64,000 bases of DNA from Endozoicomonas sp. 4G (lineage in GTDB: Bacteria; Pseudomonadota; Gammaproteobacteria; Pseudomonadales; Endozoicomonadaceae), in contig NZ_CP082909.1 in assembly GCF_023822025.1 (NCBI RefSeq), positions 5,810,001-5,874,000 on the forward strand. Reading direction: 5' to 3'. A program made the translations under genes and the position numbers. Positions within the stretch are counted from its first letter, which is position 1. Every line of letters starts with the position of its first letter. The notes under the pieces are model-generated. The model searched no databases. It was given only the letters and a program-made list of their open reading frames with translations, and was not told the DNA's origin. This document shows, piece after piece, positions 1 to 64,000 of this stretch.

Positions 1-96
1 TCGCCCAATCGGGCGGTGATACAAGCGGTCAGTCCGTAGGACTGATAATAAACATCAAGGTTTACGAAAGGCAATGCTTTCTGTAAAATATTTCGC

Positions 97-1218
97 ATGA
101 ACACTAAGCGAGCCTACAAAGAACGATTCTACCCAACACCTGGGCAAACTCAGCTACTTGCTCAGTCGTTTGGTTGTGCTCGATTTGTTTATAACAATAC
201 GCTTCGTTTTCGCACTGATGCCTACTACAAAGACGGGAAATCCATATCCCACTCTGAGGTAGAAAAAAGGCTTGTCTCGCTCAAGACAGAGTTTCCATTT
301 CTGGCTGATGTATCCAGCGTGATTCTTCAACAAAAGCTTAGAGATCAGCAAGAGGCTTTCAAGAAATTTTGTAATGGAAAAGCCAAATACCCTAAATTCA
401 AGAAAAGACACTCAAGACAAAGTATCCGGCTAACAAAGGCCGCTTTCAGATACAAAGATGGTCAGCTTTTCATTGCCAAAAGCGAAGATCCGCTGAATAT
501 CCGGTGGAGCCGACCGCTGTCTTCTGATCCTTCAAGTATCACCATCATCAAAGATCGGGCAGGCCGGTACTTTGTGTCCATGCTGTGTGAGTTTGAAGCT
601 AAACCAATGCCTATTAGTAACAAAGCAGTAGGCATTGATTTAGGTTTGAATGATCTGTTCATCACTTCAGAGGGTGAAAAATCCGGTAACCCAAGGCACA
701 CCAGGCGCTACGAGATAAAGCTCGCCTATCTTCAGCGTCAGATGTCAAAAAAGCAAAAAGGCAGTAGCAACAGAGCCAAAGCAAAGCTCAAGGTTGCACG
801 ACTTCATGCCAAGATTGCCGATTGCCGGATGGATGCCACCCACCAGGCATCACGCAAACTCATTAACGAGAACCAAGTTGTTTGCGTAGAGTCTTTGAAC
901 GTGAAGGGCATGATCAAAAATCCAAAGCTGTCCAAGCACATAGCCGATGCAAACTGGGGGGAGTTTGTCCGCCAGTTGAAATACAAGGCTGATTGGGCGG
1001 GTAGAGATCTGGTTAAGATAGACCGATTCTTTCCAAGCTCTAAACGCTGTTCCGGTTGCGGATTTGTCCATGAAAGTCTGCCGTTGTCTATTCGTGAATG
1101 GGAATGTCCGGAATGCAAAACCCATCACGACCGGGACATTAACGCAGCAAAGAATATCAAAACCGCTGGACTGGCGGGGTTAGCCTGTGGAGCGACTGGA
1201 ACGGGGATAGAGGCTTAA
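97..1218 (+). CDS. tnpB: TnpB RNA-guided endonuclease, copy 1
   Basis: TnpB proteins are transposon-encoded nucleases guided by an omega RNA, and they help keep IS200/IS605 elements in place. The 373-residue length fits the family. The three RuvC acidic residues are visible: D181 in GIDLG, E265 in VCVESLNV and D347 in HDRDINAAKN. A zinc ribbon with C318/C321 and C337/C340 sits between the last two. The N-terminal region starts with the typical KRAYKERFYPT. It differs from copy 2 at only eight residues (for example N2K, G320S, I371V), and all catalytic residues are intact in both, so it is likely active. The omega RNA is expected to overlap the 3' end of this gene and the right end of the element. 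Confidence 0.95.
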   Translation: MNTKRAYKERFYPTPGQTQLLAQSFGCARFVYNNTLRFRTDAYYKDGKSISHSEVEKRLVSLKTEFPFLADVSSVILQQKLRDQQEAFKKFCNGKAKYPKFKKRHSRQSIRLTKAAFRYKDGQLFIAKSEDPLNIRWSRPLSSDPSSITIIKDRAGRYFVSMLCEFEAKPMPISNKAVGIDLGLNDLFITSEGEKSGNPRHTRRYEIKLAYLQRQMSKKQKGSSNRAKAKLKVARLHAKIADCRMDATHQASRKLINENQVVCVESLNVKGMIKNPKLSKHIADANWGEFVRQLKYKADWAGRDLVKIDRFFPSSKRCSGCGFVHESLPLSIREWECPECKTHHDRDINAAKNIKTAGLAGLACGATGTGIEA

Positions 1219-1304
1219 AGCCCCTATCTAGGGAAGGCGTGTTGAAGCAGGAAGGTTCTTGGAGCGATCTAAGAACCCTCGCCCGATAGGGCGGGGAGTG
1301 TCAG
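1190..1304 (+). ncRNA. Probable omega-RNA scaffold at the right end of TnpB copy 1
   Basis: In TnpB elements the guide RNA scaffold comes from the 3' end of tnpB plus the right end. Here a stem GATAG (1206-1210) with CTATC (1224-1228) encloses a GGC/GCC inner stem spanning the stop codon. Further hairpins follow: GGTTCTT/AAGAACC at about 1254-1277 and CGCCC/GGGCG near 1280-1294. In copy 2 both sides of the first stem change together (GGTAG/CTACC), which supports real RNA pairing. The start of the RNA is unknown. The guide would begin just after about 1304, in the MFS-side flank. Confidence 0.6.
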
Positions 1305-1314
1305 TCTCTAACAC

Positions 1315-2727
1315 CTATGCGGATGAGACAGTTCTTGTTGTCGTCCGCCGTTCGGCCTTAAGTAGCTTCAATGTTGGCCAAATACAGGCCAGAGCCAACA
1401 GGCTAAGTCCTGAGATGACCCATTCAAGCGAAGAAAATTGCCATTTCAGCGAGTATAAAATCACGATGCCGGCTGGGCCAAAAGAAGCCCCAAGCAAGGT
1501 AAATATACGGGACAGTACACTGGCATCAGGTGTTTGCTGAGGTGTCAGCTCATGAAAAGCGTGAGACATAGCCAACAGGGTTGATAAACCTATTCCAGCT
1601 CCCCTGATTAACAGACTTAGTGATGTCAATATACAGTGGTTGTATAGATCCGGTATTAAAAGTGGCAATGTTCCCACTACAGATAATAAAACTCCCATGA
1701 TACCGGTAAACCCAACCCCCCATCGGTCGCACATTTTTTTTAGGTAGGATCGAGAGACAAGGGCTCCAACGCCTTGTGCACCGATCCATAGACTTACTAT
1801 CCATTCACTTCGACCAAGCTCTTGAATAAACAGAACAGGAAGACCAAACATACCTGCATAGAAGCCAGTACTGGACAGTAACAATAAGATCATGCTTGAC
1901 CGAAATGAATAAGATCGAAACGATGTAATCTGGATAAGGGATTTTTCCCCAACCTGTCGTGCATGCAGTAAAAATACACATAGTAGTAATGCTCCTAATG
2001 TAAAGCTGAAGGCTGCTGTAAGCCATGTATTTTCTTTTAATGTACTGATGTCAGACAGTGAAGATAGACTGAGCACTAATAGAGTTAATGCGGGAGCCAG
2101 AAATAAAAAACCGCCAACGTCGAACTTCGATGGAGTTCGTTCCTGGTTGTCAGGAAGCTTTATAACGGCAAGATAAAAGGCCATTAAGCCTATTGGGATA
2201 TTAATGTAGAAAATCCACCGCCAGTCGCCGATGTGTAATAAGAGGCCAGCAACTACCGGGCCTGCTATTGGTGCCAATACTGTCGGCACAGCCATAGTTG
2301 CCATAGCCGTTTTGAGTAGAGGTTTTCCTACTGACAGAACTAATACCGTTTGCATTCCTGTCATGATGATACCGGCACCAACCCCCTGAAGCCCCCTACT
2401 GAGCAGTAACATGTTTATATTAGGCGAGATTGCTGCTATTAAAGAACTTGCGGTAAAAACGAATAAACCTGTCAACCAAAGCCTTTTAGCGCCTAAACGA
2501 CGGGTAGCCCAGGCGCATAGTGTGACAGTCATGGTAGCGGTAATAGTATATAAAACAGACACCCACTGAAGCTTGGAGATATTCACCTCAAAGCTCTTAG
2601 CAAGGTTTGGAATCGCAACCCCCAGAGCCGTTGCATCGATCAAAGGCATAATGGCGCCTAGGATCAAACTCACTATTACCCAGCGCTGTTCGTGACTGAA
2701 TGTATCTTGATCAGACATAAAATTCAT
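1315..2727 (-). CDS. MFS drug/metabolite exporter, DHA2 (EmrB/QacA) type
   Basis: The 470-residue protein is almost all membrane segments and matches the 14-helix DHA2 family of proton-driven exporters. Visible landmarks are the first helix with PLIDATALGVAIP, the SRGLQGVGAG stretch, and the motif-C-like APIAGPVVAG that marks antiporters. The start at 2727 (ATG, with a second ATG nine bases later) lies inside the 3' end of the restored P450 frame, which stops at 2711, so the two genes are translationally coupled. It probably exports the product of the upstream cyclodipeptide synthase and P450, though that is inference from context. The 3' end lies about ten bases from the TnpB right end. Base composition is A+T-rich like its operon partners. 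Confidence 0.85.
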   Translation of the reverse strand: MNFMSDQDTFSHEQRWVIVSLILGAIMPLIDATALGVAIPNLAKSFEVNISKLQWVSVLYTITATMTVTLCAWATRRLGAKRLWLTGLFVFTASSLIAAISPNINMLLLSRGLQGVGAGIIMTGMQTVLVLSVGKPLLKTAMATMAVPTVLAPIAGPVVAGLLLHIGDWRWIFYINIPIGLMAFYLAVIKLPDNQERTPSKFDVGGFLFLAPALTLLVLSLSSLSDISTLKENTWLTAAFSFTLGALLLCVFLLHARQVGEKSLIQITSFRSYSFRSSMILLLLSSTGFYAGMFGLPVLFIQELGRSEWIVSLWIGAQGVGALVSRSYLKKMCDRWGVGFTGIMGVLLSVVGTLPLLIPDLYNHCILTSLSLLIRGAGIGLSTLLAMSHAFHELTPQQTPDASVLSRIFTLLGASFGPAGIVILYSLKWQFSSLEWVISGLSLLALACIWPTLKLLKAERRTTTRTVSSA

Positions 2728-3970
2728 CTACACTCCGCGTTCTATCCGATGTATGTCGTTTTGTTTGTATAGAAGGAGTGAATATCAGCTTTAAAGAGTC
2801 TGGGCCTCGAGTATACAGACCACTTTCATGGTAATCATTTACATCAGTCATCTGCATGTTTGGCAGTTGGTCCAAGAGAATGTTTGCTGAACACTCTAAC
2901 TGAAGTAGAGAAAATGCTGCTCCAAGACAAGTATGGATACCTGAACCAAAAGCAAGTTGTCGGCTCTTGGCTTGCCCATTTTTTCTCCGTCGTAAAATAA
3001 ATTTTTCAGGATCATAAAAGACATTAGGATCGCGGTTAGCGGCTCAAATCATACAAAAGACATGTTCACCCTGTTCAATCTTGATACCGGAAATAACGCA
3101 ATCGCTGCTAGCTTCCCTGGGAATCAGCTGTACAGGGGAAGTTAGTCGTAACGTCTCTTCCAATGCTTCACGGATAAGGGATCTGTCATTTAAAACGGCA
3201 TGAAATATATCCGGTGTATCCATTAGGTGCTTGAACATCATGGCTAGTGTCTTATCAGCAGGCTCAGTGGCTGCCAAAAGAATATTCAGACACAGGGCAG
3301 TAATTTCGCTGGTTGACATCCTTAAGTCAGCTTCTTGAGTACCATCACACAAAAGAGAGATAAAATCGTCCCCAGGGTTTAGGCGTCGCTCTTCTACTAT
3401 GGGAGTAATTAAGCTTATTAAGCGTTTACTGCAATCCAGACTATGTGCTTTTTGGTCATCGGTTTGATCAAACAAGGTGATGAACTCGGCAATTCCTTTA
3501 TGCCATTGGGCAATTTCTTGATAGTTCTCGGTCGGTAGACCTAGAATCCCTAAGGTTACTAACACTGCATAGTCTCTGCCGAATTCTCTAACAAGATCGA
3601 TTTTTCCAAGAGGCAAATAAGGTTTAATAAGCTCTTTGGTGACGTTAGTGATCATTGGTTGATAAAGTTTAGTGAAATATTCTTTGGTTAAACCATGAAG
3701 CACCATGCGGCGTTTGGTGAAATGTTCTTTACCTTCCATTTGTGCCAGTACTCGATCCCCCATCACTGGCTCAGCTCGTTTCATTAGTGGTTTGGTAGTG
3801 AAGATTGATGATTTTAAAATCTTATCGACATCATTATACTTTCCAATGAGATAAGTTTTGTTTTTCCTGTCAACGTAGATTAAATCCTTAGCATGCATCT
3901 CTCGATAGAGAGGGTATGGGTTTCGTGCTAAATCTGGATTATGAATACTAATTGAAGCTAGTTGGGACAT
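2711..3970 (-). pseudogene. Cytochrome P450 with a single in-frame TGA stop
   Basis: Reading stops after residue 308, but the same frame goes on without any shift to 2711 and gives 419 codons, the normal bacterial P450 length. The first part has the ExxR motif (E272/R275) and an I-helix stretch LLAATEPADKT. The part after the stop gives AANRDP and then the haem loop FGSGIHTCLG with the cysteine ligand at codon 348. The TGA (3044-3046) stands where this motif usually reads IGAANRDP, so one G-to-T change of GGA would explain it. The truncated 308-residue product lacks the haem cysteine and could not bind haem normally. Readthrough, recent loss or a sequencing error are all possible. It sits 35 bases after the cyclodipeptide synthase, so it was probably its tailoring oxidase. 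Confidence 0.85.
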
Positions 3971-4005
3971 TGGTAAAAATCCTTAAATCTAATCGAAAGG
4001 GAAAA

Positions 4006-4776
4006 TTAACGCAGGCTTATTAATCCATAACTTTGCTTTGGCTTAACTTTAACTGGGTAATGACCTTTATATAAACCCTCACCTATGGGCCAGACTCGAT
4101 GATAAAAAAATGTAGAATAGGGAACGTTTAACAGCGATGGTGTATCTAGGAAAAACGGTAACTCTGCGAAAATGTAGGGCAAGGCATCATTAACAAGTTG
4201 TGATTTAAGCTCACTGTCTTGGCGACCTTTTCCCCTAAGACGGCCTCGCACTGCCATTTGTGACATGGTTAAACAGTCTTGACGAAATCGTGAGCAGTTT
4301 GCAAACGCCTTCTTGGCTTCAAAATTTAAGCTCTTATAGCTTGTGTTGTCTATAAAATCACTGAACTGAATGATTTTTGCCGGCGTACTTCTTAACTCAT
4401 ACAATGACAGTAAGTAAGTTAAATGAGTTTTGTGACGTCTGAGTTCCCGCCGAGTCTTCTTTATGGCTTTCTTTTCTTCCATACCTGTTGCTATGAGTAA
4501 TCGGGATGCTTCTGAAAGGCAGGGCATCAATATATCAAATCTTTTGAATCGTCTTGCAATAAAATTCACCAAACTAGTTACATATGTTTTTGAAAACTGA
4601 GAATTAAACGGGCTTATACCAATAAGGGCATGTTCACCTTGTTGAATTATGGATTCACAGCGAGGTGTTGCCCCTGAAATATAAAGTTCCTTGCATTGAT
4701 TTTTTTCTGAAAAATCACAAGGAGTAGGGGGTTGTCTGAACGAATCTACATAGCTGATGGTTGATAGCTGACTCAT
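4006..4776 (-). CDS. Cyclodipeptide synthase (AlbC-like)
   Basis: Cyclodipeptide synthases join two amino acids from charged tRNAs into a 2,5-diketopiperazine. The 256-residue protein has the family hallmarks in register with AlbC as I recall it: the stretch GEHALIGISPFNSQFS with the nucleophilic serine S55 (AlbC S37) and N58 (AlbC N40), then Y201 and E205 in YIFAELPFFLD (AlbC Y178/E182), and Y225 in FYH (AlbC Y202). The Y-to-Y spacing of 24 residues is the same. A basic segment at 107-118 (KTRRELRRHKTH) could be the tRNA-binding helix. N58 points to the NYQ-type subfamily, but I cannot name the product. It is first in a minus-strand run with the P450 and MFS genes and diverges from the AraC-family gene. 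Confidence 0.9.
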   Translation of the reverse strand: MSQLSTISYVDSFRQPPTPCDFSEKNQCKELYISGATPRCESIIQQGEHALIGISPFNSQFSKTYVTSLVNFIARRFKRFDILMPCLSEASRLLIATGMEEKKAIKKTRRELRRHKTHLTYLLSLYELRSTPAKIIQFSDFIDNTSYKSLNFEAKKAFANCSRFRQDCLTMSQMAVRGRLRGKGRQDSELKSQLVNDALPYIFAELPFFLDTPSLLNVPYSTFFYHRVWPIGEGLYKGHYPVKVKPKQSYGLISLR

Positions 4777-4882
4777 GATTGGCTCTTATTTGTTGTATAC
4801 ATGTGTTTTTCGAGTTTGGACAGATACCGATCTACCTAACTCACTGTTGTTGTGAGAGTATTTATACAAAGAATTTGAGCCT
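4777..4882. promoter_or_regulatory. Divergent promoter region between cyclodipeptide synthase and AraC-type regulator
   Basis: This 106-base A+T-rich gap is the only place from which the minus-strand biosynthetic genes and the plus-strand regulator could both start. It contains TATA-like stretches (GTATAC near 4794, TATTTATAC near 4858) but no promoter pair that I can assign with confidence. An AraC-family protein would be expected to bind here. That is inference from gene order. Confidence 0.4.
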
Positions 4883-5716
4883 GTGAATGTTGCATATATG
4901 GCAAGCAGTATTGAGAAACCGTCAATGAGTGGTAAAGCTCTAGTGGAGTCACTGACTGACCTGGGTCTTAGTCCGGTCTTTCCCGTGAAAGTGATGACCA
5001 AAGAGGTCAAATCACGTTCAGAAACCTCATTGCATAAGCATTACTGGAGTCAGTTGGTGTTCTCTGACAGGGGAGCTACCCAAGTGACAACGTCAAGTAT
5101 GACCTATTGGGTTCCTCCGCATCATGCAGTTTGGATTCCACCTGATCATATACATTCAGCCTCACTGCTTGAGCGCGCGAGTTTATTCTCAGTCTATTTC
5201 TTAAAACATAACCCTCTGTTTGGTTCGTTTGATTGGCACCGGTGTCAATGCTTTGAGGTATCTTGTCTGCTTGGAGAGCTAATTAAAAAGATGTCGGCAA
5301 CAAACCCTGAAACTATGCCCGAAGAAATTTATAATGCTCTTTGCAAGCTTATATACACAGAAATAGCACAGAGTCGGCCTATCCCAATTGGTGTGCCCAT
5401 GCCAAAGGACAGACGATTGAGGCATTTGTGTCAACTGTTCTTAAATTCACCACAGCAGTATGTGACACTTCATGATTTAGCTGCTGTAGTGGGGGCTAGC
5501 GAAAGTACTATTGGACGACTCTTCAGGAATGAGTTGAATATGACTTTCAGCCAGTGGCGACAGCAAGCACTGCTGGCCAGCGCCATAACATTAGCCGCTA
5601 AAAAAATGTCTATTGGCAGAATCGCACTTGAGCTCGGTTATTCCAGTCACAGTGCTTTTACCGCGATGGTGACATCTATTGTAGGAAAATCTCCTAAGCA
5701 CTTTTTGAATCAATGA
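4883..5716 (+). CDS. AraC-family transcriptional regulator
   Basis: The 277-residue protein has an N-terminal cupin-like sensing part (about 50-110, with the HKHYWSQLVF and WVPPHHAVWIPPDHIHS stretches typical of AraC_binding_2-like proteins). The C-terminal double helix-turn-helix spans about 190-275 and includes VTLHDLAAVVGASESTIGRLF and IALELGYSSHSAFTAMV. It is divergent from the cyclodipeptide synthase and is the obvious candidate for a pathway-specific regulator, which is not proven. The start is uncertain: in-frame ATGs lie at codons 1, 6 and 15, and none has a strong ribosome-binding site. The stop at 5714-5716 abuts the FG-GAP gene remnant on the other strand. Confidence 0.88.
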   Translation: MNVAYMASSIEKPSMSGKALVESLTDLGLSPVFPVKVMTKEVKSRSETSLHKHYWSQLVFSDRGATQVTTSSMTYWVPPHHAVWIPPDHIHSASLLERASLFSVYFLKHNPLFGSFDWHRCQCFEVSCLLGELIKKMSATNPETMPEEIYNALCKLIYTEIAQSRPIPIGVPMPKDRRLRHLCQLFLNSPQQYVTLHDLAAVVGASESTIGRLFRNELNMTFSQWRQQALLASAITLAAKKMSIGRIALELGYSSHSAFTAMVTSIVGKSPKHFLNQ

Positions 5717-5940
5717 CTTTAAGTAAAGCGCGATCGTTTCTCCAAACCCGGTCAGGTCTGCCATACCATCACCATTCATGTCAGCAAAGAGGCGAGGGAA
5801 CTTACTGTCAGTGTTCCAGCTTCTCTATTCGTTGAGGTTGGAAAATGGCTTGCTCTTTACGAAGTTGGCATTATTACCCTCTGTATCATCGGTCAGCCAG
5901 TCAAGTGTGAAAGTGCTTTCAGAAGAGTGAAAAATTGTTT
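5716..5940 (-). pseudogene. Remnant of an FG-GAP/VCBS repeat gene
   Basis: On the minus strand this gap reads as one broken FG-GAP repeat: a stretch ending LDWLTDDTEGNN, then an in-frame TAG, then WNTDSKFPRLFADMNGDGMADLTGFGETIAL. The DMNGDGMADLTGFG piece is a clear FG-GAP calcium-binding signature. No start codon or longer frame is present, so only a fragment of a large surface or secreted repeat protein is left. It begins where the AraC gene ends, which suggests that the cyclodipeptide cluster arrived in or next to this gene. The rest of the 5717-6049 gap is covered by this fragment and the PhoX promoter. Confidence 0.6.
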
Positions 5941-5945
5941 TAATC

Positions 5946-5985
5946 CTGTCACATTAAATAAATCTTATTGTCACAATCATGTCGT
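5946..5985 (+). promoter_or_regulatory. Pho-box-like PhoB site upstream of phoX
   Basis: Heptamers resembling the PhoB half-site CTGTCAT occur at 5946 (CTGTCAC), 5968 (TTGTCAC) and 5979 (ATGTCGT). The starts are 22 and then 11 bases apart, which matches the 11-base repeat period of Pho boxes. The site is 65-105 bases before the phoX start. Control by phosphate starvation is therefore likely but inferred. Confidence 0.5.
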
Positions 5986-6049
5986 TTAATGAGTCCGGCT
6001 TAGAGGATATTCGATAACAAATAAAGCTGGCTCGAACGACAGGTATAAC

Positions 6050-8101
6050 ATGAGCAAAAATACTTTTGATCCGACGGTGTACAACTCCAGTGATAACAAG
6101 CCGATCTCGGCAGTGCTGGAAAAAGAACTCTCCCGCCGTGGGGTTTTGAAGCGTGGGGGTGCGCTGGCAGCCTTTACAGCACTGGCCAGTGTTGGTTTGG
6201 CTGGCTGTAACGATAACGACTCTGATGTGGTGACCCCGCCATCCAGGCTCTCTCTGGGCTTTGAATCCATTCCCGGAACTAAAACTGACGCTGTGTCTGT
6301 ACCTCCTGGCTATACCGCTCAGGTTCTGGCGCCATGGGGCACACCCTTGAATGATAAAGCGGCAGAATGGAAAGACGACGGCACCAACACTTCTGAAGAC
6401 CAGGCCAATGCCACCGGCATGATGCACGACGGTATGCACTTCTTCCCGCTGGAAGGCAGCAGTACAGAAGGTCTGCTCTGTATCAATCATGAATATATTT
6501 CTCAAAGCCGATTGCATCCCAACGGAGATACCAAAGTTGATGGTAAGCGTCCCGCTGAGGAAGTGCGCAAAGAAATTAACGCCCACGGTGTGGCGGTCGT
6601 TCACATCAAACTGACCGACGGTGTCTGGGACGTTGTTAAAAACAGCAAATACAACAAGCGTTACACCGCAGCGACTGAAATGGATCTGACCGGGCCGGTG
6701 GCTGACAGTGATCTGCTGATCACCAAATACACCAATGAGAAAGGGAATAAAGCCCTTGCCCGAGGCACCAACAATAACTGTGGTAATGGTCACACGCCCT
6801 GGGGCACCTATCTGACCTGTGAAGAAAACTGGCCTGGCTATTTTGTCCGCACTGATGCCATCGATAACTGGACTGAAGAACAAAAACGTCTGGGTATCAG
6901 TGACGAAGGCACCCGTTATGATTGGGAAACTGTGGAGCCAGCGGACGAAAACGAAACCGGCGAGTTTACCCGTTTTAATGTAACCCCGGGTTCTGGAGCG
7001 GCGACTGAAGATTTCCGTAACGAAGCCAATGGTCACGGATACATCGTAGAAATCGATCCCTATAATCCTGATACCCGAGCCACCAAACGGACAGCTCTGG
7101 GTCGCTTCCGTCACGAAGACTGCTCATTTGGCAAGCTGGTAGAAGGTCAGCCAGTGGTTTTCTATTCGGGTCATGACAGCCGATTCGAATACATTTACAA
7201 GTTCGTTTCCAAAGAACTCTGGAACCCGGCAGACGCCAACCCTGAAGATCGTCTGGCTACCGGTGCCAAGTATATGAATGAAGGGACTTTGTATGCCGCT
7301 CGCTTTGATGTAGGAGGTAAGGGTGAATGGCTGCCTCTGACGCCTGAAGCAACCACCAAAGCAGGTGGAAAATTAGGTGATGTTGCCGGATTCGCAACTC
7401 TGGCTGAGGTGCTCCTGAATGCTCCGGGCGCTGCTGACGAGGTGGGTGCGACCCCGATGGACCGTCCTGAATGGACGGCGGTCGATCCGAAAACCGGTTC
7501 TGTTTATGTCACACTGACAAACAACACCCGTCGTGATAATGGCGACGGTAACTCCGATACCGATACGAATGCCGCCAACCCTCGTGAAGATAATGAGCAT
7601 GGTCATATTATTCGCTGGGATGAAGGGGCTGACCCAAGCCAGTTTACCTGGCAATTCTTCCTGTTTGGTTCGTTCGCTTCTGAACGCACCCTGGTGAACC
7701 TGTCCGGTCTGAACGAAACCAATGAGTTTGGCAGCCCGGATGGCCTGGCCTTTGATGATCGCGGTCTGCTTTGGATTCAAACAGACGGCGGTGACAATGA
7801 CAATACCAATGACCAGATGCTGGCCGTTATTCCCTCTGAGCTGAACACCACAGAAGGCTTACCAGTCGTTAACGCTAACAACCAGGATCAACTGAAGCGT
7901 TTCTTTGTCGGTCCAAACGATTGTGAAGTGACCGGCCTGGCCTTTACGCCTGATAACCAGAGCTTTTTCCTGAACCTGCAGCATCCGGGCAACTGGCCTG
8001 CTCCTAACACAATCGATGCAACGGATGGCACTGGTGCTATCAGGGCACGTTCTGCCACGGTGGTTATTATGAAAGATGGTGGTGGTGAAGTGGGGGTTTA
8101 A
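6050..8101 (+). CDS. phoX: PhoX-family alkaline phosphatase, Tat-exported lipoprotein
   Basis: PhoX enzymes are calcium/iron-dependent phosphatases that free phosphate from organic esters outside the inner membrane. The 683-residue length and DUF839-type body fit. The N-terminal region has a twin-arginine signal (SRRGVLKRGG, R29/R30), then a hydrophobic stretch ending in a lipobox LAGC with C53, so it should leave by the Tat path and be lipid-anchored. Later motifs include the conserved CINHEYI, NNCGNGHTPWGTYLTCEENW and PDGLAFDDRGLLWIQTDGG. A Pho-box-like site lies upstream, and tatA/tatC lie 2 kb downstream. A strong terminator follows. Confidence 0.9.
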   Translation: MSKNTFDPTVYNSSDNKPISAVLEKELSRRGVLKRGGALAAFTALASVGLAGCNDNDSDVVTPPSRLSLGFESIPGTKTDAVSVPPGYTAQVLAPWGTPLNDKAAEWKDDGTNTSEDQANATGMMHDGMHFFPLEGSSTEGLLCINHEYISQSRLHPNGDTKVDGKRPAEEVRKEINAHGVAVVHIKLTDGVWDVVKNSKYNKRYTAATEMDLTGPVADSDLLITKYTNEKGNKALARGTNNNCGNGHTPWGTYLTCEENWPGYFVRTDAIDNWTEEQKRLGISDEGTRYDWETVEPADENETGEFTRFNVTPGSGAATEDFRNEANGHGYIVEIDPYNPDTRATKRTALGRFRHEDCSFGKLVEGQPVVFYSGHDSRFEYIYKFVSKELWNPADANPEDRLATGAKYMNEGTLYAARFDVGGKGEWLPLTPEATTKAGGKLGDVAGFATLAEVLLNAPGAADEVGATPMDRPEWTAVDPKTGSVYVTLTNNTRRDNGDGNSDTDTNAANPREDNEHGHIIRWDEGADPSQFTWQFFLFGSFASERTLVNLSGLNETNEFGSPDGLAFDDRGLLWIQTDGGDNDNTNDQMLAVIPSELNTTEGLPVVNANNQDQLKRFFVGPNDCEVTGLAFTPDNQSFFLNLQHPGNWPAPNTIDATDGTGAIRARSATVVIMKDGGGEVGV

Positions 8102-8125
8102 ATAGTCGACACTGACTGCCTATAT

Positions 8126-8165
8126 AAAAAAGCCGATGAGTGAAATGCTCATCGGCTTTTTTTGT
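8126..8165 (+). terminator. Intrinsic terminator after phoX
   Basis: A 10-bp perfect stem AGCCGATGAG/CTCATCGGCT (8131-8140 and 8148-8157) with a seven-base loop is followed by a run of T. It starts about 25 bases after the phoX stop. The flanking A and T runs would let it work in both directions. Confidence 0.9.
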
Positions 8166-8180
8166 TGTGAACAATCTACG

Positions 8181-8266
8181 TTCATCCTGAGCGGAGTCGA
8201 AGGATGTGGACTCCGAACCAACAATAAAGACCGTGCCTGGCACCCTTCGACTCCGCTCAGGGTGAA
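8181..8266. repeat. Inverted pair of 26-bp REP-like repeats
   Basis: The arms at 8181-8206 and 8241-8266 are inverted copies that match at 24 of 26 positions; the core is CTGAGCGGAGTCGAAGG. They enclose a 34-base spacer. A diverged relative with CCCTTCGAC and GTCGAAGGA arms lies at 16349-16398, so this is a dispersed family. The pair sits in the gap between phoX and the minus-strand ATPase gene. Confidence 0.75.
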
Positions 8267-8370
8267 CGGAGTTTGGGTGCCATTAATAATTTGGAGCGTG
8301 AGAACGAGGGGTGTACGGATATCAGAGCTTAGCTGCACTAGCGGCAGAACAAAACCAGATGGCCAGGTAC

Positions 8371-9609
8371 TTATATATCATTGCGCCAGAGCCAATCCAC
8401 TGGCACCGCCATGCAGTTTTCTGTTTTGAGTGGCAGTGCATTGTTACCACAATAAATTAATACGCCACCTTTAAAGCGTTCGCCAGCCTGGTCAGCAAGG
8501 CACCTTAGTCCTTCTCCGTCTTTTTCCTGAATACTGATAGCTTTTTTAATTTCTATGCCGTAGATATCACGATTATATTCGATGACCAGATCCACCTCCA
8601 CCTTGTTTTTATCCCGGTAATGGCTGAGGTGAACAGGATCATCCAGCCATTCGGTCTGGGCTCTTATCTGTTGTATGACAAAGCTCTCCAGAACCGGACC
8701 GAAGGGGGTCGAATAGTCCCGCCATTCTTCAGCTTTCAGCCGATCCAGCATGGTTGCCAGCCCACTGTCTGCAATATGAATTTTCGGTGCTTTTACCAAG
8801 CGTTTGGCAGCATTGTTATGCCATGCTGGCAAACGGTAAAAGAGAAACAGGTGCTCCAGGATACTAATGTATTTATCGGTGGTTTCGCGTCGTATTTTCA
8901 AGTCAGTGGCGATGCTACTGATATTGAGCAGATTTCCAGTACGAAGGGATAGTAGTTCAGCCAGCTTCAGCATTTTATCTTCGTCACGAATATTGGCAAT
9001 ATCCCGAATGTCATTTTGAATAATGGTCTGAAGATACTGATTAAACCATTGTCGTGCACGATGGGGTGTGTGGGTATTGGGCTCAGGAAAGCCGCCCTGA
9101 CAAACCCGTTCAGCGATCCCATGAATTTCTTTTTGCTCACCTTTGATAGAGGCAGACAGGGTTTGTGTGAAGAGGCGTTGTAAAAAGACGGGAGGAATTG
9201 ATTCTTTTTCGGCTTCTGTCAGTGGCTGCAGATGCAAAATCTCAATACGCCCGGCAAGCGATTCCTTGACTCTGGGCAATAGCATCAGGTTGGCTGAGCC
9301 TGTCAGCAGAAAGCGGCCAGGTTTGCGATTGCGATCAACTTCAGCCTTGATCGCAAAGAGCAGCTCTGGAACCCGTTGGACTTCATCCAATGTCACGTAT
9401 TCAGGCAGGTTTTGTACAAATCCAGCTGGATCGTCTTTGGCGGCTTGCAATACAGAAGAATCATCAAAGGTCAGGTAGGCCCGCTCAGGGGAAAGCTCCC
9501 GACAAAGCGTTGATTTGCCCACCTGACGAGCCCCAAGCAGGCAGACTACAGGGGTATCCTGCAGGGCTTCGTTTATTTTGGGTTGTAAATAGCGTGGGAA
9601 GAATGTCAT
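8371..9609 (-). CDS. AAA_14/DUF4143 family ATPase
   Basis: The 412-residue protein has an N-terminal P-loop ATPase domain: Walker A GARQVGKST from residue 26, Walker B-like YVTLDEVQRVP and sensor LLTGSANLM. A C-terminal DUF4143 domain follows, with a nuclease-like fold; the stretch DLVIEYNRDIYGIEIKKA resembles a PD-(D/E)xK core. Members are common in bacteria and archaea but their role is largely unknown. The gene stands alone between the repeat pair and the 23-bp tandem repeats. The ATG at 9609 is preceded on its strand by an AGG-type ribosome-binding site. Confidence 0.85.
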   Translation of the reverse strand: MTFFPRYLQPKINEALQDTPVVCLLGARQVGKSTLCRELSPERAYLTFDDSSVLQAAKDDPAGFVQNLPEYVTLDEVQRVPELLFAIKAEVDRNRKPGRFLLTGSANLMLLPRVKESLAGRIEILHLQPLTEAEKESIPPVFLQRLFTQTLSASIKGEQKEIHGIAERVCQGGFPEPNTHTPHRARQWFNQYLQTIIQNDIRDIANIRDEDKMLKLAELLSLRTGNLLNISSIATDLKIRRETTDKYISILEHLFLFYRLPAWHNNAAKRLVKAPKIHIADSGLATMLDRLKAEEWRDYSTPFGPVLESFVIQQIRAQTEWLDDPVHLSHYRDKNKVEVDLVIEYNRDIYGIEIKKAISIQEKDGEGLRCLADQAGERFKGGVLIYCGNNALPLKTENCMAVPVDWLWRNDI

Positions 9610-9631
9610 CAGGAGGTGCTTCTGGTTGCGA

Positions 9632-9698
9632 CTAATTGTCTATTACTCTAGCGTCTAATTGCCTATTTAGCTTCCGTCTAATTGCCGGTTTCGTTCTT
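9632..9698. repeat. 23-bp tandem repeat, almost three units, upstream of the DUF4143 gene
   Basis: CTAATTGTC/CTAATTGCC starts at 9632, 9655 and 9678, exactly 23 bases apart. The first two units agree along their length (CTAATTGYCTATT, then a variable part ending in CGT). The third keeps the first half only. The array lies 22-90 bases before the start of the minus-strand ATPase gene, so it may be an operator array for it. It is too short and unevenly conserved to be a CRISPR. Confidence 0.7.
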
Positions 9699-9845
9699 TA
9701 TTTTCTTTTTTATCTAATAAAAACAGATAGTTATAACATTCTTTTGGCAGCTTCAGTATAGGCGTTTTTGCAGGCCGGAAATGGCCTGCTGCCAGCTATT
9801 AAAATCCCTCGGTAAACACGAGCCTTGGTGCGGCTTCGCTCATCC

Positions 9846-10592
9846 TCAAGAAGACTTTTTCATAAAAGGCGTCACCCGGGCAAACAGCAACCCAAGCTCA
9901 AACAACAGCCACATAGGTCCCGCCAGCAGGCTTTGGGAGATAATGTCCGGTGGTGTCAACAGCATACCGATCACAAAACAGCCTACGACGATATAAGGGC
10001 GTTTTTTGGACAGGGATTCAAGGCTGCTTACGCCAGACCAGATCAATAATACCGTTGCCACAGGGATTTCAAAGGCCAGCCCAAAGGCAAGGAACAGTTT
10101 CAGAATAAAGTTCAGGTAGCTGCTGATGTCGGTCATCATGGTGACCGTTTCAGGCCCGGTGGAGGTGAAGAAGCCAAAAACCAGCGGGAACACCACAAAA
10201 TAGGCAAAAGCGACGCCTGCATAAAAGAGTATGACGCTGGCTATCAGCAAGGGAATGGCCAGGTGCTTTTCCTTCTTGTACAAGCCAGGAGCGATAAACC
10301 CCCAGACCTGATGGAGAATAAAAGGAATAGCCAGGAACATTGAGAGCACAAGGCTGAGTTTGAAGGGAGCGAAGAAAGGTGAAGCAACATCGGTGGCTAT
10401 CATGCTGGTGCCTTCGGGCATCAACAGGCGCAGAGGTTCAGACACCAGCTCATAAATGTCACTGGCAAAGTAAAACAGCCCGGCAAAGAACAGCAGGGTG
10501 ACCACCACACTTTTCAGTACACGGGTTCGTAACTCAAGCAAGTGCTGAATCAGGGGTTGTTCTGATTGAACTGTTGGGGTTTCAGTGTTCAT
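9846..10592 (-). CDS. tatC: Sec-independent protein translocase TatC
   Basis: TatC is the inner-membrane receptor for twin-arginine signal peptides. The protein has six predicted membrane helices and the family signature near the N-terminus (HLLELRTRVLKSV), plus SPFFAPFKLS and VWGFIAPGLYKKEK. I chose the ATG at 10592 because GAGAG lies just before it. A longer frame with a TTG or ATG at 10613/10610 would start inside a hairpin. The result is 248 residues. It follows tatA on the same strand with a hairpin between, and no tatB is found. Confidence 0.93.
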   Translation of the reverse strand: MNTETPTVQSEQPLIQHLLELRTRVLKSVVVTLLFFAGLFYFASDIYELVSEPLRLLMPEGTSMIATDVASPFFAPFKLSLVLSMFLAIPFILHQVWGFIAPGLYKKEKHLAIPLLIASVILFYAGVAFAYFVVFPLVFGFFTSTGPETVTMMTDISSYLNFILKLFLAFGLAFEIPVATVLLIWSGVSSLESLSKKRPYIVVGCFVIGMLLTPPDIISQSLLAGPMWLLFELGLLFARVTPFMKKSS

Positions 10593-10611
10593 AATTCTCT
10601 CGGCAGGCATC

Positions 10612-10643
10612 AAATAAAGGCAGCGCTCAGGCTGCCTTTATTG
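10612..10643 (-). terminator. Perfect 12-bp hairpin between tatA and tatC
   Basis: AATAAAGGCAGC (10613-10624) and GCTGCCTTTATT (10631-10642) form a perfect stem with a six-base loop. On the minus strand it lies just after tatA and ends in T-rich sequence. It resembles a weak intrinsic terminator or an RNA-processing signal that would lower tatC relative to tatA. Confidence 0.65.
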
Positions 10644-10671
10644 TGGAATCGATCAAACACGCTGGCAGCCC

Positions 10672-10893
10672 TCAGGCTTTGTTGTGACTCAGTTCCCTGT
10701 TCTTGTCGATGTCCTGATGATGGGTGGCCAGGTTTTCTGCCGAACCGGAGTCATCGCTGACGCTCTTCTTGAAGCCCTTGATAGCTCCCCCCAGGTCACT
10801 GCCAAGACCCTTGAGTCGTTTGGTGCCAAACAGCATGGCAACGATCAACAGTACGATTAACAGTTGCCAGATACTGATACCGCCGAGGCCCAT
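10672..10893 (-). CDS. tatA: Twin-arginine translocase subunit TatA
   Basis: TatA forms the protein-conducting assembly of the Tat system. The 73-residue protein has the standard layout: short N-terminus, one membrane helix (about 5-21, [14 protein letters not shown]), the [10 protein letters not shown] hinge, an amphipathic helix ([14 protein letters not shown]) and a polar charged tail. It could be TatA or TatE by sequence. TatB would have a longer, more acidic tail and a Glu/Pro hinge, which is not seen here. It heads the tatA-tatC run on the minus strand. Confidence 0.93.
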
Positions 10894-11059
10894 AGTGATG
10901 CTTCCTTTATGATTTTTTGAAAGCGGTCACTATAGCGTTTGATTATGGAAAAATTATGACAATCTCCCCGTTGTGGTAGAGTTTGCATCAAATCATCAAT
11001 TTAGCCACTGAGATGAAGTTGCTGTATTCTGTAAGCTCCGATTTTGGTACTCATGAATC

Positions 11060-12463
11060 ATGCTGGAAGCACTGCCCCAAGAAAACGAACTGCCCATTGA
11101 TGAAGCAACCGTAAGCCTCAAGACACCGCCTCATTCCATTGAGGCGGAGCAGTCTGTGCTGGGTGGCCTGCTGCTGGATAATGAAGCCTGGGATAAAGTG
11201 GCCGACAAGATCACGGCTGAAGACTTTTATCATCCCCGCCATAAAATTATTTTCTCGTCGATGGCTAAATCGGCGAACGAGACTCTTCCCTTTGATCCCC
11301 TGACACTGGCCACCACCCTAGAGAACCAGGATGAACTGGAACAGGCCGGTGGCATGGTGTACATCACTGAATTGGTGGCCAATGTTGCCGGTATTGCCAA
11401 CATTGAGGCTTACGCCGGCATTATTCAGGAGGCTTCAGTTAAAAGAAAGGTGATCAACGCCAGTCAAAAGATGGCTGAAATCTCCTACAACCCTGAAGGC
11501 CGGGACAGCCAGACGATACTGGATGAAGCGGAACGACTGGTTTTCAACATCGCTGAAGAGCGCCCTAAAACCGGCGGCCCGGTAGGTGTTCGGGAAATCC
11601 TGGACAACACGGTTGAGAAAATTGATGAGCTTTTTAATGCTGGCGATGCCATCACCGGTATCACCACAGGTTTCAATGACCTGGACAATATGACCTCGGG
11701 TATGCAGCCGTCGGATATGATTATTGTTGCGGCCAGGCCGTCGATGGGAAAGACGACATTCGCCATGAATTTGGTCGAAAACGCCCTACTGAATACCGAA
11801 AAAGTAGTCATGGTTTTCAGCCTGGAAATGCCCTCCGAGCAGCTGATGATGCGTATGCTGTCTTCACTGGGGCGGATCAACCAGGGCAAAGTGCGTTCCG
11901 GTAAACTGGAAGAAGAAGACTGGCCTAAGCTGGTGTCAGCGGTAGAAAGAATCAAAGATAAAAAACTGTTTATTGATGACACCGCAGGCATCAGCCCTTC
12001 TGAAATGCGTTCCCGTATCCGTCGTGTGGTGCGTGAGCATGGTGATATGGCCATGATTATGATCGACTATCTGCAGCTGATGCAGATTCCCGGTTTCAGT
12101 GAAGGTCGTACCAACGAAATCTCGGAAATTTCCCGATCCCTGAAAGCCATCGCCAAGGAGTTCAACGTACCGGTGATTGCGCTGTCTCAGCTGAACCGAT
12201 CCCTGGAGCAACGCCCCAACAAGCGCCCGGTCAACTCCGACCTCCGTGAATCCGGAGCGATTGAGCAGGATGCTGACGTTATCATGTTTATCTATCGTGA
12301 TGAGGTATATAACCCGGATACCGAATTTAAAGGTATAGGCGAAATCATCATTGGCAAGCAGCGTAACGGCCCCATCGGTTCGGTAAGATTGGCCTTTATC
12401 GGTCAGTACACCCGGTTTGAGAATCTCGCTCCCGATGCTTATGTTAATTTTGATGATGAATAA
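11060..12463 (+). CDS. dnaB: Replicative DNA helicase DnaB
   Basis: DnaB is the hexameric 5'-3' helicase of the replication fork. The 467-residue length is typical. The N-terminal primase-interaction domain (about 20-130, starting PPHSIEAEQSVLGGLL) leads through a linker to the RecA-like core, with Walker A ARPSMGKTT (K231), the SLEMPSEQL motif, Walker B MIMIDYLQLM and the arginine-rich LSQLNRSLEQRPNKRP. The last core motif is EIIIGKQRNGPIGSV. No intein is seen. In many relatives alr follows dnaB; here a short frame and a Schlafen-type gene follow instead. Confidence 0.98.
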   Translation: MLEALPQENELPIDEATVSLKTPPHSIEAEQSVLGGLLLDNEAWDKVADKITAEDFYHPRHKIIFSSMAKSANETLPFDPLTLATTLENQDELEQAGGMVYITELVANVAGIANIEAYAGIIQEASVKRKVINASQKMAEISYNPEGRDSQTILDEAERLVFNIAEERPKTGGPVGVREILDNTVEKIDELFNAGDAITGITTGFNDLDNMTSGMQPSDMIIVAARPSMGKTTFAMNLVENALLNTEKVVMVFSLEMPSEQLMMRMLSSLGRINQGKVRSGKLEEEDWPKLVSAVERIKDKKLFIDDTAGISPSEMRSRIRRVVREHGDMAMIMIDYLQLMQIPGFSEGRTNEISEISRSLKAIAKEFNVPVIALSQLNRSLEQRPNKRPVNSDLRESGAIEQDADVIMFIYRDEVYNPDTEFKGIGEIIIGKQRNGPIGSVRLAFIGQYTRFENLAPDAYVNFDDE

Positions 12464-12479
12464 GCAGGGAGTGATAGAC

Positions 12480-12578
12480 GTGGAACCTGTTCAGAAATTT
12501 GCGGCTGATATTCTCGAAGTAGGAAAAGCTGCTTTTAATCAACGTCGTGAAAAGTACGGATTGAATCGAATATGCTGA
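12480..12578 (+). CDS. Possible 32-residue ORF coupled to the Schlafen-type gene
   Basis: A GTG at 12480, preceded by CAGGGAG, opens a 32-codon frame (VEPVQKFAADILEVGK and so on). It ends at a TGA that overlaps the ATG of the next gene by several bases. The overlap would suit translational coupling. I do not recognise the peptide. It could be a real small protein, a leader frame, or the remains of a gene lost when the Schlafen-type gene was inserted after dnaB. Confidence 0.3.
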   Translation: MEPVQKFAADILEVGKAAFNQRREKYGLNRIC

Positions 12579-13813
12579 AATCAGAGCTGCTGGAAATTAT
12601 TGCCAATGGGGAAAACTCAGGTGTTGAGTTCAAGCGAGATGATATTCGTCCTGAGCAGCTAGCTGAAGAAGTCGTAGCAATGGCCAACCTCAAAGGAGGT
12701 ATGCTACTACTGGGCGTGGAAGATGATGGCTCCATCAGCGGTATAGCACGAGACAGGCTGGAAGAATGGGTGATGAACGCTATCGCAGATAAAGTTCATC
12801 CCATGTTATTGCCTTATTACGAAGAAGTTCAGCTTGACTCTGATCATCGTATTGCTGTGATCAGCTTTACCGAAGGAGTATCAAAACCCTATGTGGTAAG
12901 GCATAAAGGTCGTGAAGATGTCTGTATTCGAGTCGGTTCAACATCCAGAAAAGCCACAAGAGAGCAGCAGGCAAGATTGTTTGCCAGCGGCGGAATGTTA
13001 CATACCGAAGCCTTGCCTGTAGCGGGTTCCAGCTATGGCTCTCTGGATCATGAGCGACTGCTTGATTATCTGAAAAATGTACTCGTAGACCCTGATATTC
13101 CCAAGAATAAGTCTTCATGGGTTAATCGCTTAATTGGATTAGGGTTTATGGCTGAGGGTGTCAGCTCTCCGGTTTGTACGGTTGCCGGTATGGTATTGTT
13201 TGGCACTTCCCCCAGACGTTATTTAAGGCAGTCTGGGATCAGGGTAGTGGCGTTTGACGGAGAAGATAAAACTTATCAATCGAAGATTGACAAGATATTA
13301 GATTTTCCATTGGTAGGGCTCTGGAAACAAGATGAAGCGGGTGAGCGTCGCTTGGCAAAGATGCACTTTGGACTGATTGAGACGCTGGTTGATCTGATTG
13401 AACCCTATATCAGCGAAGAGTCTGGAGAAATAGACCATCATTTTCGCAGGGAAAGGCATTGGCACTACCCTAAAGCAGCGGTAAGGGAACTGGTTATTAA
13501 TGCTCTTGCGCACAGAGACTGGACCCGGTCTGTCGATATTGAAATAGGGATATACGACGACCGTCTGGAATTAATCAGCCCCGGCACTTTACAAAATTCT
13601 ATGACCATCGAAAAAATGCTGGCGGGCCAGCGTTCCCCGAGAAATCCGATTATAGTCGAAGTTCTCAGGGATTATGGCTATGTCGATGCCAGGGGAATGG
13701 GTGTACGAACCAAAATCGTACCCCTCCTGAAGCAATACAACGGGAACAAGCCGCATTTTGAGTTGACGGAAGACTACCTCAAAACAACCTTCTACAAGAA
13801 AAAGCAGGATTAG
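12572..13813 (+). CDS. Schlafen AlbA_2-domain ATP-binding protein
   Basis: The 413-residue protein starts with an AlbA_2/Schlafen domain (about 10-130: GVEFKRDDIRPEQLAEEVVAMANLKGGMLLLGVEDDG, ending in the nucleic-acid-binding VCIRVGSTSRKAT). It continues with a GHKL-like ATP-binding part (about 290-400: AVRELVINALAHRDW, LELISPGTLQNSM, GMGVRTKIVPLL). Proteins with this layout are often called putative transcriptional regulators, and some sit in phage-defence islands. The function here is unknown. Its stop overlaps the stop of the convergent gene at 13810. Confidence 0.8.
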   Translation: MLKSELLEIIANGENSGVEFKRDDIRPEQLAEEVVAMANLKGGMLLLGVEDDGSISGIARDRLEEWVMNAIADKVHPMLLPYYEEVQLDSDHRIAVISFTEGVSKPYVVRHKGREDVCIRVGSTSRKATREQQARLFASGGMLHTEALPVAGSSYGSLDHERLLDYLKNVLVDPDIPKNKSSWVNRLIGLGFMAEGVSSPVCTVAGMVLFGTSPRRYLRQSGIRVVAFDGEDKTYQSKIDKILDFPLVGLWKQDEAGERRLAKMHFGLIETLVDLIEPYISEESGEIDHHFRRERHWHYPKAAVRELVINALAHRDWTRSVDIEIGIYDDRLELISPGTLQNSMTIEKMLAGQRSPRNPIIVEVLRDYGYVDARGMGVRTKIVPLLKQYNGNKPHFELTEDYLKTTFYKKKQD

Positions 13814-14715
13814 GGCTTGAGGTGCTTACTCAGCCCTCTGTCAAACCCTCCATCAAATAGATCAATACATTCCCGTGTCTGTGCAACCAGAATATCTTCT
13901 TCACTTGGCTCCTCATCGCTATCACTTTGTTCAGGGCTTGGCTCTTCTCTCGGCTCAGCCGTACAAGCAGGCTTAAGGAACCCTGAATAATACAGTGTGG
14001 CCTCGTAAACGATAAAATCTTGTTCTCCCTCACTGACCAGATGAGCTTTCCAGAATTCAGGAGGTTCAGGTACGGGCGCGCAATCTTTACCCGAACATTC
14101 ATAAGATTCGCATTTCTGGTGAGTTGCTGTGGCCCCGACTGAGGCAACAACTCCGGTATCTTTTTCGGAAGCTTCGCCTTGATCACGAGAGTAATTATCA
14201 CACGAACCATCGGAATCGTCAGGGTCATCGGCTACCGCTGGCAGTTGATTGCGATTGATATTGGCCCGGTCCAGATAGTAATTTTTGTCAGGATTGAAGT
14301 GAGCCCTGAAATACTCAGTCAGTAATGGCAAAACAGATGAAAAGTAAGCGTTGATGATGCCCTGCGTAACAAAGTTTGAAGGTTGGAGTTGTGAGGCAGA
14401 ATCAGCAGTATTCAACATAGCACTATTCAACATAGTGGTTCGAAAACCGGCAGTCACAACCATGACTCCATCAACAGTTTGCTCATCTGGTTCTGCATCG
14501 GATGTGCGATGATCCCTGTTAAGCGACCATACTTGAAGCTTTTCGAGACTCAAAAAGTGTTCGGGAAATTTTTCTTCTATGAAAGACCGGAACATTTGAG
14601 AGAGCAGGGATGCTGTTAAAGGCAGTAAAGAATCATATCTGTTATCTCCAGAATACCCAATACGGGGCAGTGACATCACAATCAGGACTGCTACTAACCG
14701 GATCAATCGCTTCAT
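13810..14715 (-). CDS. Secreted protein of unknown function
   Basis: I do not recognise this 301-residue protein. It starts with a clear signal peptide (MKRLIRLVAVLIVMSLPRIGYSG). The middle holds an ordered part (residues 25-150) and then an acidic, cysteine-containing stretch with SCDNY, CESYECSGKDC, CTAE and REC, six cysteines in all. A Glu/Ser/Asp-rich low-complexity segment (about 255-280, REEPSPEQSDSDEEPSEED) lies near the C-terminus. The cysteines suggest disulphides in the periplasm or outside. It is monocistronic and converges on the Schlafen-type gene. Confidence 0.6.
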   Translation of the reverse strand: MKRLIRLVAVLIVMSLPRIGYSGDNRYDSLLPLTASLLSQMFRSFIEEKFPEHFLSLEKLQVWSLNRDHRTSDAEPDEQTVDGVMVVTAGFRTTMLNSAMLNTADSASQLQPSNFVTQGIINAYFSSVLPLLTEYFRAHFNPDKNYYLDRANINRNQLPAVADDPDDSDGSCDNYSRDQGEASEKDTGVVASVGATATHQKCESYECSGKDCAPVPEPPEFWKAHLVSEGEQDFIVYEATLYYSGFLKPACTAEPREEPSPEQSDSDEEPSEEDILVAQTRECIDLFDGGFDRGLSKHLKP

Positions 14716-14995
14716 GGACTTGAACTTTTTTCTGGATACAGAATGATCAACATAGCTAAGGTTAAAAAGGTCGCCAGTAGATGTTCACTGGAACACCGAA
14801 ATACTCAGGTTCCAAGGGTGAATAGTAAATAACCTAAAAGCAACTACAATGTAGTCTCACTCTCTGTATGAGAAAATTTACCAATTCCCGCGTAAAGCAT
14901 CGCCCAATCGGGCGGTGATACAAGCGGTCAGTCCGCAGGACTGATAATAAACATCAAGGTTTTCGAAAGGCAATGCTTTCTGTAAAATATTTCGC

Positions 14996-16117
14996 ATGAA
15001 GACTAAGCGAGCCTACAAAGAACGATTCTACCCAACACCTGGGCAAACTCAGCTACTTGCTCAGTCGTTTGGTTGTGCTCGATTTGTTTATAACAATACG
15101 CTTCGTTTTCGCACTGATGCCTACTACAAAGACGGGAAATCCATATCCCACTCTGAGGTAGAAAAAAGGCTTGTCTCGCTCAAGACAGAGTTTCCATTTC
15201 TGGCTGATGTATCCAGCGTGATTCTTCAACAAAAGCTTAGAGATCAGCAAGAGGCTTTCAAGAAATTTTGTAATGGAAAAGCCAAATACCCTAAATTCAA
15301 GAAAAGACACTCAAGACAAAGTATCCGGCTAACAAAGGCCGCTTTCAGATACAAAGATGGTCAGCTTTTCATTGCCAAAAGCGAAGATCCGCTGAATATC
15401 CGATGGAGCCGACCGCTGTCTTCTGATCCTTCAAGTATCACCATCATCAAAGATCGGGCAGGCCGGTACTTTGTGTCCATGCTGTGTGAGTTTGAAGCTA
15501 AACCAATGCCTATTAGTAACAAGACAGTGGGCATTGATTTAGGTTTGAATGATCTGTTCATCACTTCAGAGGGTGAAAAATCCGGTAACCCAAGGCACAC
15601 CAAACGCTACGAGATAAAGCTCGCCTATCTTCAGCGTCAGATGTCAAAAAAGCAAAAAGACAGTAGCAACAGAGCTAAAGCAAAGCTCAAGGTTGCACGA
15701 CTTCATGCCAAGATTGCCGATTGCCGAATGGATGCCACCCACCAGGCATCCCGCAAACTCATTAACGAGAACCAAGTTGTTTGCGTAGAGTCTCTGAACG
15801 TGAAGGGCATGATCAAAAATCCAAAACTGGCAAAGCACATAGCCGATGCAAACTGGGGAGAGTTTGTCCGCCAGTTGAAATACAAGGCTGGTTGGGCGGG
15901 TAGAGATCTGGTTAAGATAGACCGTTTCTTTCCAAGCTCTAAACGCTGTTCCAGTTGCGGATTTGTCCATGAAAGTCTGCCGTTGTCTATTCGTGAATGG
16001 GAATGCCCGGAATGCAAAACCCATCACGACCGGGACATTAACGCAGCGAAGAATATCAAAACCGCCGGACTGGCGGGGTTAGCCTGTGGAGCGACTGGAA
16101 CGGGGGTAGAGGCTTAA
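14996..16117 (+). CDS. tnpB: TnpB RNA-guided endonuclease, copy 2
   Basis: The 373-residue nuclease is nearly identical to copy 1 (eight residue differences). The RuvC residues D181, E265 and D347 and the zinc-ribbon cysteines are all kept; the first knuckle reads CSSC instead of CSGC. It should act with an omega RNA from its own right end. The two copies have intact frames and mostly scattered changes, which suggests a fairly recent duplication with selection still acting or too little time for decay. Confidence 0.95.
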   Translation: MKTKRAYKERFYPTPGQTQLLAQSFGCARFVYNNTLRFRTDAYYKDGKSISHSEVEKRLVSLKTEFPFLADVSSVILQQKLRDQQEAFKKFCNGKAKYPKFKKRHSRQSIRLTKAAFRYKDGQLFIAKSEDPLNIRWSRPLSSDPSSITIIKDRAGRYFVSMLCEFEAKPMPISNKTVGIDLGLNDLFITSEGEKSGNPRHTKRYEIKLAYLQRQMSKKQKDSSNRAKAKLKVARLHAKIADCRMDATHQASRKLINENQVVCVESLNVKGMIKNPKLAKHIADANWGEFVRQLKYKAGWAGRDLVKIDRFFPSSKRCSSCGFVHESLPLSIREWECPECKTHHDRDINAAKNIKTAGLAGLACGATGTGVEA

Positions 16118-16203
16118 AAGCCCTACCTAGGGAAGGCGTGACGAAGCAGGAAGGTTCTTGGAGCGATCTAAGAACCCTCGCCCGAAAGGGCGGGGAGTGT
16201 CAG
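16089..16203 (+). ncRNA. Probable omega-RNA scaffold at the right end of TnpB copy 2
   Basis: The stem GGTAG (16105-16109) with CTACC (16123-16127) matches GATAG/CTATC of copy 1, with both strands changed so that pairing is kept. The inner GGC/GCC stem, the GGTTCTT/AAGAACC hairpin and the CGCCC/GGGCG hairpin follow as in copy 1. The guide segment would start just past 16203. Confidence 0.6.
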
Positions 16204-16265
16204 ATTTGAGTGAGACGTAGAAAAGTCTAGGAAAAATCTCAGAAAGTATGGAGGGAGATGAGATC

Positions 16266-16347
16266 GTGAGAGAAGAGTACGATTTTAGTAAGGGCAAAAA
16301 AAATCCCTACGCAAAGAAATTAAAAAAGCAAATCACAATTCGAATAG
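16266..16347 (+). pseudogene. Truncated BrnA-like antitoxin
   Basis: From a GTG at 16266, with GGAGGGAG upstream, the frame reads VREEYDFSKGKKNPYAKKLK followed by KQITIRI. That is the N-terminal part of the common BrnA/CopG-type antitoxins, which normally go on with a ribbon-helix-helix of about 40 more residues. Here homology ends at about 16347, where a REP-like repeat starts, and the frame runs on as unrelated sequence. An ATG at 16248 is an alternative start. No brnT toxin is seen next to it. It is most likely a decayed antitoxin gene. Confidence 0.6.
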
Positions 16348-16348
16348 C

Positions 16349-16398
16349 GCCCTTCGACCGTGCATCCCGAGCACAGTCGAAGGACGCTCAGGATGAAC
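16349..16398. repeat. REP-like inverted repeat, relative of the 8181-8266 pair
   Basis: CCCTTCGAC and GTCGAAGGA arms enclose a short GTGC/GCAC inner stem, and the right side ends in CTCAGGATGAAC as in the other copies. It truncates the BrnA-like frame and ends next to the 3' end of srkA. Confidence 0.6.
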
Positions 16399-16403
16399 AG
16401 AGA

Positions 16404-17399
16404 TTAGTTCCCATAAACCGAAAGCACAGGTTCATCCAGATTAGCCATCTGCTCCCTCAGCTCCAGGATATGTTCTGACCAGTAACGCTCAGTGTTAAAC
16501 CAGGTAAACGCCATGGGAAAGGCCGGGTCCGTCCAGCGTTTAGCCAGCCAGCCGGAATAGTTGATCAGCCTCAGGGTTCGGAAGTATTCCACCAGATTAA
16601 GTTCTATGGGATCAAACTCGTGAAATTCCTCATAACCTTCCAGAAGCTCTGCCAGTTGAATGGTCTGGCTGGCCCGGTCGCCGCTCAGGAACATCCATAA
16701 GTCCTGAATAGCAGGAGCCATGCAGGTGTCGTCGAAGTCGACAAAGTGAGGGTTATCATCCCGCCAGAGAATATTGCCGACATGAGCATCACCGTGCACC
16801 CGAATCATGTTCGGGTGGTATTGGGCTTCGATTCGGGCAAGACGGTCCAGAATGTCCCGGGTCAGGGTTTCATAAGCTTTCCTGAGTGTGGCGGGAATAA
16901 AATCATGGTTCAGCAGCCAGGTGACATTATCAATGCCGTATCTTTGCAGATTAATTTCAGGGCGATGCTGGAAAGGAACCGCTGAGCCCAGTTTATGCAG
17001 TCTTCCCATGCAACGACCCAGCACCAGCAGATGGTCCAGGTTATCCAGTTCCGGCGGGTAGCCTCCCATGCGTTTGAACAGGGCAAACTGGAAGCCGTCA
17101 AACTCATGTAAGGTTTCCCGGTTCTCGTTTTGAAGCGGTGCCACGATGGGGAATTCCATTTCTTGCAACTCCAGCGAGAAGGCGTGTTCTTCCAGAATCT
17201 GCTCCCGGCTCCAGCGTTCGGGACGATAAAACTTGGCAATAATCGGCAAGCCGTCTTCAATCCCAACCTGGTACACACGGTTTTCGTAGCTGTTCAGCGC
17301 CAGGTTCCTGGCATCACACAGGTATCCCTGGCTTTCCACTGCGTCCATCACCCGGTCAGGCGTCAGTCGCTCGTAGGGGTGCTGGATATTTGAACTCAT
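16404..17399 (-). CDS. srkA: Stress response kinase SrkA (YihE/RdoA)
   Basis: SrkA is a cytoplasmic Ser/Thr kinase of the aminoglycoside-phosphotransferase fold; in E. coli it counters stress-induced death. The 331-residue protein has the catalytic loop HGDAHVGN (H202, D204, N209) and the metal-binding DFDD (D221), in nearly the same places as in E. coli. The nucleotide-binding N-lobe includes YENRVYQVG and IIAKFYRP. In E. coli it precedes dsbA; here it stands alone, downstream of the Wadjet operon and on the same strand. Confidence 0.93.
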   Translation of the reverse strand: MSSNIQHPYERLTPDRVMDAVESQGYLCDARNLALNSYENRVYQVGIEDGLPIIAKFYRPERWSREQILEEHAFSLELQEMEFPIVAPLQNENRETLHEFDGFQFALFKRMGGYPPELDNLDHLLVLGRCMGRLHKLGSAVPFQHRPEINLQRYGIDNVTWLLNHDFIPATLRKAYETLTRDILDRLARIEAQYHPNMIRVHGDAHVGNILWRDDNPHFVDFDDTCMAPAIQDLWMFLSGDRASQTIQLAELLEGYEEFHEFDPIELNLVEYFRTLRLINYSGWLAKRWTDPAFPMAFTWFNTERYWSEHILELREQMANLDEPVLSVYGN

Positions 17400-17562
17400 A
17401 GACGACTCCCATCTTGTTAGCGGCTGAAGTTTACTACGAAATGCTCCTCAGCAGGGTTAGCTTTACTGACCTTTTTGTCAGTCTTTCAAAAACTATTGCT
17501 ATTGGTGGTGAGTCAAAGAAATCATTCATGATGTTTTGAGGAAAGTGGAAATGGATGTTCAA

Positions 17563-18729
17563 TCAAGTATGAGCCTTCCATTCGGCCAGGTGTCTGAAAA
17601 TATAGTCCTGATCCAAAAATTCCTGCTCAAGACGGGTCTTGCCTTTCTTCGATTTCAGTAGCCGACTAAAGAGAGCCTGTTCGGCTGGCGTCAGGTTGTC
17701 AGGCATTCGTTGGGCGGGTTGGCTTTCATGAGAGGTTCTTCTGAGAAATTGTTCATAGGTTTTACTATCCATCATGAGTGCCACAAGATCAGGCCTCATT
17801 GAGCGGGCATCGCTAAGAATCGATAAGCCCCAGGTATCAATATCACCCCAGTATGCGACACGTCGATCCTTTAACCAGTCCGCATCCATCCAGGATACAT
17901 TTTTCCCACCTCCTGCTACCGCGACAGTGTTATCAAGGGCAGGTAGGGCAAAGCCGGTCTGTTCATTTTCAACCACCAGAATATGGGTGCCCGGCAAGGG
18001 AGTATTGCGCAGCACATCTGTTGATAATTTCAGAACCGCAAGCCCCATCATTTTTGCCTGAGTCTTCGGGCAGAGCGGGCGGATGACCAGCCAGCCAGAA
18101 GGTGTTTCGTTGCACTCCAGCCACTGATACAGGTCGCTGATGGTTTCAGAGTGCATCACTTCAAGGAAGTCCCGGATAATCGTCGTGTTTTGCTCGATAA
18201 ATTTGCTATCAATACCCGAGATTGGCAGTGCCCTTGGATAAAGTCCCTTTCCCATGCCTTTTTTCAATTGAGGTAAAACCCGGGCCAGAGACTCTATGTT
18301 ATCTTCAGGCATCGACTCCAGCACTCTCAGGTGCCTGATCAGTACCTTGTCTAATTTGGGATTAACGGCCAGTAATCGTTTGAACAATGTTTCCCAATGT
18401 TGGCTGCGTTGTATGGCTTCAGAACCCAACGCGTTAAACAAAGACTTCAGGTCGGGTAATGTCAAAGCGACAGGAATCCTGTGCTGGCCGATTTTATGAT
18501 AATCCCGGGTTTCCCATTCCACTTGCCCGGCGGGATGCCACTCTTGCCACTGCCTGATGTATTGGTGAAATCGGGAAATATCAGCCAGTGCCTGCTTTCC
18601 TGAAGGAGGCTTCAGGGAGATACGGATGGCGCCAGGGTTTAACAGGTGCTTACGCAGGCGATCCCACCGGTCCCACTCTTTTTCCTGTAATTGCTTTCTG
18701 GCCGCTTCAACCGTGACTCCCCAGCTCAT
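17563..18729 (-). CDS. jetD: Wadjet nuclease subunit JetD
   Basis: JetD is the topoisomerase-VI-like Toprim nuclease that cuts plasmid DNA in Wadjet. The 388-residue protein has the DUF3322 part first and a C-terminal DUF2220 Toprim part with the metal-binding ILVVENEQTGF (E254/E256) and WGDIDTWGLSIL (D296/D298). Length and layout fit type I systems. It is the last gene of jetABCD, 32 bases after jetC. All catalytic acidic residues that I can see are present, so it looks functional. Confidence 0.93.
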   Translation of the reverse strand: MSWGVTVEAARKQLQEKEWDRWDRLRKHLLNPGAIRISLKPPSGKQALADISRFHQYIRQWQEWHPAGQVEWETRDYHKIGQHRIPVALTLPDLKSLFNALGSEAIQRSQHWETLFKRLLAVNPKLDKVLIRHLRVLESMPEDNIESLARVLPQLKKGMGKGLYPRALPISGIDSKFIEQNTTIIRDFLEVMHSETISDLYQWLECNETPSGWLVIRPLCPKTQAKMMGLAVLKLSTDVLRNTPLPGTHILVVENEQTGFALPALDNTVAVAGGGKNVSWMDADWLKDRRVAYWGDIDTWGLSILSDARSMRPDLVALMMDSKTYEQFLRRTSHESQPAQRMPDNLTPAEQALFSRLLKSKKGKTRLEQEFLDQDYIFRHLAEWKAHT

Positions 18730-18761
18730 TTTTTTCAGGTCTCCGCTCTTTTATTGAGAGT

Positions 18762-21700
18762 TCATTGAGGTTTCATTGAGGATTCATTGAGTTCGATGCC
18801 CAGCTCTCTGGCACCCTGCTCAATCAATCCAGAATGGTTCATTTTCTGGTCAATCTCTTCCCAGGTGACTTCACACAGGCTGCTCTCGTGGTTTTTGGGG
18901 TTTCTTTCAGCAATGAGCAGCGATTTGGCAGACTCACGGGCAAGGTTCAGGTTTTTGTAGGGCGTAATCAGGTTGATATGGATGCTCAACTCCTTGAACA
19001 CTTTCAGTACACGACGACTTACTGATTCTGCCGTGTTGGAGAAGGCTTCATCCAGGAAAACAGTGCTGTAAACCGGTCGGTCATAACCATCTGGAGTCAG
19101 TACATAGGCCAGACTTGCAGCCACCACAGTGCCGGCAAAGGATTCTTTTTCACCACCGGATTTGCCTGTGGACGACGCCAGTACATCCAGTACCTTTTGG
19201 GAAGCACTGTCAATTTCTTCAGCATAAAACGACAGCTGATATCGGGAGTCCAGTAAGCGGAGGCTTTCCAGATTATTGGCCGTACTGATGGCAGTCGCCT
19301 TGTCCAGAATATCCACTACGGTCTTGAGGTTTTTAAAGCGCAGCTCATGATCTTCACTGCCGGCTTGTTGCAGCACATTCCTTAATTGTTTCTTGAACTC
19401 ATCGACATGGGGAAAGACTTCCTTTTTTGCACCCAGCCGTAGGAAAGTCCCTTTCTTGAATTCGGTGCGGGCCAGTACCTGGTTGATGGTTCTGATACGC
19501 TCTTCAATTTCTTCTCGCTCAGAGTCCATTTTCTGGCTGATTGCAGCCAGTGATTGTGTCGTGTGTCGGTTAAGGCGTTCTTTAAAACGATCTACCAGTG
19601 CGGGCAGTCCTTCATGGTCCAGTTTTTCCAGATATTGAATAAAGTCCGGCAGCCCTTCAATGTTGCTTAACCACTCAACGGTGATATGTCCCCATTCCTG
19701 GGAAAACCGGCTCATGATGCCTACGGCACGCTGAGAAGTGCTTTTTTCTGCTTCTGTCGCTTTTGTTTTTGCTTTATCGATGTCAATGCGATGCTCTTCT
19801 TCCAGCCCCATGGCATTCTCAAGGTCATCATCCACCAGTTCACCGATGCGGGCTGTCAATTCAGAGCGGGGTGCGTCGGTCATGCCTTTTGCGGCAGAGG
19901 CTTCGGCTTTTGACCGTTCTTTCACCCCCATGCCCTTACGGGTGTTCAGCGCGGTTTGCTGATCCCGTTCAAGGTCTTTTTTATTTTGAATAGCGGCCAG
20001 CGCTATTTTGGATTGTTCCCAGCGCAGTTTTGCCTGTTCCAGATCGCCACCGGACTGTTGCAGGTAATCCAATTCTTGCTGGCTTTTGGTCACCCTTTCC
20101 TGCCAATAAGGCACATTGATAGCGTCCCAGTGGTATTGGCTCAAAGCTTCCCAGAGTTTTTCCCGCTCGCCAGCCAGGTTCCATTGTTTCCTTGCTTCAG
20201 TAACCGCCTGAAGGCAATGGCTAACCCGTTCCTGTTGTTGTTTCAGGTCTTGTTTTAGCAGCGCCAGCCGCTCTTTGTTGCTGAAACCCAGTTGCCAGGC
20301 TCGACGGTCATCGACCCTGCGCCGGTCCTTTTTCTCAAAGCGGCCTTTTTCCATATGAACCAGACCCTGCTCCGTCATGGAAAAAGGCGTTTTATCCAGC
20401 GCCTCGCTATTGCTGACACAGTGAAGGTCAAAACGGGCCAGATGCTGTTTTAGCCATTCCCGGTAGGAGTGGTTGCGCCATTGTAATTTCCTGAGATATC
20501 CATCCGTAAAAAAATCTTTGGTGCTGTTTACGGGTCTTACTACCTGAACTCTGACGTGCAATCCGGTATGACGCCGGTTCAGCCACTTGGTCACCTGTGG
20601 GAAGCTGTTTTCGGGAACCATCAGGGTTGTTCTCAGGCCACCCAGTGCTCTCTCAATGGCTCCCTGCCAATGCTTCTCATCGGGTTGGACGTCAATCAGT
20701 TCACCCATAAACATCAGATCTGATCGGGCGATATCCAGAGACTCAGAGAGTTCATCTCTTAACTTCTGAAAGTCCGGGTCTATATTGGAGTCTGGTCGTG
20801 AGCTGATTTCTGCGACTTCTTCCTGCAATGATTTTTCCTGGTCCTGGGCATTCTTCCATTCCCCGGTTGCAGCACCAAAGGCATTTTGCAGCGCTTCTAT
20901 CTCTTCTTTGACCTGATTCAGGTTGCTGGTGATGATGCCAGCATTTTTCTGGAAGGTGGGTTCAGTGAGTTGATCGTCCAGCGCCAGCTTTCGGGCGGTT
21001 TCCTGATAGTTTCCTGCTTTGGAATTTATCTCATTCAGCTTTTCTTTATCGCGTTTTAACTCCGCTTCCAGGTGCTCTATCCTGTCACCTCCGAGTTGGA
21101 TAAAGTCTTTATGGCGGCTTTCCACCAGTCGATTGGCGTCGGCTTCTTCCTGCGCGATTTGCTGTAATTTCTGCTGACTGTCTTCTATGAGTACCTGCAA
21201 CTGCTGCAACCGAACCGTCCATAGTTGATAACGTTGCTCGGCAAACCAGACGGGCAGGGCAGACAGCTGATCTGCAAGAGACTGAATCGATTTCTGGGTG
21301 ATTTCCAGCTTTGTGGCAAGCTCTGGCAAGGGAGACAGCATATCCCGCTGGTTTCTTGCGGTTAACAACTCATTGTGGATGCTGACCAGGTCGCCAAACC
21401 CGGAGACGGCCTTGGTGGCATCCTCCCTGATTCGGCTGGGTTCAAGCACCAGCTTGCGGATCAGGTCGGTCAGGTCATCAATTTTTTTCAACCCCAATGC
21501 CCGTGATAACAAAGCCGGAGCATTACGGTTGTCCATCTGTAACAGTCGGCGATAGGTTTCCTGATATTCACTGAAACGGTCATCGCACAGGGTTACCAGC
21601 GGGTCGTTTCTCAGCGTTTGCTTCAAGCCCCTGATATTGCTGGAACCAAAACTTTGCAACAGTTCTTCCAGTGTCAGGTTGCGTTTGGCGACCAGATACA

Positions 21701-22193
21701 TTCGATTAAGATCTTTCAGGGCCAGGGTGTTCTGAGTCATCCAGAACAGGCCGGCCAACGTGATTTCAGAACCATCATCGGCTCGATACAAGGCTCTCAA
21801 ACCCGAAATAACGGCACCCGATCGTTTGTTGAGCGTGCTGGTTCTGCTGCCGTCATGCTCGGTGCCATAGCTGCCTCTTACGTAAGAAGTGAGGGTACGG
21901 TCAGAGCGATCCCCCTGGGCTGCGGCGACATTAAAACTGGCCTTGCCCGCTGGCAGCAATAAAGCCATCAAACCGTCAATCAGTGTCGATTTGCCTGAGC
22001 CATTGTCTCCTGTAATCAGGGTACCTTCGGGGTCAATTCTGGCGGTAAATATGTCACCGTGAAAGGAGCCCCAGTTGTGGACTGAGATCTCTGCCAGCCG
22101 GATCTGTCCGGAACTGAATAAAGTATTGATGGTGGTTGGTTCCTTGGCCTTGATATCCAGGTTTGCATCAAGGCTGAAAAGATCTTTATTCAT
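18762..22193 (-). CDS. jetC: Wadjet SMC-like ATPase JetC
   Basis: JetC is the MukB-like motor that extrudes DNA loops in the Wadjet complex. The 1143-residue protein has Walker A TGDNGSGKSTLIDGL (about 61-75), long coiled coils on either side of a hinge-like part (about 500-650), and the C-terminal signature TGKSGGEKESF and Walker B VFLDEAFSN. The start at 22193 has AAGGAG upstream, inside the end of jetB, and the two genes overlap by eight bases. It is intact over its whole length. Confidence 0.95.
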   Translation of the reverse strand: MNKDLFSLDANLDIKAKEPTTINTLFSSGQIRLAEISVHNWGSFHGDIFTARIDPEGTLITGDNGSGKSTLIDGLMALLLPAGKASFNVAAAQGDRSDRTLTSYVRGSYGTEHDGSRTSTLNKRSGAVISGLRALYRADDGSEITLAGLFWMTQNTLALKDLNRMYLVAKRNLTLEELLQSFGSSNIRGLKQTLRNDPLVTLCDDRFSEYQETYRRLLQMDNRNAPALLSRALGLKKIDDLTDLIRKLVLEPSRIREDATKAVSGFGDLVSIHNELLTARNQRDMLSPLPELATKLEITQKSIQSLADQLSALPVWFAEQRYQLWTVRLQQLQVLIEDSQQKLQQIAQEEADANRLVESRHKDFIQLGGDRIEHLEAELKRDKEKLNEINSKAGNYQETARKLALDDQLTEPTFQKNAGIITSNLNQVKEEIEALQNAFGAATGEWKNAQDQEKSLQEEVAEISSRPDSNIDPDFQKLRDELSESLDIARSDLMFMGELIDVQPDEKHWQGAIERALGGLRTTLMVPENSFPQVTKWLNRRHTGLHVRVQVVRPVNSTKDFFTDGYLRKLQWRNHSYREWLKQHLARFDLHCVSNSEALDKTPFSMTEQGLVHMEKGRFEKKDRRRVDDRRAWQLGFSNKERLALLKQDLKQQQERVSHCLQAVTEARKQWNLAGEREKLWEALSQYHWDAINVPYWQERVTKSQQELDYLQQSGGDLEQAKLRWEQSKIALAAIQNKKDLERDQQTALNTRKGMGVKERSKAEASAAKGMTDAPRSELTARIGELVDDDLENAMGLEEEHRIDIDKAKTKATEAEKSTSQRAVGIMSRFSQEWGHITVEWLSNIEGLPDFIQYLEKLDHEGLPALVDRFKERLNRHTTQSLAAISQKMDSEREEIEERIRTINQVLARTEFKKGTFLRLGAKKEVFPHVDEFKKQLRNVLQQAGSEDHELRFKNLKTVVDILDKATAISTANNLESLRLLDSRYQLSFYAEEIDSASQKVLDVLASSTGKSGGEKESFAGTVVAASLAYVLTPDGYDRPVYSTVFLDEAFSNTAESVSRRVLKVFKELSIHINLITPYKNLNLARESAKSLLIAERNPKNHESSLCEVTWEEIDQKMNHSGLIEQGARELGIELNESSMKPQ

Positions 22194-22992
22194 CTACAGC
22201 TCCTTTGGACAAGGGTTTTTTGTTGTCGCTGCTTTCTTCAGCCATGGACAAATATTTATTCAGCATTTCCTGCAAAAAATCGGCATTGACCACATAGCGA
22301 ATGACGGGCAGTACTTCAAAACGTTGACCTTCTCTGGAGCCGGACAGAATTTTGCGTTCTTTCATTCGATCCAGTGCGCCGCCCAGATTACGTTTATCGG
22401 TGCGACTGCTGTTTGTCAGGGGAATAAAGGGGGTCAACAAGGCCTCTATCTGTTCCAGATCAATGAAGACTTGCTGTTCTCCTGAGTTTTCCCGATCCTG
22501 GTAAAATCGCCTCAGCACCAGCAGTAGCACCGAGTCGTAGAGAGAAAGGGTTCTTCGGGTGATCAGTGAAACCTGGTCGTCATCCTCATCAATAGCGTTC
22601 TGTTCCTGAAGCAGGGCGATCCCTGACTGTTGATCCAGGGTCAGCCGGAGATACATATCCGCCAGATGATCCCTGACCAAACCCTCGTGCAGGCAAAGGC
22701 TGTTGAACAATGCCCCTTGATTCTTGGCAGTGATGACCCCGAGACGCATCAATCGAATCAGGGCCCGTCGGGCTTCGGAAGGAAGTCGGCCTTTTTTGGT
22801 CGATGGCTGGCCCTGGTTTTCTGAGGGTGTCTCAGTTTCATCAAGGTCGGCTGACGACTCAGCAGGCTCTTCATTTTCAGTTAATGACTCTTCATGTTGG
22901 GTTAATGACTCTTCATGTTGGGTTAATGACTCTTCTGACGGAGTCAAGCGATCAAAAAAGTCGGACGCTTGTTCTGAGGGCTCTTGAGTCAT
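22186..22992 (-). CDS. jetB: Wadjet kleisin-associated subunit JetB (DUF4194)
   Basis: JetB is the MukE-like partner of the Wadjet SMC complex. The 268-residue protein has a DUF4194 body (about 80-240: LPSEARRALIRLMRLGVITAKNQGALF, SLITRRTLSLYDSVLLLVLRRFYQDREN, NLGGALDRMKERKIL). The N-terminal 65 residues are acidic and contain three tandem ESLTxxE heptads, encoded by a 21-bp direct repeat. This tail looks disordered and is probably variable between strains. It overlaps jetA by four bases and jetC by eight. Confidence 0.92.
   Translation of the reverse strand: MTQEPSEQASDFFDRLTPSEESLTQHEESLTQHEESLTENEEPAESSADLDETETPSENQGQPSTKKGRLPSEARRALIRLMRLGVITAKNQGALFNSLCLHEGLVRDHLADMYLRLTLDQQSGIALLQEQNAIDEDDDQVSLITRRTLSLYDSVLLLVLRRFYQDRENSGEQQVFIDLEQIEALLTPFIPLTNSSRTDKRNLGGALDRMKERKILSGSREGQRFEVLPVIRYVVNADFLQEMLNKYLSMAEESSDNKKPLSKGAVDE
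22880..22940. repeat. 21-bp in-frame tandem repeat in jetB
   Basis: The unit GTTAATGACTCTTCATGTTGG occurs twice in full, with partial copies on each side, and encodes repeated ESLTQHE heptads. Changes in copy number would keep the frame. Confidence 0.75.
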
Positions 22993-24449
22993 AGGGTCAA
23001 GTCTTCCATACGTTGGGGAAATTGATCAGAGCTAAGGAGGTAGCAGGGAATGGTTGCCTGCAGGCTTGTACCTTCCTTATCTTGCAGGCTGATGTGTTCC
23101 CGGTCTGGCAGCAGGGTCGCCTTGATGGCTTTGGCCACCCGCAAATGAGCCACCAGCTCTTCCAGCCCCTTGGTAACAGGATAGTGTTGAACGATGCCGG
23201 CAATGGTGAGGGGGCCATTTTGCAATAAAATGGATTTGATGATTTCTGCCAGTTCCATCACTTTCACGGACTGAAGGTATGACAACATTGAGGCGCTGGG
23301 CGATGACTGATTTTTATTGGTTTTTACTTCGCTGGTATCCAGTGTTTCATCGGGGGCTCGCAGTACCAGACTGTCCAGCGACTGAACTTTGGCAGAGCCG
23401 CTGTTCAGTTTTAACCCAATGTCTGTTTTCAGGCTGATATTTTGCTCTTGAAACGTCAGGGCCGTTTGCTCAAGTTGTTCTAATAGTCGGCTCACTGCCC
23501 GGCTTTCCAGATGTGCACCACTTTCTACGTACCTGCGAAGACTCTCCTCGGTTCGTTTTCTTACCTGAAATACATGCTCGCTTTCATAGGTTAATTCACG
23601 CAGCAGGCGTTCAAGAAATCGGGACTGCTCATGACTGAGGTAGTTGCTGGCCGGACGACTGAGAACCGAACGGATCTGCTCCCTGAACTCAAGTCTTCTG
23701 TTTTCATCACAGAGCAGCTGGAAAAAACTGTCAAAGGCTCTGCCGGCGTCGGACTCGGCCAGGATGTTCTCGCCATCCAGCAAGGCTTTCAGAATGTCAC
23801 CGCGATGGTGTTCGGCTTCAATCATGTTAATTCTGAGCTGCTGGTCCAGTTGCCGTATTTCATCTTCTACCCGGCGAAAATCACCCGTCAACACCGACGC
23901 CAGCTGGTACACTTCCCGGATTCTTTCTTTTTGTTCCTGTTTTGATAGCTCATAAACAACGCCAGCATTCAAGGCATCAATTTCATGTTGCAGTTTTGCC
24001 TTTTTTGCTTCCAGCAGCGTGACTCGCTCTTTGGGGTCAGGACTCAAAGCCACCGCCAGGTCCCTGATGGCATCCTGAACAATGCGCAGATGAGAAGCGG
24101 TGGCGTTATTTTCTCGCTCGTCCAGCCCTTTGACAAAGCGCAGGGCAACTTCACAGGCATCGGTACGGGACAGCTTGTCATCCAGCTCCCGGAGCCAGCC
24201 GGACTTGATCCACACCCTCAGGTAGGACATGGCATTGACATCCCCTTCAATCAGGCTGAGCTCTCTCAGTTGTTGCAGCTCTGTATCCAGCGCCACCCGG
24301 GCCTGACCGACAGGGACTTCACCGGTCTCCTGGAACAGGTCTGCGATAAAAGCCAGCATCAGTGGCGCATTATCGGCCCGTAAAAGCTTCCAGGTCTTGT
24401 GTTCCTGATATTGGCGACGGAAGGACGCGTATTTTTGTTGAAAACTCAA
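22989..24449 (-). CDS. jetA: Wadjet kleisin-like subunit JetA (DUF3375)
   Basis: JetA is the MukF-like subunit. The 486-residue protein begins like other DUF3375 proteins (YASFRRQYQEHKTWKLLRADNAPLMLAFIADLF, then LRVWIKSGWLRE) and has coiled-coil segments in the middle. It is the first gene of the jetABCD operon and ends with a four-base overlap with jetB. A TATTAT element about 45 bases upstream on the minus strand could be its -10 box, but I see no good -35. All four Wadjet genes are complete. Confidence 0.92.
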   Translation of the reverse strand: MSFQQKYASFRRQYQEHKTWKLLRADNAPLMLAFIADLFQETGEVPVGQARVALDTELQQLRELSLIEGDVNAMSYLRVWIKSGWLRELDDKLSRTDACEVALRFVKGLDERENNATASHLRIVQDAIRDLAVALSPDPKERVTLLEAKKAKLQHEIDALNAGVVYELSKQEQKERIREVYQLASVLTGDFRRVEDEIRQLDQQLRINMIEAEHHRGDILKALLDGENILAESDAGRAFDSFFQLLCDENRRLEFREQIRSVLSRPASNYLSHEQSRFLERLLRELTYESEHVFQVRKRTEESLRRYVESGAHLESRAVSRLLEQLEQTALTFQEQNISLKTDIGLKLNSGSAKVQSLDSLVLRAPDETLDTSEVKTNKNQSSPSASMLSYLQSVKVMELAEIIKSILLQNGPLTIAGIVQHYPVTKGLEELVAHLRVAKAIKATLLPDREHISLQDKEGTSLQATIPCYLLSSDQFPQRMEDLTL

Positions 24450-24560
24450 TGGATCGTTCTCGGTGGCTACTGGTGCTTGATGGTTGCAAGATAATAATAT
24501 TGCCCGGTTAACTATGGAAGCCTACACCCCAAGTTCGTTGCCCACTATTTTTCTGGTTCT

Positions 24561-25307
24561 TCAGCGTGGGTCAGGTGTCCTCGCCAGACACCAGATATCC
24601 ACACGTTTCACGCCCTGCTGTTTCAGCAGCCGGGTGATTTCCGAGACCGTTTCTCCGGTGGTCACAACGTCATCTACTATAGCGAGATATTGATAATCTG
24701 GCCTGCCTGTCATTGAGAAAGCATTCTTGATATTGCCTTTGCGTTTTGACGCCTTCAGACCCTGTTGAGGGGCTGTGTGCTTCTGTCGTCTGATCAGGCG
24801 CGTTTCCAATTTGAGGGGTTGATAGGGCTGAAGTTTTTTCACCAGTTGCCTGGCCAGCAACAGCGCCTGATCAAAGCCCCTTGCCCGCAAACGTTTGTTG
24901 TGAAGAGGAACCGGCACGATGGCCTGGGGCCACTCCCGGCCATCGTAGTGGTGAATCAGGTTACGACTCAATTGATCGGTCACCGGTGGCAGGTAGATCA
25001 GTTGCTGATGGTATTTGATCTGTTTGACAAGGTGGTCAACCGGAAACTCGTAGTTGAAGGCAGAATAGCAGGTGTCGAAGACCGGTTTTTTCCGGAGGCA
25101 GCGGGCGCAGCATTCCGGAGCATCAAGTGGAACAGGAATACCACAGGACTGACAGTGCTTTTCGGCAACGGGCAGAGACTTCATGCAAAGGTTGCAGACG
25201 GGCTGATTCATGGGTGTGTCCGCCCGACATAACAAACAGCTCATGGAAATAAGTTGTTTGAAATTTAACCATTGGTAAAGTCTGTTACGTTTTAACAATT
25301 GACGCAT
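24561..25307 (-). CDS. comF: ComF family phosphoribosyltransferase-like protein
   Basis: ComF proteins (GntX in E. coli) are cytoplasmic and linked to use of external DNA. The 248-residue protein has an N-terminal zinc-binding part (CLLC, CNLC, CQSC, CCARC, residues about 24-90) and a C-terminal phosphoribosyltransferase fold with the PRPP loop LAIVDDVVTTGETVSE and the VPVPLHNKRLRARGFDQALLLA motif. It diverges from the biotin operon. In relatives comF/gntX is often near bio genes, so the layout is ordinary. Confidence 0.9.
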   Translation of the reverse strand: MRQLLKRNRLYQWLNFKQLISMSCLLCRADTPMNQPVCNLCMKSLPVAEKHCQSCGIPVPLDAPECCARCLRKKPVFDTCYSAFNYEFPVDHLVKQIKYHQQLIYLPPVTDQLSRNLIHHYDGREWPQAIVPVPLHNKRLRARGFDQALLLARQLVKKLQPYQPLKLETRLIRRQKHTAPQQGLKASKRKGNIKNAFSMTGRPDYQYLAIVDDVVTTGETVSEITRLLKQQGVKRVDIWCLARTPDPR

Positions 25308-25405
25308 AGTTTCAATTAATTATCATCGATCCTGTTTTTGGCTTTAACTTTAATTTCTGATATCTGGCCTGACCAACAATAGAGAGCTTCTTCCCGGAAG
25401 AATCA

Positions 25406-26512
25406 GTGAACAACATGACTAACCCTACAAGCCTCAAGGACTCAGGTTCCAGCGAGCTGCGCCATAACTGGACCTATGACGAAGTCGAAGCCCTGTTCCA
25501 AACGCCATTCAATGATCTGATCTTCCAGGCTCAGCTGGCCCACAGAGCACATTTTGATCCCAACCGGGTGCAGATTAGTACACTGTTGTCCATCAAGACA
25601 GGAGCTTGCCCGGAAGATTGTAAATATTGTCCCCAGAGTGGTCATTACAACACGGGTCTGGACAAAGAAAAGTTGATGGCAGTGCGTAAGGTTCTCGAAG
25701 AAGCACGCCACGCCAAAGCGTCTGGAGCGACCCGGTTCTGCATGGGGGCGGCCTGGAAAAACCCACCTGAGAAGGACATGCCCTACATTCTGGAAATGGT
25801 GAAAGGGGTCAAGGAAATGGGTCTGGAGACCTGCATGACCCTGGGTATGTTAAATGAAGATCAGGCCGGACAGCTGGCTCAGGCCGGTCTGGATTATTAC
25901 AACCACAATCTGGACACCTCACCAGAATTTTATGGCAGCATCATCACCACTCGCACTTACTCAGATCGTCTTAATACCCTTGCCCATGTGCGTGATGCGG
26001 GAATGAATATCTGCAGTGGCGGCATCGTCGGTCTGGGTGAAACGGAAAGAGACCGTGCCGGTATGCTGATCCAGCTGGCCAACCTGCCCAAACATCCGGA
26101 AAGTGTGCCGGTGAACATGTTGGTTCGTGTCGAAGGAACGCCTCTGGCGGATGTTGAGGCAGTGGATGGTATCGACTTTGTTCGTACCATCGCGGTGGCC
26201 AAAATCATGATGCCCGCTTCCTGTGTACGTTTGTCTGCCGGTCGTGAAAACATGAGTGATGAGTTGCAGGCCCTGGCTTTTCTGGCGGGCGCTAACTCAA
26301 TCTTTCTGGGTGACAAACTGCTTACCACTGCCAATCCCAAAGAGAGCCATGACCGACAGCTCTTCAACAAACTGGGCATCAACAGGGATGATATCAGCGG
26401 GCAAGAGCAGGCGCTGGAAGCCCTGTGCCCTCTGCGCGAGCAGGATTCTTTATTAAACAACGAACTGAACAATGAGCATTATTACGATGCTATGGCTCAG
26501 CAGGCGTCCTGA
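25406..26512 (+). CDS. bioB: Biotin synthase BioB
   Basis: BioB is a radical SAM enzyme that inserts sulphur into dethiobiotin. The 368-residue protein has the SAM-cluster cysteines C68/C72/C75 in [11 protein letters not shown], then the conserved [12 protein letters not shown] and [11 protein letters not shown] chose the GTG at 25406 because GGAAG lies five bases before it; an ATG follows at 25415. It opens a tight operon, and its stop shares one base with the bioF start. No BirA-type operator is apparent upstream. Confidence 0.97.
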
Positions 26513-27678
26513 TGGCTTTTGACCTCGAGCAGGACCTTCAGGCACGCCGGGCCCGGGGTCTCTACCGGACAAGGAAGACCCTTGAGGTGCCTCAGGGGCC
26601 GGAAGTGGTGGTTGATGGCAAGCCTTATCTGGCTTTCTGTAATAATGATTATCTGGGTCTGGCTAACCATCCGGACATCCGTGCGGCCATGGCGCGAGCC
26701 ACGTCTGAATACGGTACCGGCGGTGGCGCTTCCCATCTGGTGATTGGCCATAGTCGTGCCCATCACCAGCTGGAAGAAGCGCTGGCGGAGTTCACCGGTC
26801 GTGAGCGGGTTTTGCTCTTTGCCAATGGCTATATGGCGAACCTGGGGGTCATCACGGCCCTGTTAGGTAAAGAGGATGCAGTGTTTCAGGATCGTCTGAA
26901 CCATGCCTCGCTGCTGGATGCTGGTTTGTTATCGGGGGCAAGGTTTCAGCGGTATCTCCATAAGGATCTGGTCAATCTGGAAACCCGGTTGAACCGAACC
27001 GATGGACGACGAAAGCTGATCGTGACGGATGGCGTTTTCAGTATGGACGGGGATCTGGCTCCTTTGAAAGCCTTATCAGAATTGGCCCATCGACAGGATG
27101 CCTGGTTGATGGTGGACGATGCCCACGGTTTTGGTGTTCTGGGTAAGAGTGGTGGCGGCGTTGCTGAATATTGCTCTCTGGGCCAGAACGATTTACCGGT
27201 GTTGGTGGGTACTCTGGGTAAAGCTTTTGGTACCGCAGGTGCTTTTGTTGCAGGCAGTGAAGCCCTGATTGAGACTCTGATCCAGTTTGCCCGCACCTAC
27301 ATCTATACCACTTCAATGCCTCCGGCCATAGCTGAGGCAACAAGAGTCAGTCTTGACATTTTAAAAGCAGAAAGCTGGCGAAGAGAACACCTGGCTAAGC
27401 AGGTTCACTACTTCAGAAAAGAGTGCCGTCGGATGGGGCTGAAACTGATGGACTCGCACTCTCCCATTCAGCCTGTTATTGTCGGGCCTGCGGATACTGC
27501 GGTGACCATGAGCGAGGCTCTGGCCGCGCGGGGTATCCTGGTGACGGCCATTCGTCCCCCCACGGTTCCTGAAGGAACTTCAAGGTTACGCATTACCTTC
27601 AGTGCGGCTCATAAACAACAACATGTAGAGCAGCTACTGGATGCACTTGAAAGAACGGTACGCCCGTTACAGGAGTAA
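26512..27678 (+). CDS. bioF: 8-amino-7-oxononanoate synthase BioF
   Basis: BioF is a PLP enzyme that condenses pimeloyl-ACP with alanine. The 388-residue protein has [46 protein letters not shown] and [11 protein letters not shown], and the PLP lysine K237 in [11 protein letters not shown]. Its ATG overlaps the bioB TGA by one base. Confidence 0.97.
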
Positions 27679-27690
27679 GGAGTAGATAGC

Positions 27691-28437
27691 ATGAGTTTAC
27701 CCATTGTTCTGATCAGTGGTTGGGGGATGCCTGCAACGGTTATGGAGCCTCTGGCCAGTGCCCTGGACGGCGATGGCCGAGTGTCTGTGGTACAGCTGCC
27801 GGGTTTGGTCCGGGAGCGCAGAACGTTCGACTGGCGGCAATTGCTGGACTACCTGGACATGCATTTGCTGGACACCCCTGCGGTTCTGGTCGGCTGGTCA
27901 TTGGGAGGTACTCTGGCTGCCATCTATGCCAGTCAGAACCCGGACAAGGTCGCCGGACTGGTGACACTGGCTTGTAATCCCTGCTTTGTCCGAAACCAGG
28001 ACTGGTCAGAAGCGATGTTGCCCCAGACCTTTGACAGTTTCTATGCCGGTATGCAGGAAGATTATACGGCAACGGTCGATCAATTTTCCCTGCTGTGCAG
28101 CATGGGCAATAGCAATCGAAAAGACGTCGCTAAATATTTACAAAACGCAGTGCGCCGGGACGCTGATCTGGAACCAACGATTCTTCTGCAATTACTGCAA
28201 CTGTTAGGTGCCAGCGACGTTCGTTCCCAGCTGGCTGATATCCGCTGTCCGGTGTTGCATTGTTTTGGCAGGGATGATGCCCTGGTGCCCATGGATACCG
28301 GCAACAGAATGGAGCAGGACTACCCCGGCCACAAAGTTTTGATGATGGCTGGTGGTCATTGCTTTTTCCTTGATCAGAGTTCGGGTGCCATCGAACAGCT
28401 GGCTGACCAGGTTAACCGCTTATGCAACCGAAGCTGA
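27691..28437 (+). CDS. bioH: Pimeloyl-ACP methyl ester esterase BioH
   Basis: BioH removes the methyl group from pimeloyl-ACP methyl ester and so ends the disguised fatty-acid route. The 248-residue alpha/beta hydrolase has the nucleophile S70 in GWSLGG, an acid in GRDDALVP (D195 or D196) and H223 in GGHCFF. It lies between bioF and bioC. Its end overlaps the start of bioC by 16 bases. Confidence 0.92.
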   Translation: MSLPIVLISGWGMPATVMEPLASALDGDGRVSVVQLPGLVRERRTFDWRQLLDYLDMHLLDTPAVLVGWSLGGTLAAIYASQNPDKVAGLVTLACNPCFVRNQDWSEAMLPQTFDSFYAGMQEDYTATVDQFSLLCSMGNSNRKDVAKYLQNAVRRDADLEPTILLQLLQLLGASDVRSQLADIRCPVLHCFGRDDALVPMDTGNRMEQDYPGHKVLMMAGGHCFFLDQSSGAIEQLADQVNRLCNRS

Positions 28438-29240
28438 AAGCAGCAGGTTGTGCAGCGAAAGCACGCATCAACAAACAACGCGTTGCTGCCAATTTCAGTC
28501 GGGCTGCAACCACCTATGACTCGGCGGCAGTGCTTCAGAAACGTGTGGCTGCCAGAGTTATGATGGGTCTGCCAACCGAGGCTCGTCCAGGCTGTGTATT
28601 GGATCTTGGTTCAGGTACGGGTAGCCAGACTGCGTTACTTTCCGGACATTTCCCTGATTCCCATGTTACCGGTCTGGATTTGGCGATGGGTATGCTTCAG
28701 TTCGCCCGGTCACAGTGCGACTCTGCTTCCTGGTGTTCCGGTGATATTGAATCACTGCCGTTTAAGTCAGAAAGTTTTGACCTGGTGTTCTCCAGCCTGG
28801 CCATTCAGTGGTGCTCATTTGAGACGGTGCTGGAGGAAATCCATCGAGTGCTTCAACCTGGCGGAGTCTTTGTTTTCTCCAGCCTGGCCAGTGGCACCAT
28901 GGTAGAGTTGGAAGAGGCCTGGCAGCAGGTTGATCGTGATGTCCATATCAACGGCTTTGACAGTTTTGAACAGCAGCAACGGTGGTTGCTTGAATCAGGC
29001 TTTAAACAGCAATCTTTCCGGCAGCAGACCGAAACCCTTTATTATCCTGAGTTGTTTCAGATGTTGAGAGAGCTGAAAGCATTGGGGGTCAATACCGTGC
29101 ACGATGGGCCACCCGGTTTGATGAGCCGGGGTCGGTTGATCCGATTGCAGGAAGTGTACGAGTCTTTTCGGGTGGCTGCCGGTTTACCCCTGTCCTATCA
29201 AGTGCTGTACGGGATTTTGAGAAAACCTGCCCATGCCTAG
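28422..29240 (+). CDS. bioC: Malonyl-ACP O-methyltransferase BioC
   Basis: BioC methylates malonyl-ACP to start pimeloyl synthesis. The 272-residue SAM enzyme opens with the typical INKQRVAANFSRAATTYDSAAVLQ and has the SAM motif VLDLGSGTGSQT and the SLAIQWC stretch. It overlaps bioH and, by eight bases, bioD, so expression is tightly coupled. Confidence 0.93.
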   Translation: MQPKLKAAGCAAKARINKQRVAANFSRAATTYDSAAVLQKRVAARVMMGLPTEARPGCVLDLGSGTGSQTALLSGHFPDSHVTGLDLAMGMLQFARSQCDSASWCSGDIESLPFKSESFDLVFSSLAIQWCSFETVLEEIHRVLQPGGVFVFSSLASGTMVELEEAWQQVDRDVHINGFDSFEQQQRWLLESGFKQQSFRQQTETLYYPELFQMLRELKALGVNTVHDGPPGLMSRGRLIRLQEVYESFRVAAGLPLSYQVLYGILRKPAHA

Positions 29241-29916
29241 AACATTTTTTGTCACTGGCACCGATACGGATGCCGGAAAAACCTTTGTCACCTGTGCAAT
29301 GCTGCAGGCTGCTCATCAGGAAGGATTGAAAACACTGGCTCTGAAGCCGGTGGCTGCCGGCGCTGATGAGACTCCTGAGGGGCTAAGAAATGATGATGCC
29401 CTGAACCTGATGAGTGCTATGAGTGTCGAGTTGAGTTATCCACAGGTGAACCCGGTTCTTTTTGAAGCAGCCATTGCCCCCCATATTGCGGCAAAAGAAG
29501 AAGGTCGACGGATCACTGTGGATCGTCTGACCGGCTTTTGTCGTGGCGCCCTGATGACCCGCCATGACCTTGCCTTTATCGAAGGCGCAGGTGGCTGGCG
29601 AGTTCCTCTGAACGATCGGGAAATGCTGGCCGATCTGGCAAAGGCGATGAATCTTCCGGTGATTCTGGTGGTAGGAATGAAACTGGGGTGTATCAGTCAT
29701 GCCCTGCTGACGGTGGAATCCATTTTGCACAGTGGTTGTCAGCTGGTGGGCTGGGTGGCCAATCAGGTTGATCCCGGTATGAGTCATTTTCAGGAAAACG
29801 TTGAAGCGCTTAAGCACTTGATTCATGCGCCCTGCCTTGGCGTTGTGCCCTGGTGTTCAGACGATCAGTCGGGTAATGCGGTAGCCAGTGTTGATCTCTC
29901 TTCCTTGACGGCCTGA
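29233..29916 (+). CDS. bioD: Dethiobiotin synthetase BioD
   Basis: BioD closes the ureido ring of dethiobiotin with ATP and carbon dioxide. The 227-residue protein has the P-loop TGTDTDAGKT (about 8-17), ALKPVAAG and the EGAGGWRVPL motif. It is the last gene of the operon. The aminotransferase gene bioA is not in the window and must be elsewhere for a full pathway. Confidence 0.95.
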   Translation: MPRTFFVTGTDTDAGKTFVTCAMLQAAHQEGLKTLALKPVAAGADETPEGLRNDDALNLMSAMSVELSYPQVNPVLFEAAIAPHIAAKEEGRRITVDRLTGFCRGALMTRHDLAFIEGAGGWRVPLNDREMLADLAKAMNLPVILVVGMKLGCISHALLTVESILHSGCQLVGWVANQVDPGMSHFQENVEALKHLIHAPCLGVVPWCSDDQSGNAVASVDLSSLTA

Positions 29917-29985
29917 TCTTGTAGCCGTTTCCTGTCTTCCGATAAAAATGAACAAAAGTTGACATTTGTTGTACTCGGACGTAAC

Positions 29986-30005
29986 TTTCAAACAACTGTT
30001 TGAAA
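29986..30005. promoter_or_regulatory. PsrA-like palindrome before the first acyl-CoA dehydrogenase gene
   Basis: TTTCAAACAACTGTTTGAAA is a perfect palindrome with eight-base arms around AACT. It fits the known PsrA operator form C/G-AAAC-N2-4-GTTT-G/C. It lies 68 bases before the start of the acyl-CoA dehydrogenase gene, and a TATAAT follows at about 30013. A related palindrome precedes the second paralogue, so a fatty-acid-sensing TetR repressor of the PsrA type may control both. Confidence 0.6.
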
Positions 30006-30072
30006 CCGTTGCTATAATTTTTTTACCATCCCCCTTTCTTGAATAAATATAAGAGAATCCAGAGGTACCGTT

Positions 30073-31863
30073 ATGTCAGACTACAAGGCTCCCCTGCGTG
30101 ATATCCGATTCGTACGTGACGAACTCTTGGGATACCAGCAGCATTACGCCAGTATCCCCGGTGGTGAAGAAGCTACCCCCGATATGGTGGACGCCATCCT
30201 TGAAGAAGGTGCCAAGTTCTGTGAGCAGGTTCTTGCGCCTCTGAATCAGATAGGTGATGAGCAAGGCTGCACCTGGTCAGAAGACGGTGTCAAAACACCG
30301 GACGGTTTTAAAGACGCCTACCTGCAATACGTTGAAGGTGGCTGGCCTTCACTGGCCAGCGATCCGGAATACGGTGGTCAGGGTTTGCCTTACTCCCTGG
30401 GTCTGGTGCTCAGCGAAATGATGGGAGAAGCCAACTGGTCCTGGGGCATGTATCCCGGACTCAGTCATGGCGCCATGAACACTCTGGAAACCCATGGTAC
30501 TGAAGAACAGAAGCAGGCTTACCTGACCAAACTGGTATCCGGTGAGTGGACTGGCACTATGTGTCTGACCGAGCCTCATTGTGGTTCTGACCTGGGTATG
30601 CTGCGGACCAAAGCTGAGCCGGCCGCTGACGGTTCTTACAAAATTTCTGGTACCAAGATCTTTATCTCTGCCGGTGAACACGATATGGCAGACAATATTG
30701 TCCACATCGTTCTGGCTCGTCTGCCCGGTGCTCCGGCAGGTACCAAAGGCATCTCCCTGTTTATCGTGCCCAAGCATCTGCCAGGCAATCACAGCGAAGG
30801 TAATGGTGTTAGTTGTGGCTCCATCGAGCACAAAATGGGTATTCACGGTAACGCCACCTGTGTCATGAACTTTGACGAAGCCACCGGCTTCCTGATTGGC
30901 CCGGAAAACCGGGGCTTGAACTGCATGTTCACGTTTATGAATACTGCCCGTCTGGGGACCGGGATTCAGGGGCTTTCCCACGGTGAAATCGCATTCCAGG
31001 GGGCTCTGGGCTATGCCCGTGAACGTCTGCAAATGCGTTCCCTGAGCGGTGCCAAGAACCCTGAAGGCCCGGCTGATCCGATTATCGTGCATCCTGACGT
31101 ACGTCGGATGCTGCTGACCATCAAAGCCTTCACTGAAGGTAGCCGCGCCCTGTTGTACTACACAGCCAAGAAAGCGGATCTGCTGAACAATCCTGATGAG
31201 GCGGTGCGTGAACAGGCGGATAAAGAACTGGGTTTCCTGACACCTATCGTTAAGGCTTTCCTGACCGAAACCGGTTTTGAGTCTGCCAACCACGCGCTTC
31301 AGTGTTACGGTGGTCATGGTTATATCAGTGAATGGGGAATGGAGCAGAATGTTCGTGATTGTCGTATTTCCATGCTGTACGAAGGGACTACCGGCATTCA
31401 GGCACTGGATCTGCTAGGAAGAAAAATCTTCCAAAGCGGTGGTGAAACCATGAAGCCATTCACCAAGGAAATTCACAAATTCTGTAAGGCTCACGCTGAG
31501 AACGAAGACCTGAAAACCTTTGTTGAACCTTTGGCTGCCATGAACAAGGAGTGGGGCGATATCACCATGCAGCTGGGCTTAAAAGCGATGGAAAACGCTG
31601 ACGAGGTGGGTGCCGCTGCCGTCGACTTCCTGATGTACTCTGGTTATGTGACTCTGGCTTATATGTGGGCTGACATGGCTCGTGTGGCCACGGAAAAACT
31701 GGCTGAAGGCACTTCTGAGGAAGGCTTCTACAAAGCCAAGATTCAGACCGCACGTTTCTACTACGAACGTATCCTGCCCAGGACGCAGGCGCACAAGTCT
31801 GCCATGCTGTCAGGCACAGAGAATCTGTTGGATATGGCTGAAGAAGATTTCGGTAATATCTGA
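30073..31863 (+). CDS. Long-form acyl-CoA dehydrogenase, paralogue 1
   Basis: This FAD enzyme introduces the first double bond in fatty-acid beta-oxidation. At 596 residues it is of the long bacterial type with an extra C-terminal domain. Visible parts are the FAD/substrate loop [34 protein letters not shown], the C-domain [42 protein letters not shown] and the extra helical domain after about 470. It is about half identical by eye to the gene at 32773. A PsrA-like site lies upstream and a terminator downstream. Confidence 0.93.
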
Positions 31864-31883
31864 TTTCTGATAAGTGTTTCGTA

Positions 31884-31912
31884 CAGGGGTTGCTTCGGCA
31901 GCCCTTTTTTAT
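31884..31912 (+). terminator. Intrinsic terminator after acyl-CoA dehydrogenase 1
   Basis: GGGTTGC and GCAGCCC pair around a TTCG tetraloop, followed by six T. It is about 25 bases past the stop. Confidence 0.85.
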
Positions 31913-32026
31913 GTCTGAAACTCATTGTTTTTTGCCTAACCTCCAACGCTGGTCTATAAAAAAGCACGGTATGGGTTTTAAAGTTAGTAAAAGATAACAG
32001 CCACACAGGAGCTGACTGGGCGGGCA

Positions 32027-32602
32027 ATGAGCAAACAGAAAGCACGAATAAACCCCTTATCGGGCTTTTTTAAGCCTTTATTACAGGTATTTTTTCTCCT
32101 TTATTTATCCTTCGGCTTGAAAGTGTCAGCGGCAGAACTCTATGAAGAGACAGAGGCAGTTTCAGTGACTCCAGACACTTCTTTGCCCTATAACAGCTTT
32201 GTCCGGGAGACAGGTTGGGTTGAGCAAATTTGGGGTCGTCCTTTCCGGGATCGTCTTTACCTGGGTATGTGGACATTGCATCTCGAATGTGGCGACGACC
32301 AGGAAAGCAACAATCAACTGATCGGTTTATCCTACAAAGGCTATTACGGCGGTACTTTTGTGAATACCCACAGCAACAGAGTCTGGTCTGGAGGCGTTCA
32401 GCGCACCCTGTTTCAACAGAAGTACGGCGAGTTTGATATCGAGGCGGGGTATCGTGCAGGCATTATGTATGGGTATAAGGAATATCTAAGCCGTGTCTTC
32501 CCTCTGGTTCAGGGTCTTCTGGACATCGACTACAAAGGGTTTGGTATTGAATTTTCCTACGCCGCGGTCGTTTTTACAGCAGGTTTTTATTACCGTTTCT
32601 GA
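32027..32602 (+). CDS. Predicted outer-membrane beta-barrel protein
   Basis: The 191-residue protein has a signal peptide (about 1-36, cut near VSAAE) and then alternating short strands rich in aromatic residues and glycine (RLYLGMWTLHLE, NQLIGLSYKGYYGGTFVNTHSNRVWSGGVQRTL, FDIEAGYRAGIMYGYKEY). It ends in FYYRF with a terminal phenylalanine, the usual signal for barrel assembly. It resembles a family of small barrels often mislabelled as glycerol-3-phosphate transporters. Role unknown. It sits alone between the two acyl-CoA dehydrogenase genes, which could hint at lipid uptake or lipid A change, but that is only context. Confidence 0.6.
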   Translation: MSKQKARINPLSGFFKPLLQVFFLLYLSFGLKVSAAELYEETEAVSVTPDTSLPYNSFVRETGWVEQIWGRPFRDRLYLGMWTLHLECGDDQESNNQLIGLSYKGYYGGTFVNTHSNRVWSGGVQRTLFQQKYGEFDIEAGYRAGIMYGYKEYLSRVFPLVQGLLDIDYKGFGIEFSYAAVVFTAGFYYRF

Positions 32603-32672
32603 TGCTCTGAAGTGCTGTCACCGCCATCAAAAAAATACAGATTTACGCTGTGTTTTTTTTTGTAGTTAAAAA

Positions 32673-32690
32673 TTCAAACGTTAGTTTAAA
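32673..32690. promoter_or_regulatory. PsrA-like palindrome before the second acyl-CoA dehydrogenase gene
   Basis: TTCAAACGTTAGTTTAAA keeps the CAAAC-N4-GTTT core seen at 29986-30005, with one mismatch in the outer arm. It lies about 83 bases before the chosen start. Confidence 0.5.
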
Positions 32691-32772
32691 ACATTCCTTT
32701 TAGCTCCTGTTTCCCTGGGGTAAAATTGTCAGACACTTGACTAAAAACATTAAAACTCCAGGAGTGTCCCCC

Positions 32773-34557
32773 ATGGCAGATTATCAGGCACCTCTTCGTG
32801 ATATGCGCTTTGTAATGTACGAAGTTTTCAATGCCGACAAGCGTTGGGGTCAGTGGCCTGCTACCCAGGAACTGGTTGATCGTGAAACGGCTGACGCCTT
32901 CCTGGAGGAAGGTGCCAAGCTGGCTGCAAGAACGGTGGCGCCCCTCAACCGGGAGGGTGATGAGGAAGGTTGTCACTGGAGCGAAGAAGGTGTTACTACC
33001 CCAAAAGGCTACAAGGCAGCCTATCAGCTTTATTCAGAAGCGGGTCTGACAGGCGTCGCTGGCAATCCCGAGTACGGTGGCATGGGGATGCCAAAAGCAC
33101 TCAGTGCCCAGTTTGATGAAATGTTCAGCAGTGCCAGCCTGGCTTTTACTCTCTACCCGAACCTCACATCGGGTGCGGCGCTGGCGATTGATGCCCACGC
33201 TTGCGAAGCGTTGAAATCCCTTTATCTTCCCAAACTTTATTCCGGTGAGTGGGCCGCAGCCATGTGTCTGACTGAGTCACACAGCGGCACAGACCTGGGC
33301 ATTATCAAAACCCGGGCTCAAGACAATGGTGACGGTTCCTACAGTATTACCGGCACTAAAATTTTTATTACTGCCGGTGAGCATGACCTGACAGAAAACA
33401 TCATTCATCTGGTTCTGGCTAAATTGCCCGATGCCCCTGCCGGACCCAAGGGTATTTCTATGTTTCTGGTACCTAAGGTGAACGTAAATAAAGATGGATC
33501 TCTGGCGGATAGGAATCAGGTTCAATGCGGTTCTCTGGAGCACAAGATGGGGATCAAGGCTTCAGCAACCTGTGTCATCAACTACGATGGCGCCAAAGGT
33601 TACCTGGTAGGAGAAGTAAATAAGGGTCTGAACGCTATGTTCACCATGATGAACTATGAACGACTCTTTGTGGGTATTCAGGGTCTGGGTACCAGTGAAA
33701 TGTCTTATCAGTCAGCCCTCGAGTACGCTCTGGACCGGGTTCAGGGTCGGTCAGCTACTGGCCCTCAACAGCCAGAAAAAGCGGCTGATCCGATCATTGT
33801 CCATGGCGATGTTCGAAGAATGCTGCTGAATATGAAAGCCCTGAACGAAGGCGGGCGAGCTTTTTCAACGTATGTGGCGACTCTGTTGGATACTGCCAAA
33901 TTCAGTCCGGACGAAACAGAAAGAAAACAGGCGTCAGAGCAGGTGGGGCTATTGACACCTGTCGTAAAAGCATTCCTGACCGATATCGGTCTTGAAAGCT
34001 GTGTTTCCGGTCAACAGGTGTTTGGTGGTCATGGCTACATTCGTGAATGGGGGCAGGAGCAACTGGTCAGGGATGTTCGTATTGCCCAGATTTATGAAGG
34101 CACTAATGGTATTCAGGCTCTGGATCTGCTGGGTCGCAAGGTCGTTATGAATGGTGGTGCATCTTTCAAACAGTTTGCCGCTACTATCAGGCGCTTTATT
34201 GCCGAAGGCGAAAGTGACGAGTTTTCTGCTCCTTTGGAACAAGCGTTGGCCAAACTTGAAACCCTGACGAATGAATTACTGAGTCAGGCTGCCAATGATC
34301 CGAATGTGGTTAATGCCAGCTGTAATGATTACCTCCATGCTTTCTCATACGTTTCTTACGCCTGGATGTGGGCGATGATGGCCAGAGAAGCTCAAGCCAG
34401 ATTGTCAGCAGCTGCTCAGGAAGACGATTTCTATCAGGCAAAGATGATTACTGCCCGGTATTTCTACAAACGTTTATTGCCCAGAATGGAAGGTTTGCTC
34501 ATTTCTGCGGCTTCGGGAACCGAAACAGTTTTCGAATTACCCGCTGAACAATTTTGA
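32773..34557 (+). CDS. Long-form acyl-CoA dehydrogenase, paralogue 2
   Basis: The 594-residue protein has the same domain order as the enzyme at 30073: [77 protein letters not shown] and an extra C-terminal domain. I start it at the ATG at 32773, which has CAGGAG before it and aligns with the other paralogue (MADYQAPLRDMRF against [13 protein letters not shown]). An upstream ATG at 32737 lacks such support. The substrate chain length is not evident. Confidence 0.93.
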   Translation: MADYQAPLRDMRFVMYEVFNADKRWGQWPATQELVDRETADAFLEEGAKLAARTVAPLNREGDEEGCHWSEEGVTTPKGYKAAYQLYSEAGLTGVAGNPEYGGMGMPKALSAQFDEMFSSASLAFTLYPNLTSGAALAIDAHACEALKSLYLPKLYSGEWAAAMCLTESHSGTDLGIIKTRAQDNGDGSYSITGTKIFITAGEHDLTENIIHLVLAKLPDAPAGPKGISMFLVPKVNVNKDGSLADRNQVQCGSLEHKMGIKASATCVINYDGAKGYLVGEVNKGLNAMFTMMNYERLFVGIQGLGTSEMSYQSALEYALDRVQGRSATGPQQPEKAADPIIVHGDVRRMLLNMKALNEGGRAFSTYVATLLDTAKFSPDETERKQASEQVGLLTPVVKAFLTDIGLESCVSGQQVFGGHGYIREWGQEQLVRDVRIAQIYEGTNGIQALDLLGRKVVMNGGASFKQFAATIRRFIAEGESDEFSAPLEQALAKLETLTNELLSQAANDPNVVNASCNDYLHAFSYVSYAWMWAMMAREAQARLSAAAQEDDFYQAKMITARYFYKRLLPRMEGLLISAASGTETVFELPAEQF

Positions 34558-34602
34558 TGATCGTTGCCTTTCTGTTTGGAATGATTTCTAAATTGAGTCA
34601 AT

Positions 34603-34641
34603 AAAAAAAGCCTTTCTACACTCAGGTGTTGAAAGGCTTTT
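34603..34641 (+). terminator. Intrinsic terminator after acyl-CoA dehydrogenase 2
   Basis: AAAGCCTTTC and GAAAGGCTTT pair around a loop that itself holds ACAC/GTGT, followed by T. It separates the dehydrogenase from the next plus-strand transcription unit. Confidence 0.85.
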
Positions 34642-34706
34642 TCATGGTTAAGCATCTGACCAGGTAATCAACTTTGCATTTCTGAGCAATTGTCTATAGT
34701 TAAAGT

Positions 34707-34822
34707 ACTGGGTCATTAATCTACATGGAATGTAGAGGCAGGGAAGCAAAATAATGAGCAGGATGCTCATAGGGAGTTGGCCCGGTAAACATTAACCTCG
34801 CACTGCGAGGTTTTTCTTTTTT
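34707..34822 (+). ncRNA. Candidate CsrA/RsmA-sequestering small RNA (RsmY/RsmZ/CsrB-like)
   Basis: A gene-free stretch between two terminators holds the features of a Csr sponge RNA. Hairpin CTACAT/ATGTAG (34721-34735) has GGA as its loop. Hairpin ATGAGC/GCTCAT (34754-34770) has AGGAT as its loop. Single-stranded GGGA occurs at 34741 and 34772. The RNA ends in a terminator, AACCTCG/CGAGGTT (34794-34812) plus a T-rich run. A -10-like TATAGT lies at 34695-34700 with a poor -35, as expected if an activator is needed. I find no clear GacA palindrome upstream. No protein frame of note is present. The neighbour on the other strand is a hybrid histidine kinase. Confidence 0.6.
34794..34822 (+). terminator. 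Intrinsic terminator of the candidate small RNA
   Basis: A seven-bp stem AACCTCG/CGAGGTT with loop CACTG is followed by TTTCTTTTTT. The T run lies only on the plus strand. The upstream dehydrogenase gene already has its own terminator, so a separate plus-strand transcript must start after about 34641. Confidence 0.88.
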
Positions 34823-34836
34823 AGGAAAAGCATTTT

Positions 34837-37233
34837 TCAGATTGATTTAAGTGCCTCAGTGGTTTTACTCAAGGCCTCTTCAAGTTCAGGAATTAATTGA
34901 GTGGCATCGGAAAGCTGGTTGTCTTTACTCAGCTTTTCGATGTTCAGTGCAATACCAGCCAACCGTGTTGCACCAAAGTTATGACTGCTGGATTTTAATG
35001 TATGGGCAGCTCGAATCAGAATCGGCAAGTTTGCTTCTTTCGAAGCATTCTGAATATCTTCCAGCAGTGATGGCGTGTCTTCCAGATAACTTTCAACAAG
35101 ACGGTCAAACTCATCTTCCATAATGTCTTTCAGGGTGTTCAGCGTTGTCCTATCCAGAATAGGATCTTGATCTTCTGTTTCTATTACTTTGAAAAAAGGT
35201 TCAATATCTGATTCGACATCATTGTCATCAGGATCATTGATCAGCCATCGGGTCAGTTTTTCCTTGAGGACATTCGCTTTGATAGGCTTGCTCAGATAAT
35301 CGTCCATGCCCGATGCCAGACATTTTTCCCTGTCTCCCAGCAGGGCATTGGCTGTCATGGCAATAATAGGAATGCGTGGCAGGTTGTGAATACTTTCCCG
35401 TTTTCTTATCAGGCTGGTGGCTTCATAACCGCTCATTTGAGGCATCTGGCAGTCCATGAGTATCAGGTCATATTTCTGATGATCGCTCATGGTTAACGCT
35501 TCCTTGCCATCTGCTGCAATATCAGGTTTATTCAATCCGATTTTTTGCAGCATACTGACGGCAACTTTCCGGTTAACCAGGTTGTCCTCAACCAGAAGAA
35601 TGCGAATAGTCGGATTGAAGGTGTTAGCATCCGCAGTCAATGGATTTATAGCTTTCAGATTATTACCATCATTGCGATGCTCAAAAGCCTGCGTGTTGGA
35701 TACATCCAGATTCAGAACAAATGAGAATGTAGAGCCCAGCCCCAAAGCACTGGATACCTCGATGTCACCACCCATCAGCTCTACAAATTGTCTGGATATT
35801 GTGAGCCCAAGACCTGTACCTCCGAACCTGCGGGTGGTGCTACCATCAGCCTGGGTAAAGGCTGAGAACAGGTTTGGCAGGGCATCAGGCGTGATACCAA
35901 TGCCGGTGTCTTCCACTAAAAATTCAACTTTGACCTGGTTTTCCCTGGCTTCCAGCATATTCACCCGGATAATGACTTCGCCTTCTTCAGTAAATTTGAC
36001 AGCGTTACCCACAAGGTTGGTAAGAACCTGTCTCAGACGTACCGGGTCTCCTTTCAAAATATTGGGCAGATCAATATCGGTATAACAGCTTAGCTCCAGA
36101 CTTTTTTCTTTAGCTTCTCCTGCCAGAAGGGCGCAGACATCCTCGGCGATTTCTACAGGGTTCATATCAATGGCTTCAATGTCCATCTTTCCGGCTTCAA
36201 TTTTGGAGAAGTCGAGGACGTTATTGATAATCTGCAACAAGACATCTGCTGAACTGTAGGCCGTCTCGAGACAATCCTGTTGTACGGGTTCAAGGTGCGT
36301 ATCTCTTAACAACTCCAGCATACCCAGCACGCCATTCATCGGCGTGCGGATTTCGTGACTCATATTGGCAAGAAAAACACTTTTCGCCTTGGCTGCTTCA
36401 AGGGCGGCTTCCTTGGCTTCATTCAGTTCAGAAATATTCTCTTTAAGTTCACGGTTAGCACTGTGTAATTTCCTGGTTCTTTCAGCAACGGAGGCTTCGA
36501 GGTTTTCGCGATGTTGTTGCAGTCTTTGATCCCGTTCTTTTATCTGCATCAGCATTTCGTTGAAGCAGTCGTAGAGCTGACCAATCTCATCGTTATCAAA
36601 CTTCTTAACCTGATGATCATACTGCTCGTTTCTGGTCATCTGGGAGATGTTATTAGCCAGCTCAGTAATAGGCTTACCCAGTAATCTTTGCAGTTTTGAC
36701 GCAAGAATAGAGGCCAGAATGACCGAGGCCAGGGCGGCTAATAATGCTAGCAATAGGTTTTCAGTCAGCTCGATATACAGCGGTGACAAATCACCTTGAA
36801 TGTAAATAGCGCCAATTAATTGTTGATCGAGAACAATAGGGCGGTATAAGTGAAGACGGGTGCTGGTGAAAACAGTCACCGGACGTTCAGGCTCGTGCAG
36901 TGAAAAAGCCCAGGGGCGCGGGCTTGAACGATGATAGGCAGCAATCTCATCAGTATGGGCATTTAAAAGAAAAGCGGATTGAATATGGGGCGCGCTGTTA
37001 AAACCGGTTAACAGTTTTTTAGCAGAGTTTTCATCTTCAAAAACCAGAGCGGCATGAGCATTGGATCCGACGACTTCAGCCAGCGTTTCCATATGGTTTA
37101 CCAGAGAGGCCCGGGACTTAATCAGATCGCTGACGCTCTGAATGGACAAAGTGACCAGAAGTACCGCATACGCCGTAATAAGCATGGCATAACGCAGTTT
37201 GCGTTTGATAGGAAGATTTCTGAAGGTCACCAT
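34837..37233 (-). CDS. Hybrid sensor histidine kinase with receiver and Hpt domains
   Basis: The 798-residue membrane kinase has a full internal phosphorelay. The first helix is at about 17-35, followed by a periplasmic part (CHASE8-like, about 40-150), a second helix (about 160-180) and HAMP with coiled coil (to about 285). HisKA has H293 in [15 protein letters not shown]. The ATPase domain carries N410, DTGIGI and [10 protein letters not shown]. The receiver has D594 in LILMDCQMP, and the C-terminal Hpt has H744 in AAHTLKSSS. The layout is BarA/GacS-like. It lies downstream of a YfiR-like gene and a TonB receptor, an arrangement known for gene sets that couple periplasmic sensing to signalling. 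The output regulator is not in the window. Confidence 0.92.
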
Positions 37234-37249
37234 GATTTATTTATGACTA

Positions 37250-37281
37250 AAAAAGGTTTTCATCCCGGGTGGGATGAAAAC
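37250..37281 (-). terminator. Hairpin with T run between yfiR-like gene and kinase gene
   Basis: GTTTTCATCCC (37256-37266) and GGGATGAAAAC (37271-37281) form a perfect 11-bp stem. On the minus strand it is followed by CTTTTTT, so it is an intrinsic terminator or attenuator that would reduce kinase expression from the upstream promoter. Confidence 0.75.
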
Positions 37282-37316
37282 GAGTGATTACCGCTTTTCC
37301 TATGCCTATGACCTTC

Positions 37317-37859
37317 TTACTCAATCACTTTGGCCAGGCCTTTCAGTTGCGAGCTAATCTTCAGACCGGATGCATCAACAGAGGATTGGTTGATGGTGAA
37401 GTTGATCTTTTTTCCTTTGCGAGCCAAACCAATTAATCCACCCTGCTCAGCAAATGAACGATTGTCACTGATGGTTAGAATGGGTTTGCCTTTAAGGCTG
37501 TTGGTCACTTTGGCAGAGGAAGTCTGATCAATGCTGTGGATATACAGAATATCACACAGCTTATCCACAGGTGCATTCAGGTCCTTGTGGGTAACAGAGA
37601 GGCGCCTGCCCATGCTGTTTTTACGGTTGATTTTAATCAGCTCGCTGTTGATTGAACCTTCACCAATAATGCACAGCGTAAGGCTTTGTTTTTTCTTGGG
37701 CCAGCTTACGAACTTGGTTATTTTATAAACAATCGCTGTTTTGACCTTGTCTTCCGGTGTGCCTGCTTTAACCGTACTGGTAAAGAACATCCCTGACAAA
37801 CTGGCTGTGAGCAACAGCAGACTGATGTTTGATTGGATCATCTTGATTGGCATCGGCAT
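37317..37859 (-). CDS. YfiR family periplasmic protein (DUF4154)
   Basis: YfiR-like proteins are periplasmic repressors or sensors; in Pseudomonas YfiR holds a diguanylate cyclase in check. The mature part fits the family (DKVKTAIVYKITKFVSWPKK, LTLCIIGEG, CDILYIHS, PILTISDNRSFAEQGGLIGLARKGKKINFTINQSSVDASGLKISSQLKGLAKVI). I start it at the ATG at 37859, which has GGAGGA seven bases upstream; the result is 180 residues with a signal peptide ending at VKAG. It lies 22 bases after the TonB receptor gene and before the kinase. No diguanylate cyclase is adjacent, so the kinase is its likely partner. Confidence 0.85.
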   Translation of the reverse strand: MPMPIKMIQSNISLLLLTASLSGMFFTSTVKAGTPEDKVKTAIVYKITKFVSWPKKKQSLTLCIIGEGSINSELIKINRKNSMGRRLSVTHKDLNAPVDKLCDILYIHSIDQTSSAKVTNSLKGKPILTISDNRSFAEQGGLIGLARKGKKINFTINQSSVDASGLKISSQLKGLAKVIE

Positions 37860-37881
37860 GAAGTTATCCTCCTCCATCCGA

Positions 37882-39948
37882 TTAAAATTGCCAGCGAATC
37901 TGGGCGTACCATGATTCCTGGGTTTCTGTTGGGGCCATACCGCTCAGAGGTTCGTAGAACTCCCGGTGGTGATTTCTGAAGAGATTTTGTCCCACAACTG
38001 AGAACTCAAGACCGTCTCCAAACTTTTTCGCGACTCTCATGTCCAGTGATGTGTTGGCTCCCACTACGGCATTCTTCATGTCGTCCATATAGCGGACCCA
38101 GAAGTCAAAATACCATTGGTTGGGCAAGTTCATTGTGGATCGAATGTTTGCCATGTGAGGAGCACTCAGGTCTTCAACAATTTTTTCATTTCTTGCCAGA
38201 AAGCTTGTTTTTTCCTGATTAGGCCAGGCATCAACCTGTAGCCAACTGTAGGTAAACTGAAGCTTCCACCAGTCTTTTGCCTGCCAGTCCGCTACGGCTT
38301 CCAGACCATAGGTTTTGGTATTCAGCCCATTGTCCAGCGTGGTAGGAATGTTAACAGCCCCGGAAATTTGGCACGCCCTAAGCGATGAGCTGCCATCAGG
38401 GCATACATTCGTGCCCACATAAGCGATGATGTCTTCGTACTGGTTATAAAATGCGGTGATATCCAGACGAAAACTGTTACTAAACTGTTCACGGTAACCC
38501 ACTTCCAGAGCAGTCAGCTTTTCTGACTTCAGGTCTGGATTACCCATGATCGGAATCACGAAATTTCTATCAGTGGTGTCATCAATCGTAATGCCGTCAG
38601 TCTGTAAGGCGGTTTCACTGATGGAAGGGGTTTTGACTGCCCGGGAAAGCGCTGTCCAGAAGGTTCTGTTTTCAGTGGGCCTCCAGGTTAACCGGGCGTT
38701 AGGCTGAACCTCATAGCCTGTGAAACTGTTGTGCTCAAAACGTGAACTCAGGGTGAACGTCCATTGCTCATTGAGCGTGATGTCGTCCTGAATAAAGGCG
38801 CTGAATAACTCCGTATGTTTAGAGTCCTCGCCTTCAAGCAAAAACATATAAGGGGTATTTTCTACCTCGTACCAGGTAGATCTGTAGCCGAGTCCCCAGA
38901 CCAGGTCGTGATTTCCCCAGAACTGATAGTAGTGCTGAAATTCAAAATCAACGGTGTCACGCTTTTCAGCAATCCGGTAATCAAAGTTCTGGTAGTTGTC
39001 GTAGATGGCTCTGAAGGAGTAATCGTGAGTTTCACTCAGGGTTCTTTTCCAATAAGCGCCCAGGTTGCCACCCCGTTGATCCCGGCTGAGGCCCTCAACA
39101 ATAAAGCCGTTGGCTATTTGAGGGTCCATTGGCTGAGATTGGTCGAGCAAACGTAAGGGAGGTCGGGTGGTTCCCTCGTAAAGGTCGCCCTGGACCGTCA
39201 TCTCTGAGTCAGCAGTGGTTTGCCACTCTGATTTGAAACCGGTTCTGCGCATGTTCCAGTCATCAGAAGTCTCTTTACCTTCCGAATCAACCTGGCCATC
39301 CCGTTCAAAGGCCTTCACATAAACACGGTAGAAACCGGTTTCGCCAAACTCGCCACCATGACGGTAGGCGGCAAAGGCTTTTTCCTGAGTACCTGCGCCT
39401 GCTGAAAGCAGATTGCCCTGGGTGTCGGCTGCCTTCTTGGTAATGATGTTGATGACACCGTTGACGGCATTGGCTCCCCAGAGGGCAGCACCAGGTCCCC
39501 GGATGACCTCGATTCGGTCGATGTCTTCCATCATGGTGTCCTGTACGTCCCAGTTAACACCGGAAAAAAGTGGCGAGTAAACGGTTCGGCCATCAATCAG
39601 CACCAGCAGCTTGTTGGCGAAGATATAGTTAAATCCGCGGGTACTGATGGACCAGGTATTGGCATTCAGTTTGGCCACCTGCATGCCCGGCACCATTCTC
39701 AGGGCTTCCGGAATGGAAGTGACGCCGCTACGGCGCAGGTCTTCATTGGTGATGACATAGATGGCGGCGGCAGAATCCATTAGCCGCTGTTTCTTGCGGG
39801 ATACGGAAGTGACATCAGGAATCTCCATGGAAATCAGCTCTTCAAGGCTGAGTTCAAAAAGATCCTCATCTTCCTGTGATTCGGCGATTGTCTGGCTGCT
39901 TGCGAAAATACAGGTGGCCAGCAGTGTGGGTAAAAATTTAGTGTTCAA
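37882..39948 (-). CDS. TonB-dependent receptor, TTG start
   Basis: The outer-membrane receptor has a plug domain (IPDVTSVSRKKQRLMDSAAAIYVITNEDLRRSGVTSIPEALRMVPGMQV, then RIEVIRGPGAALWGANAVNGVINIITK) and a 22-strand barrel ending in YAQIRWQF. The open frame reaches 40113, but the first 55 codons overlap the protease gene and look noncoding. A TTG at 39948 has GGAG seven bases before it and gives MNTKFLPTLLATCIFASSQTIA, a good signal peptide, so I place the start there (688 residues). The ligand is unknown. Receptor, YfiR-like protein and hybrid kinase make up a probable sensing operon. Confidence 0.88.
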   Translation of the reverse strand: MNTKFLPTLLATCIFASSQTIAESQEDEDLFELSLEELISMEIPDVTSVSRKKQRLMDSAAAIYVITNEDLRRSGVTSIPEALRMVPGMQVAKLNANTWSISTRGFNYIFANKLLVLIDGRTVYSPLFSGVNWDVQDTMMEDIDRIEVIRGPGAALWGANAVNGVINIITKKAADTQGNLLSAGAGTQEKAFAAYRHGGEFGETGFYRVYVKAFERDGQVDSEGKETSDDWNMRRTGFKSEWQTTADSEMTVQGDLYEGTTRPPLRLLDQSQPMDPQIANGFIVEGLSRDQRGGNLGAYWKRTLSETHDYSFRAIYDNYQNFDYRIAEKRDTVDFEFQHYYQFWGNHDLVWGLGYRSTWYEVENTPYMFLLEGEDSKHTELFSAFIQDDITLNEQWTFTLSSRFEHNSFTGYEVQPNARLTWRPTENRTFWTALSRAVKTPSISETALQTDGITIDDTTDRNFVIPIMGNPDLKSEKLTALEVGYREQFSNSFRLDITAFYNQYEDIIAYVGTNVCPDGSSSLRACQISGAVNIPTTLDNGLNTKTYGLEAVADWQAKDWWKLQFTYSWLQVDAWPNQEKTSFLARNEKIVEDLSAPHMANIRSTMNLPNQWYFDFWVRYMDDMKNAVVGANTSLDMRVAKKFGDGLEFSVVGQNLFRNHHREFYEPLSGMAPTETQESWYAQIRWQF

Positions 39949-40055
39949 GGTTCCGCTCCGTGGATCTTGATTAAATCCCAACACTGCTGAAGTTGACGAT
40001 TCAAAAACGAAAAGGTCTTCTTTAAAACCTAGCTGACTTAGAGAGACTTGAAAAT

Positions 40056-41441
40056 TTATTCGTCCCTGGCATCCAAAACAGCAGCCCCGGCATCCAGAAT
40101 ACCGGCACCACAAAGGCGAGTATTACAGGAACCGCCTGAAAAGGGACGGGCATTGAGTTTGATGATTTCTTCCACTCTGGCCGGGGTGATCTGAGGATTG
40201 ATGGAGTAGATAAGTGCAGCAACACCGGCAACGTGAGGGGCTGCCATGCTGGTACCCTGATGATACTCGTAATTATCCTGAGTGGCAGAGGTGGTGCCAG
40301 CATTGGCAGTAGAAAGGACGCCATCCTGATAATAACGGGTCTCTCCACCGGGCGCTGAAATATCCACATGACGGCCAAAATTGGAATACCAGCTACGGTT
40401 GCCGCTCCGGTTAACAGAGCCCACCGTGATCACATTCTCACAGTTGGCTGGAGTGGCATAAGTCGCTCTGGTGCTGCCATTACCCGCTGCGACAACGACG
40501 GTCACTCCGGCAGCAACCACTTCATTAATGGCACTTTGATAACTCCGGGGACAGCCATAGGAATAACCGCCCAGACTCATATTAATGACTTTTACCGGGT
40601 TGTTATTGCGAGTCATGCCATAAACATCCAGCCCGGCTGCCCAGCGCATGGCATCAATAATATCCGAGGTGTAACCGCCACATCGCCCCAAGGCACGCAA
40701 AGGCATAACTTTGGCATTCCAGGCGACACCCGCTACGCCAGAGCCATTGTTCGATTCTGCGGCGATGGTGCCGGAAACATGGGTACCGTGCCAGCTGCTT
40801 TCGGTAGGCGACGATGGCACGGGTTTTCCATTGGCAGAACCACAGGCTCCGGCGGTAGTGATTGCATCGCCTGAATCGGTGGCATTGCTGTCACGGCCAT
40901 CACCGTCATTGGCCATCCATGACTGTGATATGAAGTCATAGCCTGACACAATATTCCCATCCAGATCCTTGTGATAGACGATACCAGTATCGATCACGCC
41001 GACAACAACATTGTTGCCCGTTGTAATATTCCAGGCCGCTGGCAGGTTACTGCCTGCTGTCGATTCAAAATAATGCCATTGCTCGTTGTAGCGTGAATCA
41101 TTGGGCACGCGCATGATTTGCATAATGTAGTCAGGTTCAGCAAAGGCAATTTGAGGGTCGTCTTCAAGGCCATCTGCCAGGATCTGAACGTCATTAATGT
41201 TCAGGCTGCTGCCAATCTCAAGAATGTCTTTGTCCTTGCCCGCAGCCACACCAAAGGAGCCATAACTGACTCCCTGTTTGATAAATGCCATGGCATTGCC
41301 CTCGGTGGGCTTGGGGTGGTACTTGACAATGATGCGGTCGGTGACCTGACGGGGAGCGGTTTTACTGTCTGTTTCCTGGGTCGTGGCCGTCATGGGAATA
41401 AACCCAAGACAAGTGAGTAATAAAGCAGTCCTTGCTTTCAT
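40056..41441 (-). CDS. Secreted S8 (subtilisin-like) serine protease
   Basis: The 461-residue protein has a signal peptide (cut near TTQET), an inhibitor-like propeptide (about 30-110) and a peptidase S8 domain. The catalytic triad is D151 (VGVIDTGI), H218 (HGTHVSG) and S398 (GTSMAAPH), and the oxyanion asparagine N321 is in AAGNGS. There are four pairs of cysteines or so in the domain, as in exported proteases of marine bacteria. There is no C-terminal secretion domain beyond the catalytic part. It lies upstream of the TonB receptor on the same strand, with a 107-base gap. Confidence 0.93.
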   Translation of the reverse strand: MKARTALLLTCLGFIPMTATTQETDSKTAPRQVTDRIIVKYHPKPTEGNAMAFIKQGVSYGSFGVAAGKDKDILEIGSSLNINDVQILADGLEDDPQIAFAEPDYIMQIMRVPNDSRYNEQWHYFESTAGSNLPAAWNITTGNNVVVGVIDTGIVYHKDLDGNIVSGYDFISQSWMANDGDGRDSNATDSGDAITTAGACGSANGKPVPSSPTESSWHGTHVSGTIAAESNNGSGVAGVAWNAKVMPLRALGRCGGYTSDIIDAMRWAAGLDVYGMTRNNNPVKVINMSLGGYSYGCPRSYQSAINEVVAAGVTVVVAAGNGSTRATYATPANCENVITVGSVNRSGNRSWYSNFGRHVDISAPGGETRYYQDGVLSTANAGTTSATQDNYEYHQGTSMAAPHVAGVAALIYSINPQITPARVEEIIKLNARPFSGGSCNTRLCGAGILDAGAAVLDARDE

Positions 41442-41744
41442 GGAGATATCCTTACCTCTGGTTCTTATTGGTGTGACTTAAATCAGTATGGTTGAAGTTA
41501 AGCAAGGCGACACGGCATCTTTGAATAGGTCTCGTACTGCCCGGACTGTTTTTTTATAGCCCATTGCTATTCGATTTAGTTCTCTAATGAATGGCGAAAA
41601 TTACTATATACTTGAAGTGAACGATTCCAGCAGCCAGACAGCTCATATTCGGGGTTTCTGAAGTTCTCTCAGGGCAGTCTGTCGAGTTCTTTTTTGTCAG
41701 TATCGAACACTCTTGGAATCATTGTCCGCAGGGAGGCCAGGACA

Positions 41745-42203
41745 TTGAAACCATCTACCAGAATGATCCGCACTCTATTAGCCCTGATGTTATTGTTCAG
41801 TAGCAATGCCTTTGCTGCCAAGAACCTTTATACCGGCTGGTTCAGTAATAAAGCCGTCAGTGGTTATGATACGGTGGCTTACTTTACGGAAGGAAAAGCC
41901 GTTAAAGGTAATGCCCGATTCAAGTACAAGTACCTGGGTGTTGAATGGTACTTCTCTTCAGAAAAACACTTGGAGATGTTTAAGAAGGCGCCTGACAAAT
42001 ATCGGCCTCAATACGGAGGTTATTGTGCCTGGGCTGTCGCTGAGAAAAAGCAAAGAGCACCGGGTGATCCGAATTACTGGCAAATTGTAGATAACAAACT
42101 GTATCTCAATTACGACGCAGGGATTCAGGAAAAGTGGCTGAAGGATATACCGGGTTTTATCAGGCTGGGTGACACCAACTGGCCAAAAATGATCGCTCAC
42201 TAA
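41745..42203 (+). CDS. YHS domain-containing exported protein
   Basis: The protein has a signal peptide (ending SSNAFAAK) and a YHS domain, thought to bind metal: VSGYDTVAYFTEGKAVKGNARFKYKYLGVEWYFSSEKHLEMFKKAPDKYRPQYGGYCAWAVAEKK, then LYLNYDAGIQEKW. Substrate unknown. A TTG at 41745 has GGGAGG eight bases upstream, so I prefer it (152 residues) over the longer frame from 41694 or the ATG at 41763. It is monocistronic. The 41442-41693 gap before it holds only promoter-like A+T-rich sequence and no feature that I can name. Confidence 0.82.
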   Translation: MKPSTRMIRTLLALMLLFSSNAFAAKNLYTGWFSNKAVSGYDTVAYFTEGKAVKGNARFKYKYLGVEWYFSSEKHLEMFKKAPDKYRPQYGGYCAWAVAEKKQRAPGDPNYWQIVDNKLYLNYDAGIQEKWLKDIPGFIRLGDTNWPKMIAH

Positions 42204-42471
42204 TGCAAGCTTCTGGCGGGGTTCTGGTATCCCGCTCATTTCTTAAGTAGCTCTCAATATCTCTGATTGATTCAGTCTGTCGAAGTGGACGACGCTTTGT
42301 GCAGGCCCTCAAACCTGAGTCATGTCAATACAATGCACGGGTCTTGAACGAAACATTGGCGAAGTTAGGGATTCTGGTTAGAATGCCAGTCCTGATACCA
42401 GTACAGCCTGCTTGTGCGGTGCTGTCAGTGCAGAAAAGAATGAAATCGTTAAGTGACCAGAGGAATTTTCG

Positions 42472-42864
42472 ATGAGTAGCATTCCATCCGAACTGCGTTA
42501 TGTGCGTTCCCATGAGTGGATCCGAATCGAAGAAGACGGTACTGCCACCATCGGTATTACCGACCACGCCCAGGAAGCTCTGGGTGATGTAGTTTTCGTT
42601 GAGCTGCCTGAAGTGGGTTCCATTCTGGCTGCTGACGATGAAGCGGGTGTGGTTGAGTCCGTAAAAGCTGCTTCTGACCTCTATGCTCCGATCTCTGGTG
42701 AAGTGGTTGCAGTGAACGAAGCGCTGGAAGAAGCGCCTGAAACAGTGAACGGCGCACCTTATGATGAAGGTTGGTTCTTCAAAGTCAAAATCACCGACGA
42801 AGGCCAGCTGGGCGAACTGATGGACGCTGAAGCCTACGCAGAATTTGTCGAGTCCGAAGCTTGA
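42472..42864 (+). CDS. gcvH: Glycine cleavage system H protein
   Basis: GcvH carries the lipoyl arm that shuttles the methylamine group in glycine cleavage. The 130-residue protein has the lipoylation site K65 in [17 protein letters not shown]. It stands apart from gcvT and gcvP, which are not in the window, and is followed nine bases later by a MoeB-like gene. I looked for a glycine riboswitch in 42204-42471 and saw none. Confidence 0.96.
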
Positions 42865-42873
42865 CCTTTCAAA

Positions 42874-43632
42874 ATGAATGATGACCAGCTGCTGCGCTAC
42901 AGCCGACAAATACTTTTGCCTCAGATCGATATTGAAGGACAGGAGCGCCTGCTCAACGCCCACATTGTGATCGTGGGTATGGGCGGGCTGGGTTGTCCGG
43001 CAGCCATGTATCTTGCGGCAGCTGGCGTCGGAAGGTTAACCCTTATTGACCCGGATGTGGTGGATACCACTAACCTGCAAAGACAGATCGCCTTTTCTAC
43101 CGACGACATCGGGCAATTTAAAGTTCATGCTGCGGCGGCAAGAATCAGCGCCATGAACCCCGGCATTGCAGTAGATCCCATCCCTAAAAAGCTTAAAGAG
43201 CCGGAATTGTTGAGTCTGCTGGAAAACAGCGACCTGGTTCTGGATGCTACCGATAACTTTGACAGTCGTTTCATGGTGAATCGTTGCAGCGTCTGTGCGG
43301 GAGTACCACTGGTTACGGGCGCAGCCATCCGCCTTAATGGTCAGTTAACGGTGTTTGATCGCTGGCAGGACAACGCGCCCTGTTATCGTTGCCTTTATTC
43401 AGAAGCCGTGGCTGAAGAGCTCAGTTGTTCCGAATCAGGCATTCTGGGACCCGTGGTAGGAACCATCGGTACCATGCAGGCGCTGGAAGCCATCAAGTTA
43501 TTAACGGGAGCAGGCAAGACGCTGAATGGCAGACTGTTGATGTTCGATGCGACCACCATGGAGTGGCAGAGCCTTCAATTGGCGGCGGATCCGGATTGTC
43601 CAGTGTGTGGTGAGGGAGAGAAAAAGGGCTGA
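42874..43632 (+). CDS. moeB: MoeB/ThiF family adenylyltransferase
   Basis: This E1-like enzyme adenylates the C-terminal glycine of a sulphur-carrier protein such as MoaD or ThiS. The 252-residue protein has the nucleotide loop VGMGGLGCPAAMYLAAAGVG, DPDVVDTTNLQRQ, DATDNFDSRF and the zinc cysteines CYRC and CPVC. The length fits MoeB without a rhodanese domain. It cannot be told from ThiF by sequence reading alone. It is probably co-transcribed with gcvH. Confidence 0.88.
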   Translation: MNDDQLLRYSRQILLPQIDIEGQERLLNAHIVIVGMGGLGCPAAMYLAAAGVGRLTLIDPDVVDTTNLQRQIAFSTDDIGQFKVHAAAARISAMNPGIAVDPIPKKLKEPELLSLLENSDLVLDATDNFDSRFMVNRCSVCAGVPLVTGAAIRLNGQLTVFDRWQDNAPCYRCLYSEAVAEELSCSESGILGPVVGTIGTMQALEAIKLLTGAGKTLNGRLLMFDATTMEWQSLQLAADPDCPVCGEGEKKG

Positions 43633-43637
43633 GAAAT

Positions 43638-43898
43638 TCAGCCCTGATAGTTTTTCACTTCACTAAGCAGGCGTTGTTTGTGTTCGCTGTCCAGTTCATT
43701 CCAGTGAGCGCCTATTAAAGCGCCTTCCATCGCATAGAGCAGTACTTTGGATACTTTAAAGCCTCTGTCTCTGACTTTACAGTAAGCTGCTACCGCGCCT
43801 ACTTCATGAAGTTGATCAAGTGTTCGAATACCCACAGCGTTGAGCCACTGCACTGAAGTTTTACCCAGATTTTTTAATTCGATCAGGTCAGTTGCCAT
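43638..43898 (-). CDS. TfoX C-terminal domain protein
   Basis: The 86-residue protein matches the stand-alone C-terminal domain of TfoX/Sxy (DLIELKNLGKTSVQWLNAVGIRTLDQLHEVGAVAAYCKVRDRGFKVSKVLLYAMEGALIGAHWNEL). Full TfoX proteins regulate competence; the role of stand-alone domains is not settled. It converges on moeB with a five-base gap. Confidence 0.85.
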   Translation of the reverse strand: MATDLIELKNLGKTSVQWLNAVGIRTLDQLHEVGAVAAYCKVRDRGFKVSKVLLYAMEGALIGAHWNELDSEHKQRLLSEVKNYQG

Positions 43899-44043
43899 AC
43901 CGGTTTTCCAAATCGTCCCAAGCGTCCTTGAAGGGGGTGATTGATATTTCTGAATGTCAGAAGGAAATTTCTTTTAATGAGTTTAATGATAGACGAGTCT
44001 ATGCAACTGCCCAGAAAAGGGCAGCCAAAGAAAGAAAAATAGA

Positions 44044-44700
44044 TCAATTCAATTGAGCCGTCAGGTCTGTTAGCAGTTTTTTGCACCAGTGCTCACGGGT
44101 TGTATCCAGCACGATGGTACGTTTTTTTTCCTGATCCGATAGCGGTTCCTCCCACCGATGTTGTTGCACAATCAGATCCACCGTTGCTTCAGAAGCGTCA
44201 GTGTTGTTGAGTTGACGTTTAATAATTCGGCGTTTAAGAACTGCATCGGGTGCCGTGCATTTGACAATAAAAAAGGGGCATTGAAGTTCCATGGCAGGCT
44301 GGCAGCAAAGTGTTCTTTCCTGAAGCTTGAGAGAAGCCCCATCAATAACCACAGAAATACCCTGACTTAACAGAAAACGAGCGGTTTGCTGAATCTTCAA
44401 ATACGTTTTTTGGGTGGCTTCCTGTGTGTAAATATCCAGCCCTGCTTCATGGCTCGATGCTTCTGGCTTAAGGCCAAATAATCTTTTCCGCTCAATATCT
44501 GTGCTCAGCATGATGCAGTGGGTATGTTTCACCAGCTCTCGACCTGCTGTTGTTTTTCCGGACCCCGACAGTCCCTGCATCACCACAAGAAAAGGGTTAT
44601 CAGGCTGGCGGCAGCTGCCAGTCAGATCGGCATACTGGCGATTTTGTCTCTTTGAGCCTGGGGTTTCCAGCCTGTTCTCTTTTAGAAACGGGTGCATCAC
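44044..44700 (-). CDS. AAA_33-type P-loop kinase
   Basis: The 218-residue protein has Walker A VVMQGLSGSGKTTAGREL (about 39-56), a STDIERKRLFG motif and VIDGASLKLQERT, as in the predicted kinases usually fused to an aminoglycoside phosphotransferase domain. Here the kinase part is alone. Substrate unknown. The first 35 residues look variable, so the start may be further in. It is divergent from the PBP1b gene. Confidence 0.75.
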   Translation of the reverse strand: MMHPFLKENRLETPGSKRQNRQYADLTGSCRQPDNPFLVVMQGLSGSGKTTAGRELVKHTHCIMLSTDIERKRLFGLKPEASSHEAGLDIYTQEATQKTYLKIQQTARFLLSQGISVVIDGASLKLQERTLCCQPAMELQCPFFIVKCTAPDAVLKRRIIKRQLNNTDASEATVDLIVQQHRWEEPLSDQEKKRTIVLDTTREHWCKKLLTDLTAQLN

Positions 44701-44887
44701 TGTGGCGTACTCAGAGGTTGAGAATGGTCACTGAGTATAGGCAGAGAGCTTGAGTGCAGCTGCAAAAAAGACGATTTAACCACGGGGATTGCGGTAAACA
44801 TCATAAGCGGAAGTAATGTTTTTCAGAAGTAAAAACACGGCAAACCATAGAGCTATTGCGGAAAACTATCGAGTATAATCCCGCACC

Positions 44888-47233
44888 ATGGTCACAAATA
44901 GAAAAAAACCGTCCCGGGGCAAACCGTCGCCGAGACGTAAAAAAAGAGCCCGAAAGACAGGGGTGTTCAGGCGCTGGTTGCCGGTTCTGGTAAAGCTGGG
45001 AATCGTCGGTCTGATTTTACTTGCCGCCTACTCGGTTTATCTGGACGCGGTTGTCACTCAAAAGTTTGAAGGCAAGAAATGGGCGATTCCTGCCCAGGTT
45101 TATGCTCGTCCGCTGGAACTCTACCAGGGGCAGCTGCTCAACCCGGATGAGCTTCAGGCTCAACTTCGCCGTCAGGGTTATCAGGCTGTCAGAGAGGTCA
45201 AACGCCCCGGCACCTTTGCCCGCTCGGGGAATCGCTTCACTATTTACAGCCGGGGTTTTCATTTTCCCGATGGCGCCGAACCTTCCCGTTATGCCAGTGT
45301 TGTCTTTTCTGGCAACGAAGTGGTCAGTCTGAAAGGTAAGGGAGCCGAAGCGATTCCATTGCTGAGGTTGGACCCGCAACCGATTGGAGGCATTTATCCC
45401 TCAACCTATGAGGATCGCATTCTTATTCGTGAGTCTCAGGCACCAAAATATTTGACCAAGGCCCTGTTAGCGATAGAAGACAAGAACTTCTACGAGCACT
45501 GGGGAATATCACCGAGCGCCATAGCCAGGGCATTTCTGGTTAACCTGAGAGCGGGATCCGTCGTGCAGGGTGGGAGCACGCTGACTCAGCAGCTGGTAAA
45601 AAACTTTTATCTGAGCAATGACCGAACTCTTACCCGCAAAATAAATGAAGCGATTATGTCGGTGCTGCTGGACTTTCATTATTCCAAAGATGAAATTCTG
45701 GAAACTTACCTGAACGAAGTGTACCTGGGACAACATGGCCGACGGGCTATCCACGGCTTTGGTCTGGCCAGTCATTTCTATTTTGCCCAGCCTATCCAGG
45801 AATTGAGCCTTGCCCGCGTTGCCCTGTTGGTGGGGCTGGTGAAGGGTCCCTCGTATTACGATCCGAGACGTTTTCCTGAAAGAGCAAAAGAGCGCAGAAA
45901 CCTGGTGCTCGATGTGATGGCCGACGAAGGTGTTGTGCCTCGTTCTGAAGCAGAGCGATCGAAAAAACTACCACTGGGGGTGGTAACCCGGGAACAGCTC
46001 AATACCAGTGCTTATCCTGCGTACATTGATATGGTGAAGAAGCAGCTCAAAGAAGATTACGATGAGCGAGACCTCACCTCGGAAGGCCTGAGAATCTTCA
46101 CCAATATGGACCCCATTATCCAGCGTTTTGCCCAGGCCAGTATGACCGAAACGGTGGATCAGCTTGAGAAAGGCAACCCTGATCTGCAGGGTGCCATGGT
46201 GGTGACCTCCGCCCAGACCGGTGATCTTCTGGCGGTAGTAGGCGACAAAAATCCGGGTTATGTCGGTTTTAACCGGGCTCTGGATGCACGACGCCCCGTG
46301 GGTTCATTGTTAAAGCCAGCAATCTATCTGACAGCGCTGGAGCAACCTGCACGATACACCTTAACGACACCTGTCAAGGATTCTCCTATTCAGGTAGACG
46401 ACGGTCAGGGAGGACTTTGGGAGCCTGCCAATTACGATGGCAAGTCCAGAGGTATGGTGCCTTTGGCGGAGGCGCTGGCCAAGTCCTACAATCAGGCAGC
46501 CATTCAAACCGGCATGGCTTTGGGGCTGGATAATGTCCTGAAGACTATTGAGCGTTTGGGGATTGAAGAAAAACTGCCTCCCTATCCCGCCGTGATGTTA
46601 GGGGCAGCAACCCTTTCCCCTATGGATGTTGCAGCCATGTATCAAACCATCGCCAGCGGTGGTTTCAAAATGCCATTGCGGGCCATTGATGCGGTAGTGG
46701 ATGCCCGTGGTAAACCCTTGAAGCGTTACAGTCTTTCGGTTGAGAGAGCATTCGACTCAGCTCCCATGGAACTGTTGCGACATGCCATGGGTCAGGTCAT
46801 GAGAGAAGGTACCGGGCGTCGTGCTTACTGGAGTATCAGTCAGAGTATTCAGTTAGCAGGAAAGAGTGGTACCACCAATGACTTAAGGGACAGCTGGTTT
46901 GCTGGCTTTACTGGCAATTTGATGGCAGTGACCTGGCTGGGCAATGACGACAACAGCCCCACCAGCCTGACGGGCAGTAGTGGCGCCCTCAGAGTCTGGA
47001 CACGTTTTATGCAACAGGTGCCTATCAAATCGGTGCAGCCTTTGAACAGTGAACAGGTTGAGTATGTGTGGGCCAGACCAGCAGACAATGTGAGAACAGG
47101 GAAGCGTTGCGCGGGAGCGGTGCAAATTCCTTATATCAAGGGTTCAGAACCCGTTGACTATCAGGGATGTAGTGAAACCGTGAGTGAGCCCGCCAAAACG
47201 TTGTTTGATTCTATAAAGTCATGGTTTGAATAA
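44888..47233 (+). CDS. mrcB: Bifunctional penicillin-binding protein 1B
   Basis: PBP1b polymerises and crosslinks peptidoglycan at the inner membrane. The 781-residue protein has a basic cytoplasmic tail, one helix (about 31-50), a UB2H-like domain (about 75-150), a GT51 glycosyltransferase with E197 in AIEDKNFYEHWG and GGSTLTQQLVKNFYLS, and a transpeptidase with S473-K476, S533-Y-N535 and K659-S-G. It is followed by a TPR lipoprotein gene like that of Pseudomonas LpoP. A TATAAT lies only eight bases before the ATG with no Shine-Dalgarno, so the transcript may be leaderless or start elsewhere. Confidence 0.95.
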   Translation: MVTNRKKPSRGKPSPRRKKRARKTGVFRRWLPVLVKLGIVGLILLAAYSVYLDAVVTQKFEGKKWAIPAQVYARPLELYQGQLLNPDELQAQLRRQGYQAVREVKRPGTFARSGNRFTIYSRGFHFPDGAEPSRYASVVFSGNEVVSLKGKGAEAIPLLRLDPQPIGGIYPSTYEDRILIRESQAPKYLTKALLAIEDKNFYEHWGISPSAIARAFLVNLRAGSVVQGGSTLTQQLVKNFYLSNDRTLTRKINEAIMSVLLDFHYSKDEILETYLNEVYLGQHGRRAIHGFGLASHFYFAQPIQELSLARVALLVGLVKGPSYYDPRRFPERAKERRNLVLDVMADEGVVPRSEAERSKKLPLGVVTREQLNTSAYPAYIDMVKKQLKEDYDERDLTSEGLRIFTNMDPIIQRFAQASMTETVDQLEKGNPDLQGAMVVTSAQTGDLLAVVGDKNPGYVGFNRALDARRPVGSLLKPAIYLTALEQPARYTLTTPVKDSPIQVDDGQGGLWEPANYDGKSRGMVPLAEALAKSYNQAAIQTGMALGLDNVLKTIERLGIEEKLPPYPAVMLGAATLSPMDVAAMYQTIASGGFKMPLRAIDAVVDARGKPLKRYSLSVERAFDSAPMELLRHAMGQVMREGTGRRAYWSISQSIQLAGKSGTTNDLRDSWFAGFTGNLMAVTWLGNDDNSPTSLTGSSGALRVWTRFMQQVPIKSVQPLNSEQVEYVWARPADNVRTGKRCAGAVQIPYIKGSEPVDYQGCSETVSEPAKTLFDSIKSWFE

Positions 47234-47256
47234 AGGTCCATAGCGTAAAAAAGAGC

Positions 47257-47652
47257 GTGAAAAAGAACGTGAAAAAAGTGAAACGATTAATCCCCCTGAT
47301 TTTTGCAGTCCTTATAACAGGGTGTTCCAGCATAAGCCATGTGACGTATATGCCGACCTCCATTTCAGAAACCGCTTCCCCTTACGCAAGCCGAACGGAT
47401 GCGGTCGGTACTTTGTTGGATCAGGCATGGAATGCCATGGCAGAAAACGACCTGAACAGCGCTGCAAGCGCTCTGTCCAGAGCCATGAGAATCAGTCCAA
47501 CCGATTCGTCTGTTTATTACCTGATGGCACAACTCAGGAAAGCGCAGGGACAGTATGACCAGGCCCGCGAGCTGGCAGACAGGGCTCTGAGCCTGGGTCC
47601 TGATCATGGACTGGAGCGACAGATTAGACGCTTTTTGACTTCACTCAGTTAA
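47257..47652 (+). CDS. TPR lipoprotein, LpoP-like candidate activator of PBP1b
   Basis: The 131-residue protein has a lipoprotein signal with lipobox LITGC and one or two TPR units (ALSRAMRISPTDSSVYYLMAQLRKAQGQYDQARELADRALSLGP). In Pseudomonas a TPR lipoprotein encoded next to PBP1b, LpoP, activates it and replaces LpoB. The position 23 bases after mrcB makes the same role likely here, by inference. The start is one of three nearby GTG codons (47257, 47269, 47278). A decayed copy of the 3' end lies at 48588-48715. Confidence 0.75.
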   Translation: MKKNVKKVKRLIPLIFAVLITGCSSISHVTYMPTSISETASPYASRTDAVGTLLDQAWNAMAENDLNSAASALSRAMRISPTDSSVYYLMAQLRKAQGQYDQARELADRALSLGPDHGLERQIRRFLTSLS

Positions 47653-47735
47653 ACAGCCTCAGGCGTATTCTGTTTTTTATTAAATTTCACTGTAGCTTTG
47701 CGGAGGTTAGGGTGTTAGTCAGCATTGGTTGAGGG

Positions 47736-47757
47736 CTATATATAGAGCTATACTCGG
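47736..47757. promoter_or_regulatory. Palindromic operator candidate for the toxin-antitoxin pair
   Basis: CTATATATAG (47736-47745) is a perfect ten-base palindrome about 40 bases before the antitoxin start, and GAGCTATACTC follows it directly. Antitoxins of this class usually repress their own promoter at such sites. Confidence 0.4.
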
Positions 47758-47786
47758 CTCATAATTTGATTTAATGGAGATTTGCC

Positions 47787-48101
47787 ATGCTGCAAAGAGT
47801 TTTGTGTGGTTACACCACCCCCATCAGTAAATTCAAGTCAAACCCCAGTGCTGCAATAAGTGAGGCGCAAGGTGATGCTATTGCTGTCTCCTCAAACAAT
47901 GAAATACAGTTCTATGCTGTTCCGGCAGAGATGTTTGAGGAAATGATTGCTTTTTGTGAGTATGCTCAGCGTGGCACCACTGAGCTGAAAAGCATACCTG
48001 CCCATTTTACTGGTGAAGGTCTTGATATGGATAAGGTTTCAGATGAAATGGCTACCAAAATAAAAAAAGGTGATGCCGGAGAGTTCGAAGAATGGCAGTG
48101 A
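47787..48101 (+). CDS. yafN: Phd/YefM-type antitoxin, YafN-like
   Basis: The 104-residue protein has the Phd/YefM fold start (RVLCGYTTPISKFKSNPSAAISEAQGDAIAVSSNNEIQFYAVPAEMFEEMI) and a C-terminal tail like that of YafN that should wrap the toxin. GGAGA lies upstream of the ATG. It precedes a YafO-like toxin gene by 62 bases. The ATG of a 19-residue frame overlaps its stop (48092-48151); this may be noise or the start of a lost earlier toxin. Confidence 0.85.
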   Translation: MLQRVLCGYTTPISKFKSNPSAAISEAQGDAIAVSSNNEIQFYAVPAEMFEEMIAFCEYAQRGTTELKSIPAHFTGEGLDMDKVSDEMATKIKKGDAGEFEEWQ

Positions 48102-48163
48102 AAAAATGTTCATATTCCACCAAAGAAAGAGTAAGGCAAATCAAAAAATAAGAGGTAGATTAA

Positions 48164-48568
48164 GTGGTCAGAATCTTTACGCACAAAGACCTTAAAGATT
48201 CACTGGGCGAACAGAAAACCTCTTCTCTGGTCTATGACTTCAGAGCCTACAAAGAAGGAAAAGGATTACCTGTTACCTTTGGTCGGGATGCTCCTTACAA
48301 CTTCACACACCATCGTTCTTGTCTTGAATTACAGCATATCCACTTCAAAGAGAGCGGGTTTCCTTTGAGACTGATTCAGTTTCGTCGGAAAAGTGGTTAT
48401 GTACTGGTTTACAGCCCGGGTTTCTTCAGCTCCAGCAACTACTTACTGATTGCCATCATTAAGCATTGGGACTTTAAACACCCTCACAAGGTAGAAGGAA
48501 CCGACAGAGATATCGGTCTTATGCAGGGGCTTGAAAGGATCGCTGAAAGCTTTCGTGAGAAATTCTAA
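48164..48568 (+). CDS. yafO: YafO-family mRNA interferase toxin
   Basis: YafO cuts mRNA at the ribosome. The 134-residue protein has the family pattern FRAYKEGKGLPVTFGRDAPYNF, LQHIHF and YLLIAIIKHWDF, ending in a short basic helix (ERIAESFREKF). The GTG start has AGAGGT before it. It is paired with the YafN-like gene upstream. The cassette lies between the LpoP-like gene and a remnant of the same gene, so it was probably inserted there. Confidence 0.85.
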   Translation: MVRIFTHKDLKDSLGEQKTSSLVYDFRAYKEGKGLPVTFGRDAPYNFTHHRSCLELQHIHFKESGFPLRLIQFRRKSGYVLVYSPGFFSSSNYLLIAIIKHWDFKHPHKVEGTDRDIGLMQGLERIAESFREKF

Positions 48569-48587
48569 CAGATCCTTGGTAAATACC

Positions 48588-48715
48588 AGGAAAGAACAGG
48601 GGCAGTACAGTACGGTCAGACCCGTGAGTTGGCGGGCAGGGCTCTGAGTCTGGGTCTGGGGCCGGCATCAGGCCTTAGACGACAGATTCAGAGCTTTCTG
48701 GGTGGGCTTGGATAA
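48588..48715 (+). pseudogene. Decayed duplicate of the 3' end of the LpoP-like gene
   Basis: The DNA from CCAGGAAAG to the TAA at 48713-48715 aligns with 47534-47652 of the LpoP-like gene, with small insertions. It reads QTRELAGRALSLG and RRQIQSFLGGLG where the intact gene has QARELADRALSLG and RQIRRFLTSLS. No start is present. It marks a duplication or an insertion scar around the toxin-antitoxin cassette. Confidence 0.75.
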
Positions 48716-48716
48716 T

Positions 48717-50666
48717 TTACTGACTCACTTCAGGCCATTCAGCTTCCTGAACATCAAAGCGGGTGATAACTGCACCGTGATCGGACGGGTGCAATACGGG
48801 GTGGCCGTTTGACATAAGGCAATAACTGTCAGATGGGGTAAGCTGGTCACCTTTGTACAAAATAAAATCGATACGGCCCTGTGCAGGGTTACCTTTGAAA
48901 TAAGGCGTCCAGGTTTTACAGGTGTTGACGACAGAGTCAGGCTTTACTTCCCGGTAGCTGTCTATAAAGCCATGGTCTTCAGCGGCCAGCAAGGTCGGCC
49001 AGCTCATCGCCCCGCGATCGTAATAATTAGTCTCTTCAGTAAAGTCCAGGTGTGAGAAGGTATTTAGATCACCACCGATGATGACAGGTCGATACTGGTT
49101 ATCCGTTTCTTTCAAAGCCTTGGTCATGTAGGTGGATAGTGTAGCGGCTCTGCCCTGATCCAATTCTATCAGTCTTTCATTAGTGTAACTGGGATCTGCG
49201 GTTGAATTGACAATATCGGAACTGGAGGTGAGCCAAACCGAATAAACATCCATTTCACGATTCTCAGGCATCGCCAGTCTGACACCACAAAGACCACTGT
49301 CGCATTGCACCAGATCAGAAATAATCGGGTAGCGGCTTAATACCGCCAGATTATTGTTCGAAGCAGCTGTCTTGATATAAAACCCCAGGCGCTGGGCCAG
49401 TGCCTCCTGATAGCCGTAGGATTCTTGCATCAACAGAACATCTACATTTTCGTTGATGACTTGTTCATAGATATATTCCTGACCCAGCTCAGGGCTGGCT
49501 TGTGAGCCTGCGTGCCAGATGTTATATGCCATAACGGTAATGTGTTCTGGCAGTATGGAACTGTCTCTCTCCTGTGCTGTAGAAAAGTGCCAGACGGGCC
49601 CCTGAAGGGTTGATGTGCCATCGAAAACGTTTACTCGCCAGAAGTAATCCTGTCCAGGCTGCAAACTGCCGATATTGATGCTGTTTTCTGCTGTTGAGAA
49701 CTCGTTGATAACCTGCTTAAAGTCTTTATCCGCAGCTATTTCTATCCTGTAAAAGCTATTGTTGTTTTTGAATTCATCCCCGTGTTGCCACTTTAAAGTC
49801 AGGCTATCAAATGGAACATTCTTGATCTGATGTGAAGGAGATGGGCTATAGGCAGGTAGAGTCTTCTGGTTTTCCAAGTTCTGGTATTGGGATAGCTGGG
49901 CGATGTAAGGCTCTGTTAAAACACCCGAATAGATTCTGATATCGTCAATAAAGAAATTAGCTGACTGCAGAGGTTGGTGGTCTGCGACTAATCCTGCACC
50001 AAAACTCAGTTGATTGCTGGCCAGATTAATAGACTGCCCTTCCGCTACCTTCTCTCCGTTAATATAAACAGCTGAGCCTTCATGATTATTGGTCAGGCTA
50101 ATACTCAGCCAGGTCTCTTTTGGTGGTTTAATGCCACCCAGAAGCTTGACGGGCTGATCATTGTTGGGGGTTGATGAACCAAACCATTTGCGCCAGAGCT
50201 CCAGTTCGCCTTCGGGATTGAGAACAAGGACAGGCTCTCTGGATCGCCCACCAAAGTGACCGCCGTCAACAATGCTGCTGTAAGCTTCGGGCTGTTCTTC
50301 CTCCAGTTTGATTCGGAATGATAGGGTTCGATACTCAGAAAGATTGATGTCACTGATCAGAATGCTTTCGTCGTTCGATAACTTGTGGATGGCATTACTG
50401 TTTTCGAAATGAGTGTTATTGCTGTTCAGTGTGACAGTTGCCGGGTATTTATTACCAACATTTTCGGGGTTCAGTTTTGGCCCCGTAGGATCATTGTCAA
50501 AATCCATTGATACCAGCAAGCTGGCATTACCAACATCTTCAGCTGAAATCGAACTCACTTGCTTATCAGATTGGGAAGAAAGGTCGGATGAACTGTTATC
50601 GTCACACCCTGCCAGTAAGCCGATGACTAACAACAGTGAGATACCAGATCTTGAACGTACTCGCAT
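48717..50666 (-). CDS. Lipoprotein with LamG-like, fibronectin-like and EEP nuclease/phosphatase domains
   Basis: The 649-residue protein has a lipobox signal (LLVIGLLAGC), a Ser-rich linker, a concanavalin/LamG-like fold (about 70-245, ending FFIDDIRIYSG), a fibronectin-III-like part (about 270-365, ending YFWRVNVFDGTSTLQGPVWHFST) and an endonuclease/exonuclease/phosphatase domain (about 375-640). In the last, MAYNIWHAG, LLMQESYG, IIGGDLNTFSH, RIDFILYKG and HPSDHGAVITRF give the usual catalytic N/E/D/N/D/H set. It could be a surface nuclease or a phosphoesterase; the substrate cannot be read from sequence. It is transcribed alone. Confidence 0.82.
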   Translation of the reverse strand: MRVRSRSGISLLLVIGLLAGCDDNSSSDLSSQSDKQVSSISAEDVGNASLLVSMDFDNDPTGPKLNPENVGNKYPATVTLNSNNTHFENSNAIHKLSNDESILISDINLSEYRTLSFRIKLEEEQPEAYSSIVDGGHFGGRSREPVLVLNPEGELELWRKWFGSSTPNNDQPVKLLGGIKPPKETWLSISLTNNHEGSAVYINGEKVAEGQSINLASNQLSFGAGLVADHQPLQSANFFIDDIRIYSGVLTEPYIAQLSQYQNLENQKTLPAYSPSPSHQIKNVPFDSLTLKWQHGDEFKNNNSFYRIEIAADKDFKQVINEFSTAENSINIGSLQPGQDYFWRVNVFDGTSTLQGPVWHFSTAQERDSSILPEHITVMAYNIWHAGSQASPELGQEYIYEQVINENVDVLLMQESYGYQEALAQRLGFYIKTAASNNNLAVLSRYPIISDLVQCDSGLCGVRLAMPENREMDVYSVWLTSSSDIVNSTADPSYTNERLIELDQGRAATLSTYMTKALKETDNQYRPVIIGGDLNTFSHLDFTEETNYYDRGAMSWPTLLAAEDHGFIDSYREVKPDSVVNTCKTWTPYFKGNPAQGRIDFILYKGDQLTPSDSYCLMSNGHPVLHPSDHGAVITRFDVQEAEWPEVSQ

Positions 50667-50927
50667 AAATTACCTGTTCTTATTGAGATTAATCGATGAA
50701 AAATTATGGAGGTGGTTAGAAGACGGCAAAATAATAGTGCCTTCCTGTTTCATTAAGATGTCGTATTTATTTCAAAATATGACAGACCTTAACAGGTAGG
50801 TACCTGAACAAGACTTAAGCGGGTAGTTACTGCATCTTGTACGGAGTTCACCAGACTGGAAAGCACGGATAATCCCAGTCTTGTCATTGGGATACAATGA
50901 TGAAAATTGAACTTCATGAGGCGCATC

Positions 50928-51239
50928 ATGAGCACAGAAGTCAGAGAGCTATTAACAGCTCTGGAAGCCGAGTTAAAAAGACTGGAGTGCTGGCAGACTA
51001 TACCTCCTTCACCGCAGGCACTGGCCAGTACCACTCCTTTTTGCATGGATACCATGGGTTTCACCCAGTGGCTGCAATGGCTATTTATTCCCCGGGTTCA
51101 TGCGATTCTTGATCAGGGGGCTGACCTGCCAAAAGGTGCGAACATTAAGCCTTATGCTGAAGAAGCACTGATGGTTGAGAAAATAGAAGCCACTCAGCTG
51201 TTGGTGCTGGTGGAGCGTTTTGATCAATTGATGAATTGA
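50928..51239 (+). CDS. YqcC family protein
   Basis: The 103-residue protein fits YqcC (DUF446): LLTALEAELKRLECWQTIPPSPQALASTTPFCMDTMGFTQWLQWLFIPRVHAIL. I start it at the ATG at 50928, which has GAGG seven bases upstream. In E. coli yqcC lies next to truC and its role is unclear. It stands alone here. The 50667-50906 gap upstream is A+T-rich and shows no feature beyond ordinary promoter-like sequence. Confidence 0.85.
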   Translation: MSTEVRELLTALEAELKRLECWQTIPPSPQALASTTPFCMDTMGFTQWLQWLFIPRVHAILDQGADLPKGANIKPYAEEALMVEKIEATQLLVLVERFDQLMN

Positions 51240-51354
51240 TTGCGATTACCGCTTTTAATCGGTCTGGCTATTGAGCCCCAGAATAAGCAAATCAAATGCC
51301 GGGTATTAGCAAATTAAATTAAATTGCTAAAGAAATTAACTTTAAAAATGATTT

Positions 51355-51370
51355 GATAATCATTATCATT
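51355..51370. promoter_or_regulatory. Fur box
   Basis: GATAATCATTATCATT matches the core of the Fur consensus GATAATGATAATCATTATC (14 of 19 in the best full alignment). It lies 32 bases before the binding-protein start, so iron repression of this gene and the TonB receptor after it is likely. Confidence 0.8.
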
Positions 51371-51401
51371 CGTGTTCTTGATTTTACAGGTAGAAAAGTT
51401 C

Positions 51402-52325
51402 ATGTCGGGACGGTTGCAACGTAGCTTCAGAAACTGGGTAGGTCTCCTGAGTTTTCTGGTATTGGGCAGCAGTGTGATTCCAGTTGCTGGTGCAAGTACA
51501 TCGTCGTCTGAAAAAATTGAGACGATTACAAAAGATAACCCCCGTCTGGTAGTACTGGATGCGGGTATTGTTGAAGTTTTGCAGGCTCTGGATCTGGACG
51601 GGCAGCTGCTGATGATTCCAGACGACCTCTCTTTTGAAGGCCAGTATCCGCAAGCGTATCGATACAAGTCAGCCATCAGCATTGAAAGCATTCTTACCAT
51701 GCATCCCGATGCCATCCTGGGAGGACACGTCACCCGGGACAAGACAATGATGGATCAATCGAAAACGGCAGGTCTGAGCACATTTCATATCGACAGAACG
51801 CTTTCTGCGTCAGAAAAAATCAGAAAAGTAGCTGAAATCTTTGGTGTCCCCGAAAGAGGACAAGCACTGATTGAAAGCCTTGATGCACAGTATGCAGAGG
51901 CAGAAAAAATAGCTGAACAAAGCTCCGGTGATGCTGTCGGTGTGATTCACATATCCAGTTCAGGTGCTGGTAACAGCGGTCAAACGGCCATCGCCGGACG
52001 GTATACGCCAGCCCATGAAGTCATCAATGCCGCAGGGGGTAAGAACCTGGCTGATCTCTCGGTATTTTATTCCTACAGCTCGGTGACCCAGGAGGGGCTG
52101 ATTGCCCTGGCGCCAGAGGCGGTGATCGTTTCTGACAAAGAGCTTGCTGCCCTGGGTGGCGAGCAGGGAATCTGGCAAAAAATCCCCGGCCTTATGGCAA
52201 CACCTGCCGGTAAAAATAAGCAACTGATCATTCTGCCACATAACGGCTTGAAGAATGGCAGTGTTGCCAGTGGTGAAGCGGTCATTGAGCTGGCTGGCAA
52301 ACTATCAGATATCCAGTCTTCTTAA
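51402..52325 (+). CDS. Periplasmic haem/siderophore-binding protein (HmuT-like)
   Basis: The 307-residue protein has a signal peptide (ending PVAGAS) and the two-lobed fold of cluster-A-II binding proteins: RLVVLDAGIVEVLQALDL, QYPQAYRYKSAISIESILTMHPDAILGG, TPAHEVINAAGGKNLADL, LIALAPEAVIVSD. It resembles HmuT haem binders more than FhuD. No permease or ATPase gene is adjacent, so the ABC partners must be elsewhere. The start at 51402 avoids an earlier GTG next to the Fur box. Confidence 0.83.
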   Translation: MSGRLQRSFRNWVGLLSFLVLGSSVIPVAGASTSSSEKIETITKDNPRLVVLDAGIVEVLQALDLDGQLLMIPDDLSFEGQYPQAYRYKSAISIESILTMHPDAILGGHVTRDKTMMDQSKTAGLSTFHIDRTLSASEKIRKVAEIFGVPERGQALIESLDAQYAEAEKIAEQSSGDAVGVIHISSSGAGNSGQTAIAGRYTPAHEVINAAGGKNLADLSVFYSYSSVTQEGLIALAPEAVIVSDKELAALGGEQGIWQKIPGLMATPAGKNKQLIILPHNGLKNGSVASGEAVIELAGKLSDIQSS

Positions 52326-52370
52326 CAAAACAAAAAAATGTTAATACAGCCTATTCAAGGAAAAAAGTTA

Positions 52371-54452
52371 ATGTCTCTAAAAAATGCAGTAAGCAGTGGC
52401 CTGGCTCTCACTGTTTTGGGGGTTGCTGTTTCCAATGCGGTTGCCGCCCAGGAAGTGAACGACGATGCCACACTGCTCAATGAAGTAGTGGTGACCGCCA
52501 GTGGCTTTGAAGAAAGTGTTGATGAAGCCCCTGCCAGTATCAGTGTTGTGACCAGGGAACAGCTTGAAAACAAGCCTTACCGGGATGTCCGTGATGCTAT
52601 TTCCCAAGTACCGGGGGTGAATCTGGACGGAGGGCCAGGCGGTGATATCTCCATTCGGGGACTGGAAGGTGACAGTACCCTGATTTTGATTGATGGTCGT
52701 CGGGTAAACAGTACCCGGATACTCAATCAGAAAGGAGGTAACACGGTCGAGTACAGTTGGTTGCCGCCGCTGGATGCTGTTGAGCGTATTGAAGTCGTCA
52801 AAGGCCCTATGTCCTCTCTGTACGGCAGTGATGCCATGGGTGGCGTCATCAATATTATCACCCGGCCTTCTGATGCGAAGTGGAGTGGTAGTATCGGAGC
52901 TAATGCCACGCTTCAGGAATCATCTGAGTCAGGTAATATAAGTCAGCAGACGTTTTATATGTCAGGGCCTTTGTTGGAAAACAAACTCGGCCTGAAGGTT
53001 TATGGTGCTTTTAACCAGAGACAGGAAGATGAGTTCAAAGGGGGCTTTCAGGAAAACGACAATAACAGTATTAATGCGGATTTGGATTACCAGTTAACGG
53101 ACAATCAATTACTGGTTTTCAATCTCGGTGCCAGTGAAGATGACTACCATGCCAGGGCAGGAAAAAGCTCCACCAAGGACGAAGACAGGATCAATAACTA
53201 CGAACGCTACAACCTGGCTGTGACCCACGAAGGGTACTGGGACTGGGCAGATTCCAAGTTAACCCTTGCCTATGATGAGGCAAAACTGGAGTCACCGACC
53301 GACAGTTTCACCCCGACGCTTGAGAATCTGGGTCTGAACGGTCAGCTGGTGATGCCTTACGAGAAACATACGCTGACCGCAGGCGCAGAAGTACGCAAGG
53401 AAAGCCAGTCGATAGGCGACCAGACTATTCAGCAAGGTGACACTCAAGTCAAAGGAAGAGTGTCAGACTCCGTCGTACACAGCGCCATTTTTGTTGAAGA
53501 CAGCTGGCAGATGCTGGAGCGTCTGAATACGACAGCCGGTTTAAGATACAATCACAACTCTATTTATGGTGATAACTTCAGCCCCAGACTCTACGGCGTC
53601 TGGACAGCGACCGATAAGTGGGTGATTAAAGGTGGGGTTTCAACTGGCTTCCGTTCACCAAATCTGCAAGAAATCAGTCCTGAGTTTGGTAAGCCTCAGA
53701 AGGGTGGATCCACCACCTGGGGTAATCCGAACCTGGAGCCGGAAACCAGCGTTAGCACAGAGCTGTCCTTCAACTATGACAACGGCGATGATTTCAAGGG
53801 CAGCCTGACTCTCTTTGATAACCGCTATGAAAACAAAATCAGCAACACCGGCTCACAGCCTCTGGATGTTAACGGTGATGGCGATTTTGGGCCTAACATT
53901 GATGATGATCCTGAACCTGATGGTGATTTGGGTCCCGATGGTAACCCGATCAGTGTCTATTTCAACATTAAGGAAGCCAGAATTCGGGGCGTAGAGTTAG
54001 CCGGTAACTGGGAACTGTCTCCTCGCTTAAACGCACTGGCCAGCTACACCTACTCAGACTCAAATATGGATACTGATGGTCAGAACATCTATGGTCTGTC
54101 TTTAGCCTCTCTGGACGGTGGCGCCCTGATCAATACGCCGATGCATCAGGCTGATCTCGGCCTCAACTGGCAGGCAACCAAAAAGGTGTCGGCTTACATC
54201 AAGGGCAACTATCGTGGTAAAGAACTCCAGGCCATCAGTCTTGGCGGAGTCCCCGGTATGGGTGATGAGACCACCGGTGACAGTTTTAATGTCGATCTGG
54301 GTGCCAGCTGGCAGGTGAACAAAGATCTGGTGCTTTCAGCAGCGGTTTACAACCTGACGGATGAAGTGAACTACGAGGTGGACAATGACGATGTCTATCA
54401 GTATGTAGAAGACGGTCGTCGTTACTGGCTGTCTGCGAAATATTCATTCTAA
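52371..54452 (+). CDS. TonB-dependent iron-complex receptor
   Basis: The 693-residue protein has a signal peptide (ending NAVAAQ), a TonB-box region (LLNEVVVTAS), a plug with EAPASISVVTREQLENKPYRDVRDAISQVPGV and RIEVVKGPMSSLYGSDAMGGVINIITRP, and a barrel ending in WLSAKYSF. A calcium-like acidic loop (DVNGDGDFGPNIDDDPEPDGD) lies near 510-530. It is closest to CirA/FepA-type receptors by eye. I use the ATG at 52371, with AAGGA upstream. It follows the Fur-controlled binding-protein gene, so the ligand is an iron complex, either siderophore or haem. Confidence 0.9.
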   Translation: MSLKNAVSSGLALTVLGVAVSNAVAAQEVNDDATLLNEVVVTASGFEESVDEAPASISVVTREQLENKPYRDVRDAISQVPGVNLDGGPGGDISIRGLEGDSTLILIDGRRVNSTRILNQKGGNTVEYSWLPPLDAVERIEVVKGPMSSLYGSDAMGGVINIITRPSDAKWSGSIGANATLQESSESGNISQQTFYMSGPLLENKLGLKVYGAFNQRQEDEFKGGFQENDNNSINADLDYQLTDNQLLVFNLGASEDDYHARAGKSSTKDEDRINNYERYNLAVTHEGYWDWADSKLTLAYDEAKLESPTDSFTPTLENLGLNGQLVMPYEKHTLTAGAEVRKESQSIGDQTIQQGDTQVKGRVSDSVVHSAIFVEDSWQMLERLNTTAGLRYNHNSIYGDNFSPRLYGVWTATDKWVIKGGVSTGFRSPNLQEISPEFGKPQKGGSTTWGNPNLEPETSVSTELSFNYDNGDDFKGSLTLFDNRYENKISNTGSQPLDVNGDGDFGPNIDDDPEPDGDLGPDGNPISVYFNIKEARIRGVELAGNWELSPRLNALASYTYSDSNMDTDGQNIYGLSLASLDGGALINTPMHQADLGLNWQATKKVSAYIKGNYRGKELQAISLGGVPGMGDETTGDSFNVDLGASWQVNKDLVLSAAVYNLTDEVNYEVDNDDVYQYVEDGRRYWLSAKYSF

Positions 54453-54497
54453 CCCTCAGTAAAAGGTGGGAGAAGACATTTGACGTTTTCTCCTACC

Positions 54498-54667
54498 TTA
54501 GCCCGGATATTTCATAAACGTGCTCCCGATCTCGCTTGTCCTTTGCCGCTCTAAGGGAGTTTTGCTCAGTCGACCGTACTCCCCGGTACGGCGCTCCCTC
54601 GCAAAATCCCTTAGAGCGACAAAGTCCTGCGCGAGATTCGGGGCAGTTTATGAAATATCCGGGTTAG
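54498..54667. mobile_element. 162-bp MITE with 18-bp terminal inverted repeats and TTAG target duplication
   Basis: CCCGGATATTTCATAAAC (54502-54519) and its exact complement (54646-54663) form the ends. TTAG flanks both sides (54498-54501, 54664-54667) as a four-base target duplication. The inner sequence is also nearly self-complementary and closes on CCGTAC/GTACGG. There is no protein frame. It lies between the TonB receptor and the DUF4124 gene. Confidence 0.82.
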
Positions 54668-54677
54668 CTTGCTTTGT

Positions 54678-55097
54678 TTAAAGACAAAACTGCTTCATTT
54701 GCTGACGGATTCTCTCTTTCTCCTTTTCCCGGCCTTCATCGTCCAGTATTTCAAAGCTGCCATCGGCTTTGTTCAGACGTACCTGATCATCACTGTTGAG
54801 TGTTTTAAGGTTGGCCGACAGCCTCTCACAGAAAGCCAGAATCTCGGGATCCGGGGCGGGCTGGGAAGGGTCTTCAGAAGTGGGTTCAGAGTCAACAGAG
54901 GGGAGTAGGTCTTCAGGCTGCTCTGCGTGCTCGTCGGGCGTCATAATAATCTCAGTATCAACGTTTACCAGTGGTGGTTTCGATGAGTAATGGGCCGTGC
55001 CGTTTTCATCCACCCATTTGAAAACTTTATCGGCCTGAACGGGAAGATTGAGGCAAACTGCCACGATCAGAATAACCAAGGCTTGTGTTACTTTCAT
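54678..55097 (-). CDS. DUF4124 domain exported protein
   Basis: The 139-residue protein has a signal peptide (ending LPVQAD) and the DUF4124 signature KVFKWVDENGTAHYSSKPP. An acidic Pro-rich linker (about 55-85) and a charged C-terminal helix follow. Function unknown; such proteins are common in gammaproteobacterial envelopes. It is divergent from ilvI. Confidence 0.8.
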   Translation of the reverse strand: MKVTQALVILIVAVCLNLPVQADKVFKWVDENGTAHYSSKPPLVNVDTEIIMTPDEHAEQPEDLLPSVDSEPTSEDPSQPAPDPEILAFCERLSANLKTLNSDDQVRLNKADGSFEILDDEGREKEKERIRQQMKQFCL

Positions 55098-55159
55098 AGC
55101 GATTGTCCTTCGCGTTTATTGATTGTTAGCTTTATGATTGTTTGCAGTCATTACTCTAA

Positions 55160-55255
55160 ATGTACGCAATTTCCGCGATTCTGCTTCGTCAGGCTATTGA
55201 CTCCGCTTCAGTGAAGGTAAAGAATGTGGCCTTCCGACGCCGCCCAGCCGGGTGA
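55160..55255 (+). CDS. Possible leader peptide upstream of ilvI
   Basis: An ATG at 55160 opens a 31-codon frame (MYAISAILLRQAIDSASVKV and so on) that ends before a G/C-rich stretch (55240-55265). It has several Ile, Leu and Val codons, as leader peptides of branched-chain operons do. I cannot draw a convincing pair of alternative hairpins and there is no clear ribosome-binding site, so this is weak. Confidence 0.2.
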   Translation: MYAISAILLRQAIDSASVKVKNVAFRRRPAG

Positions 55256-55320
55256 CTTCGGGGGGTTGTATATCAAGCCGGTTCATTTCTAAAAATTAGT
55301 ACTGCCGAGGGTGAGCATAC

Positions 55321-57039
55321 GTGGAGCTTTTATCCGGCGCGGACATGGTAGTCCGTTCATTGGCTGACGAAGGGGTAGAGTACATTTACGGGTATCCCGG
55401 TGGTGCCCTGTTGCACGTCTACGATGCGATCTTCAGACAAAAAGCGGTCACCCATATTCTGGTACGCCACGAACAGGCGGCGACCCATATGGCCGATGGC
55501 TATGCGCGGGCTACGGGTAAGCCCGGAGTGGCGCTGGTGACGTCAGGGCCTGGGGCTACCAATACCATTACCGGTATTGCTACTGCCTACATGGATTCTA
55601 TTCCCATGGTGGTGATTTCAGGTCAGGTGCCATCGGGCTTTATCGGCACGGATATGTTTCAGGAAGTGGATATGGTGGGTATTTCCAGACCTATCGTTAA
55701 ACACAGTTTCCTGGTGAAGAAAGCAGAAGATATTCCAGAGGTTATTCGTAAGGCGTTTCATATCGCCCAGACCGGGCGGCCCGGTCCGGTGGTGGTTGAT
55801 ATTCCCAAGGATATCACCGACCTGAGCAGGAAATACCCATACAAGTATCCGGAAAAGGTCAAAATCCGTTCCTACAATCCGCCTGCCAAAGGCCACAACG
55901 GGCAGATTCGCAAAGCGGTTGATCTGCTGATGAAGGCTCGCAGACCGGTGATCTATGCCGGTGGTGGCGTGGTTCTGGGTAAGGCTTCCCAGCGTCTGAC
56001 AGATGTGGCCAGAAAGCTGAACGCACCTGTTACCAATACGTTGAACGGTCTGGGTTGTTTTCCGGGGTCTGATCGCCAATTTGTTGGGATGCTGGGCATG
56101 CATGGCAGCTATTGCGCCAACAAAACCATGCATCACTCCGACCTGATTCTGGCGGTGGGTGTCCGTTTTGATGACCGGGTGACCAACAACACGGAAAAGT
56201 TTTGTCCGGACGCCAAAATCATCCATATCGACATTGACCCGGCCAGTATTTCCAAGAACGTTGCAGCGGATATTCCCATCGTGGGTCCGGTCGATACGGT
56301 TCTGGAAAGCCTGCTTTGTCAGCTGAACGAATACCAGGGTTCCCAGGACGATATGGCCATGGCCGAATGGTGGGCCAGCATTGATTCCTGGCGAGACGGC
56401 GGCCTGTTCTCTTATGAAAAAGGGAATGGCATTCTCAAACCCCAGCAGGTCATTGAGTCTCTTTATCAGGTGACCAAGGGTGATGCCTTTGTAACCACCG
56501 ACGTAGGTCAGCATCAGATGTTTGCGGCCCAGCATTATCGTTTTAACAAACCGAATCGCTGGATCAGCTCCGGTGGTCTTGGCACCATGGGCTATGGCCT
56601 GCCAGCGGCCATGGGTATCAAACTGTCCTTCCCTGAAGAACAGGTGGCCTGTGTGACCGGTGAAGGCAGTATCCAGATGAATATTCAGGAACTGTCCACC
56701 TGCCTGCAATACGACTTGCACCTGAAGGTGATCAACATCAATAACCAGGCGCTGGGTATGGTACGACAGTGGCAGGATATGCAGTACGACAGCCGTTACT
56801 CACACTCCTACATGGAGTCTCTGCCAGACTTCGTTAAACTGGCGGAGTCTTACGGTCATGTGGGTATGAGAGTCAATCGTCCGGAGGAGCTGCTGCCTGC
56901 GATGGAAGAAGCCTTCTCCCTGAAAGATCGTCTGGTCTTTATGGATATCCAGGTGGACCCCAACGAACATGTCTATCCGATGCAAATCAAGGATGGCAGT
57001 ATGTGTGACCTATGGCTCAGCAAGACGGAGAGGACCTGA
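55321..57039 (+). CDS. ilvI: Acetolactate synthase large subunit
   Basis: This TPP/FAD enzyme makes acetolactate or acetohydroxybutyrate, the first common step to Val, Leu and Ile. The 572-residue protein has the catalytic-glutamate region [45 protein letters not shown], and the TPP motif [30 protein letters not shown]. The GTG start has GGGTGAG upstream. It overlaps ilvH by one base. Confidence 0.95.
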
Positions 57040-57530
57040 TGAGACGGATTATCTCGGTACTGGTAGAAAATGAACCAGGTGCCCTGTCACGTATTGTCGG
57101 GCTGTTTTCCCAGCGTAACTACAACATTGAAACCCTGACCGTTGCACCTACAGAAGACACAACGCTGTCCCGTCTGACGGTGACTACTTTTGGTAACCCC
57201 CAGGTCATTGAGCAGATCACCAAACAGCTGCACAAGCTGATTGATGTCGTTAAGCTGGTGGATTTGACCGAAGGTCATCATGTTGAACGTGAGCTGATGC
57301 TGATCAAGGTTCGTGCAAGCGGTCCGCTGAGAGCTGAAGTGAAGCGCACAGCGGATATCTTCAGGGGGCAGATAGTGGATGTCACCAGCTCGGTTTACAC
57401 TATTCAGCTGACCGGCACCCACGACAAACTGGATGGTTTTATTGCCGCTATTGGTCAGGCCCAGGTGCTGGAAGTGGCTCGTAGTGGTGTTACCGGTATT
57501 GCCCGTGGCGAGAAAGTTTTGGGTTTGTAA
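57039..57530 (+). CDS. ilvH: Acetolactate synthase small regulatory subunit
   Basis: IlvH binds valine through its ACT domain and activates the large subunit. The 163-residue form from the ATG at 57039 has the same length as E. coli IlvH and starts [35 protein letters not shown]. The ATG shares a base with the ilvI stop, and GGAGAGG precedes it. The C-terminal domain (about 80-160) is complete. Confidence 0.95.
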   Translation: MRRIISVLVENEPGALSRIVGLFSQRNYNIETLTVAPTEDTTLSRLTVTTFGNPQVIEQITKQLHKLIDVVKLVDLTEGHHVERELMLIKVRASGPLRAEVKRTADIFRGQIVDVTSSVYTIQLTGTHDKLDGFIAAIGQAQVLEVARSGVTGIARGEKVLGL

Positions 57531-57659
57531 CGCTTCTGATTTACTCCTTTCTTGTTGATATCTCTCCGGCTCTGACCGGAGGGGTATATTCTTTTAAAAG
57601 CAGCGACTCTAAAGCTATCTATACTGTCTTGCGTTATAAATCACGCATTGGACATATCG

Positions 57660-58832
57660 ATGGCAAGACACCCGATTTTACGGCAGAGCATTTTAAAAGT
57701 GCTTACCGTTTTTTTTGTACTTTCTGTACCTACTCATTTACAGGCCGGGATAAAAGTTTATAAAGATACAATTGCAGGTCTGGCTGTTCTGGCAGGCGTG
57801 ACAGTGGGGATATCGTACTATTCGTTATTGGAAGACGAATTTATCTTTCATGCCAGTAAAAGACAGATATTTACCAGGTTTCCTTATCATCCATTATTTT
57901 CAGGTGTGGCGAATTATCAAATTAACCGTTGGATTGTTACCAGTAAACTGATCGATGATTCAAACAGTCCAGAGTTCGTTAAGTTGTCTGAAGTAGAATA
58001 CTGGAGGAGTGGAATGACAGCAGTGACGGAGCAGAGACTGACGAGTCTGTTCAGTAATCTTGGAAAGGATTACCAGCGCTGGAAGAACCTCACTCAGACC
58101 AGAATAAAAAGCTTGCCTGCTGATTTTCGGCATTATTCGTCCCTGATCGCAAGCAACTGCGAAGCCATTCATACCGGAAGCAGAAGTATTAAAGCATTCC
58201 ATAAGTCCATAGATGATTACCTTGACAACCGGGTGCTCTGTCAGGACTGGCTGGACCATTTTATTGTCTGGCATTCTTACTTTGCCAGTCACTACAATAA
58301 GTCAATTCCGGTGGTTCTGGTACCTGATTGGCGAGCACAAAAGGAGGGGGCGAGCAAATCGACACCCAGTGACGTGAACGATGGTTATTTGCATAGCAAA
58401 GTGGCTTATTTGTTTAATGCTAATTATGACTTTCGCAGGTTCGATTCACTTTATAACGGCCCTGATCGGGAATTAATTGTGGTAACGGATCGACCCGGTT
58501 ATCAGCTGAAGAGAATCCGTTGGAGGCCGTGGCTGAATGGCATCTTCCTGCCAGAGCATCGTAAGCTTTTCTGGTCAGAACACACCCCCTGTGATCCGGT
58601 TGCCGGTGGATGTCGTTTCAAAAACTTTTCCGGATGTGCCGAGCAGGTGACACCTTACCTGTTGAGTCACTCTGATACAGGACGGCAATTTCTTATATTT
58701 AATCGTGGGGAGACCGCTGTAGTCTGGCACTTGGGGGCACCCTGGTTATCCAGAAATAAAGTGGTGTTGAAGGAAACAAGAAACTATCAATTTGAGCTGG
58801 ATCTGGCCAAAGCTTTTGATCTGGAGAACTAA
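57660..58832 (+). CDS. Membrane-anchored or exported protein of unknown function
   Basis: I do not recognise this 390-residue protein. It opens with a basic stretch and a hydrophobic segment (ILKVLTVFFVLSVPTHLQAG), then another (DTIAGLAVLAGVTVGISYYSLL). The rest is soluble, with many aromatic residues and a cysteine cluster (CDPVAGGCRFKNFSGC, about 330-345). The end (FLIFNRGETAVVWHLGAPWLSR) looks like beta structure. It interrupts the usual ilvIH-ilvC neighbourhood and is probably a separate unit. I use the ATG at 57660; a TTG at 57648 is possible. Confidence 0.55.
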   Translation: MARHPILRQSILKVLTVFFVLSVPTHLQAGIKVYKDTIAGLAVLAGVTVGISYYSLLEDEFIFHASKRQIFTRFPYHPLFSGVANYQINRWIVTSKLIDDSNSPEFVKLSEVEYWRSGMTAVTEQRLTSLFSNLGKDYQRWKNLTQTRIKSLPADFRHYSSLIASNCEAIHTGSRSIKAFHKSIDDYLDNRVLCQDWLDHFIVWHSYFASHYNKSIPVVLVPDWRAQKEGASKSTPSDVNDGYLHSKVAYLFNANYDFRRFDSLYNGPDRELIVVTDRPGYQLKRIRWRPWLNGIFLPEHRKLFWSEHTPCDPVAGGCRFKNFSGCAEQVTPYLLSHSDTGRQFLIFNRGETAVVWHLGAPWLSRNKVVLKETRNYQFELDLAKAFDLEN

Positions 58833-58862
58833 TTCATACGCTCAAGTAAAGGATGTCAACGT

Positions 58863-59726
58863 CTACAGCAGATCCCAGAAAGCCCGAATCAACGGGCTTT
58901 TCAGTTTTTTGTCCAGTACACACAAGCCTACATCATAAGCTGCCAGCCAGGGGGTGATGTTCAGAATCTTGACTTTATCAGACAGTGGACTGTTATCCAT
59001 CACAATCCGGGGCACTACGCCAATCCCAAACCCAAGGCTGACCATACTGACAATGGCTTCATTACCCGCTACCTGGGCGTATATTTTCGGCTTGATGCCC
59101 TTGGTTGAAAACCAGCGGTCAACCCGCTGTCGGCCAATGCCTTTTTCTGGCAGGATCATGGGTGTTCTGCGCCACTCTGCAAGGGTCTCAGGGGGGTCAA
59201 TGTCTCCCGAAGCAGGGCCTATGAAGACCAGAGGTGAAAGTCCGATACTGCGAAACTGAATCTCTGAGGACAAATGATCCGGGCGGGCAGAAATGGCGAT
59301 ATCCTCTTTTCCAGAGGAGATCCGATGGATGGCTGAGTCAGGGTCGCCGGTATGAAGTTTGATTTCAATACTGGGATAGCGCTGGCGGAAGCGCTTGAGA
59401 ATGTCATAAAGAAAGCTGTAACTGGCAGTTACCGAGCAATAAACACTGATCTCACCTTTCAGCTCTCTGGATTCGGCCATCAACTCGCTGCAAATAGCTG
59501 ACCACTGAATCAGAGTTTCCCGGGCATATTTCTCAAACTTAATACCCTCCGTTGTGAGGCTGACACTGCGATTGTCTCTTTCGAACAGGCAGACTCCCAG
59601 CCTCTCTTCCAGGTGCTGAATGCTACGGCTCAGGGTCGATGGGCTGATATGACAGGTTGCGCTGGCGCGACCGAAGTGGAGTGTTTCAGCCAGACTCAGG
59701 AAATGCCTCAGTGGTTTCAAATCCAT
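58863..59726 (-). CDS. ilvY: LysR-family regulator IlvY
   Basis: IlvY activates ilvC when acetolactate or acetohydroxybutyrate is present. The 287-residue protein has the LysR helix-turn-helix (LRHFLSLAETLHFGRASATCHISPSTLSRSIQHLEERLGVCLFERD) and an effector domain. It is divergent from ilvC, exactly as ilvY is in E. coli, which supports the name. Confidence 0.9.
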   Translation of the reverse strand: MDLKPLRHFLSLAETLHFGRASATCHISPSTLSRSIQHLEERLGVCLFERDNRSVSLTTEGIKFEKYARETLIQWSAICSELMAESRELKGEISVYCSVTASYSFLYDILKRFRQRYPSIEIKLHTGDPDSAIHRISSGKEDIAISARPDHLSSEIQFRSIGLSPLVFIGPASGDIDPPETLAEWRRTPMILPEKGIGRQRVDRWFSTKGIKPKIYAQVAGNEAIVSMVSLGFGIGVVPRIVMDNSPLSDKVKILNITPWLAAYDVGLCVLDKKLKSPLIRAFWDLL

Positions 59727-59756
59727 AATGGTCGCCCTTGATTTTTGCGCTCTTGA

Positions 59757-60920
<1,164 letters not shown>

Positions 60921-60942
60921 TTGTTAAAACAAACGACCAAAT

Positions 60943-60968
60943 AAAGGTGCCTTGTGCACCTTTTTTTG
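60943..60968 (+). terminator. Intrinsic terminator after ilvC
   Basis: AAAGGTGC and GCACCTTT pair around CTTGT, followed by a run of T, about 25 bases after the stop. Confidence 0.88.
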
Positions 60969-61114
60969 TTTAAACAGCTGAAAAACTTTTCGACAGATGA
61001 CGCTGCTCCTAAAGTGGTCTACCTTGCGGGTATGGAAGCTTCCAGAATGCATTTTACAATAGTTGCAATGTTCGTGATTTAAAAGACAGTAGGCCGATTT
61101 TCTGGAGCAGTATC

Positions 61115-62047
61115 TTGAGAAAAAAAATCACCCGTTTGCGGGCTCAGCCTCATATTCTGGCAATAACTGGATTGGTGTTAGCGACTTTCTGTTGGGGCGC
61201 GAACCTTGTTGCAGGTCGCATGAGTGTGGGAGACATTCCTCCTGTTGCGCTGTCATTCTGGCGCTGGGCCCTGGCTTTTGTGATTCTTTTTTCGTTTACC
61301 GGCAAGCAGCTGATTAAACAGAGAAAGGTGATCTTTCAGAGTCGTTATCAATTGCTGGTTCTGGGATTCTTCAGTATCACCTGTTTTAACACACTGCTCT
61401 ATATTGCTGCGCAGTCCACACAGGCGGTGAGTCTGGCCCTGATACAAATAGCTCTGCCAGTTATTACCATGATTCTGGCGGTTCCTCTGTTGAACATATT
61501 CCCTAAAAAAAGGCAGTTGTTTGGTATGGGAATGGCCATTCCCGGGCTACTGACGATTTTCAGTAAAGGAGAATGGTCATCACTGGCCAGTCTGAATTTT
61601 GGCAGGGGAGACATGATTATGTTTGTCGCTACCTGCTGCTGGGGTTGTTATACGGTTTTGCTTAAACGTTTTGAACTGCCGGTATCCGGAGCTCAACTAT
61701 TGACCACGCTGATAGGGATTGGAGTGATCATCCTCTTGCCTTTTTACCTCTGGGAGCTATCCATAAAAGGTGGCTTTACCGTTAGTCTGAAAGCACTTTA
61801 TCTAATCAGTTACGCCGTTCTTTTTGCTTCACTGATTGCTTATATGTCATGGAATTTTGGCGTGTCTGTGCTGGGGGCAAACACGGCGGCCATGTTTAAC
61901 TTCCTGATCCCTGTATTTTCCGCCGTGCTCGCTATCCCCATGCTTGGAGAGACGCTTTATCAGTATCACCTGATGGGGGCAGGATTGATCTTTGCAGGAC
62001 TATGGATCACCAATAGGAAATATTCTTCAACAGACAGACCAGGTTAA
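61115..62047 (+). CDS. EamA/DMT family transporter, TTG start
   Basis: The 310-residue protein has ten predicted membrane segments in two EamA repeats, typical of drug/metabolite exporters. The first repeat has FCWGANLVAGRMSVGDIPPVALSFWRW; the second begins near FVATCCWGCYTVLLKRFELPVSG. The substrate is unknown; amino acids or their analogues are common for the family. The TTG at 61115 has TGGAG eight bases upstream, and no early ATG fits. Confidence 0.87.
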   Translation: MRKKITRLRAQPHILAITGLVLATFCWGANLVAGRMSVGDIPPVALSFWRWALAFVILFSFTGKQLIKQRKVIFQSRYQLLVLGFFSITCFNTLLYIAAQSTQAVSLALIQIALPVITMILAVPLLNIFPKKRQLFGMGMAIPGLLTIFSKGEWSSLASLNFGRGDMIMFVATCCWGCYTVLLKRFELPVSGAQLLTTLIGIGVIILLPFYLWELSIKGGFTVSLKALYLISYAVLFASLIAYMSWNFGVSVLGANTAAMFNFLIPVFSAVLAIPMLGETLYQYHLMGAGLIFAGLWITNRKYSSTDRPG

Positions 62048-62122
62048 ATAACGGGTAGGGCTTTTTAGCCTGAACTCCGGCTGTTATCTTAAACCTTCCA
62101 CCTTGAAAGAGCGGAGTACCGT

Positions 62123-62941
62123 GTGAAGATCAGTGTTGCCCAGCTGCGAGTCAGTTATAAAAATAAACAGGACAATCTCCAGAACCTTCGACAACTTCTG
62201 CAACAGACGTCGTCTGTCGGTGATCTGGTTCTGCTTCCTGAGCTGTTTTCCACAGGTTACCTCTTTGCCGAAGCGGAAGAGATTTTTCAGCTGGGTGAGC
62301 CTGTGGATAACAGTTCGACGCTTCAGGCATTGCAGTTGATGGCGGCTGAATTCAATACCATCCTGGTGGCGGGTTTTGCTGAGAAACAAGGGGCGAACCT
62401 CTATAACTCGGTGGCGGTGGTATCTGCTTCAGAAGTCATGGGTGTGTATCGTAAGATTTCCAGCACCAACATTGATAAGCGATATTTTAAAAGAGGTCAG
62501 GATCTTCTGGTGTTTGAACATCAGGGCGTTCGCTTTGGTGTGGTGATTTGTTTTGATCTCTGGTTTCCCGAGATTGTTCGGGAGTACGTCCGTCAGAAAG
62601 TGGATGTTTTGCTGCACCCTGCCAACTTTGGTGGTGAACAAAGTCTTCACATTGCCCGAGCCAGAGCGATAGAGAATGGTCTTTATGTGGCCACCTGTAA
62701 CCGGATTGGTGAAGAAAATATCCAGGGCATCCAAGGGTTCTATTGCGGCAAAAGTCAGGTCATCGACCCGGCTGGCAATAGCCTGATGTCCCTGGGGGCG
62801 AGTGAAGAGCTTAAGTCACTGGATATGAACATCAACCATAAAACGGTCAGAACCGTATTGGGAGTGGCGTTGGAAAGTGAAGTTGAGGTGATTTCCACTA
62901 CTGCCAATCAATGGACGAAAACGCTAGGATTACCCCATTAA
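62123..62941 (+). CDS. Carbon-nitrogen hydrolase (nitrilase superfamily)
   Basis: The 272-residue protein has the Glu-Lys-Cys triad: E40 in LLPELFSTGY, K111 in YRKISSTN and C143 in VICFDLWFPE. It is likely an amidase that acts on a small amide or carbamoyl compound. The exact branch is unclear. The GTG start at 62123 is preceded by GGAGTACC. It is followed at close range by a small conserved gene. Confidence 0.88.
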   Translation: MKISVAQLRVSYKNKQDNLQNLRQLLQQTSSVGDLVLLPELFSTGYLFAEAEEIFQLGEPVDNSSTLQALQLMAAEFNTILVAGFAEKQGANLYNSVAVVSASEVMGVYRKISSTNIDKRYFKRGQDLLVFEHQGVRFGVVICFDLWFPEIVREYVRQKVDVLLHPANFGGEQSLHIARARAIENGLYVATCNRIGEENIQGIQGFYCGKSQVIDPAGNSLMSLGASEELKSLDMNINHKTVRTVLGVALESEVEVISTTANQWTKTLGLPH

Positions 62942-62959
62942 ATCGACTGGAAAACCACC

Positions 62960-63223
62960 ATGAGTGATGACGACCTGGTCACCGAGGCACATTTGCTGGA
63001 AATTGTTGAAAACCAGCTGACGGAGAATAATCCCACAAGGGTTAAGGAGACTCTGCTCAGACTCACTATGACCGGCATGGAACGACAGGAAGCCATGGAC
63101 TACATTGCCTGCGCGCTCTCTGTTGAGATTATCGATGTGATTCAAAACAGCGCGGCGTTTAATCTGAAAAGATATGAACAGAATCTCGATAAACTGCCTG
63201 ATACTCCCTGGATGACGGGTTAA
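62960..63223 (+). CDS. Small conserved protein, DUF1841-like
   Basis: The 87-residue protein is acidic at the N-terminus and helical, with VKETLLRLTMTGMERQEAMDYIACALSVEIIDVIQ and an FNLKRYEQNLDKLP ending. It recalls DUF1841-type small proteins, but I hold that loosely. It is soluble, has no signal peptide and may be co-transcribed with the hydrolase 18 bases upstream. Confidence 0.6.
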   Translation: MSDDDLVTEAHLLEIVENQLTENNPTRVKETLLRLTMTGMERQEAMDYIACALSVEIIDVIQNSAAFNLKRYEQNLDKLPDTPWMTG

Positions 63224-63224
63224 G

Positions 63225-63288
63225 TGATTGTCGTATAATTGATAGTCGTATAATTGGTCGCGTAATTGATAGCCGCGTAATTGATGAG
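63225..63288 (+). repeat. Four imperfect 12-15-bp tandem units with TATAATT
   Basis: Units GTCGTATAATTG, GTCGTATAATTG, GTCGCGTAATTG and GCCGCGTAATTG follow each other with GATA spacers. The first two contain a perfect -10 hexamer TATAAT. The array fills the gap before the 37-codon frame at 63298. Confidence 0.6.
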
Positions 63289-63297
63289 CTGAAAAAC

Positions 63298-63411
63298 ATG
63301 CTGCAATTCTTAAAAGATGTAAAAAATATGCACTGGGCCCCAAAGTTGATCCTGGCCCTGATCGTACTGAAAGTACTCGCCGATGTGGTTCGTGAACAGG
63401 CCATTTTTTAA
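63298..63411 (+). CDS. Possible 37-residue single-helix membrane peptide
   Basis: The frame from the ATG at 63298 reads MLQFLKDVKNMHWAPKLILA, then LIVLKVLADVVREQAIF and a stop. One hydrophobic helix with a basic, aromatic N-terminus suggests a small membrane protein. It lies between a tandem repeat and the zinc peptidase gene, 29 bases upstream of the latter. There is no strong ribosome-binding site. Confidence 0.4.
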   Translation: MLQFLKDVKNMHWAPKLILALIVLKVLADVVREQAIF

Positions 63412-63440
63412 CGGTTGGTCAATGGATTGGAGAACATGGA

Positions 63441-64000
63441 ATGGTCTTTGTCATCCTGGGGTTATTGATTCTTGCATTGGTGTTTGGTCCCCAGGTCTGG
63501 GTGAAGCGAACACTCAGGCTGCACAGCGGTGATCGTCCGGATCTTCAGGGAACCGGCGGTGAGTTGGCTGAACACCTTGTGGAGCGTTTTGGCCTTGAGG
63601 GGGTAAAGGTTGTCAGAGGCAACCAGGGAGAGGATTTTTATAGCCCGGAAGAGTGGCTGATTTCACTTTCCCCGGAAAACTACGATGGCCGTTCAGTTTC
63701 AGCAGTGGCAGTTGCAGCCCATGAAACCGGTCATGCGCTGCAACACCAAGAGCAAGATGCCGGGTTTATGCTGCGCCAGAGGCGGATACGTCTTGCCATG
63801 AACATAGAGCGCTTCAGTGCCATGGCGTTGATGATTACCCCGCTGGTTTTTGCCCTGACCCGGGTTCCCCACAGTGTCCTGCTGACGGTTTTGATCGGTG
63901 TTTCCGGTATGCTTGCGGCTATCTGGGTGCAACTGGTCAATCTTCCTGTAGAACTGGACGCCAGCTTTAAAAAAGCCCTGCCCATTCTGGCAGAGGGTTA
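63441..64000 (+). CDS. YugP-type zinc metallopeptidase, cut by window end
   Basis: The frame from the ATG at 63441 stays open to base 64000. It has an N-terminal helix (VFVILGLLILALVFGPQVWV), then the zinc motif AAHETGHALQH (HExxH) at residues about 94-104 and further helices. This matches Zn_peptidase_2 (YugP) membrane proteases, normally about 225 residues, so roughly 40 residues are missing. Cleavage target unknown. Confidence 0.85.
   Translation, partial: MVFVILGLLILALVFGPQVWVKRTLRLHSGDRPDLQGTGGELAEHLVERFGLEGVKVVRGNQGEDFYSPEEWLISLSPENYDGRSVSAVAVAAHETGHALQHQEQDAGFMLRQRRIRLAMNIERFSAMALMITPLVFALTRVPHSVLLTVLIGVSGMLAAIWVQLVNLPVELDASFKKALPILAEG

What the first reader, a model, noticed from the sequence alone, without database searches (positions are those of the whole stretch)
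2711..5716. Cyclodipeptide cluster: synthase, P450, MFS exporter and divergent AraC regulator
Seen: a protein with all key AlbC-type residues (S55, N58, Y201, E205, Y225), followed on the same strand by a P450 frame and a DHA2 exporter, with an AraC-family gene divergent. Known: cyclodipeptide synthases with P450 partners make modified diketopiperazines such as mycocyclosin and pulcherriminic acid. Inference: this is a compact, possibly undescribed diketopiperazine pathway with its own control and export. The A+T-richer block sits between a TnpB element and a gene remnant, so it was probably acquired.
Basis: partly seen in the sequence, partly recalled or inferred. Interest (0 to 1): 0.8.

Follow-up and report, generated by a model that had tools for sequence, protein, structure and literature searches.

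The report
Interrupted pulcherriminic-acid-type gene cluster
A small inserted set of genes resembles the known recipe for pulcherriminic acid, an iron-binding pigment precursor, but its second enzyme gene is cut short by a stop codon, so as sequenced it probably makes only the unmodified ring of two amino acids.

Summary
The 256-residue protein is a cyclodipeptide synthase (Pfam CDPS, 225 bits, cut-off 27). The five named residues are present, and Y225 is followed by H226 (NYH type). Downstream on the same strand are a P450 frame and an MFS exporter; an AraC-family gene diverges.

The reading as an undescribed pathway is not supported. The P450 is of the CypX kind (TIGR04538, 549 bits read through, cut-off 500; nearest solved structure Bacillus CypX). 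Both enzymes fall, with strong support, among the synthase/P450 pairs of Bacillota and actinomycetes. That is the pulcherriminic-acid pair YvmC/CypX, already reported in the gammaproteobacterium Photorhabdus.

New here: the lineage (CDPS in 1 of 10 genus and 1 of 37 family genomes); an AraC neighbour instead of MarR; an exporter type shared with two actinomycetes; and one in-frame TGA at P450 codon 309, which cuts off the haem cysteine. The frame beyond the TGA is undecayed, so the lesion is recent or a sequence error.

Insertion is well supported: rplI and phoX lie 200-243 bp apart in 6 of 9 congeners, 6.2 kb here. The TnpB element is a separate unit. The host has no name here. Interest is low to moderate.

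The parts
4006..4776 (-). cyclodipeptide synthase, NYH type, in the YvmC-type clade, 256 aa
   Evidence: PF16715 225 bits; TIGR04539 214 bits, cut-off 45; best PDB chain YvmC 3oqh, E 4.5e-43; tree clade 100/99
2711..3970 (-). interrupted CypX-type cytochrome P450 gene, one in-frame TGA (3044-3046); N-part 3047-3970 holds the I-helix and ExxR, C-part 2711-3043 holds the haem-cysteine loop
   Evidence: TIGR04538 549.4 bits with 1 TGA inside, cut-off 500; N-part alone 426.7 bits; PDB CypX 3nc3 E 2.5e-83 for the N-part; motifs
1315..2727 (-). MFS exporter, DHA2/EmrB-like, 470 aa; its start overlaps the end of the P450 frame by 17 nt
   Evidence: MFS_1 141 bits; TIGR00711 200 bits, under its cut-off of 230; 34-35% identical to MFS proteins near the synthase in L045 and L046
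4883..5716 (+). AraC-family regulator, divergent, 277 aa
   Evidence: HTH_18 67.8 bits, HTH_AraC 44.4 bits
4777..4882 (.). divergent control region between synthase and regulator; no sigma-70-like site found by consensus scan
1..1304 (+). IS200/IS605-type TnpB element (tnpB 97-1218); begins about 21 bases left of the window; a separate mobile unit next to the cluster
   Evidence: both ends shared with the 5 further copies compared, 97.7-98.5% identical

Best explanation
An inserted, horizontally acquired pulcherriminic-acid-type cluster. The synthase would join two aminoacyl groups from aminoacyl-tRNA, most likely two leucines, to a cyclodipeptide. A CypX-type P450 would oxidise that ring to pulcherriminic acid, the MFS protein would export the product, and the AraC protein would control the divergent operon. 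As sequenced, the P450 lacks its haem cysteine because of an in-frame TGA, so the cluster most likely stops at the unoxidised cyclodipeptide. Shown: gene families, order, clade membership, the single stop, insertion relative to congeners. Inferred: substrate, product, export, control, loss of P450 activity, source of the DNA.
For: Family scores. Nearest solved structures are YvmC and CypX. Trees: the synthase lies in a 14-row clade (100/99) and the P450 in a 12-row clade (100/100). Of the 13 other synthase rows, 12 have a P450 of this kind directly downstream, L047 none detected. I-helix AATEP[AV]DKT and ExxR in 12 of 12 rows. Catalytic columns and most of the inspected pocket-region columns agree. 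The order synthase-P450-exporter on one strand, with a homologous exporter, occurs in Streptomyces sp. AC1-42W. Stop: single TGA in 419 codons; C-part 43-51% identical to 11 of 11 relatives, N-part 41-46% to the same 11, so no sign of decay. Insertion: rplI-phoX gap 200-243 bp in 6 of 9 congeners, 6.2 kb here; G+C as low as the lowest tile of the window; no CDPS match in the 36 other family genomes, 9 of them congeners. Positive control: both family searches ring, over the cut-off, in 7 of 7 genomes or records known to hold the pair.
Against: The synthase is only 28-40% identical to its clade and has a long end branch (1.48). Column 223, which I take for a pocket position, is F here but L or M in the 13 clade relatives, so leucine is not assured. 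No product was measured. No match to the AraC protein was found in the DNA held around any relative. The stop may be a sequence error; no reads and no second strain were available. In the tool's own control genomes, Bacillus subtilis gave no CDPS match and only a sub-cut-off TIGR04538 match, although the pair is described from that species; I cannot explain this.
Confidence: 0.78

Rival explanations
1. The P450 is intact in the living strain (sequence error, or the TGA is read through at a useful rate), and the cluster makes pulcherriminic acid.
For: Only one internal stop in 419 codons and no decay of the C-part.
Against: Single-contig genome rated 100% complete. For selenocysteine: of 27 tRNA-Sec hits, the one over the cut-off and the runner-up are tRNA-Ser(TGA) and the third is tRNA-Leu by ARAGORN; the other 24 weaker hits were not typed, and selA/selB were not sought.
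Confidence: 0.25
2. The cluster has a different product: the synthase prefers another amino acid beside or instead of leucine, and loss of the P450 is part of a shift to an exported plain cyclodipeptide.
For: Divergent synthase with a long branch and F223; P450 stop.
Against: Most other inspected columns match the YvmC-type clade; the P450 C-part shows no decay, so any such state is recent.
Confidence: 0.15
3. A mycocyclosin-type or other aromatic pathway (Rv2275/CYP121).
For: Same two enzyme classes.
Against: Cyclodityrosine synthase model NF052540 99 bits, cut-off 300; P450 nearest CypX and in the CypX-type clade (no CYP121 sequence was put in the tree).
Confidence: 0.02

Closest known systems
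Bacillus yvmC-cypX-yvmA-yvmB pulcherriminic acid cluster
   Same: Cyclodipeptide synthase plus CypX-type P450 plus MFS exporter plus regulator; YvmC and CypX are the nearest solved structures
   Different: AraC instead of MarR neighbour; a 470-aa DHA2-like exporter, where the two Bacillota neighbourhoods examined have MFS proteins of 404 and 390 aa (L042, L043); P450 interrupted by TGA
Synthase/P450/MFS set of Streptomyces sp. AC1-42W (L046) and Actinopolyspora xinjiangensis (L045)
   Same: Synthase 37-40%, P450 N-part 44-46%, exporter 34-35% identical; L046 has the same gene order on one strand
   Different: No match to the AraC protein in the DNA held; exporter on the opposite strand in L045; P450 frames open; no product known to me
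Photorhabdus luminescens pulcherriminic-acid-type genes (as reported in PMC5767969; passages seen)
   Same: A gammaproteobacterium with a cyclo(Leu-Leu) synthase and the pulcherriminic acid N-oxygenase
Mycobacterial mycocyclosin pair Rv2275/CYP121
   Same: Synthase plus P450
   Different: Synthase model not met; P450 nearest CypX

Membership tests
Cyclodipeptide synthases (PF16715 / TIGR04539) | Profile score over the curated cut-off | tested here: met
   225 bits vs 27; 214.2 vs 45
Cyclodipeptide synthases (PF16715 / TIGR04539) | Catalytic residues: serine, tyrosine, glutamate and second tyrosine of AlbC (numbering recalled) and the NYH signature | tested here: met
   S55, N58, Y201, E205, Y225, H226 in the alignments
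Cyclo(Leu-Leu) synthase group (YvmC) | Falls in the clade of synthases that stand beside a CypX-type P450 | tested here: met
   14-row clade, 100/99; long end branch noted; YvmC itself was not a row of the tree, Priestia, Caldibacillus and Staphylococcus relatives were
Cyclo(Leu-Leu) synthase group (YvmC) | Pocket residues of the group | tested here: inconclusive
   Most inspected columns agree; F223 is L or M in the 13 clade relatives. Which columns line the pockets is partly recalled; the logos of PMC5816076 Table 3 are not in the text
Cyclo(Leu-Leu) synthase group (YvmC) | Makes cyclo(Leu-Leu) | not testable with these tools
   needs expression and mass spectrometry
CypX-type P450 (TIGR04538) | Score over the curated cut-off of 500 | tested here: met
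   549.4 bits with the TGA read through; the N-part alone 426.7, under the cut-off
CypX-type P450 as a working enzyme | One open frame that includes the haem-cysteine loop | tested here: not met
   loop FGSGIHTCLG lies beyond the in-frame TGA: an interrupted copy, not a working enzyme as sequenced
Mycocyclosin synthase | Cyclodityrosine synthase model NF052540 over its cut-off | tested here: not met
   99.1 bits vs 300
DHA2 exporters (TIGR00711) | Score over the curated cut-off | tested here: not met
   200.4 bits vs 230.2; MFS_1 is met, 141 vs 33, so it is filed as MFS only

The most novel reading that the evidence does not exclude
A bacterium that acquired a pulcherriminic-acid-type cluster has recently lost the oxidising P450 and now makes and exports a plain leucine-type or altered cyclodipeptide under AraC control, turning an iron-chelator pathway into a cyclodipeptide-release pathway.
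Probability: 0.12. Interest if true: 0.5.

Novelty: new member of a known kind. Interest (0 to 1): 0.3.

Why it matters
It extends the pulcherriminic-acid-type gene pair to one more lineage, probably gammaproteobacterial (inference), with a different regulator and with an exporter type shared with actinomycetes, which suggests that this pair travels between phyla. If the stop codon is real, it is a natural case of a synthase left without its tailoring enzyme, useful for asking what the bare cyclodipeptide does. It does not open a new kind of chemistry.

Tried and rejected
Mycocyclosin type: synthase model not met, P450 nearest CypX. Frameshift in the P450: rejected; both parts are in one frame with one TGA. 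Selenocysteine at the TGA: no support; the top three of 27 tRNA-Sec hits are tRNA-Ser, tRNA-Ser and tRNA-Leu by ARAGORN, the other 24 were not typed. TnpB element as carrier of the cluster: not supported; its ends (-21, in one comparison -22, and 1304) are shared with the five further copies compared, and it stops 10 bases before the exporter's stop codon, so it is a separate insertion; its order in time relative to the cluster is unknown. Repeats bounding the whole block: one search listed short pairs, none of which I could tie to the ends of the block. Promoter scan of 4700-5000: none found. Phage or plasmid carriage: no match of the synthase in 50,697 phage records; matches in 23 of 72,556 plasmid records, all under 60% identity. 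The first search of genome contigs with the single protein found nothing; an alignment query then gave 30 loci. Naming the host failed: window 1-20000 against plasmids gave 5 records, all at dnaB, of Pseudomonas, 74-78% identical; this only hints at a gammaproteobacterium.

Rows dropped: synthase tree 35 of 38 rows (left out L086, a fragment of the window's own genome; L040, the same record as L047; L074, partial); P450 tree 31 of 32 rows (left out L055, whose extracted frame was only 30 aa; one search shows a 367-codon open stretch there, so this was an extraction fault or an early stop, not pursued).

Control that went against expectation: Bacillus subtilis among the 14 control genomes gave no CDPS match and only a sub-cut-off TIGR04538 match. 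I then ran both families on 7 genomes or records known to hold the pair: 7 of 7 over the cut-off. So the searches can find the pair, but the counts of presence remain lower bounds.

Full report
What is there. The window lies at 5,810,001-5,874,000 of a single-contig genome of 6,004,453 bases. On the minus strand, in order of transcription, lie a 256-aa cyclodipeptide synthase (4776-4006), a P450 frame (3970-2711) and an MFS exporter (2727-1315). Synthase and P450 start are 35 nt apart, and the exporter start overlaps the P450 end by 17 nt, so an operon is likely (inference). On the plus strand an AraC-family gene (4883-5716) diverges from the synthase, 106 bp away.

Synthase. PF16715 gives 225 bits (cut-off 27) and TIGR04539 214 bits (cut-off 45). 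The best solved structures are YvmC (E 4.5e-43), BtCDPS and a cyclo(Leu-Leu) synthase.

Relatives. An alignment query to the species genome collection returned 30 named loci. Nearest by tblastn are Actinopolyspora xinjiangensis (40%) and four Streptomyces (35-37%), then Bacillota (28-34%). In a maximum-likelihood tree of 35 of 38 rows the synthase lies in a 14-row clade, support 100/99, with Bacillota and actinomycete synthases. Twelve of the 13 other rows have a P450 that matches both parts of the window's P450 directly downstream; L047 has none detected. The loci outside the clade, Legionella included, show no match to this P450 at E <= 1e-3 in the DNA held, some of it only 3-10 kb. The end branch is long (1.48), so the exact place within the clade is unsure. 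Of the inspected columns, 208 and 209 are F, F as in 12 of 13 clade relatives, but 223 is F where all 13 have L or M. I take 223 for a pocket position (recalled), so a shifted amino-acid preference cannot be excluded.

P450. TIGR04538 ('cytochrome P450, cyclodipeptide synthase-associated') gives 549.4 bits over a cut-off of 500 when the single internal TGA is read through by the search tool. The N-part alone gives 426.7 bits; relatives with open frames give 509-666 (4 of 4, 7 of 7). The N-part's best solved structure is CypX (E 2.5e-83). The window's N-part and 11 relatives form a clade at 100/100, apart from 19 other P450s of the class sample. The I-helix AATEP[AV]DKT and the ExxR motif are found in 12 of 12 rows. 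The TGA at 3044-3046 is codon 309 of 419, the only internal stop, and it cuts off the haem-cysteine loop. The C-part is 43-51% identical to 11 of 11 relatives, the N-part 41-46% to the same 11, so the C-part has not decayed: the stop is recent or a sequence error. Intact copies exist in the relatives. A tRNA-Sec search gave 27 hits; the one over the cut-off and the runner-up are tRNA-Ser(TGA), the third tRNA-Leu, the rest not typed.

Rarity and insertion. The synthase family is found in 1 of 10 genomes of the genus and 1 of 37 of the family, this genome being the one; 3 of 369 in a class sample exceed the cut-off. TIGR04538 over the cut-off: 1 of 369 in the class sample and 1 of 398 in the phylum sample (there with E <= 1e-90), again this genome alone. 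These are samples of larger groups. A control went against expectation: Bacillus subtilis, one of the tool's 14 control genomes, gave no CDPS match and only a sub-cut-off TIGR04538 match, though the pair is described from that species. A positive control of my own rang in 7 of 7 genomes or records for both families. In the genus, rplI and phoX matches are separated by 200-243 bp in 6 of 9 congeners (G002, G003, G004, G005, G008, G009) and by 1,197 bp in G001 (with another open frame), while G006 has no phoX match and G007 has phoX on another contig; here the gap is 6,173 bp. Against G009, conserved DNA ends about 55 bases left of the window and resumes near 5926. The block 2711-5716 has a G+C of 0.411, as low as the lowest of 610 tiles, window 0.486.

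TnpB element. It runs from about -21 to 1304; both ends are shared with the five further copies compared, at 97.7-98.5% identity (13 protein matches in the genome). It is thus a separate mobile unit inserted beside the cluster.

Known or not. YvmC makes cyclo(Leu-Leu), CypX oxidises it to pulcherriminic acid, YvmA exports it and the MarR-like YvmB controls it (PMC11610984 and PMC7954767, passages). PMC5767969 (passages) reports the pulcherriminic acid N-oxygenase in Bacillus, Staphylococcus, Corynebacterium and Photorhabdus luminescens, so the pair in a gammaproteobacterium is already in print. For the host I could get no name; that it is a gammaproteobacterium is an inference from its dnaB, and Endozoicomonadaceae is a guess from genome sizes. 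The review PMC12491435 (passages) expands the abbreviation CDPS in the legend of a figure of antiSMASH clusters in that family and Zooshikellaceae, without my seeing in which genomes. Two held papers have both 'cyclodipeptide synthase' and 'Endozoicomonas' (of the second, PMC7993494, only the listing was seen). No held paper has both 'pulcherrimin' and 'Endozoicomonas', nor all of 'cyclodipeptide synthase', 'gammaproteobacteria' and 'pulcherriminic'.

Verdict. A new, taxonomically outlying member of a known kind, with an unusual regulator and exporter and an interrupted P450. As sequenced it most likely yields, at most, an exported unoxidised cyclodipeptide.

Noticed in passing
window -21..1304: IS200/IS605-type TnpB element with exact ends; 13 matches to its protein in the genome, five of the others 98% identical over the whole protein.
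   Followed up: yes
window 5750-5880, minus strand: Short remnant with an NGDGMADL stretch that resembles an FG-GAP/VCBS repeat protein (family name recalled, not searched), interrupted by stops.
   Followed up: partly
L079 2010-3045 (genome G001): The same rplI-phoX gap holds a different, 270-codon open frame in another species of the genus: the spot may be a favoured insertion site.
   Followed up: no
L044 3989-4696: A Streptomyces plasmid carries a cyclodipeptide synthase beside a heavy-metal P-type ATPase and metal-responsive regulators.
   Followed up: no
L065, L067, L070, L071: Cyclodipeptide synthases in Endomicrobium-type MAGs, grouped in the tree with those of Holosporales-type MAGs.
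   Followed up: no
control genome Bacillus subtilis of the genome search: No CDPS match and only a sub-cut-off TIGR04538 match, although yvmC-cypX is described from this species.
   Followed up: partly
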